From positions 1-25,241 of IMG/VR virus record IMGVR_UViG_3300020478_000058: a stretch of DNA of 25,241 bases; one strand, written 5' to 3'. Position 1 is the first letter of the stretch; every line of letters starts with the position of its first letter. The translations under genes were made by a program, and so were the position numbers. Source of the DNA: a virus. The notes under the pieces were generated by a model. The model searched no databases. It saw only the letters and a list, made by a program, of their open reading frames with translations, and had not been told where the DNA came from. Shown in pieces: positions 1-25,241 of this stretch.

Positions 1-1280
1 ATGAGCAAGGCAACAAATCCACTTACGCTCAGATTGCAGGGTGGGCTGAAGAACTCGGCGAAGATGACTTTGGAGGCTTGAACTTTTACATCGGCAGTGT
101 CGATGGCACTGGGGATTACCTCCAAAGAACCTTCTATCTTGATGATTATTACTTAAACACAACACATGGCTTGCAGATAGGTGATGGAACCAGTTTTGCT
201 GCTGCTGTTAATGGCATTAAGAAATACAACGGTTACTGGGTGAGCATAACCCAAAGTGTCACTGCTAATAGAGTTATAGGTTTACCAGATGATGCAGGAA
301 CCATCATGCTTAACGGCAAGTCCTATCAGGACGCTGATGGGGACACGAAGATCCAAGTAGAGGAATCTTCAGATGAAGACATCATCCGCTTTGACACTGC
401 TGGCACTGAAAGAATGACAATCGGTGCTACTGGCACCGTGACCATTACTGGGGACCTTACAGTTAACGGAACGACGACTGAGATCAGTTCAACAACCATC
501 ACAGTTGATGACAAAAACATTGAACTCGGCGCTGTTGCCTCTCCAAGTGACACCACTGCTGACGGCGGTGGAATCACCCTGAAGGGTGCAACCGATAAAA
601 CCTTCAACTGGGTTGACTCGACTGACGCTTGGACATCTTCAGAACACATCGATCTCGCCAGTGGCAAGAGTGTTTACATTAATGGTGTCATCCAGTTGTC
701 GCAGAATTCACTCGCAGCGACTGTTGTTCTCGCTGACGGTGTAGCGGCTACCACTCAGTCGGCCGATGACAACTCAACCAAAGTTGCCACCACCGCCTAT
801 GTGGATACTGGCCTCAGTTCCCTAAGCAGTGACTCAATCAAAGACGCTGATAACGACACCAAGATTCAGGTGGAGGAATCCTCAGATGAGGACAAGATCC
901 GATTTGATGTTGGCGGAACTGAAACAGCAGTGATTGATAGCGCTGGACTTGATGTCACAGGCAACGTGGTTTACAACACCGCTCTAAGCGCTCAAACGGC
1001 CGCTTATACTTTTGTTCTCGCCGATCGAGGCAAGTTGGTAACCGTGAGCAACGGTTCAGCGGTTGACTGCACAATACCGCCTAACAGTAGTGTCGCTTTC
1101 GCTGTTGGAACTTCAATAATGGTTGCACAAACTGGTGCTGGTCAAGTGACTATGGTTGCTGGTAGTGGAGTCACACTCCGCTCTACACCAGGCTTAAAAC
1201 TAAGAGCCCAATATTCGTCTTGCACTTGCACTAAGATAGCAACAGACGAATGGTTGCTAACAGGCGACTTAGACGACTGA
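1..1280 (+). CDS. Phage tail fibre-like virion protein, 5' end cut by window
   Basis: This is the C-terminal part of a probable tail-fibre or receptor-binding protein. The frame beginning at position 3 has no stop up to the window edge, so the true start lies outside; a TTG at 78 is only an internal codon. Residue numbers here count from that TTG. Around residues 60-80 there is a typical fibre phrase (TANRVIGLPDDAGTIMLNG). Two copies of DADxDTKIQVEESSDED follow at about residues 85-106 and 256-277. Between them are a TVNGTTTEISS/VDDKNIELG segment and the TQSADDNSTKVATTAYVD phrase common in phage fibres. The last ~100 residues look like a beta-rich tip domain. Family-level function is well supported; the receptor is unknown. 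The proline-rich repeat gene starts 23 nt downstream, so the two are probably co-transcribed. Confidence 0.8.
   Translation, partial: EQGNKSTYAQIAGWAEELGEDDFGGLNFYIGSVDGTGDYLQRTFYLDDYYLNTTHGLQIGDGTSFAAAVNGIKKYNGYWVSITQSVTANRVIGLPDDAGTIMLNGKSYQDADGDTKIQVEESSDEDIIRFDTAGTERMTIGATGTVTITGDLTVNGTTTEISSTTITVDDKNIELGAVASPSDTTADGGGITLKGATDKTFNWVDSTDAWTSSEHIDLASGKSVYINGVIQLSQNSLAATVVLADGVAATTQSADDNSTKVATTAYVDTGLSSLSSDSIKDADNDTKIQVEESSDEDKIRFDVGGTETAVIDSAGLDVTGNVVYNTALSAQTAAYTFVLADRGKLVTVSNGSAVDCTIPPNSSVAFAVGTSIMVAQTGAGQVTMVAGSGVTLRSTPGLKLRAQYSSCTCTKIATDEWLLTGDLDD
330..908 (+). repeat. Imperfect ~66-nt direct repeat inside the fibre gene
   Basis: Copies lie at 330-395 and 843-908. Both encode the phrase DADxDTKIQVEESSDEDxIRFD, with mostly synonymous third-position differences. 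This points to an old internal duplication of a fibre domain kept by protein-level selection. Confidence 0.8.
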
Positions 1281-1303
1281 TAAGGAGGAGGTGAGGTAGA
1301 GAG

Positions 1304-1783
1304 ATGGCAGCAGAACCAAAGGATCAAGGGCCGAGGAAAGACGCAGTTCCTGATCTTGTTGCGCCCGGTGACGGGCAAAACCCTAAATCTACTGCCGAGT
1401 CTCAAATCACCTCCGCCGGTTTTTCGGTAGGTACTGCTACTGCTACACCTGCACCTTCAGGGCAAACAGGGTATGTAGATAAGGTAAAGAGTCAAGTTCA
1501 AGCGGCTGGCGAGATTATGCCGTTGTCAACTGAAATTGACTACACCTATTACAGTCCACACTTCCCGCCGTTTTTCCCTCCCTTCTTTCCACCATTTTTC
1601 CCACCATTCTTTCCACCTTTCTTTCCACCATTTTTCCCGCCGCACTTCCCGCCGCACTTTCCACCACATTTCCCGCCGCACTTCCCGCCGCATTTCCCAC
1701 CTTTCTTTCCACCATTTTTCCCACCTCACTTCCCACCTTTCTTCCCTCCTGGGTTCCCTCATTACAATAAACCGCAAAACTAG
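1304..1783 (+). CDS. Proline/phenylalanine-rich tetrapeptide-repeat protein
   Basis: A 159-residue protein I cannot assign to a named family. Residues 1-80 are hydrophilic and rich in A, P, T and Q. Residues 86-149 are sixteen uninterrupted tetrapeptides of the form FFPP or HFPP, followed by GFPH and a short polar end (HYNKPQN). There is no signal peptide and no membrane segment. A strong Shine-Dalgarno run (AAGGAGGAGG, 1282-1291) precedes the ATG at 1304. It sits between a tail-fibre gene and a run of 2OG oxygenases, three of them prolyl-hydroxylase-like, so it is probably a minor virion or fibre-associated protein and a candidate substrate for proline hydroxylation (inference). The sixteen Pro-Pro pairs should make translation depend on elongation factor EF-P. 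Codons in FF units alternate TTTTTC and TTCTTT and never use TTTTTT, which fits real coding constraint. Confidence 0.75.
   Translation: MAAEPKDQGPRKDAVPDLVAPGDGQNPKSTAESQITSAGFSVGTATATPAPSGQTGYVDKVKSQVQAAGEIMPLSTEIDYTYYSPHFPPFFPPFFPPFFPPFFPPFFPPFFPPHFPPHFPPHFPPHFPPHFPPFFPPFFPPHFPPFFPPGFPHYNKPQN
1559..1750 (+). repeat. 16 tandem 12-nt units encoding (F/H)FPP
   Basis: Sixteen consecutive 12-nt units encode HFPP once, FFPP six times, HFPP five times, FFPP twice, HFPP once and FFPP once. Nucleotide copies differ mainly at synonymous positions, so the array is old and kept at protein level rather than freshly expanded. The HFPP and FFPP types are in blocks, which suggests growth by duplicating multi-unit segments. 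Confidence 0.95.
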
Positions 1784-1810
1784 GGACTGAACGGGTGTAC
1801 ACTATGGGGG

Positions 1811-2443
1811 ATGGAAGAGTCATTAATTGAGCCTGGGCATTTCGGGGATTCCGTAGACAACATAATGATCTTTAGGGATTTTGTAGAACCTATCGATCTT
1901 GAAAACATGAACTCTTTCTTGCCCCACCTGAAAGAATGGGACAACCCACGAGAAACCGAGTATGACGAGAACGGCGTCTGTATTTATGATGCCTCTTACT
2001 GGTGGGATCGTGTATGCGAAGGGCAAACGATTAGAAGAGTTAACCCCTTTGTTTATGAATTGATCCAAAAATATATAGAAAAAATGAGGGTGGCGATTGA
2101 GCAGCACCACAAAGGTGTTCGTGTTGGCGGGAGAGACCCTGTTCTCGTTAGATGGCTCCCAGGGTTAGAACAGCAGCCACATGCAGATAAACAGTTGAAT
2201 GATGGCTCCCCTAACGCTTTCCCTACTTATGACATAAATTCAGTTATCTACTGGAATGATGCTTTCGAAGGCGGCCAATTTTATTATCCTCAGCATGAGA
2301 TCGAATTAGAGATAGAACCTGGGATGGCGGTTTGCCATCCAGGTGACATTAATTATTTGCATGGCGTAAAGCCGATCGAGTCTGGGGTTAGATGGACAAC
2401 CCCTTCGTTTTACACAATTCTAAGTTTAGAGGAGGAACAGTAA
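1811..2443 (+). CDS. 2OG-Fe(II) oxygenase, prolyl 4-hydroxylase-like (1)
   Basis: A 210-residue protein with the double-stranded beta-helix motifs of 2-oxoglutarate/Fe(II) dioxygenases. The iron site is H124-x-D126 (QPHADKQ) and H184 (NYLHGV). The 2OG-binding residue is R194 (ESGVRW). The strand between them, FEGGQFYYPQ, is typical of the prolyl 4-hydroxylase/2OG-FeII_Oxy_3 group. Such enzymes couple oxidative decarboxylation of 2OG to hydroxylation of a substrate, often a proline. It is the first oxygenase of the cluster, 27 nt after the (F/H)FPP protein. Its stop overlaps the next ATG (TAATG), so the two are translationally coupled. The start ATG at 1811 is preceded only by a G-run, not a classical ribosome site. 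The substrate is not shown by the sequence. Confidence 0.85.
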   Translation: MEESLIEPGHFGDSVDNIMIFRDFVEPIDLENMNSFLPHLKEWDNPRETEYDENGVCIYDASYWWDRVCEGQTIRRVNPFVYELIQKYIEKMRVAIEQHHKGVRVGGRDPVLVRWLPGLEQQPHADKQLNDGSPNAFPTYDINSVIYWNDAFEGGQFYYPQHEIELEIEPGMAVCHPGDINYLHGVKPIESGVRWTTPSFYTILSLEEEQ

Positions 2444-3189
2444 TGGAAATAGATTTTGATGTAGCAGGGTATGTAGGGCATCCTGGTGCTTGCATTCTTC
2501 TATATAAGAACGTGTGGGATAAAGATCAACAATTCCCTCAACGCTTAGAAGCATGTTTGGAAAACAGTGACCACGAGTATTACAAGTGGAGCACTGCGAC
2601 TGTGGGCGACATTGAAGAGATGAAGGATTACAGGGACTGTAAAGACTTTAAGATCGGCGGCACTTTCGGAGAAAAGTTGCCGTACTTCAACAACCTTGAC
2701 GAAGGTCCTTTTGCGGACTTAAAACAAGTTTATTTGGAAGTAATGGGCGGCATACATAAATGCGTTGAGCATTACAGTAAGACGTTCAATATCGGGGAGT
2801 TGGAGTATTTCGAAGCCCCTAATTTTGTCAGGTATGAAGAAGGGCAGTACTTTATGCCTCACCCTGATCATGGGTTCTCCTACACGTGCACTACTTCTGT
2901 TGTCGCTTTTCTCAACACTTGTGGGGAAGATTATGAAGGTGGGGAATTAGTTTGGAACTACCAAGACATTAAGTTCACGCCCGAAAAAAATGATGTTGTT
3001 GTGTTCCCGTCCAATTACCCATACGTCCATGAATCTAAACCCATTGAGAGTGGGCTGAAATACTCATGCGTTGTCATGTATGACTACAACGACCGAAACC
3101 ACAAGACAGATCCTGGCGCTCCACCTTCTCCCTCGAACGACGGGCAGATTGAACAAGGCAGTGGAGAAAGCCAATTACCTAGACTGTAA
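2443..3189 (+). CDS. 2OG-Fe(II) oxygenase, prolyl 4-hydroxylase-like (2)
   Basis: I start this gene at the ATG at 2443 (248 residues), because it overlaps the previous stop as TAATG and has a strong GAGGAGG ribosome site just before it; an in-frame upstream extension to 2392 has no such support. Iron ligands are H140-x-D142 (MPHPDHG) and H196 (YVHESK). The 2OG-binding position is Lys, K206 (SGLKYS), as in collagen prolyl 4-hydroxylases, not the Arg seen in the other two copies. The EGGELVWNYQDI and VVVFPSNY strands closely match the protein at 6850-7683, so these two are paralogues. The last ~30 residues are polar, rich in P, S and G, and probably disordered. It ends in another TAATG overlap. 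Confidence 0.87.
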   Translation: MEIDFDVAGYVGHPGACILLYKNVWDKDQQFPQRLEACLENSDHEYYKWSTATVGDIEEMKDYRDCKDFKIGGTFGEKLPYFNNLDEGPFADLKQVYLEVMGGIHKCVEHYSKTFNIGELEYFEAPNFVRYEEGQYFMPHPDHGFSYTCTTSVVAFLNTCGEDYEGGELVWNYQDIKFTPEKNDVVVFPSNYPYVHESKPIESGLKYSCVVMYDYNDRNHKTDPGAPPSPSNDGQIEQGSGESQLPRL

Positions 3190-3908
3190 TGAAGGTTCGG
3201 TTAACACGAGCACACGGGAACCCTCCAGTTCTCCAACAGTGCCGTCCACGGCGAGAGTGGATGGACGACACCACAAACAAACATGCTTATAAGTGCCTGC
3301 CGTTGACCGCCGCTAATGTTCACGGCTGGGAACTGCAACTCCAGCAAGATGTCGTTGTTCAATTAGATGAAGGCCCTGGGCGGATACCGAGGGTGTTGCG
3401 TGGGGAAAAATGTCTTTTTGAAGGAGAAGACAATTCTTATGAACGGCACATTGTCCAGCAAAGCATTATCAATACTGTTTCTTTCACAACAGGATGGTCA
3501 ATAAATCCACCCGATGGGTACAGCGTTTTGTTCACCGGCGCTCCCAATTATTTTATTGAAGGGGCAGCACCTATGACAGCCCTTGTCCCTGGTTGGTGGC
3601 CCGATGAAGTAAATATGAATTGGGTTATTACCAAGAAAAATACTCCTATAACTTTCCCTAAAGGTATGCCTTTTGCCTTTTTCCAAATCGTTGAAGACAG
3701 CCTTCTAAGCCAAGTCAAGTTCAACGTCTCTAATTCCTGGGATGACCTGGACCATGTGGAAACACGAATCAGTTACAACAATGCTAAATCCGAGAAGAAG
3801 TCAAAGGATCAGTGGAGTTGGATGAACGGTATCCGCACTGGGTTAAACGAAAAAGATGAACCTATCGGACCAAGGTTCGAGGGGCACCCAAGTTTGGATG
3901 AGCCATGA
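3189..3908 (+). CDS. DUF6065 family protein
   Basis: A 239-residue protein recognised as DUF6065. It has the opening phrase REWMDDTTNKHAYKCLPL followed by AANVHGWEL (residues ~23-49), a central TGWSINPPDGYSVLFTGAPN stretch, and a MNWVITKK...FPKGMPFAFFQIV stretch before a charged C-terminal tail. The biochemical role of the family is unknown to me. The mix of beta-strand phrases would suit a cupin-like fold, but that is inference. It starts at the ATG overlapping the upstream stop (TAATG) and ends in an ATGA overlap with the next TauD-like gene. It is therefore embedded in the oxygenase operon and probably acts on, or helps position, the same substrate. Confidence 0.75.
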   Translation: MKVRLTRAHGNPPVLQQCRPRREWMDDTTNKHAYKCLPLTAANVHGWELQLQQDVVVQLDEGPGRIPRVLRGEKCLFEGEDNSYERHIVQQSIINTVSFTTGWSINPPDGYSVLFTGAPNYFIEGAAPMTALVPGWWPDEVNMNWVITKKNTPITFPKGMPFAFFQIVEDSLLSQVKFNVSNSWDDLDHVETRISYNNAKSEKKSKDQWSWMNGIRTGLNEKDEPIGPRFEGHPSLDEP

Positions 3909-4846
3909 GAGTCAAAGAGTTCCACGTCTTAAAAGATGTTAACGATCTGCTTTTGTTTGCCACTAAGCAAAGGAAACTTTTCCATGAAGCAAAAGTTGTG
4001 GTTTATAGAAACAGTGGTTACAACCAAGACGAGTTGATGGTTCTTAGGGACGCTTATGGGTTTGGGACAGACAAAGATCTGTCAATTAATTATGAGGTCC
4101 ATTACTTGGACATTTATAACGGGATAGAGGATGGCCCACACGAATTTATAAACCCGTGGCACTTGGAATCCAACTACCTAGAACACCCACCTGTTTCAGG
4201 GATATGGGAAATGACCTCTTACGGTTCAGGAGGAGGTCAAGGGGGTTTTATCGATATGGGTAGATTGTATGAAAAATTACCCGATGATCTTAAAGACTAT
4301 GCAGAAAACACGTACACGGTTTCTTTGCCTAACTGGTTCCCCATCGATAGAGAACATTTTAGAGAAGTGGTTGGGACATCTAACCGTCCATTTCTTTACC
4401 CAGTGAATGACCCTGCCCCTGGCGGATTCCCAGGGCAACAATATGTCAATGTTTCCCCTCATCCCTTAGTGCAAGAACACCCTGTTACAGGACAGAAGGT
4501 GATTAGAACAATCACCGAATTACCTATTGGCGATTTTGGGCAACAACGGGAAATCTATTTAGACGACTCGGACATGAAGGACGAATTCACTGGTTGGCTT
4601 AATCAGGAACTATCAAACCCCGAGAATCACATGTGGCATGAATGGGGACATGGGGATGTGTTGCTAATTGATCTTTTTTCCGTCTGCCATTCTGTTAAAT
4701 GGCTCGAAGAAAAAGAAGATGAACCAAAGCGAGTCCTCCAAAACCATCTTTGGTTCGAACCTGGAGCCAAAACTTTTGACGATGACCCTCTAGGTTTAGA
4801 ATGGGTGTGGGAGATCGACTATTCAGATAAGAACTATATGACATGA
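3905..4846 (+). CDS. TauD-like 2OG-Fe(II) dioxygenase (1)
   Basis: A 313-residue protein of the TauD/TfdA-like group. The first iron motif is H86-x-E88 (NPWHLESNYLEHPP), an acidic variant of the usual WHxD. The second His is H262 (DLFSVCHSVKW), in the place of TauD's DNRxxxH. R276 (KRVLQNHLW) is the likely 2OG-binding Arg. A GGFIDMGRLYEKLPDDLK segment, shared by all three TauD-like proteins here, follows the first motif. These enzymes hydroxylate small molecules or peptide side chains; the substrate here is unknown. It begins inside the DUF6065 stop (ATGA) and ends with another ATGA overlap with its paralogue. Confidence 0.8.
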   Translation: MRVKEFHVLKDVNDLLLFATKQRKLFHEAKVVVYRNSGYNQDELMVLRDAYGFGTDKDLSINYEVHYLDIYNGIEDGPHEFINPWHLESNYLEHPPVSGIWEMTSYGSGGGQGGFIDMGRLYEKLPDDLKDYAENTYTVSLPNWFPIDREHFREVVGTSNRPFLYPVNDPAPGGFPGQQYVNVSPHPLVQEHPVTGQKVIRTITELPIGDFGQQREIYLDDSDMKDEFTGWLNQELSNPENHMWHEWGHGDVLLIDLFSVCHSVKWLEEKEDEPKRVLQNHLWFEPGAKTFDDDPLGLEWVWEIDYSDKNYMT

Positions 4847-5757
4847 GTGCTTTTATCACTGAGGAAACTTCCTCATTAGAAGAAATCTATGAAGACTCTG
4901 TGCGCTATGCCGATCTTTTAGTCGAACATAAAGGGATTGTTTTTAAGGATCTGTCGCCGCATTTCATGGAACAAATCCGCATTATGGAACTTCTTTATCA
5001 AGGTGATGACACTAACCCTAGAGAAGGAACAATCTTCGATGAAGACCACAGAATCCTTTATAAGGGTAACGAACTAAACGGGATACCGTTTGTTGATGGG
5101 ATGACCCCTGAAGGGTCTAAGCATAATTGGCATAGCGATTTTCCTTTTTCACCTGAACCCCCGTCTTTGACAAGTATGCACATGAAAAAATTTGATGTCC
5201 CAAAAGGCGCTGGGCGGACTTGGCTTTTAGATCTTGAAATGTTCTATCACCTGCTTCCTGATGACCTAAAAGAATGGTTGGAAGGCGATATTTATTTTGA
5301 CCACAGGACAGGGAATTACTCTGATCCAGCGGGACGAGATAACACTGGGAACCATAAAACAAACGACCCGACTGGTAATCATTTTGGTGAAGAAGCAGGG
5401 TCTTATCATCGGGCGTTAAGAACGCACCCTGTTAGCAAAAGAACAAGCGTCTTTTTTTCAGGGATTTCCATGACATTAGCAAATTTCGAAAATCCCAACA
5501 TCCCTTATACCCCGCAAGGTACGCCCGACGATTCTCAGTTTAAGAAGTTGTGGGAGTTCATGGTCTATGACGTAATGAAAGCCTTTGACCCTGATCACCC
5601 TTGCTTATATGTCAGGGAATGGGAAGAAGGTGACCTTTTTATTTGGGACAACAGGAACCTTATGCACACATTCGAAGGTGGATGGGCCTTAGGGAGTCGT
5701 ATTTTCGATAAAGTTGAGTATGGACATGAAAAGCCCTACTACGGCTCACCCAATTAG
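4843..5757 (+). CDS. TauD-like 2OG-Fe(II) dioxygenase (2)
   Basis: A 304-residue protein and the most complete TauD-like copy. It has H97-x-D99 (NWHSDFPF), the AGRTWLLDLEMFYHLLPDDLK segment at ~123-143, H275 in DNRNLMHTF, and R286 eleven residues later, the same spacing as H255/R266 in E. coli TauD. All catalytic residues are present, so it is predicted to be an active iron enzyme. It aligns without gaps over its key motifs with the degenerate copy at 5862-6884, so the pair arose by duplication. The start ATG overlaps the upstream stop (ATGA). A 104-nt gap, unusual for this tight cluster, separates it from the next gene. Confidence 0.85.
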   Translation: MSAFITEETSSLEEIYEDSVRYADLLVEHKGIVFKDLSPHFMEQIRIMELLYQGDDTNPREGTIFDEDHRILYKGNELNGIPFVDGMTPEGSKHNWHSDFPFSPEPPSLTSMHMKKFDVPKGAGRTWLLDLEMFYHLLPDDLKEWLEGDIYFDHRTGNYSDPAGRDNTGNHKTNDPTGNHFGEEAGSYHRALRTHPVSKRTSVFFSGISMTLANFENPNIPYTPQGTPDDSQFKKLWEFMVYDVMKAFDPDHPCLYVREWEEGDLFIWDNRNLMHTFEGGWALGSRIFDKVEYGHEKPYYGSPN

Positions 5758-5861
5758 GTGGCTGTTGACACAGGAGTTCGTGGATGGGATCGAGATGGGG
5801 CTTATGACTGTGCCTGCATGGGACCGGTCCATGCCTAGAACTTTGGAGTATTGGAGGACAC
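5758..5861 (+). promoter_or_regulatory. Intergenic gap with hairpin/inverted repeat and mini-ORF
   Basis: This is the only sizeable gap in the oxygenase cluster. It holds the near-perfect inverted repeat GCATGGGACCGGTCCATGC (5816-5834; one bulged G, CCGG centre), which could fold as an RNA hairpin or act as an operator. It ends 27 nt before the next start codon. A 26-codon GTG frame runs from 5758 to 5838 directly after the upstream stop, but has no recognisable product. A good ribosome site (GGAGG, 5853-5857) serves the gene at 5862. I see no rho-independent terminator (no T tract). Confidence 0.4.
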
Positions 5862-6884
5862 GTGGCCACCATCGTTGAATTAAAAAACGTAAAAAAAGAA
5901 GACATCCTTAGAGACCCTGCACAATTCAGTGAACAATTTTTCTCTAACGGTATTCTCGGGTTCCGAGGTTTGAACCTTGGACGATGGGATTTTGTGGAAG
6001 TCATTTGGGCTTTAGGGTTCAATGACGCACCCCCACATTTTTATGACAATCCTGGCGAAGCGACCCCAGAAGAACCTTACGACCACTCAATACAACCAAA
6101 CTGCTTAAGGATGGACGAAGACTTCAAGCCACGTTTTGAAAGCATGTGGAATGGAGTTGGCACTGGAGGCGAAGTCCCCGAAGCAGGTGATTTTTATTAT
6201 CCAGGGATTGACGAACCCACCAGACAAACATTCATGTTCTGGTATATGGACGACCTCCAGAAAGAACATCTACTGCGTGTTAAGTCAATCAACATGCACA
6301 CTTACACTGCTCCACCGACCACAGGTGGACTCGGTTTCGTGGATATGGCCCAGGCATACCTAGATTTACCCGATAAATGGAAAGAAGGATTGCAAGAAGC
6401 ACGCAAACTCGAAAAGCAAGTTGTGTGGTTACCAGAAGGGCAACTTCAATACCCTCATCTTGTTTTCCAAGATCATTGGTTCCTTGGCCACAAAATTCTT
6501 ATGACCCAAGGTTTTAATAGCGACTGCGAACCTCCTTTCCATTGGGATATGGGAACAGTCGGGTCTTTCACAGAAGAAGAAATTCAGGAAGTAAACGTCT
6601 GGACATTCAATTATCAATGCGACCCACGTAACCAACAGTGGTGGGATTGGGAGCAAGGGGACCTGCTTGTTTACGATGCCCAGCAACTAGCAGTTGCGTG
6701 GTCTGCGGGGTTTGGTTTAGGGGAACTGGTGTTCGATTCGCTGCACTATAACGGTGGGTACGAAGAAGATTTACGGGGGCACGCACCCTCAACAGGGCAC
6801 GACCCTCGTGAAGATTTTGCTCTTGATCCACCTTATGAAGTGAAACCCTATGTCGTCCCAGAGGGCCATGAATACCACGGGTAA
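5862..6884 (+). CDS. TauD-like protein with lost catalytic residues (pseudo-oxygenase)
   Basis: A 340-residue homologue of the preceding TauD-like protein. Ungapped alignment shows WHSD replaced by WYMD (H to Y128; D130 kept). DNRNLMHTF is replaced by DAQQLAVAW (H to V278), and the 2OG-binding Arg eleven residues on becomes L289. Both iron-binding histidines and the cosubstrate Arg are thus gone, while the frame is intact and the fold segments (GGLGFVDMAQAYLDLP, WEQGDLLVYD) remain. I predict a folded but non-catalytic protein, perhaps a partner or substrate-presenting subunit of the active enzymes. The alternative is early decay, but there is no frameshift or stop. The start is GTG at 5862, chosen for the GGAGG at 5853-5857. 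It overlaps the next gene. Confidence 0.8.
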   Translation: MATIVELKNVKKEDILRDPAQFSEQFFSNGILGFRGLNLGRWDFVEVIWALGFNDAPPHFYDNPGEATPEEPYDHSIQPNCLRMDEDFKPRFESMWNGVGTGGEVPEAGDFYYPGIDEPTRQTFMFWYMDDLQKEHLLRVKSINMHTYTAPPTTGGLGFVDMAQAYLDLPDKWKEGLQEARKLEKQVVWLPEGQLQYPHLVFQDHWFLGHKILMTQGFNSDCEPPFHWDMGTVGSFTEEEIQEVNVWTFNYQCDPRNQQWWDWEQGDLLVYDAQQLAVAWSAGFGLGELVFDSLHYNGGYEEDLRGHAPSTGHDPREDFALDPPYEVKPYVVPEGHEYHG

Positions 6885-7683
6885 ACATCTAGGTGGAGGG
6901 GTTGTTTTATATGAAGATGCCTTTGATGTTGATTGGGGAACCCTTTGTGAGTTCGCTGAAGAACAAGCGCAAGCCGAGTGGGAGTCAATGTACACCCCTG
7001 GCAAAGACCCGTTGACTGGAGAAGAAGGGTACATAAATAGAAATGGTTACTTCTTCCACGAAAAGGGCATTACTGAAATGCCTCGTCACTGTGCTTATCT
7101 GCATAGTGATCCTGGCCCTGACATAGTTCCTTTACTTCACGAACTGGAACATAAACGGGATCTTTGTGCGGCTGAGTACATGGACAGGTTCCCGATTTCT
7201 GCTGCCTCTGTGTGGTGGAAAATAAAAGGCCACTTCTTGGTTTACCCGACAGGTTCTTTTCTTGGGGCTCACGCAGATACAAGCACAGATTATAAATATG
7301 GGGTACCCCACCCAACACACCAAATTGCCACTCGGACTGTGATAAGCACACTCACTTTCTTTAACAACTCTGGCACTGATTTCACTGGCGGTGATCTGGT
7401 TTTCCCTTACCTTGATATTCGCCACCAACCCAAAGCAGGGGATCTGTTGATTTTCCCATCAAATTACATGGGAGCGCATGAGTGTGAAACCGTCACTAGC
7501 GGGACACGGTTTAGCCATGTCGGCTGGTATTGCCAAGGTTCACCTGATATGAGATTCGAAATAGATGTAACAGACCCATTAGAAGACCCTGAACGTGCGG
7601 CAACAGCCACAAATGTGTATTTAACAGAACCTTTAGGTGTCGCTATGGAACAAGCCTGGGCGGGTAAAACTCGGGCTAACTAG
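6850..7683 (+). CDS. 2OG-Fe(II) oxygenase, prolyl 4-hydroxylase-like (3)
   Basis: A 277-residue prolyl-4-hydroxylase-like enzyme. Iron ligands are H141-x-D143 (GAHADTST) and H210 (GAHECE). R220 (SGTRFSH) binds 2OG. The FTGGDLVFPYLDI...LLIFPSNY region closely matches the enzyme at 2443-3189, so they are paralogues, but this one uses Arg rather than Lys for 2OG. The start is uncertain: ATG 6850 gives a 35-nt overlap with the previous gene, and ATG 6868 gives 17 nt; neither has a strong ribosome site. The gene ends 8 nt inside the 3' end of the opposite-strand methyltransferase gene and closes the oxygenase cluster. Confidence 0.85.
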   Translation: MSSQRAMNTTGKHLGGGVVLYEDAFDVDWGTLCEFAEEQAQAEWESMYTPGKDPLTGEEGYINRNGYFFHEKGITEMPRHCAYLHSDPGPDIVPLLHELEHKRDLCAAEYMDRFPISAASVWWKIKGHFLVYPTGSFLGAHADTSTDYKYGVPHPTHQIATRTVISTLTFFNNSGTDFTGGDLVFPYLDIRHQPKAGDLLIFPSNYMGAHECETVTSGTRFSHVGWYCQGSPDMRFEIDVTDPLEDPERAATATNVYLTEPLGVAMEQAWAGKTRAN

Positions 7684-8440
7684 CGTGTCTGGTTATTACA
7701 GTGAACCCTGTGTCTAGAGGAAAGTGGATTACGTCTAGGTCATCACGCTTAAGGAACGCCATGTTTGGTTCGTAATGTTCGTGGTGAAGCATTGTCCTCT
7801 TCAGGTACATGCCTTTATACGCACCAGAGTTCACAACAACCATCCTGCCTCCTGGCTTAAGAAGGTTGATGTAGGCATCGCTTAGGTTTTCGTCAACACC
7901 TAACACGTGAGCCATGTGCACTTCAACAAAGTCGTAAGTGCCTGCCCCTTCCCCAGAAAGCACGTCTTCGTGGTCCATAACTGAATACCGAGGGGTGTAA
8001 GAACTTACCTCTGCACTTGTTGGCCACCAGTCTTCAAACACTGCAAAGTCCAAGCCATTTAGAAATGTGACGTCTTTACCGTTGGCTTGGTCAACAAGTT
8101 TCATTGTGAAATGGGACCCTTCAGGGACAGCCATAAACACTTTGGTTGGGTTTGCCAAATCGAACATAAGGTGGCGGAATTCTGCACTTGTCCAAAGATA
8201 TGACTCCCATTCAGGGTGCATGTCTTTAAGGATCTCGTACATCATAAAGTAAGGATCGTGACCGCCTGCGATAGCCCTATTGTCAGGGTTCTTTGCTTTC
8301 ACATAGTCGGAAGCGTGGTTATAAAAGTCTTGTCTCACACCAGACATAAGTTTGTCCATGTCCGACAAACTTGTTTTAGTGAGAGCAAGGGCGACTACGT
8401 TTTTACGGAATAAATCTGTTACTGCAAATTGCACAGCCAT
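7676..8440 (-). CDS. Probable SAM-dependent methyltransferase
   Basis: A 254-residue protein with class I methyltransferase traits in its second half. KVFMAVPEGSHFTMKLVDQ lies at the usual first-motif position, though it lacks a clean GxGxG. TYDFVEVHMAHVLG resembles the acidic strand. YINLLKPGGRMVVVNSG is the classic post-motif loop and strand. The N-terminal ~90 residues are a helical cap. The substrate is unknown. It is the last gene of a five-gene minus-strand operon; its ATG overlaps the upstream stop (TAATG) and an AAGGGAG ribosome site precedes it. Its end overlaps the oxygenase gene on the other strand by 8 nt. Being beside a protein-modification cluster, it could modify the same target, but its separate transcription argues for caution. 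Confidence 0.6.
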   Translation of the reverse strand: MAVQFAVTDLFRKNVVALALTKTSLSDMDKLMSGVRQDFYNHASDYVKAKNPDNRAIAGGHDPYFMMYEILKDMHPEWESYLWTSAEFRHLMFDLANPTKVFMAVPEGSHFTMKLVDQANGKDVTFLNGLDFAVFEDWWPTSAEVSSYTPRYSVMDHEDVLSGEGAGTYDFVEVHMAHVLGVDENLSDAYINLLKPGGRMVVVNSGAYKGMYLKRTMLHHEHYEPNMAFLKRDDLDVIHFPLDTGFTVITRHAS

Positions 8441-8808
8441 TACATCGCTCCCTTAGCAAGGTGACGCCAGTGGAATGCACGGCGAACATGTTCTTCTAAT
8501 CTTGTTTTCGTTGCGTTCATCCACGACTCAGCGGCATGAAGGTAGTTGCGCCCATCCCCATGTTCAGCGGAGACGCTGGCGGTTACTTTGTTCCCTTGCA
8601 TAAGTGGTTTTACGTCCGACTTAAGAGTTGTGTATGGGAAAAAGTCACGGCTTTCTGTGATTATTTCATCAATCGTGACTGTATCTATAGTGTTTAAGTC
8701 CATTCCCAGTATCGCCATAATCACGGCAATTTCTTGTTCTTGGTGCTCTGCATCTTTTGCGGCGCTGTAAATAGATCCTTCACTTCCTGTAAAACTGCGA
8801 ATTGTCAT
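8440..8808 (-). CDS. Hypothetical protein, minus-strand operon gene 4
   Basis: A 122-residue protein I do not recognise. It is mostly hydrophilic and helical, with a central VTIDEIITESRDFFPYT segment and a basic C-terminal helix (residues ~95-118, rich in R, H and K). There is no membrane segment or signal peptide. It is translationally coupled on both sides: its ATG lies in the stop of the 185-residue gene (ATGA), and its stop overlaps the methyltransferase start (TAATG). These overlaps are the main evidence that it is real. A function cannot be assigned. Confidence 0.65.
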   Translation of the reverse strand: MTIRSFTGSEGSIYSAAKDAEHQEQEIAVIMAILGMDLNTIDTVTIDEIITESRDFFPYTTLKSDVKPLMQGNKVTASVSAEHGDGRNYLHAAESWMNATKTRLEEHVRRAFHWRHLAKGAM

Positions 8809-9362
8809 GTGAAAAGGTCACTTTCTATACTTCCTGATTGGTTCCATGGGGCTCCCATACCAACAGGGTTAACAAACTTGCAATTCTCTACCCAGCGACC
8901 CTCAACACTTTCCGTGCAAATCAGATCACCGTTCCAACGAACAATGTCATCATCGTGGGCTTCACTGTCCCACTTCTTGTCACTGTGTTTAGAAGCACCA
9001 AATGTTTCAGGCACATGGACTGCTCGTCCTGCTGCTTTTGCACGTGCTTCAATCATTGGGTCCGTAACTGATTTATCTGTCACACCTTGTGAATTGTCCC
9101 AATAGTTTGCCGAGAGCACTTCTGCGCCTAAATCTAACACCGCATCAATTTCTTCCTGCGGGCCTTGGGGCATTCCTACTATTGGGCCTTTTAGAAGCGA
9201 CGGCACGTTCCCTTTATTGGCCTCTAAGTTTCCTTCTATATAGACATGCCCGCCCTCGCCTTGTTTTGGTCTAGCGGGAGCATCCCCGTGGATAAAGCCT
9301 TTTCGTTCAGCGGCAAGTTTGGGGACTGAAGGTAAGGGCTTGTCCTTATATTCAAAGTCCAT
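8805..9362 (-). CDS. Hypothetical protein, minus-strand operon gene 3
   Basis: A 185-residue acidic, hydrophilic protein with no family I recognise. The first ~55 residues are proline- and glycine-rich and probably extended (DKPLPSVPKLAAERK, then APARPKQGEGGHVYIEGN). The middle, EEIDAVLDLGAEVLSANYWD, is probably helical, and the rest has many D, W and N residues. It has an excellent ribosome site (TAGGAGG) nine bases before its ATG. It follows the 68-residue gene by 9 nt and ends in an ATGA overlap with the next gene. It could be a small structural or accessory protein, but nothing decides this. Confidence 0.65.
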   Translation of the reverse strand: MDFEYKDKPLPSVPKLAAERKGFIHGDAPARPKQGEGGHVYIEGNLEANKGNVPSLLKGPIVGMPQGPQEEIDAVLDLGAEVLSANYWDNSQGVTDKSVTDPMIEARAKAAGRAVHVPETFGASKHSDKKWDSEAHDDDIVRWNGDLICTESVEGRWVENCKFVNPVGMGAPWNQSGSIESDLFT

Positions 9363-9371
9363 CGCCGCCTC

Positions 9372-9578
9372 CTAGAGTGCTTCGTAAGATGTCACCATCT
9401 TTTTAAGACAGTCATATGGTTTATATAGTGCTGAATCTGATTCAACAGGAATCACAAAAGATGAATCAATATCGTCTGGGACATCTGGAAGCATCAAGCC
9501 AAGGACATATATCCAGTATTCCAATTGTTCTTTAGCACGTGCTTTCGCAGTTGCTTTTTGATCGTCACTTAAAGCCAT
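9372..9578 (-). CDS. Small hypothetical protein, minus-strand operon gene 2
   Basis: A 68-residue protein with a charged N-terminal helix (MALSDDQKATAKARAKEQLEYW), a hydrophobic patch (WIYVLGLMLP) too short for a sure membrane span, and a second helix at the end. An AAGGTAA ribosome site lies just before the ATG. It starts 14 nt after the stop of the 80-residue gene. Not recognised. Size and order suggest a pair with its neighbour. Confidence 0.6.
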   Translation of the reverse strand: MALSDDQKATAKARAKEQLEYWIYVLGLMLPDVPDDIDSSFVIPVESDSALYKPYDCLKKMVTSYEAL

Positions 9579-9592
9579 TTGGTTACCTTATC

Positions 9593-9835
9593 TCAGCCGA
9601 GGGCATCTAATTTGGCTTTGCAAGCCTTCCACTTTGCGAGGCTTTTTTCCAAGAGAACATCCTGTGCAAGTTTGTTCCCATCGGCGTCGGCTGGCGCTGT
9701 GAAATCTACTGATAGATCATCAGGGTCCTGGCCTGCTCGCCATGATACTTCGTGGACCTCGTTTTCTATTGAGGCCATGGCACGTTGTAGCATAGCCCTC
9801 TTGTCTGCTGTACTAAAAGTGGTTGAAAAATCCAT
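9593..9835 (-). CDS. Small hypothetical protein, first gene of minus-strand operon
   Basis: An 80-residue, probably two-helix protein. The N-terminal helix includes RAMLQRAMASIENEVHEV, a DPDDLSVDF turn follows, and the C-terminal helix includes LLEKSLAKWKACKAKLDAL. The ATG follows a GAAGGAA ribosome site. It is the promoter-proximal gene of the minus-strand unit, about 40-45 nt from the predicted transcription start. Not recognised. Confidence 0.6.
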   Translation of the reverse strand: MDFSTTFSTADKRAMLQRAMASIENEVHEVSWRAGQDPDDLSVDFTAPADADGNKLAQDVLLEKSLAKWKACKAKLDALG

Positions 9836-9861
9836 TTCCTTCTTATCCTTGGCTCGGTTAA

Positions 9862-9876
9862 GTGTCTACATGACAC
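9862..9876. promoter_or_regulatory. Inverted repeat in divergent control region (possible operator)
   Basis: GTGTC-TACAT-GACAC forms a 5-bp-arm inverted repeat. It abuts the minus-strand -10 element and covers its expected start of transcription, a natural place for a repressor. Arms this short could occur by chance. Confidence 0.3.
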
Positions 9877-9883
9877 GATACCA
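9875..9883 (-). promoter_or_regulatory. Candidate extended -10 promoter for minus-strand operon
   Basis: Read on the minus strand, TGGTATCGT is an extended -10 element. It lies about 40 nt from the ATG at 9835 and has no good -35 match. It resembles the two plus-strand elements TGGTATAGA (9913-9921) and TGGTATAGT (21720-21728). Confidence 0.4.
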
Positions 9884-9891
9884 CTACGCAT

Positions 9892-9921
9892 TTGCCATGT
9901 AGCGAGGCTATTTGGTATAGA
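9892..9921 (+). promoter_or_regulatory. Candidate sigma70-type promoter for tail module
   Basis: TTGCCA (9892-9897), an 18-nt spacer and TATAGA (9916-9921) with an upstream TGG form a good vegetative promoter. It would give a leader of about 90 nt before the major tail protein ATG at 10018. It lies back to back with the minus-strand promoter in the 182-nt divergent gap 9836-10017, which otherwise holds no gene. Confidence 0.5.
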
Positions 9922-10017
9922 AATCCTTTACCCTCTCTCACACTTTCATTTTCATGCGACAGAATAGGAAGACAGGGAAACCTGGACATGTAACAAGGAA
10001 AACTTAGGAGTATAGAT

Positions 10018-10590
10018 ATGCCAGCCCATCAGAGTACGATTACTTTCGATGTTAAAGAATGTGCGGTTTATGAGCAGACTTCGGACCTCTCCACGGGTGC
10101 TTCCGAATACGGTGATAAGACCTCTGTTCGAGGAATCCAAGAAATTTCTCTAGAACCGAACTTCATAACTAACGAATTAAAAGGTGACGGCGGTGTTGTT
10201 CTTTCCAAAAAGGGCAAAGTAGACCGTCTCAACTTTTCATGCACATATAGTGAACTTGCAATTGACGTGCTAAATATCCTATTAGGATCAGGCATCTCAA
10301 CAGGTGGTTCAAACGAAGCAGAAACTGCCAGTTTGGCTTTGGATGACACCTCTCTTCCATATTTCAAGACCGCCGTTCTTATCGACGACCTTGAATCTTC
10401 TGGAACCGCACTTGCGACTGTGATAATCACACTTCAAAAGTGCCAGTTGACTGGTGGTACCTTGGTGACAGGTTCTACTGATACATTCAGTACCCCGAAC
10501 TTCACCGCTGAGGCCATTAAGCCTAAAGGCACGCCAGTTCGATTCGGGGACATTGCCTTCGCTGAAACTGCTGAGTCACTACCAGCCTAA
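10018..10590 (+). CDS. Major tail (tube) protein
   Basis: A 190-residue protein assigned mainly by position and character. It lies directly before the frameshifted chaperone pair and the tape measure gene. It is beta-rich, with many T, S and G residues and a regular run of strands (STITFDVKECAVYE, VDRLNFSCTY, TALATVIITLQKCQLTGG, DTFSTPNFTAEAI), typical of siphovirus tail-tube proteins that stack as hexameric rings. It has its own promoter (9892-9921), a clear ribosome site (AGGAG, 10006-10010) and a strong terminator right after it (10627-10653), as expected for a highly expressed structural protein. A minor structural role is less likely. Confidence 0.8.
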   Translation: MPAHQSTITFDVKECAVYEQTSDLSTGASEYGDKTSVRGIQEISLEPNFITNELKGDGGVVLSKKGKVDRLNFSCTYSELAIDVLNILLGSGISTGGSNEAETASLALDDTSLPYFKTAVLIDDLESSGTALATVIITLQKCQLTGGTLVTGSTDTFSTPNFTAEAIKPKGTPVRFGDIAFAETAESLPA

Positions 10591-10626
10591 TAAGTTTCAC
10601 AACACTCCTAAGCGGGCGAAATAGCG

Positions 10627-10653
10627 AAACGGGGGCCGAGAGGCCCTCGTTTT
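10627..10653 (+). terminator. Rho-independent terminator after major tail protein gene
   Basis: An 11-bp stem (AAACGGGGGCC / GGCCCTCGTTT, one G-T wobble) closes on a GAGA tetraloop of the stable GNRA type and runs into TTTT (10650-10653). It sits in the 88-nt gap 10591-10678, 36 nt after the major tail protein stop. Downstream tail genes would then depend on partial read-through, giving the usual drop in expression after the tube protein. Confidence 0.75.
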
Positions 10654-10678
10654 GCCACGTTTGGGGTAAGGTGTATAT

Positions 10679-11251
10679 ATGGATTACACACCCGACGTAC
10701 TACGCAACAAAGGTGTCCCTATTCGATTAGCAAAGGTGAGGAAAGACGAAATCGATTGGACCTCGATCTACGACTCTAATGGGGACATGGAAACAGATAC
10801 CTATTACATTAGGTTTACCCATAATGTCATTGCAGATATGGAAGAGGCCTGGGATGGTATCCAAAATTGGCAAGAAGCCATGGAAGAAAAACCTATTTCT
10901 ACCCTAAGACGCACAATATCGATTTGTATCTTGGAACCAATCGAAAAAGTAGGGGGGATGTTAATAGAGGGGAGGTTGCCTGAGTACAGCAATGCGATCG
11001 GCACTGCATGGGCTCTAGCAAACGGCGTGGACCCCGACGTGGCGAGTCAACTCTTAAAGCAAGCCGAGGTGACAGTGGACTCGCAGGTGAAGATGCTGAA
11101 CACGCAACTCGGAGAGGCGATTCTGGATCTGAAAGACGCAACAGACGAAGTGATGGGTACTTCGCATACCCCTGGGAACGAGCAATCTCAGCCTGGTGCC
11201 AAACGCACCAAAGGTACGCAGACTTCTGGGAAGCAAGCCCAGCCCAAGTAA
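10679..11251 (+). CDS. Tail assembly chaperone, short form (G-like)
   Basis: A 190-residue protein in the position of lambda gpG: after the major tail protein, before the tape measure gene, and overlapped by a second frame. Residues 40-150 are mainly helical (IRFTHNVIADMEEAWDGIQNW; LPEYSNAIGTAWALANG; VKMLNTQLGEAILDLKDA). The last ~30 residues are low complexity (TPGNEQSQPGAKRTKGTQ), as expected where the zero frame is only a tail and the other frame carries the conserved part. Such chaperones coat the tape measure protein during tail assembly and are absent from the virion. A modest ribosome site (AAGG) precedes the ATG at 10679. Confidence 0.8.
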   Translation: MDYTPDVLRNKGVPIRLAKVRKDEIDWTSIYDSNGDMETDTYYIRFTHNVIADMEEAWDGIQNWQEAMEEKPISTLRRTISICILEPIEKVGGMLIEGRLPEYSNAIGTAWALANGVDPDVASQLLKQAEVTVDSQVKMLNTQLGEAILDLKDATDEVMGTSHTPGNEQSQPGAKRTKGTQTSGKQAQPK

Positions 11252-11397
11252 TAGCGGCTGTTACTCTTCATAAAGAAGACACTAAAACAAAGAATAAACA
11301 ATCTGTTATGAATTGGGCTATGTCAATGGGTGGTGGCTTAGAAATTTCCGACAAGACCGGTAGTTCCACTGATACCAATAGTTCTACCGGCGATTGA
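10679..11397 (+). CDS. Tail assembly chaperone, long form by -1 frameshift (G-T-like)
   Basis: The -1 frame is open from 10984 to the TGA at 11395-11397. From about 11155 it encodes a conserved-looking segment, GYFAYPWERAISAWCQT and QRYADFWEASPAQVIAAVTL, typical of the T part of actinophage-type tail chaperones. Upstream of 11155 the -1 frame is a low-complexity basic stretch, so it is probably not a separate gene. I infer a programmed -1 slip that fuses residues 1-160 of the short form to this segment. No canonical slippery heptamer is present. GGT at 11156-11158 (re-pairing to GGG at 11155-11157) gives the neatest junction, while CTTAAAG at 11053-11059 is the nearest to a classical site. 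The fusion would recruit tail tube subunits to the tape measure protein. Confidence 0.7.
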
Positions 11398-11442
11398 CAA
11401 ATATCGTTTGAGTAAGTTGCTAATTTACGAGAGAATGGTGTA

Positions 11443-14400
11443 ATGGCCGTCCAGTTACCACCTCTCGTACAGAGCATTGTTTTAGACCCCTCTGGGGTTA
11501 TGGCTGGCGCTGGTCAAATCACCAAGGGCACTAGCCAAATGAACACTGGATTTCAAAAATCCAACAAAGTCCTTGCTGAAACTAATAACTCGTTAAACAC
11601 GATGGCATTTCGTGCCCAAACAACAGGACGAAATCTTTTTAAGTTTATAGGCGCTCCACTTCTTGCTATAGGGGCCGCTTCTTTAACCGCTTTTGCCAAG
11701 TTCGAATCATCAATGATGAAGATCGAAGCCTTGGTGGGTGTGAGTACTGGAGCAGTAAACCAATTTGCTGACGCTGTAAAAAACGCTTCACGAATTACTG
11801 GTCGTGGCCCTCAAGAACTCGCAGACGCCATGTTCTTCGTAGCCTCAGCAGGTTTACGTGGAGCGACAGCCATGGAAGTTTTGGAAGCCTCGGCTAAAGG
11901 CGCTGCTGTTGGACTTGGCCAAACAAAAGTTGTTGCTGACGCTGCTACTTCAGCCGTTAACGCATATGGCGCTGAAAATTTATCAGGAAGCGCAGCAGTA
12001 GACGTTCTTACCGCTGCTGTTCGTGAAGGTAAAGTCGAAGCAGACCGTTTAGCGCCTGCTATTGGTAAAGCCATCCCTGTTGCGTCTGCTATGGGAATCG
12101 AATTCCACGAAGTCGCAGCGGCTATTGCTGCTATGACCCGTACTGGTACTGACGCTAGAACGTCAGCGATTCAGTTGCGGCAGATTATGCAGTCCATTCT
12201 TGACCCTTCACGTCAGACGGAAGCGGCTTTAAGAGGTATGGGTATCGCACAAGGCGAATTGGCTGACCAGGCACGATCAGATGGCCTATTGGCAGTCTTG
12301 AAACGGTTGCGTGATTTATCTAAAGACAACGAACAAGCCTTTGCCGATATATTCCCCAATATCCGTGCTTTGGCCGGTGCTATGGACATCACCGGTGAAA
12401 ACTTGCAGGAAAATGAAACTATTTTCGCTTCTCTAGCGAACAGTGCGGGAGATACTGATAAAGCGTTTGAAAAAGTTTCTGAAACTGCTGAATTCAAATT
12501 CAATAAAGCGATGCAAGGAATGAAAACGTCCTTTATTGAATTAGGTGCAGCGATGCAACCATTGTTGGTCGTCATCACCAAATTCCTTGACACTATTTCA
12601 TGGTTATTTAGAGTCATCGGGGGCAATCCCGTATTTGCCACATTAACTATCGCAGTGGGTGGATTAGCCACCGCTATGGGCTTATTGCTTATTGTCGCGG
12701 GTCGAGCCGCCCAAGCAATGGTCTTTTACCAACTCGCTACAGGTAAGGCAGTCGGCGCAACATTTGCGATGACAAAAGCCACAAACGGTTTAACCATAGC
12801 GCTGTTAAAAAATCCGCTGTTCCTTGGCATAACAGCAGTTGTAGGTATTGCTTTGCTTACGAAACATCTCGGGATTTTCGGAAAGTCAGCAAAAACAGCA
12901 GCGCACGAACTTGCAGATGCTCAAGGTCAAATTCGCGACGTTAAAAATATTGCCATGCTTTCTGTTAAACCAATGCACGATTTTGCTGACGCAATTCGTA
13001 GCGTTGGGGAAGCCTCTAGAGAATTAGAAATTGCCAAAGACTTTATGTCCAAGTTCGAAGACATCATCAAAGAAGCAAGAGAGATAGGCGATATCGAAGG
13101 AACATCAACTATCACTCGTTCACTTATTTCTGTTTTCCAGGGGCAAGGGGTAACAGAAGAGAACAGAAAAGCAATTGGGGCTGTTCTTGAATCTATCGAA
13201 AAAGAATTCGGTGAAACGTCTGAGGACATATTCACGCCTGAAATTTTTGGTGACGGGCTTACAACCAAAGAAATTATTGATCAACTTTTAGGTGGCGGCG
13301 AATTTGCTGCCGACGCTGATATCCGAGCATTAATGAGTGGAGTCAGCGACGAACTCAACAGTCAAACCGAAGATTTGATTGCAAAATGGAAAGGGCTAAC
13401 GAGAGGTAGAAAAGGTTTTGGTTTAAGTCTTGAAGACTTTATCCAGACCCAAGATGATAAAGGGATAGAAGAAGCCTTATCTGGTCCTGTTGATGTTTTC
13501 TTGCAAAAAATGAACGCTGGAAGATTCCGTGAAGCGTTCAACATTATTGACGAAATTCGTGGGGCTATAAGAGATAGCGCTGACGGTGAGGAAGAAACAG
13601 CCATGTTGGCTTTGGTCGATAAAGCCTTTGCGGATAAGTTGCACAGAATCGATGGCTTCACCGACGACATGGGTCATAACATCAACAGCATCGATCAAAT
13701 GTTGGAGATTCTCGCGCAGGGCGAGGACTCCGGTTTACTTACAGGCGAGTTCGGTGGGGACAAGTGGTGGCACGCTCTCGCCGACGAGATAGAAAGAGTC
13801 CGAAACACACTTACCACTGGTGAGATGAAAGAAGTTATCGAGGGTCGGACGACCATGGAGGACTTGATCCGAAACAAGGCCATTGCCAACCTTGAAGCAG
13901 CAAATAAAGAAATAAAAGAACTCGGAGACGATGGTCCAGATGCAATTCAAACCGTAGGGAACGCTTTCAAAGATTTAGAAGCCGCTATGGGTGTTGTAGA
14001 TGATAAAGCCAAAGAGTTTGGTGATCGTTTCGATTTGTTAACTGAACGAGGTATTGCTTTAGCCAGAGTCCAAGGAAACGTCAACGAAGCAATAGGCGAC
14101 TTTGGGGAAGCCGCTTTCGAATCTGGCGGGCAAATGGACGGGTTTGGTGGAGAAGCGACGGATACTCTTAACGCTTTTCTTGATGCGATAGAAGAAATGA
14201 GAGACGCCGGTGCGACGATGGTCGCATCAGGCGAATTCACGGCAGAAGAAGCAGCAAATTCCGTGTTTGGCATGGTTGAAGTTCTTAAAGCCGAAGCCCG
14301 TGCATTAGGTGTCGCTGAAGATGTTATGGCAGATTTGTTGCACGGTATAGGTATGGGTACTGAAAGTGCCTTGACAGAAGTTTTGGCTGCTGGGGCAAAC

Positions 14401-15735
14401 GATCCGTTATCCAATGAACTTAATACTCGGTTAAATAATGCTTTAGATAACGCTAAAAACATTCTCGATTTCTCCGCTGGGGAAGTTATGGGCACCGATT
14501 TTTTCAAAGGGATGAAAGAAGGGATGATTATTGGAGGAAAAGAAGTTACAAATGTTATGCGGGAACAGATCCAAGGGATTCTGGATGCTGGTAAAGACGA
14601 AGGGGAAATAGATTCTCCATCTAAATTGTTTGCTAGAGAAATGGGTAATCCTATTGCTGAAGGTATCGCCCTTGGGATTCTTGAAAAGCAGAAAAAACCT
14701 CAAAACGCTATCCGTCAAGTAGTCGAAAACATTATTTCTGACGTAAAAGGCAAAGTCGGGGCAGTCACAAACGCTATGGGAGCCGCTTTAGATTTCGCTG
14801 ATGCAAAGAGGGCTCTTGCGAAAGCCGCACGAGATTTTGGTGCCGGTGGTGTTGTCACACGACGTGAAAGATTGACACAAGCACAACTACAAAGAGATGT
14901 AAGAGACGCAGAACGTGCGTTACGTCTCGGGCAAGGTCACCAGGTAGATCTGGAATTGGCCTTATTAGACGCACAAGAGGCTCTAGAAGATTACGAATCA
15001 GTGATTACTTCAGAAGGCCCTGTGGCTAAAGCCCAAGTTGATTTAATGGAAAGTGGGTTAGATGTTGCAGAGTCCCAAGCCGCAATGAAAATGGCTGGCG
15101 AAGAAGCAATAACTGCTTTCACGACTTTATCTGAAGCAATAGGGATGCAGTTAAGTCCAGAGTTGCAAGGGTTGATAGGGAGCACAGAAAGCCTCGTAGC
15201 CATCACTGAACAAAACGAAAGTGTATTTCAGGACATGTTTGGCGAGAATGTCCAAACTTGGATACAGGCAGTCGCTGATGGCATGGTTATTATCGCTGAG
15301 GAAACTGAAAATGCGGGATATCACATGTCAAATTATGTTGGCAGTGTCAATGAGGCTGGTGAGATAATGAAAAATATGACGAGTTTTGATGGTCTGCCTG
15401 GGAATCCGACTTCAGCGAATATGGCAGGTTATAGAAATTACACTCCTCAAACAGGCCAAAATTCGCCTTATTACAATTTCCGTCACTTGGGCGGCCTCGA
15501 CGCTGCTGATTTCAAATATCTAATGCAAGGTGCTGGCAATCCTGCTCAACAGGCAGCGGTAGGCGGCGTAAACGTGAACACCGAAGTCTATATCGACGAA
15601 AACGGAACCGACACACACACATCAACAAGCATTATGGACACGCAAGGAAGAATGGCTTCCGCCCCATCCGAAACCAAAAAGCATGACCCCGCAAAAGCCC
15701 CACGATACGGGCGTGCCGGTTTGTCTTGGCGTTAA
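11443..15735 (+). CDS. Phage tail tape measure protein (TP901-like)
   Basis: A 1430-residue protein, which sets tail length and is ejected with the DNA. Residues ~75-330 match the TP901-type tape measure core: FAKFESSMMKIEALVGVS, TGRGPQELADAMFFVASAG, AAVREGKVEADRLAPAIGK, and GTDARTSAIQLRQIMQSI. Residues ~386-480 hold several hydrophobic segments (TLTIAVGGLATAMGLLLIVAG; PLFLGITAVVGIALLTK) that may cross the host membrane at injection. The remainder is long helical and coiled-coil sequence. There is no lytic transglycosylase or peptidase motif that I can see. At ~0.15 nm per residue the tail would be roughly 215 nm (inference). It starts 45 nt after the chaperone stop. Confidence 0.93.
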   Translation: MAVQLPPLVQSIVLDPSGVMAGAGQITKGTSQMNTGFQKSNKVLAETNNSLNTMAFRAQTTGRNLFKFIGAPLLAIGAASLTAFAKFESSMMKIEALVGVSTGAVNQFADAVKNASRITGRGPQELADAMFFVASAGLRGATAMEVLEASAKGAAVGLGQTKVVADAATSAVNAYGAENLSGSAAVDVLTAAVREGKVEADRLAPAIGKAIPVASAMGIEFHEVAAAIAAMTRTGTDARTSAIQLRQIMQSILDPSRQTEAALRGMGIAQGELADQARSDGLLAVLKRLRDLSKDNEQAFADIFPNIRALAGAMDITGENLQENETIFASLANSAGDTDKAFEKVSETAEFKFNKAMQGMKTSFIELGAAMQPLLVVITKFLDTISWLFRVIGGNPVFATLTIAVGGLATAMGLLLIVAGRAAQAMVFYQLATGKAVGATFAMTKATNGLTIALLKNPLFLGITAVVGIALLTKHLGIFGKSAKTAAHELADAQGQIRDVKNIAMLSVKPMHDFADAIRSVGEASRELEIAKDFMSKFEDIIKEAREIGDIEGTSTITRSLISVFQGQGVTEENRKAIGAVLESIEKEFGETSEDIFTPEIFGDGLTTKEIIDQLLGGGEFAADADIRALMSGVSDELNSQTEDLIAKWKGLTRGRKGFGLSLEDFIQTQDDKGIEEALSGPVDVFLQKMNAGRFREAFNIIDEIRGAIRDSADGEEETAMLALVDKAFADKLHRIDGFTDDMGHNINSIDQMLEILAQGEDSGLLTGEFGGDKWWHALADEIERVRNTLTTGEMKEVIEGRTTMEDLIRNKAIANLEAANKEIKELGDDGPDAIQTVGNAFKDLEAAMGVVDDKAKEFGDRFDLLTERGIALARVQGNVNEAIGDFGEAAFESGGQMDGFGGEATDTLNAFLDAIEEMRDAGATMVASGEFTAEEAANSVFGMVEVLKAEARALGVAEDVMADLLHGIGMGTESALTEVLAAGANDPLSNELNTRLNNALDNAKNILDFSAGEVMGTDFFKGMKEGMIIGGKEVTNVMREQIQGILDAGKDEGEIDSPSKLFAREMGNPIAEGIALGILEKQKKPQNAIRQVVENIISDVKGKVGAVTNAMGAALDFADAKRALAKAARDFGAGGVVTRRERLTQAQLQRDVRDAERALRLGQGHQVDLELALLDAQEALEDYESVITSEGPVAKAQVDLMESGLDVAESQAAMKMAGEEAITAFTTLSEAIGMQLSPELQGLIGSTESLVAITEQNESVFQDMFGENVQTWIQAVADGMVIIAEETENAGYHMSNYVGSVNEAGEIMKNMTSFDGLPGNPTSANMAGYRNYTPQTGQNSPYYNFRHLGGLDAADFKYLMQGAGNPAQQAAVGGVNVNTEVYIDENGTDTHTSTSIMDTQGRMASAPSETKKHDPAKAPRYGRAGLSWR

Positions 15736-15748
15736 GAAAGGGAATTAG

Positions 15749-16579
15749 ATGTCTTTTGTAGAGAGTTACACAGTAAACGGAACATCATTTGATAGTCATA
15801 AGTTTGCAATAGCGGATGTAAGACAGGGAACCCCGTCATATAAAGGAGAGAACCTTGATCCTGCTATGGATCATGGGCTCCGTTGGAGAGAAAAACGCTT
15901 TAGTTCCAGGGCCGAAACATGGAATATGTGGGTTTGCGACGCCGACGATACGACAGGCTTACCGCCTACCACTAGAGCCGCTCAACTAGCGCAGCACAAC
16001 GCCAACCTTGACGAGGTAATGACCATTTTAATGACCACCCATGCCGCTACAGGGTATGACGCTCCGTTGCAGGTTGTTCGAAAAATGAAAAAAACTCCGT
16101 CTTCTCCCGCTGATGAATACCGTGTCAATTACGGTGAATTAGCAGGCCCCATAGAGATAACTAAAGACATCACTGGGTCCTATTCAGAGTTTCAAGCACA
16201 GGTTCTTTACCTAGATCCTCGCTGGTATGAATGTAATTCGTCTGGCACAAAAACTGATTCAAGTTTGACCGCAACTGGCAACCCTGGCGGCACTGCCTTG
16301 ATGACACGTATGAGTATTGAACTCGCTTCAGGGACAGCAAACCCTTATATCGAGAACACAACAACTGGCAGCAAACTTACCTACACGGGAACACCGAGTT
16401 CGGCTTTAACAATTGATACGGTGGGATACACAGTGAAAGAAGGATCAACAACCGTAACTGGGAATTTAGACCGTACTGGGTCAACAACAACCGACTGGTT
16501 TCAACTCCGCCCTAACGTCTCCAACACCCTGAGTTCTAATGTCGCCTTCACTATTACCTACACGAAGGCGTATTTGTAA
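15749..16579 (+). CDS. Distal tail (Dit-like) protein
   Basis: A 276-residue protein located directly after the tape measure gene, where siphoviruses encode the distal tail protein that joins tube to hub. The N-terminal ~150 residues carry the usual traits: an opening strand SYTVNGTSFDSHKFAI, a basic GLRWREKRFSSRAETWNMWV loop, a helix LAQHNANLDEVMTILM, and FQAQVLYLDPRWYE at the end. The C-terminal ~110 residues are Thr/Ser/Gly-rich and beta-like. The assignment rests on gene order and these phrases rather than a catalytic motif; another minor tail protein is possible. An AAAGGGA ribosome site precedes the ATG. Its stop overlaps the next start (TAATG). Confidence 0.7.
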   Translation: MSFVESYTVNGTSFDSHKFAIADVRQGTPSYKGENLDPAMDHGLRWREKRFSSRAETWNMWVCDADDTTGLPPTTRAAQLAQHNANLDEVMTILMTTHAATGYDAPLQVVRKMKKTPSSPADEYRVNYGELAGPIEITKDITGSYSEFQAQVLYLDPRWYECNSSGTKTDSSLTATGNPGGTALMTRMSIELASGTANPYIENTTTGSKLTYTGTPSSALTIDTVGYTVKEGSTTVTGNLDRTGSTTTDWFQLRPNVSNTLSSNVAFTITYTKAYL

Positions 16580-19500
16580 TGCCAACGCCCACTGCGTGGG
16601 ACGTTCGCATTGTTAACGTCTCGGATCTCACGACAGTTGCTTACGTCCCAGAATGGGATGGCTGCGAATTCGCTGACTCTATTAACGACTTTGGCCACGG
16701 CTCTCTATCTTTTGATCGTGACGCACCCTGGTTAGAGGATTTTTACACAGCGAACTCTTCTAAATACCCTTGGGAAGGAAACTATGCTGTTCAAATTTTG
16801 AGGGCTGGCGGTGTCGCTTACACCTTCATTATTGAAGAAGTAGAAATCCAATATGCCGGTTCAAGAAGGCAAGTTGTTCTTGGCGGTAGAGGGTTGGCAG
16901 CATGTTTAACGTGGGGGATTATTCTGCCTGCTGGTTTTAATGAAGCGAGTGCAGACCCTGACGACCCTACAGTAGTTCTATACATGGGTCGTGGTTTTGG
17001 AAATACACACGACACGCAAGCGGAATTAGATGCAGGCACATACTCTGTTGATTTCCCCAAACACAGGGCTTACGGAGGTGGCGCTTTCGTTCACTTGTTC
17101 GAAGAGGCCGACACCGGTAATGCGGGCAGTTGGGCAAATGTAACCGAAGCCCAAGCGAGCCGAAACGGTGACGGTGTTACATGGCCGTTGTCTCTTCACA
17201 GCAATATGAGCCGAACAAACGACGCTAATGGTGACGCATGGTCTAGCGGCACTTACTCTTCGTTAAACGTCACATGGTTGTTCGAACTTTCGTCGGGCAT
17301 GAACATGCACGACACCCTTTTGGAGTGTTGCACATTACAAGACAACGCTCAGTGGAATGTCAGCCCGACAGGGGTGATTAGTATCGCTAAGTCTATAGGG
17401 ACAGACCGTAGCGGCACTGTGCTTTTAACCGTTCCACAATCACAAGGTTCAACAAACTCTTTAAGAACTACAGATACTAGAAGTCGTTTATATGCAAGCA
17501 ACGGTTACCATTTTGTAGCAAAAGAAGACTCGACAACGACCTCTCGTTTTGGCCGTAGAGAAGGTTTTATAGATGCAGATCAGGCTAAAGGCGAAACAGT
17601 TCCTGAAGCCGCTCAACAAGGCTTAAATGAAGTCAAAGACGAACTTGATGAATTCACGTTTGCTTACACAGAAACTGATGTGACACGAGCGTTTGTTGAT
17701 TTCCAAGTTTCTGATTCAGTGGCTATCGAATATGAACCTGGGGTTATACAAAACCGTCAAATAACAGGGCTCGGGGCAAACATCAGCAACACGGGAGCCA
17801 CAATTGAAGTTGTTGTAGGCGACATTGTTGACAACGCAATTGCTGTTCTTGAAAAGAAAAACAAAAACGAACAGTTCTCTAACCTTTTAACAAGTCGCCA
17901 ATCGGCTAAGTCTTTCAAAGACAAGACGACAAAAGAAGGCCAGTTAGATCCGCCAAGTATTACTGCTGCGACCGTGCAAAAGGATGGCACGGAACGCTCA
18001 GTAAAGATTGATTTCAAAACTCCCGGTTGGGCTGACGCAAGTGGTGCCACTAAAGACGACGCTTCTCAGGCGCAAATCATTCAACATTTTGAGTCTGAGG
18101 CTTATGTAACTTCTAGCCCTACGACTAAATACAACGCTGTTAAACCGATTGACAGAACAACCTCTGAACAAGAGATAACTATTACAAACTTGGGTTTGAA
18201 AGACGGTGGTTATACAGGTCGGGTAAGAGCAGTCGGGACGAACGGTCAGTATTCAAATTGGGCTACCACAACATTTACGCTTACGGAAGCGACTGAAGGC
18301 GGCCCGAGCGATCCTTATAAGCCAGGCCAAATAGACCAAGCCAATATCCAGTTGTTCCCTATGTTGAATGGCGTCTTTGTAAAGTTCAACGACTTTTCAT
18401 CTAGCACCAACCCAACGCTTAGTGGGAACAGAGGAAAATACGAAATTCAGATTTCTAACAACCCTGCTGGTATCACCGACACGATTACGGAACCTTCGAG
18501 TTGGACGAGTGGCAATGTTTGGACTCGATCAGAAACGGGTCAAGATGGTGTTGCTCACACTGCGGGGCAGACAGGCGGTGGAGTTAAAACATTTATAGTC
18601 CCCGACGGGTCAGGGTTTATTTGCACTGGCTTGTACTCGGATGCTGGGATGCCAGCGAACACCGAGATTTTCCAATCAAACGGTTCGTCTTTTAGCCCTG
18701 CCAGGTATTGGGAGGCTTACGACGACTCTGAGTCCCCTGTTGTGGGGCACACCCAGTATGGGGCTGGCCGACTTCATTACATCCGTATCCGTGCCATTAA
18801 CTGGGATGGCACAGCAGGAGAGTGGTCGAATACGTCGAGCAGTTATACCAGTCATTGGTTCTTATTAGATACAAATAACGAAGCCCAAGTTGGGGTGGCA
18901 ATCGGCAAAGACACTATTGCGGCCACTCATATAATGGCTGGGACAGTGACTGCTGAGGAAATCAAAGCGGGAACAATAACGGCTGACAAGTTAGACGCAG
19001 ATCAAATCATTACTTCTGCAATCACGATGCCTCAACCATCTAACGCTCAAAGTGCTTCAGGTAGCAGTTACCCAGCCGATGAAGCAATGAAGTTCAATTT
19101 GGATAACAGCGGCAATATGTGGTGGGGGGATTTTGCTTCTTATGCCGATGCAAACAGCGATCCAAGACCTTTAAGAAATGATGTGGGTGGTTCTAGTAAT
19201 GCGCCTGATAGTTATGTTGCCAACCGTGTCGCTGGTGACGGTTCATTAGTAGTTTTCGGAAACGCAACATCTAAACTTTCTTACGCTTCAGCATTTGGGA
19301 TTCTTTCGGCTAGCAATCTTGTAGTCACTGGAAACACTTTGATGCAGGGCAACTTTAAGGCTGGCAGCACTGACAATTTCAAGATTGACAGCACAGGGCA
19401 AGTTTTCTTGGGCTCAACTACTACTGACGAAGCCAGAATTCGCATTAAGCCAACCGCTACAAACTATTTGTTTACAGGTACCGCCTTAGAGTTCGTTCAA

Positions 19501-21024
19501 ACTGAAACACAAACAGGCAGTGATGGTTGGTTGCAGGGTGGCACATACACAATGAGCGACCCTGTGAGTATCACTGTCACTGGTATCAGTATGGGCTCAG
19601 GTTCTGCTGGCACCACATATATAGGTGCTTATGATCCTTCAAGCACAACAACTTTTGGAGTGATCCTCAATTCACCCGATAAGCCGATTTCATTTAAGGC
19701 ATCTGGTGGTATCACCATTCATAATGACGCTTCCGCTCAATCAACTACCGCCAACCGGTTGAGTGCATACGGCGGCAACTTGTATTGGGGTGACGGTTCG
19801 ACAGCCACACAGTTAAACGGTGGCGGCGGTTCTGGTGACTACAGTTTCTATCTTGACGCTAATAACGCATCATCCACAGAAATCGAAGATGGTGAAACAA
19901 TCAACTTTAATGGTCTTAACCTGACGACTGTTTCCAGGGGTGCGAACCAGATTAATATTGACACGCAAAAAACTCTTACTACTCATGGCGATAGTGGCCG
20001 AACGGGAACTCACATTTTGAATCCCTCTGCCGCTTCGACGCATGTCTCTTTCGAAATACAGCGGCTAACAGACGGTAATATTACGGACCACACCAACAGT
20101 TATATTGCGTGGGGTTATACCACATTTGGCGCTAATTGGGCTTACAAAACACCCTTTAATACTTTTTCTCAGGAACTTGCTGGTGACACTCATTTCACTA
20201 ATAAGTATCTACAAGACCAAGACACAACTTTGTCTAGTGCATTTACTTTTAATGGCGCTGCTACTTTCAACAGCACTTCTGCTTTCAACAGCGCTTCTAC
20301 TTTCAGCAGCAACGCTACTTTCAACGGGACGACGGCCTTTAGCAGCGGGTCGGTGACCTTTAGTGTCGTGCCGTCGTTCGCTAGCAACATATTTGCCAGC
20401 AACACGAACTTAAATATTTACAACACCTCCACGACTGGGTTCCAAATCAACGGATACGGCACCATTTCTCATGGCACCGGCACTCACTTGGCGCAATATA
20501 ACTACTCCGCTTTTGGGAACTGGTCACGGTTTGGCAATAGTATTTTCCCTCAGTCAACTAATTACTACACGTTGGGCACCAGCGGTGCCGCTTGGAGCGA
20601 CGTTTGGTCATATGATTTTTCAACTGCTTCCGATCAAGCGTTAAAGACGGACATCGCTGATGAAACTAAAGGTGTTGCGTTTATTAAAACTTTGCGTCCC
20701 GTCACTTTCAAATGGAAAGACACCTCAGATGAAACGGGGCCAACAAATCCTCGTGCTGGAGTGAGAGATCACCATGGTTTCATCGCTCAAGAAGTAGAAA
20801 CAGCATTAGGCGACGACGCTGCCAACGATGCGCTCTGGGTTAACGGCTTATCTCCTGCGACAGAAAGACAAACGACAACTGATTCAGATGGCAACGAAAT
20901 TGTTCTCCTAGAAGAATCAGAGGAAACTTATCAACAAGGGTTGCGTTATGTAGAATTTATAGGTCCCATCGTGAAAGCGATACAAGAATTAGCGGCTCGT
21001 GTAGAAACGCTAGAAGGAGGCTAA
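16579..21024 (+). CDS. Tail hub/fibre protein with C-terminal S74 chaperone domain
   Basis: A 1481-residue multidomain tail-tip protein. Residues ~1-420 resemble the ReqiPepy6 Gp37-like hub family (WDVRIVNVSDLTTVAYVPEW; GSLSFDRDAPW; RRQVVLGGRGLAACLTW). Residues ~460-570 are fibronectin-III-like. Residues ~774-811 contain IAATHIMAGTVTAEEIKAGT, a common fibre linker. Residues 1224-1254 are a hexapeptide repeat with Phe every sixth residue, suited to a trimeric beta-structure. The end, from ~1345, is an endosialidase-type intramolecular chaperone (peptidase S74): S1351 and K1356 in SDQALKTDI fit the self-cleavage dyad, with the RAGVRDHHGFIAQEVETAL core after it. Cleavage before S1351 would release a 131-residue chaperone after the fibre trimerises. 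It is coupled to the Dit gene by TAATG. Confidence 0.87.
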   Translation: MPTPTAWDVRIVNVSDLTTVAYVPEWDGCEFADSINDFGHGSLSFDRDAPWLEDFYTANSSKYPWEGNYAVQILRAGGVAYTFIIEEVEIQYAGSRRQVVLGGRGLAACLTWGIILPAGFNEASADPDDPTVVLYMGRGFGNTHDTQAELDAGTYSVDFPKHRAYGGGAFVHLFEEADTGNAGSWANVTEAQASRNGDGVTWPLSLHSNMSRTNDANGDAWSSGTYSSLNVTWLFELSSGMNMHDTLLECCTLQDNAQWNVSPTGVISIAKSIGTDRSGTVLLTVPQSQGSTNSLRTTDTRSRLYASNGYHFVAKEDSTTTSRFGRREGFIDADQAKGETVPEAAQQGLNEVKDELDEFTFAYTETDVTRAFVDFQVSDSVAIEYEPGVIQNRQITGLGANISNTGATIEVVVGDIVDNAIAVLEKKNKNEQFSNLLTSRQSAKSFKDKTTKEGQLDPPSITAATVQKDGTERSVKIDFKTPGWADASGATKDDASQAQIIQHFESEAYVTSSPTTKYNAVKPIDRTTSEQEITITNLGLKDGGYTGRVRAVGTNGQYSNWATTTFTLTEATEGGPSDPYKPGQIDQANIQLFPMLNGVFVKFNDFSSSTNPTLSGNRGKYEIQISNNPAGITDTITEPSSWTSGNVWTRSETGQDGVAHTAGQTGGGVKTFIVPDGSGFICTGLYSDAGMPANTEIFQSNGSSFSPARYWEAYDDSESPVVGHTQYGAGRLHYIRIRAINWDGTAGEWSNTSSSYTSHWFLLDTNNEAQVGVAIGKDTIAATHIMAGTVTAEEIKAGTITADKLDADQIITSAITMPQPSNAQSASGSSYPADEAMKFNLDNSGNMWWGDFASYADANSDPRPLRNDVGGSSNAPDSYVANRVAGDGSLVVFGNATSKLSYASAFGILSASNLVVTGNTLMQGNFKAGSTDNFKIDSTGQVFLGSTTTDEARIRIKPTATNYLFTGTALEFVQTETQTGSDGWLQGGTYTMSDPVSITVTGISMGSGSAGTTYIGAYDPSSTTTFGVILNSPDKPISFKASGGITIHNDASAQSTTANRLSAYGGNLYWGDGSTATQLNGGGGSGDYSFYLDANNASSTEIEDGETINFNGLNLTTVSRGANQINIDTQKTLTTHGDSGRTGTHILNPSAASTHVSFEIQRLTDGNITDHTNSYIAWGYTTFGANWAYKTPFNTFSQELAGDTHFTNKYLQDQDTTLSSAFTFNGAATFNSTSAFNSASTFSSNATFNGTTAFSSGSVTFSVVPSFASNIFASNTNLNIYNTSTTGFQINGYGTISHGTGTHLAQYNYSAFGNWSRFGNSIFPQSTNYYTLGTSGAAWSDVWSYDFSTASDQALKTDIADETKGVAFIKTLRPVTFKWKDTSDETGPTNPRAGVRDHHGFIAQEVETALGDDAANDALWVNGLSPATERQTTTDSDGNEIVLLEESEETYQQGLRYVEFIGPIVKAIQELAARVETLEGG
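20248..20340 (+). repeat. 18-nt-period repeat encoding hexapeptides in tail fibre
   Basis: Phe codons recur every 18 nt (residues 1224, 1230, 1236, 1242, 1248 and 1254), in units such as NGAATF, NSTSAF and NSASTF. The pattern predicts a regular trimeric beta-shaft just before the tip domain. Confidence 0.75.
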
Positions 21025-21033
21025 ACTTAAAAC

Positions 21034-21240
21034 ATGGCTGACATAACTATCACTATCCCTGACGCTCAGGTCACCAATGTGGAAAAGCATCTTTTCCCGC
21101 ATGGCGCAGACCCGGTAAATGACACTGATGAGAAAAAAATTACTGCCATAACAACCTACATCCAAAATTGGGTAAATGAACAACTATGGGCGATGGCCCG
21201 TAAAACCGCAATGGATGCTGTTGAAGATCCCACCGTGTAG
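21034..21240 (+). CDS. Small hypothetical phage protein after the tail fibre
   Basis: A 68-residue soluble protein of unknown function: a short beta-like start (DITITIPDAQVTNVEKHLF) and a helix (ITTYIQNWVNEQLWAMARK). It begins 9 nt after the hub stop, and the GGAGG inside the hub gene's last codons probably serves as its ribosome site, so it belongs to the tail operon. The short helical form suits an assembly factor or tail-tip accessory. It has no holin-like membrane span. Confidence 0.6.
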   Translation: MADITITIPDAQVTNVEKHLFPHGADPVNDTDEKKITAITTYIQNWVNEQLWAMARKTAMDAVEDPTV

Positions 21241-21249
21241 TATGTACAT

Positions 21250-21414
21250 ATGGCAGATCCAGAAATAGACATTCAAACAGTTATCAACCGTCTCACTGCG
21301 ACAATTGCCCAACTAACAGCAGATATCGCTGTGAAGGACGCCCTTATAGAGGCTCTTCGCAAAGAAAGCCCTGAGTTGGAAGTTGTGGCGTTGGAAGACC
21401 AAGAAGACGCCTAA
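21250..21414 (+). CDS. Small coiled-coil protein (54 residues)
   Basis: An ATG at 21250 opens a 54-codon frame, ten bases after the previous stop. The product is one amphipathic helix with regularly spaced I/L residues (INRLTATIAQLTADIAVKDA), predicted coiled coil, and an acidic end (ALEDQEDA). No clear ribosome site is seen, so translation may depend on coupling to the gene before. Small coiled-coil proteins of this kind are common after phage tail genes. The function is unknown. Confidence 0.5.
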   Translation: MADPEIDIQTVINRLTATIAQLTADIAVKDALIEALRKESPELEVVALEDQEDA

Positions 21415-21448
21415 CTCCCTTGACCTCTTTTTTGAGGCAAACTGGGTT

Positions 21449-21697
21449 ATGACAGATAACGCTTTCAAATTTAAGTTGGCGTGTGCGGTCCCTGAGTACG
21501 AGTATGCACAGGCTTTAGCCGAAGGGGTTCGCCTTTTTGATGATGAGGCGTTTGTCCATATTAAGGAATCCCAAGATGACGATTTTTGGGAGTTGACAGC
21601 ATTGTTCAACTTGCATGGTCAAGGTCCGGTTCAGTTCGCTATTGTCGGGACTCTTTTCGAGAATTCTGTGAAAGAAGTCGGAGGCCGAAAACTTTAG
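21449..21697 (+). CDS. Small hypothetical protein (82 residues)
   Basis: I prefer the ATG at 21449 (82 residues; GAGG at 21434-21437). A longer frame from a TTG at 21383 would overlap the coiled-coil gene and adds an unlikely WRWKTKK start. The product is acidic with mixed helix and strand (YAQALAEGVRLFDDEAFVH; GPVQFAIVGTLFENSV). Unrecognised. It is the last gene before the next promoter, so it probably ends the late transcription unit. Confidence 0.5.
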   Translation: MTDNAFKFKLACAVPEYEYAQALAEGVRLFDDEAFVHIKESQDDDFWELTALFNLHGQGPVQFAIVGTLFENSVKEVGGRKL

Positions 21698-21699
21698 GG

Positions 21700-21728
21700 T
21701 TGCGGTTGACTTTTGGTAATGGTATAGT
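21700..21728 (+). promoter_or_regulatory. Candidate extended -10 promoter for replication module
   Basis: TGGTATAGT (21720-21728) is an extended -10. A weak TTGCGG lies 17 nt upstream at 21700-21705. A better -35 hexamer, TTGACT (21706-21711), is too close at 11 nt but fits a second -10, TATAGA (21732-21737), at a long 20-nt spacing. The first gene starts at 21768 with an AAGGAGAA ribosome site. Confidence 0.5.
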
Positions 21729-21738
21729 CTCTATAGAC
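21727..21738. promoter_or_regulatory. Inverted repeat over the replication promoter start
   Basis: GTCT-CTAT-AGAC overlaps the end of the -10 and the expected transcription start. It is nested in a wider pair GGTAAT (21715-21720) / ATTACC (21743-21748). The position suits repressor control of early genes. It loosely resembles the repeat at 9862-9876. Confidence 0.35.
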
Positions 21739-21767
21739 GATTATTACCTACCAAGGAGAAGCAAGAC

Positions 21768-22523
21768 ATGGCCCAAATAGCGGAGGACTATGTATCCCCA
21801 TCGGTGAGATGGGGCCTGTTAAAACAGGACTACCCACAAGCGGTTGTCGAATTCACACACGCCACTGGCGCAGAGATCGGCATCCCTGAAAAGTTCGGAG
21901 GGACAGAAGAGTACTGCGTAGCGCAGATTCTTCTTCGACCCGACGACGCATTACCAATCATTGGATACAAACCTGTTTCTGATGCGAAACAAAACAAGAA
22001 CGACCACGCTAGTGATGCGTGGAATGTTTTGTGCACTAAAGCCTTAGGCCGTGCTCTTAAAAGAGCAGGCTACGCAGACACTGCTAGTGAGATGAAGTTG
22101 GTTGTTCAATATAAACAACGTCTCGCCGAGCATGATGCAATTTCTGGTGGAAGCCAAGTCCACTCCGATACCCAAGGTCGATCCGCTCCCACCAATCCAA
22201 CTCCAGACGGCGACTATCTTCACCGTGTCGAAGAAACCTCAAACATCGTGGAGTCCAAACTCCCCGAACAAGAGGAACTTGTCATAGAAGAAGACGACGA
22301 CTGGGACACTGATGAACATCGCAATGAATCACACGCTGAATTAAAAGCACGAGTGCAAGCCTTGCCTGACGAATATCAAGACAAGGCACGTGAAGTTCAT
22401 CAAGGCATCAATGGCCGACAATGGCCGATTGATTCCGTGTCACAATTCAACTTCCTCGCAAGTGCAATAGAAGCATTGCATGAACAGGCGGCTGAGATAG
22501 ACGATCCTGAAGCAGAGTTCTAA
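21768..22523 (+). CDS. Putative phage ssDNA-annealing recombination protein
   Basis: A 251-residue protein, first in the replication operon. Residues ~40-115 hold strands followed by ASDAWNVLCTKALGRALKRAGY; a [ET]KA[IL]GRAL..GY motif of this kind is typical of Sak/Erf/Rad52-like phage annealing proteins and of a related actinophage family. Residues ~120-200 form a polar, acidic linker (VIEEDDDWDTDEH), and the last ~50 residues are helical. Annealing proteins pair complementary strands during phage recombination. The family assignment is tentative because only this motif is clear. It has a good ribosome site (AAGGAGAA), and its stop overlaps the next start (TAATG). Confidence 0.5.
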   Translation: MAQIAEDYVSPSVRWGLLKQDYPQAVVEFTHATGAEIGIPEKFGGTEEYCVAQILLRPDDALPIIGYKPVSDAKQNKNDHASDAWNVLCTKALGRALKRAGYADTASEMKLVVQYKQRLAEHDAISGGSQVHSDTQGRSAPTNPTPDGDYLHRVEETSNIVESKLPEQEELVIEEDDDWDTDEHRNESHAELKARVQALPDEYQDKAREVHQGINGRQWPIDSVSQFNFLASAIEALHEQAAEIDDPEAEF

Positions 22524-22855
22524 TGCTCGCTTCGCCAATTGAGACACCTGTTGCTGGGGTGTCGTTCCGTGACGATTACCCAAGCAACATTTGGAAGATA
22601 TCTGGCGCAATGATTGACGATAAACCCTTAAGGGCGACGTTGGTTAGAGAGCCCGATAACCCTAATGATTGTCATGCGATCAAAGTTGTTGTTGACAACG
22701 ATCACGTCGGGTACATCCCAGCGATCATCGCAGGACATCTATCAGAAGAAATAGATAATGGAACGAACTGGGTTGCTGTAGTGGACAGAATTGTCGTTTC
22801 ACCCGAGAACGCAGAACAACCTGGGCTAAGACTGAAAGTGGTTAAACAATGTTAA
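22523..22855 (+). CDS. Stand-alone HIRAN domain protein
   Basis: A 110-residue protein that is essentially a single HIRAN domain: PVAGVSFRDDYPSNIW, LRATLVREPDNPNDCHAIKV, then VDNDHVGYIPAIIAGHLSEEID. The EPxNPxDxxAI and VGYIP phrases are the family hallmarks. In eukaryotic HLTF/Rad5 the domain binds free 3' DNA ends; bacterial and phage stand-alone forms are poorly studied. It sits between the annealing-protein-like gene and a conserved replication-cluster gene, coupled to both by overlaps (TAATG before; 7 nt after). It may therefore recognise stalled or broken ends during phage replication or recombination (inference). Confidence 0.85.
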   Translation: MLASPIETPVAGVSFRDDYPSNIWKISGAMIDDKPLRATLVREPDNPNDCHAIKVVVDNDHVGYIPAIIAGHLSEEIDNGTNWVAVVDRIVVSPENAEQPGLRLKVVKQC

Positions 22856-23409
22856 AAGACAAAATCGCTGAAATAGAAGAGAGGCGTGCGGAGTTGCGTG
22901 CGCTGACGCAAGAAACTTTACGTGAAGCACAAGACCAAGCCGAAAGTGGAGAGTTAGAGAAAACCGCACACGAGTTGGCGGACCTTTTACAAGTCGTTAA
23001 ATGGACAAAACAAGACTTCAACGAAATCGACAAAGAGTCGAACGCCAGTCTTGTCGTTGTCATGGACAAAATGGGCACCAAGAAATTTGAGTATGGCACC
23101 CAAATGGTTGAGCGAAAAGTTTCTAATTACAGAAAGAACTGGCAGAACGATTCTCTTATCCGTTCTGTAGTTAACACTGCTATGGATGAGATACAAGAAC
23201 GCACCTATGTCGATCAGCACAGTGGCGAAGTTGTGAATGAGCGAACGATAGTGGGCCCTTTTATGGAAGCGGTTATTGATCGTTTGTTGGAGTGTGCGGC
23301 TTTCCGTGATTGGAGAGTGACCGCTTTACGTCATTACATTCCCGGTATCGACCCTGACAACTTTTGTGATGTTGAAAGAACCACAAAAGCAGTTATAAGC
23401 AGGTCCTAA
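22849..23409 (+). CDS. Conserved phage protein of unknown function in replication operon
   Basis: A 186-residue protein. Residues 1-60 are a strong coiled coil (KIAEIEERRAELRALTQETL...). The C-terminal half, SLIRSVVNTAMDEIQERTY, GPFMEAVIDRLLECAAF and DWRVTALRHYIPGIDPDNFCDVE, resembles a family often seen in actinobacterial phage replication clusters, for which I know no biochemical role. It overlaps the HIRAN gene by 7 nt and the initiator gene by one base (TAATG). Co-conservation with replication genes suggests a DNA metabolism role, unproven. Confidence 0.6.
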   Translation: MLKDKIAEIEERRAELRALTQETLREAQDQAESGELEKTAHELADLLQVVKWTKQDFNEIDKESNASLVVVMDKMGTKKFEYGTQMVERKVSNYRKNWQNDSLIRSVVNTAMDEIQERTYVDQHSGEVVNERTIVGPFMEAVIDRLLECAAFRDWRVTALRHYIPGIDPDNFCDVERTTKAVISRS

Positions 23410-24182
23410 TGGCAATTGAGTGCATGGTGTGGGTTCTCGAACAGTCCGAGAACCTAACAACAAATGAAAAGTTCGTGCTTTTAGGTATCGCTAACCATTC
23501 TCGTCCTGATGGGAAGAATTCCTTTCCTTCGATGGACACTTTGGGACGGTACACGCTTCTTTCACGCTCAACCGTAAAGAGGTGCGTGGCGAGTCTTGAA
23601 GAAAAGGGCTTTATAAAGAAACAGAGTGGTGGGGGTCGCAAGTCGAACATTTACACCATCTGTTTAGATCGTGATTATGGGGAAATTGTTGAGTTGAAAC
23701 TGGTAGAGGACCACTCTGACCAGGGTCACAGTGAACCCCCTGAGGGTTCAGAAGAGACCCCCCAGCAGGGTCAAGCCTTGGACCTGCACCAGGGTCAAGC
23801 CTTGGACCAGGAACCGTTATATAACCGTAATACAACCGAAATAAAACCTTCGGGCAAAAAGAAGGACGAAATTTGGGATGCAATTATGGATGCCTGTGGA
23901 GTGAACGCTCAGACGTTGAACTCAAATGAAAGAGGGCGGTACAACAAGGCCGTCAAACTTTTGAAAGAGTCGGGCGCAAATGCGGATGAGATCTATATGC
24001 GAGTTCGTGTTTACAGGAGAAAGTTTTCAGGAGCAGCGGTGACACCAATAGCGGTGGCTAACCATTGGTCTGAACTAGATCCTGCAACAGTGGCGATAGA
24101 AGAAGTCACTAACACCCCTAAAGGTTGGGATGCTATTAGGCAGGCGAGGGAGGAAAGAGATAATGGCTCAAATAAAAATTGA
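23409..24182 (+). CDS. Replication initiator, winged-helix, lambda O/G38P-like
   Basis: A 257-residue protein laid out like lambda O or SPP1 G38P. Residues ~15-75 are a winged helix-turn-helix (NLTTNEKFVLLGIANHS; SFPSMDTLGRYTLLSRSTVK; SLEEKGFIKK), the HTH_36 type that binds origin DNA. Residues ~98-145 are a Q/E/P-rich linker with a repeated QGQALD. Residues ~148-225 are a helical domain (EIWDAIMDACGV; RYNKAVKLLKESG; YMRVRVYRRKFSG) that would contact helicase or loader. The DNA for the linker carries iteron-like repeats, so the origin is probably inside this gene. The start overlaps the upstream stop (TAATG). A 41-codon gene and a probable helicase loader follow. Confidence 0.75.
   Translation: MAIECMVWVLEQSENLTTNEKFVLLGIANHSRPDGKNSFPSMDTLGRYTLLSRSTVKRCVASLEEKGFIKKQSGGGRKSNIYTICLDRDYGEIVELKLVEDHSDQGHSEPPEGSEETPQQGQALDLHQGQALDQEPLYNRNTTEIKPSGKKKDEIWDAIMDACGVNAQTLNSNERGRYNKAVKLLKESGANADEIYMRVRVYRRKFSGAAVTPIAVANHWSELDPATVAIEEVTNTPKGWDAIRQAREERDNGSNKN
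23722..23849 (+). repeat. Iteron array plus 11-bp-phased AACC motifs: candidate replication origin
   Basis: Four AGGGTyCA-type units start at 23722, 23743, 23767 and 23791. The last two are identical over 19 nt (CAGGGTCAAGCCTTGGACC, 24 nt apart), and all end in (G/A)ACC, giving a GGT...ACC dyad. An A/T-rich stretch follows, in which AACC recurs at 23812, 23823, 23834 and 23845, exactly 11 bp (one helical turn) apart. Because 11 is not a multiple of three, this phasing cannot come from a protein repeat. Iterons followed by an A/T-rich zone inside the initiator gene match the plan of lambda ori. Origin function is inference. Confidence 0.55.
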
Positions 24183-24288
24183 GGAACCTGATCAGCCAAC
24201 TCGTAAGCAACTAATGAAGATACGAGGGGAAGACTTGAAGCCAGTAAAGACAAAAGCCAAATGGGGACAGTTAAGGAAGAAGTCGTGA
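24163..24288 (+). CDS. Small basic protein (41 residues)
   Basis: A 41-codon frame with a very good ribosome site (GGGAGGAAAG). It overlaps the initiator's last 20 bases and ends in a GTGA overlap with the next gene. The product is strongly basic (KQLMKIRGEDLKPVKTKAKW, ending GQLRKKS), which suggests nucleic-acid binding. Its coupling on both sides is the main evidence that it is expressed. No family recognised. Confidence 0.55.
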   Translation: MAQIKIEEPDQPTRKQLMKIRGEDLKPVKTKAKWGQLRKKS

Positions 24289-24611
24289 ACGTAGATCAAG
24301 CCGATTATGTTCTCGCCCAAATGTCAGTCTGTTGGGCTGGCAAACCTCTGACTGTTGAAGAGGTCAAGTTCTGGGTTGCCAAATTAGAGAACTATGAATT
24401 CGACCACGCAATGGACGCCCTGTCAAAGATCGCCGATAAAGCAAAGTTCTGGCCTTCTTGGGCAGAGTTCAAAGAATTCGTTGATATTGAGAGACGGAAC
24501 AATACACCTGCTTTGTCTAAGCCATCAGAGAAACCGCCTTGCACTAAGGAAGAAGCAGCAAAACATTTGGCTGAAGCGAGAAACATCTTACGACAGCAGA
24601 GGGGGGTATAG
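24285..24611 (+). CDS. Putative helicase loader, G39P-like
   Basis: I start at GTG 24285 (108 residues), because it overlaps the previous stop (GTGA) and has AAGGA seven bases upstream. The in-frame ATG at 24261 lacks a ribosome site. Residues ~3-70 (ADYVLAQMSVCWAGKPLTVEE, VKFWVAKLENYEFDHAMDAL, KFWPSWAEFKEFV) resemble the N-terminal domain of SPP1 G39P, the loader and inhibitor of helicase G40P. The C-terminal ~35 residues are polar and probably disordered, as in G39P. Following a G38P/O-like initiator, this is the expected place for a loader. The assignment rests on the short pattern and on context. Confidence 0.55.
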   Translation: MNVDQADYVLAQMSVCWAGKPLTVEEVKFWVAKLENYEFDHAMDALSKIADKAKFWPSWAEFKEFVDIERRNNTPALSKPSEKPPCTKEEAAKHLAEARNILRQQRGV

Positions 24612-24620
24612 GATGGGTAT

Positions 24621-25013
24621 GTGGGAAAGAAGAGAACGCAGAAGACTTGGACTCTTGTCGTGGTTGGCAAACTTTTTACGCTTAACACCGAAAGGGGTTG
24701 GCATCACCATAAACGAGCCAAGTTTGTTAAACAATGGCGTACTGCTTCCTTGGAAGAGGCAAAGCGAATCAAGGTACCAAAAATGAAAGCGTTGGAAATC
24801 ACTTTCATTCCTTGTCGCACTAATCGGCGGAACATGGCTGATACAGGGGGACACTTTCCCGTGGCTAAAGCCTGCATCGATGGATTAGTTGATGCAGGGG
24901 TTATACCAGACGATGGTCCAGAGTATGTGACCTCATTAACATTCAAGGCCCCACAGGTTGATGGGGGAGAAGATAGGGCGATGCTTATCGTTAAGGAAAC
25001 GGGAAGAGCGTGA
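24621..25013 (+). CDS. RusA-like protein (putative Holliday junction resolvase)
   Basis: A 130-residue protein starting at GTG 24621, with AGGA seven bases upstream. TLVVVGKLFTLNTERGWHHH at the start and PVAKACIDGLVDAGVIPDD near the end are the typical framework of a RusA-like family common in actinobacterial phages. In RusA, conserved Asp residues around the K..DGL...G.i.DD motif bind metal for resolving recombination junctions. Here IDGL and PDD are kept, but the usual R-D-x-D-N stretch is replaced by RNMADTGGH, so activity is uncertain. A competing 58-codon frame from ATG 24613 is unlike any known protein. It ends in a GTGA overlap with the last gene. Confidence 0.6.
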   Translation: MGKKRTQKTWTLVVVGKLFTLNTERGWHHHKRAKFVKQWRTASLEEAKRIKVPKMKALEITFIPCRTNRRNMADTGGHFPVAKACIDGLVDAGVIPDDGPEYVTSLTFKAPQVDGGEDRAMLIVKETGRA

Positions 25014-25241
25014 TAGAAGTGAAGGAACTTTTAGACAAGGCATTAAATACAGACGACCCTTTAGAACGTGCACGGTTATTGAACGAAGACGTTTTGAATG
25101 CAGTTGTCGAGTTGAGGCAGGAAGTTATTAAACAACGTGCCTTATCGGTTAAAGAGGCGTGTGATTTTGGGAACGGCGGAACAGGTTTAACGTATTCCCA
25201 GGTGGCATCGGAGTTAGGGGTTTCTAAACCTTTAATCCAAC
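25010..25241 (+). CDS. HTH domain protein, 3' end cut by window
   Basis: A GTG at 25010 overlaps the RusA-like stop (GTGA), with GGAAGAG just upstream. At least 77 codons remain open to the window edge. The N-terminus is a charged helix with regular leucines (KELLDKALNTDDPLERARLL; VVELRQEVIKQRALS). The last visible segment, LTYSQVASELGVSKPLIQ, is a helix-turn-helix of the sigma-factor or transposase-like type. It is probably a small DNA-binding regulator; the rest of the gene is outside the window. Confidence 0.65.
   Translation, partial: MIEVKELLDKALNTDDPLERARLLNEDVLNAVVELRQEVIKQRALSVKEACDFGNGGTGLTYSQVASELGVSKPLIQ

Follow-up and report, generated by a model that had tools for sequence, protein, structure and literature searches.

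Why would a tailed phage carry six homologues of 2OG-Fe(II) oxygenases and a DUF6065 protein behind a tail fiber gene and a gene for a proline-rich repeat protein? We addressed this question for a viral locus within a 25,241-nt stretch of DNA (the window) and for related loci in the many uncultivated, water-dwelling phages that carry the module. The reading that we favor, with a probability of roughly 0.7, is that the locus is a phage post-translational modification module in which the oxygenases, partnered by DUF6065, hydroxylate a tail protein with FPP repeats. Its basis is the gene content, gene order, co-occurrence, conserved active sites, and carrier swapping described below. An ORF check of the window placed every ORF at the positions listed in Table 1.

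Table 1. Genes of the repeat-oxygenase locus in the window
Feature	Position	Strand	Evidence
Tail fiber/virion structural protein, C-terminal part	3..1280	+	PHROG matches; runs off window start
Array protein: N-terminal PASTA domain, sixteen (F/H)FPP units, short tail	1304..1783	+	ORF, relatives
P4Ha, prolyl-hydroxylase-like 2OG-Fe(II) oxygenase	1811..2443	+	PF13640, alignment A2, profile, model
P4Hb, prolyl-4-hydroxylase-like 2OG-Fe(II) oxygenase	2443..3189	+	PF13640, alignment A3, profile
DUF6065 protein	3189..3908	+	PF19541, alignment A1, model, Foldseek, bacterial fusions
TauDa, TauD-family oxygenase with HxE...H...R	3905..4846	+	PF02668, motif kept in relatives
TauDb, TauD-family oxygenase with HxD...H...R	4843..5757	+	PF02668, motif conservation
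TauDc, TauD-family protein, probable pseudo-enzyme	5862..6884	+	PF02668 below cut-off, ligand loss
P4Hc, 2OG-Fe(II) oxygenase	6850..7683	+	PF13640, alignment A4
Convergent methyltransferase-like protein, possible accessory	7676..8440	-	Without Pfam match; neighbor elsewhere

ORFs and Pfam agreed with the first-pass annotation on the gene content, a repeat protein with three P4H-like proteins, three TauD-like proteins, and DUF6065 behind a tail fiber gene. The genes are, as it also described, mostly joined by short overlaps: TAATG at the P4Ha/P4Hb and P4Hb/DUF6065 junctions and ATGA at the DUF6065/TauDa and TauDa/TauDb junctions. TauDc and P4Hc overlap by up to 35 nt, and gaps of 27 nt and 104 nt follow the repeat gene and precede TauDc, respectively. 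The gene ending at position 1280 has PHROG virion-structural and minor-tail matches, and a longer homologue of it in a relative (L003:6101-9067) matched tail fiber phrog_6049.

The array protein comprises 159 amino acids, with its sixteen uninterrupted units at residues 86 to 149 (DNA 1559-1750), and codon shuffles of its gene (n = 2000) gave a longest run of three units. Residues 2 to 4 of the unit are unchanging across the window array, whereas their codons differ (F2, TTC 11/TTT 5; P3, CCA 9/CCG 5/CCT 2; P4, CCG 5/CCA 5/CCT 5/CCC 1), which indicates that the sequence is maintained at the protein level. No collagen Gly-X-Y repeat is present, as the array is xFPP without Gly. Of 17 relatives, 14 have an N-terminal match to the PASTA profile (PF03793; best E value, 1.9e-7), and the match of the window copy reaches only E = 0.19. 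The array protein had no match in annotated phage genomes, a weak negative because the BLAST low-complexity filter was on.

Three of the putative enzymes resemble prolyl hydroxylases. P4Hb and P4Hc matched PF13640 above the cut-off (1.2e-10 and 1.1e-11), and P4Ha, which fell below it (5.9e-4), was clear by profile and supported by fold. All three have the HxD...H iron triad and a basic 2OG ligand, invariant in the respective alignments (H124, D126, H184, and R194 in P4Ha; H140, D142, H196, and K206 in P4Hb; H141, D143, H210, and R220 in P4Hc). The best profile match of P4Ha was prolyl 3-hydroxylase 1 (1.8e-9), with bacterial P4H also matched, and its structural model was nearest to vCPH of PBCV-1 (Paramecium bursaria Chlorella virus 1; best match) and human P3H1. 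P4Hb matched bacterial P4H best (9.4e-7). The solved relatives nearest to the two proteins are P3H1, bacterial P4H, and LH3, which are prolyl and lysyl hydroxylases.

Among the TauD proteins, TauDa and TauDb clearly matched PF02668 (9.5e-15 and 7.2e-18). The HxE...H...R motif of TauDa is kept in relatives, and the HxD...H...R motif of TauDb is kept in all 16 members compared. TauDc fell just under the cut-off (1.4e-5; 25.5 bits versus 27), and in this protein and its close relatives HxY or HxF replaces HxD and the distal His and Arg are absent. Judging from these residues, TauDc is probably a conserved pseudo-enzyme without metal and 2OG ligands. Six 2OG oxygenases had been proposed for the locus; the ligand loss in TauDc leaves five of the six homologues plausibly catalytic.

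DUF6065 matched PF19541 strongly (2.2e-31; 109.6 bits versus a cut-off of 26.6), and by inspection of alignment A1, its invariant residues lie mostly in the N-terminal segment, which includes a conserved R-W-M...HAY-C-P...N..GW motif. The structural model (pLDDT, 86.9) gave a Foldseek match to the dUTPase fold (beta-clip core). We rejected a dUTPase assignment, as this was a fold match only, with 12% identity and no dUTPase motif found by inspection. DUF6065 had no match among the annotated phage records in the collection, a negative that the low-complexity filter does not affect. Five bacterial proteins combine DUF6065 with a PF13640 2OG oxygenase in a single chain, and in a sixth case the two are adjacent. 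We considered a cellular version of the system, and 19 bacterial genomes with DUF6065 lacked arrays. Arrays occurred only in two MAGs (L231 and L232), on contigs that carry tail fiber and module genes and that most likely derive from phages and were binned together with the MAG. We read DUF6065 as a constant partner of the oxygenases that perhaps serves as a peptide-binding or recruiting subunit.

If the array is the substrate, the array and the enzymes should travel together, and lack of co-occurrence across related phages had been set beforehand as a refuting test. We searched for arrays with a DNA-only xFPP pattern scan that is blind to the enzymes, and found the core trio of P4Ha, P4Hb, and DUF6065 within 7.5 kb downstream of 36 of the 46 arrays that are followed by 5 kb or more of sequence, although this and the following counts are inflated by phage relatedness, the loci being only roughly deduplicated. 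Conversely, of the 39 viral DUF6065 loci with sufficient sequence upstream, 37 carry an array, a count that rises to 38 when whole contigs are considered, and P4Hb lies just upstream of DUF6065 at 79 of 80 viral loci. Module matches numbered 524 in 789 kb downstream of arrays versus 0 in 398 kb upstream. In several exceptions, 2OG clusters or DUF6065 were located elsewhere on the contig. Arrays accompanying the core trio sit on different carriers, PASTA or FN3, with the array itself constant (1573 units). Because these carriers are unrelated, the array is the recurring element beside the enzymes. Ig-like (He_PIG) carriers were found in two further arrays, one with the module elsewhere on the contig (L067) and one with no module found (L080). 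Co-occurrence is thus very strong in both directions and survives carrier change, and the test did not refute the module.

This linkage bears on the alternative that the oxygenases are auxiliary metabolic genes acting on host proteins, small molecules, or cell-surface polymers, with the array a mere neighbor. 2OG oxygenases are common in phages, where they are classed as auxiliary metabolic genes, for example, P4HA (PMC9301287), and the bacterial DUF6065-2OG fusions, found in the absence of arrays, imply that such enzymes can act on other substrates. The two-way linkage, which is kept across the change from PASTA to FN3 carriers and also where strand order is rearranged (in many loci, P4Ha is encoded on the other strand), argues against this explanation, and we consider it unlikely.

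We regard as slightly less probable again that the FPP array is an unmodified structural or adhesive element, such as a polyproline rod or a His-rich metal binder, and that the enzymes modify the tail fiber or another virion protein. For 79 of 83 arrays, a tail fiber homologue terminates no more than 400 nt upstream, and it is thus linked as tightly as the array; His is abundant in some arrays; and both DUF6065 and P4Ha matches were missing from about nine array contigs of 9 to 51 kb (L045, L047, L064, L080, L129, L135, L019, L024, and L025), whose arrays may work unmodified or which may be incomplete. However, the nearest solved relatives of the core enzymes are prolyl hydroxylases, and the array is the proline-dense protein of the locus. 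RiPP-like tailoring, in which the array would be an oxidized precursor, possibly cut by a Hint domain and released or cross-linked instead of forming a permanent part of the tail, would fit the Hint/intein-like domain found behind several arrays (L087, PF14890, 9e-5; similar C termini in L085, L104, and L116) and the clustering of several oxygenases with GPx-like and methyltransferase-like genes, but it is very improbable given that a Hint domain is missing from most arrays, which are carried by adhesion-type PASTA/FN3 domains, and that protease and transporter genes were absent among the ORFs scanned.

DUF6065 loci that seemed to lack arrays were apparent cases only, as arrays were present in frames without a start codon. 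This led to the finding that +1 frameshifting at a CGG codon is required to read the array gene in many relatives. ARAGORN detected no tRNA genes in the window or in 23 relatives, so a phage-borne suppressor tRNA does not explain the frameshift there.

Under the hydroxylation module that we favor, the array protein, made right after the tail fiber gene, would probably be a tail-associated virion protein, a location that we infer from gene order only, and its (F/H/Y)FPP tail would adopt the form of an extended rod rich in proline. P4Ha and P4Hb, which accompany nearly every array module, would place hydroxyls on prolines within the invariant FPP portion; as P4Ha is nearest to prolyl 3-hydroxylase 1 and P4Hb to prolyl 4-hydroxylases, both 3- and 4-hydroxylation are possible. 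DUF6065 may recruit or bind the peptide, and additional positions, for example, the aromatic residue that opens the unit, may be targets of the variable extra oxygenases P4Hc, TauDa, and TauDb. TauDb was associated with His-rich arrays (P = 1.9e-6), a lead only, as relatedness was uncontrolled. The product would be a tail appendage that is stiffened or sticky, carries polar decorations, and serves for contact with host surfaces. The dedicated hydroxylation system proposed in the first-pass annotation, with the (F/H)FPP array as its target, is thus favored by two-way co-occurrence and by prolyl hydroxylase relatives, and oxidation, its sites, and the virion location are predictions. More tentatively, and at somewhat less than even odds, we suggest a widespread and hitherto undescribed class of tail appendage made of an oxidatively tailored (F/H/Y)FPP polymer, with the prolines in each unit hydroxylated by the core enzymes and the aromatic first position by accessory oxygenases, DUF6065 as a new partner type, and, in many phages, expression through programmed +1 frameshifting at CGG, a codon that is almost absent.

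The earlier suggestion that the hydroxyls serve as glycan attachment points is so far unsupported: in a small sample, no glycosyltransferase was matched among ten accessory/core ORFs of five relatives or the window ORFs scanned. Glutathione-peroxidase-like proteins and a methyltransferase-like family were found in ORFs of relatives. Homologues of the convergent gene product of the window, which had no Pfam match and is possibly methyltransferase-like as read by inspection, are frequent neighbors of the module in other loci.

Short hydroxylated proline-rich repeats form stiff or adhesive rods in plant and algal extensins, hydroxyproline-rich wall proteins, and mussel adhesive proteins. This is an analogy only, as the phage repeat is xFPP and glycosyltransferases were absent among the ORFs scanned. 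In animals, several 2OG hydroxylases (collagen prolyl 3-/4- and lysyl hydroxylases) likewise act on one repetitive proline-rich protein, and the closest relatives of the phage enzymes with solved structures include P3H1 and LH3; here, however, the enzymes are small and single domain, they belong to a bacterial virus, and the repeat is not of the triple-helix type. Cyanophage 2OG-Fe(II) oxygenases (PHROG 61, PiuC-like) belong to the same PF13640 superfamily, and their matches to P4Hc are weak (30 to 35% over about half the protein), spanning less than half of the query. The closest precedent comes from giant viruses, whose collagen-like proteins are hydroxylated on proline by enzymes of viral origin (cited in PMC9301287). 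PBCV-1 vCPH, the best structural match of the P4Ha model, is a viral prolyl 4-hydroxylase of the 2OG type, and its presumed substrate is a proline-rich protein of the virus. Unlike these viruses, the phages described here are tailed, have a fixed xFPP array instead of Gly-X-Y collagen, and cluster two to nine oxygenase homologues with DUF6065. The open-access literature on phage prolyl hydroxylases and tails, DUF6065, and CGG frameshifting yielded no account of such a system.

In viruses of the Baltic Sea, prolyl 4-hydroxylase genes rank with the more common auxiliary metabolic genes, and their use has been called cryptic (PMC9301287). The module names a concrete substrate for phage prolyl hydroxylase genes, which are common yet unexplained. 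If the proposed function is correct, phages would run a multienzyme hydroxylation line on a tail protein, virion assembly would include an oxygen- and iron-dependent step, and DUF6065 would gain its first functional setting.

The window, which constitutes a whole uncultivated virus record (25,241 bases) of siphovirus type, carries the series of array protein, three P4H-like proteins, three TauD-like proteins, and DUF6065 at the positions reported in the first-pass annotation (see table). Because 2,000 codon shuffles of the array gene yielded at most three consecutive units versus the sixteen present, and because unit codons vary while residues 2 to 4 stay constant, the array cannot be a chance product. 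Across 1,573 units in 115 non-identical array ORFs, position 1 is F, Y, or H, rarely S or W, and positions 2 to 4 are FPP, a constancy set by the search pattern itself; a looser count of xxPP units found F at position 2 in 2,061 of 2,110. The array protein is modular, with an N-terminal PASTA domain in 14 of 17 relatives (best E value, 1.9e-7; only 0.19 for the window copy alone), FN3 domains carrying similar arrays in other phages, and Ig-like He_PIG domains carrying two more. Some arrays are followed by a C-terminal Hint/intein-like domain, which suggests autoprocessing of the array protein. Certain phages (L208, L180, and L038/L081) have two array genes several kilobases apart, each preceded by a tail fiber homologue, and the enzymes adjoin only the second.

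The first-pass annotation proposed co-occurrence of array and enzymes as a check, and our survey of viral contigs, scanned for arrays by DNA pattern alone with neighbors inspected afterwards, bore it out. P4Ha, P4Hb, and DUF6065 all lay within 7.5 kb downstream of 36 of the 46 arrays with at least 5 kb of downstream DNA. The reverse search from DUF6065 recovered 80 viral loci, with P4Hb directly upstream in 79, and an array was present at 37 of 39 loci with sufficient upstream DNA (38 by whole-contig search); all counts in this survey are of loosely deduplicated loci, among which related phages do not count as independent. Module genes numbered 0 in 398 kb upstream of arrays versus 524 in 789 kb downstream, and for 79 of 83 arrays a homologue of the window's tail fiber protein ended no more than 400 nt upstream. 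Between 2 and 9 2OG homologues (median, 5; n = 69 loci) occurred within 10 kb. Persistence of the association when carrier domain or gene orientation changes argues that it goes beyond shared descent. The link, though strong, has exceptions: neither 2OG clusters nor DUF6065 were found across the array contigs L045, L047, L080, L129, and L135 and some fragments; five further arrays without a nearby module (L050, L056, L063, L067, and L145) had one or the other elsewhere on the contig. Similarity searches also placed glutathione-peroxidase-like proteins inside the module at 44 of 69 loci, and the methyltransferase-like protein recurs beside the cassette in relatives.

The HxD...H triad and basic 2OG ligand are retained in all aligned members of P4Ha, P4Hb, and P4Hc. 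By profile, P4Ha is nearest to prolyl 3-hydroxylase 1 (1.8e-9), with bacterial prolyl 4-hydroxylases also matched, and P4Hb is nearest to a bacterial prolyl 4-hydroxylase (9.4e-7), with LH3 also matched; no solved relative of P4Hc was found by sequence. The AlphaFold model of P4Ha (pLDDT, 94.6) is closest to the PBCV-1 collagen prolyl hydroxylase and human P3H1 (14% identity). TauDb has an HxD...H...R active site and TauDa HxE...H...R. All six annotated 2OG oxygenase homologues exist as genes, but TauDc lacks active-site residues, with HxD/E, H, and R all lost in close relatives, and is probably a non-catalytic partner. Arrays at TauDb loci are richer in His (mean, 0.34 versus 0.10; p = 1.9e-6, uncorrected for relatedness), a lead toward a tie between TauDb and His-rich arrays.

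DUF6065 has an invariant N-terminal segment in alignment and a model (pLDDT, 86.9) with a dUTPase-like beta-clip. Only this fold is shared, and a dUTPase was rejected because its motifs are absent by inspection. In five bacterial proteins (Sphingomonas, Acetobacteraceae, and an Odyssella-type MAG) DUF6065 is fused to a PF13640 oxygenase, and in a sixth the oxygenase is adjacent; no FPP array was found in 19 bacterial genomes with DUF6065, and the genomes checked for the fused or adjacent pairs (L250, L255, L257, and L259) likewise showed none. These fusions and array-free genomes tie DUF6065 to 2OG chemistry generally rather than to arrays alone. The bacterial pairs constitute a cellular system that may act on other substrates.

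Many relatives have a split array gene, in which the ATG frame encodes the leader and stops soon after a CGG codon, and PASTA and array resume in the +1 frame; neither the window nor other relatives of higher GC content show this frameshift. CGG lay in the overlap in 38 of 38 +1 cases counted without requiring it; in one of them, L094, the overlap is long and the case may not be genuine. A second tally, with CGG required, gave 37 distinct genes, the C always preceding a Gly codon GGN (GGA in 34). The shift site is always NNN-C-GGN with CGG in the A site, and CGG accounts for 6 of 1,448 Arg codons in tail- and module-family genes of frameshift loci. This has the appearance of programmed recoding, a +1 frameshift where the codon is hardly read, and is worth separate study.

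Coordinates of the cassette, its surroundings, and features of related loci
Feature	Locus	Position	Remark
Array protein	Window	1304-1783	159 aa; sixteen perfect (F/H)FPP units
P4Ha	Window	1811-2443	Next after array gene
P4Hb	Window	2443-3189	
DUF6065	Window	3189-3908	
TauDa	Window	3905-4846	
TauDb	Window	4843-5757	
TauDc	Window	5862-6884	
P4Hc	Window	6850-7683	
Methyltransferase-like protein	Window	7676-8440 (-)	No Pfam match; convergent with cassette
Major tail protein, tape measure, Dit, tail-spike genes	Window	10018-21024	Downstream of cassette
Small HIRAN-domain protein	Window	22523-22855	PF08797, 3.6e-8; early-gene part of contig
Frameshift examples	L013	1064-1200	
	L089	2961-3060	
	L194	7994-8100	
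	L202	1680-1790	About 34 more loci
Glutathione-peroxidase-like proteins	L077	6713-7369 and 10838-11452	
	L165	7717-8646	
	L231	8162-9145	Array contig in MAG
Array followed by Hint/intein-like domain	L087	8063-9304	Also L085, L104, L116, L044
Bacterial DUF6065	L248, L250, L254, L257, L259, L255		Fused or adjacent to 2OG-Fe(II) oxygenase

In Baltic Sea viruses, P4H genes have been counted as abundant auxiliary genes whose use was called cryptic, and the precedent cited is the P4H of PBCV-1, presumed to act on viral proteins rich in proline (PMC9301287). We found no mention of DUF6065 in the open-access papers searched and no match for three DUF6065 queries among 50,697 phage records; in a predicted viral structure library, close relatives appear only as uncharacterized proteins of uncultured phages. 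The core trio of P4Ha, P4Hb, and DUF6065 accompanies the invariant FPP part of the array, and variable oxygenases accompany its variable remainder. In the simplest reading, P4Ha and P4Hb would hydroxylate the array prolines, with DUF6065 as their putative recruiting or binding partner, and accessory enzymes may carry out further oxidation. Such a system would resemble virus-encoded prolyl hydroxylation in its mode of working but differ in substrate, host range, and enzyme set. Based on gene order and domain type, the array protein would belong to the tail, where its role may be adhesive or stiffening.

Follow-up and report, generated by a model that had tools for sequence, protein, structure and literature searches.

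The threonine and arginine of TauD-type enzymes hold 2-oxoglutarate (2OG), and in 2OG halogenases such as SyrB2 the facial triad is altered, the acid being replaced by Ala or Gly while both His are kept. For TauD itself the iron ligands are given as His99, Asp101 and His255 (PMC9304159). The second DSBH domain of OGFOD1/Tpa1p is described as non-catalytic and metal-free, with substrate or partner binding suggested as its role (PMC4396695), and JARID2 is presented as an inactive JmjC protein with a regulatory role in the 2OG oxygenase family (PMC11241480). Among viruses, cyanophage S-SCSM1 is reported to carry 24 2OG-Fe(II) oxygenases, the families pfam13640, 13661, 13759 and 05721 being named, and the same account states that the functions of viral 2OG oxygenases have not been specifically investigated (PMC9602691). 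No viral 2OG pseudo-oxygenase was found in our search of the literature outside subscription papers.

The window that we analysed, 25,241 bases from an uncultured virus record in IMG/VR, contains a gene for a TauD-fold protein, TauC (5862-6884, on the plus strand like every window feature given below unless stated otherwise; assigned by ORF, Pfam and model). Its reading frame begins with GTG, is open over its full length of 340 aa and is preceded by a GGAGG at 5853-5857, the likely ribosome-binding site. Upstream lie two TauD paralogues, assigned by Pfam and residue table: TauA (3905-4846), with HxE, His and Arg intact, and TauB (4843-5757), with HxD, Thr, His and Arg intact. We propose that TauC is a pseudo-oxygenase kept for a non-catalytic task, with TauA catalysing, in an oxygenase cassette, and we put the probability of this explanation as a whole at roughly 0.7; that TauC has a selected non-catalytic role of some kind is very probable. 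The gene run to which TauC belongs adjoins what we read as apparent tail genes.

TauC scored 25.5 bits against the Pfam TauD profile (E 1.4e-5), just below the 27-bit cut-off, with TauA scoring 55.6 and TauB 65.9 bits. An AlphaFold2 model, made with an alignment of ten TauC rows (A4; seven degenerate and three intact) as input, was of middling confidence overall (mean pLDDT 64.7, pTM 0.70; pLDDT below 50 at residues 100-135 and 301-340). With this model Foldseek returned 170 chains at E <=0.001, a structural aligner gave Z 18.2 to AAD-1 and 18.0 to TauD over ~238 residues, and the best matches in a viral structure library were TauD-like proteins of uncultured Caudovirales phages. The modelled fold and the detectable sequence relation place TauC in TauD/TfdA (PF02668) as a fold family, and the first-pass annotation of this DNA was right that the fold segments and a full-length frame are kept.

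The catalytic positions were placed by aligning a profile of the ten A4 rows to AtsK (1oih) and counting along the alignment; residue tables drawn up row by row agree with this placement. Four of the five are replaced in TauC: Tyr128 (codon 6243-6245) stands where AtsK has its first iron His (His108), Leu157 (6330-6332) where it has the 2OG-binding Thr (Thr135), Val278 (6693-6695) where it has the second iron His (His264) and Leu289 (6726-6728) where it has the 2OG-binding Arg (Arg275), leaving Asp130 (6249-6251; AtsK Asp110) as the sole retained iron ligand. The changes from WHSD to WYMD, from DNRNLMHTF to DAQQLAVAW and from Arg to Leu eleven residues on, which the first-pass annotation had read from a comparison with TauB, are all present in the TauC sequence; its statement that every catalytic residue but one is lost also holds, the 2OG-binding Thr (now Leu157) being one loss beyond its list. 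In place of the HxD/E...H iron triad, the window has Y-x-D...V and its relatives Y/N-x-D...V/I/T. The Arg place is Leu and the Thr place Leu, Ile or Met in 7/7 degenerate A4 rows, and every row has an acidic ligand, Asp or Glu. Since both 2OG-binding places are hydrophobic in all degenerate rows, 2OG chemistry is unlikely and, judged from these residues, TauC very probably performs no canonical 2OG chemistry; it would be unable to hold iron or 2OG in the standard way, and it probably lacks catalysis altogether. TauC is an enzyme homologue that has lost its catalytic residues and is kept by selection (omega 0.012-0.035), as is characteristic of a pseudo-enzyme. A halogenase-like change was also considered, and was rejected because the acid is kept and both His are lost.

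It is unlikely that TauC is still an enzyme, acting on the same substrate through another metal site (for example Asp130, His199, His205 and Asp272) or by a metal-free reaction. His199, His205, Asp262 and Asp272 do not vary among the degenerate TauC rows, the last three being newly invariant in the degenerate clade, and this would suit such an enzyme, as would the acid retained in all rows and the very strong constraint on the gene (see below), which is of the kind that enzymes have; the hydrophobic Thr and Arg places speak against it, however, and His199 and His205 fall, in the alignment, outside the HxD and second-His motifs.

The degenerate state of TauC is common to 9/9 contigs with the closest relatives, the window included. 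An IMG/VR scan with TauC gave eight contigs (L001-L008), three of them 97-99%, one 53% and four 39-40% identical, and an IMG/VR alignment query recovered the same eight; in 8/8 the first His is replaced by Tyr or Asn, the second by Val, Ile or Thr, and the Arg by Leu. Intact close homologues, which the first-pass annotation had named as a sign of simple decay, were absent from this set. The state is an old one, maintained across lineages that are 44-60% identical, and the frame is open in every complete copy. Beyond IMG/VR, tblastn of TauC against 50,697 phage records gave no match, two scans of genome_contigs gave no relative, and a phmmer search of solved structures with an intact orthologue (that of contig L084) gave none at E <=1. 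A wider contig set, collected through the neighbouring gene O1, comprised 48 loci; loci of one contig were fetched repeatedly (e.g. L001/L011/L073), and the counts given here are of distinct contigs, with one exception noted below.

In contig L032, TauC keeps WHMEE at the first His, with the second His replaced by Val, the Arg by Leu and the Thr by Met, before running off the contig end past the Arg site. All catalytic residues are kept in the TauC orthologues of six contigs (L034-L038 and L084, the last from a later scan; L035 gave TauC scores identical to those of L034 and its sequence was read as L085), and they are likewise intact in the L050 row. In a tree of 35 TauD-type rows, TauC formed one clade (100/99), with intact (99/94) and degenerate (100/98) parts, and removing the columns at or next to the five catalytic sites left this arrangement in place (TauC 100/99, degenerate 98/95, intact 100/97). 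The cassette TauA proteins form a separate clade (100/99), so TauC was not copied recently from TauA. The branch to L032 is long, and the tree does not settle the position of L032 inside the degenerate part. With the L050 row intact, the count of changes comes to one. The simplest reading of these sequences would be one loss of the Thr, the second His and the Arg, the first His being lost afterwards; and because the more distant orthologues that occupy this operon slot have kept their catalytic residues, the loss arose within the phage cassette. The proposal of the first-pass annotation that TauC is a selected pseudo-enzyme is borne out in that the changes are kept across divergent lineages under strong constraint, but it needs the qualification that distant orthologues in the same slot, in six contigs, are intact.

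The same columns are changed in eight further IMG/VR contigs and, in part, in L032, so the TauC changes are due neither to chance nor to sequencing error. An assembly or annotation artefact, which the origin of the window in a 25,241-base record of an uncultured virus might invite, is scarcely credible when nine further IMG/VR contigs have the same or a partial loss and when a GGAGG precedes the start of a full frame; we reject it because the loss is found in independent contigs.

Selection on TauC was estimated as dN/dS by NG86, with our own script and on close pairs only. Between the window and L011, TauC shows 55 synonymous against 3 nonsynonymous differences (omega 0.012), and between the window and L012 and L013 it shows 63 synonymous against 10 nonsynonymous (omega 0.035), values far from the ratio near 1 that the first-pass annotation had associated with decay. 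In the same comparisons omega was 0.16-0.21 for TauA, 0.15-0.17 for TauB, ~0.03 for O1, ~0.055 for O2 and 0.02 for O3 (L012 only), and among L015, L017 and L018 it was 0.09-0.18 for TauC and 0.27-0.32 for TauA. For the L011 pair, TauC differs from TauA with a Fisher p of 0.0001 and from TauB with p 0.00002, and its 3/58 nonsynonymous differences compare with ~77% expected without selection (the share of sites being assumed; p ~1e-31). Purifying selection is tighter on TauC than on both of its intact-triad TauD neighbours. That TauC might be a dying copy whose frame is not yet broken could be argued from the loss of 4/5 catalytic residues and from the existence of intact orthologues elsewhere, but the low omega, the 3/58 nonsynonymous differences, the open frames and the persistence of the state across divergent lineages make decay extremely improbable, and we reject it on omega values of 0.012-0.035.

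The constraint on TauC also appears to have a new pattern. The seven degenerate rows of A4 share 30 invariant columns whose residues the three intact rows lack (a raw count). They include Phe126, Met129, Tyr271-Asp272-Ala273, Leu276, Trp280 and Glu288, many of them adjoining the former active site, and also a TGG/YP segment before the former HxD which is missing from the intact rows and of which residues 101-115 (TGG..YPG; 6162-6206) are part. The gain of a new binding function would explain these columns better than a loss of function. In addition, the C-terminal tail (VVPEGHEYHG in the window, 6852-6881) hardly varies among lineages that have lost the first His, PEGH(E/S)YH showing full or almost full identity across the six A4 rows concerned; overlap with the O3 frame may contribute to this conservation.

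The neighbourhood of TauC was compared between ten contigs with a degenerate TauC (the window, L011-L018 and L032) and six with an intact one (for these counts L080, L085, L036, L081, L082 and L084). In the stretches examined, TauA accompanies 10/10 degenerate and 0/6 intact TauC genes. A gene that we call X shows the reverse pattern (0/10 and 6/6): it encodes ~213 aa (with RH.G..WHYPDW in L084, where it is a separate gene at 8367-9008 before the intact TauC) and lies between the DUF6065 gene and TauC in all six intact contigs. X is also found fused behind a TauD domain, for example in L050, L052, L055, L062, L063, L086, L089 and L092, as the C-terminal half of long ORFs. It gave no Pfam family at E <=1 and was not detected among the cassette proteins of the window (best E 0.37). 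On this distribution X would appear to go with active TauD units, and it is missing where TauC has lost its active site. TauC lies directly upstream of O3 in degenerate and intact contigs alike, except in L032, which ends before O3, and in L015-L018, where two extra 2OG-FeII_Oxy_3-like genes (11300-13013 in L015) stand between the degenerate TauC and O3.

TauB, which the first-pass annotation had put forward for modelling as a partner of TauC, occurs in only 4/10 degenerate-TauC contigs, namely the window and its close relatives L011-L013; it is missing from the other six, and we rejected it as an obligate partner. TauA may be the partner, although we hold this tentatively and with the odds somewhat against it. 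The ten degenerate contigs represent about four lineages (the window group of four, L014, L015-L018 and L032), so the association of TauA with degenerate TauC may be a single historical event, and is to be read as a pattern rather than a test. Moreover, the TauA of the window group has Gly for the 2OG-binding Thr, unlike the TauA of L014, L015, L017 and L032, and this weakens the idea of TauA as a fully competent enzyme.

The TauC fold could instead have been kept to serve in virion structure or to bind a host protein, in a role unrelated to the oxygenases. The apparent tail genes beside the gene run (by our own reading) and the 30 new invariant columns, which would suit a new binding surface, are in keeping with this; but TauC sits in the cassette, occupies the slot that its intact orthologues fill and, where it is degenerate, is always accompanied by TauA, and we consider such a role improbable. 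This structural or host-binding role outside the cassette and the enzyme with another metal site are the most serious remaining rivals to our reading of TauC as a non-catalytic member of the cassette.

Other members of the cassette in the window are O1 (1811-2443), a 2OG oxygenase by a weak Oxy_3 profile match, O2 (2392-3189) and O3 (6868-7683, its ORF being listed from 6850), both 2OG-FeII_Oxy_3 by Pfam, and a DUF6065 protein (3189-3908; Pfam and predicted fold). O1, O2, DUF6065 and O3 co-occur widely across contigs, and we observed DUF6065 to be a very constant member. The DUF6065 model has a pLDDT of 92.4 and a moderate likeness to dUTPase (best Z 11.6, rmsd 5.3, 121 residues), from which we draw no function. 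In the phage records DUF6065 had no match and O1 only four weak ones, and a search of the literature outside subscription papers found no paper naming DUF6065. After the cassette come three genes on the minus strand (7676-9362; 254, 122 and 185 aa). The 254-aa gene (7676-8440) recurs in many related contigs and, to our eye, has the look of a methyltransferase end; it gave no Pfam family at E <=1.

The cassette is accompanied by a repeat protein (1304-1783; ORF and repeat scan) that ends in (FPPx)n, with x mostly F, H or Y, and that is (FPP[FH])n in the window. FPP repeats are present in 38/48 O1 contigs, the other ten having short flanks on the relevant side, and a reversed-sequence control still gave an FPP run in 3/48. 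A scan for FPP gave at least 79 new loci, of which three without an FPP ORF by our rule were dropped to leave 76, both counts possibly including near-identical contigs. Among the matches listed, 50/76 FPP stretches had an oxygenase profile hit and 26/76 had none, with DUF6065 in 34/76; among those of at least 8 kb the figures were 32/43, 11/43 and 25/43, all of these being raw counts from FPP stretches alone. In these proteins the array is long and C-terminal, (FPP[FHYW])n, behind a variable N-terminal part, and their genes nearly always lie close to those for O1, O2 and DUF6065 in uncultured phages; in L043 a chaperone-like end follows, as we read it. The N-terminal part in the window is faintly PASTA-like (E 0.19, far below the cut-off), and in L066 the repeat follows fn3 domains.

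The Oxy_3 class of oxygenases includes prolyl hydroxylases. That a protein made up of Pro, Phe, His and Tyr is encoded next to Oxy_3 oxygenases suggests the repeat as a substrate, and it is possible, at somewhat less than even odds, that the FPP protein is the substrate of the cassette. Searches of the literature outside subscription papers found neither the string FPPFFPP or a pairing of FPP with oxygenases, nor any account of tail repeats as targets of phage oxygenases.

We suggest the following course of events. The ancestor of TauC, in the same operon slot, would have been an ordinary HxE...H...R enzyme, which may first have lost the second His together with the Thr and Arg that bind 2OG, giving the state seen in L032, and only afterwards the first His. 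This lineage lacks the neighbouring X gene and has a TauA with an intact triad; TauA would supply the catalysis, perhaps in a complex in which TauC stays on as a structural, substrate-holding or regulatory subunit. The cassette as a whole probably modifies a phage product, for which the (FPPx)n repeat protein is the best candidate. The fullest version of this scheme, in which uncultured phages carry a dedicated system of several 2OG oxygenases and DUF6065 that modifies a virion-associated (FPPx)n protein, and in which one oxygenase turned stepwise non-catalytic as TauA took over, L032 being the intermediate, is a speculation that we regard as doubtful.

Compared with described members of TauD/TfdA (TauD, AtsK and AAD-1), TauC is alike in fold and in its sequence relation (Z 18, ~238 residues) but differs in having lost both iron His and the Thr and Arg for 2OG, with only the acid left. 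SyrB2-type halogenases also have an altered facial triad, but they lose the acid and keep the His, and TauC does the reverse. Like cyanophages of the S-SCSM1 type, the window carries many oxygenases without an assigned task in a single genome; the sections of the S-SCSM1 account cited here mention no TauD, FPP repeat or pseudo-oxygenase (PMC9602691), and the co-occurrence of the cassette with FPP may offer a concrete candidate protein substrate for phage oxygenases with unknown targets. The likeness to OGFOD1/Tpa1p, as described in the source cited above, is that of an oxygenase-fold unit without a metal site next to a catalytic unit, although that unit is part of the catalytic chain itself and falls in another 2OG subfamily, and TauC is a separate viral gene. 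JARID2, from what its cited source gives, is likewise an inactive family member, but it is eukaryotic, multidomain and of another 2OG subfamily. Pseudo-enzymes with the 2OG-oxygenase fold are already known in eukaryotes; the papers searched described no TauD-type one from phages that has both intact and intermediate orthologues in its slot, and the occurrence of enzyme, half-lost intermediate and pseudo-enzyme in one slot of related viruses makes it possible to test in which order the residues were lost and whether a partner was gained.
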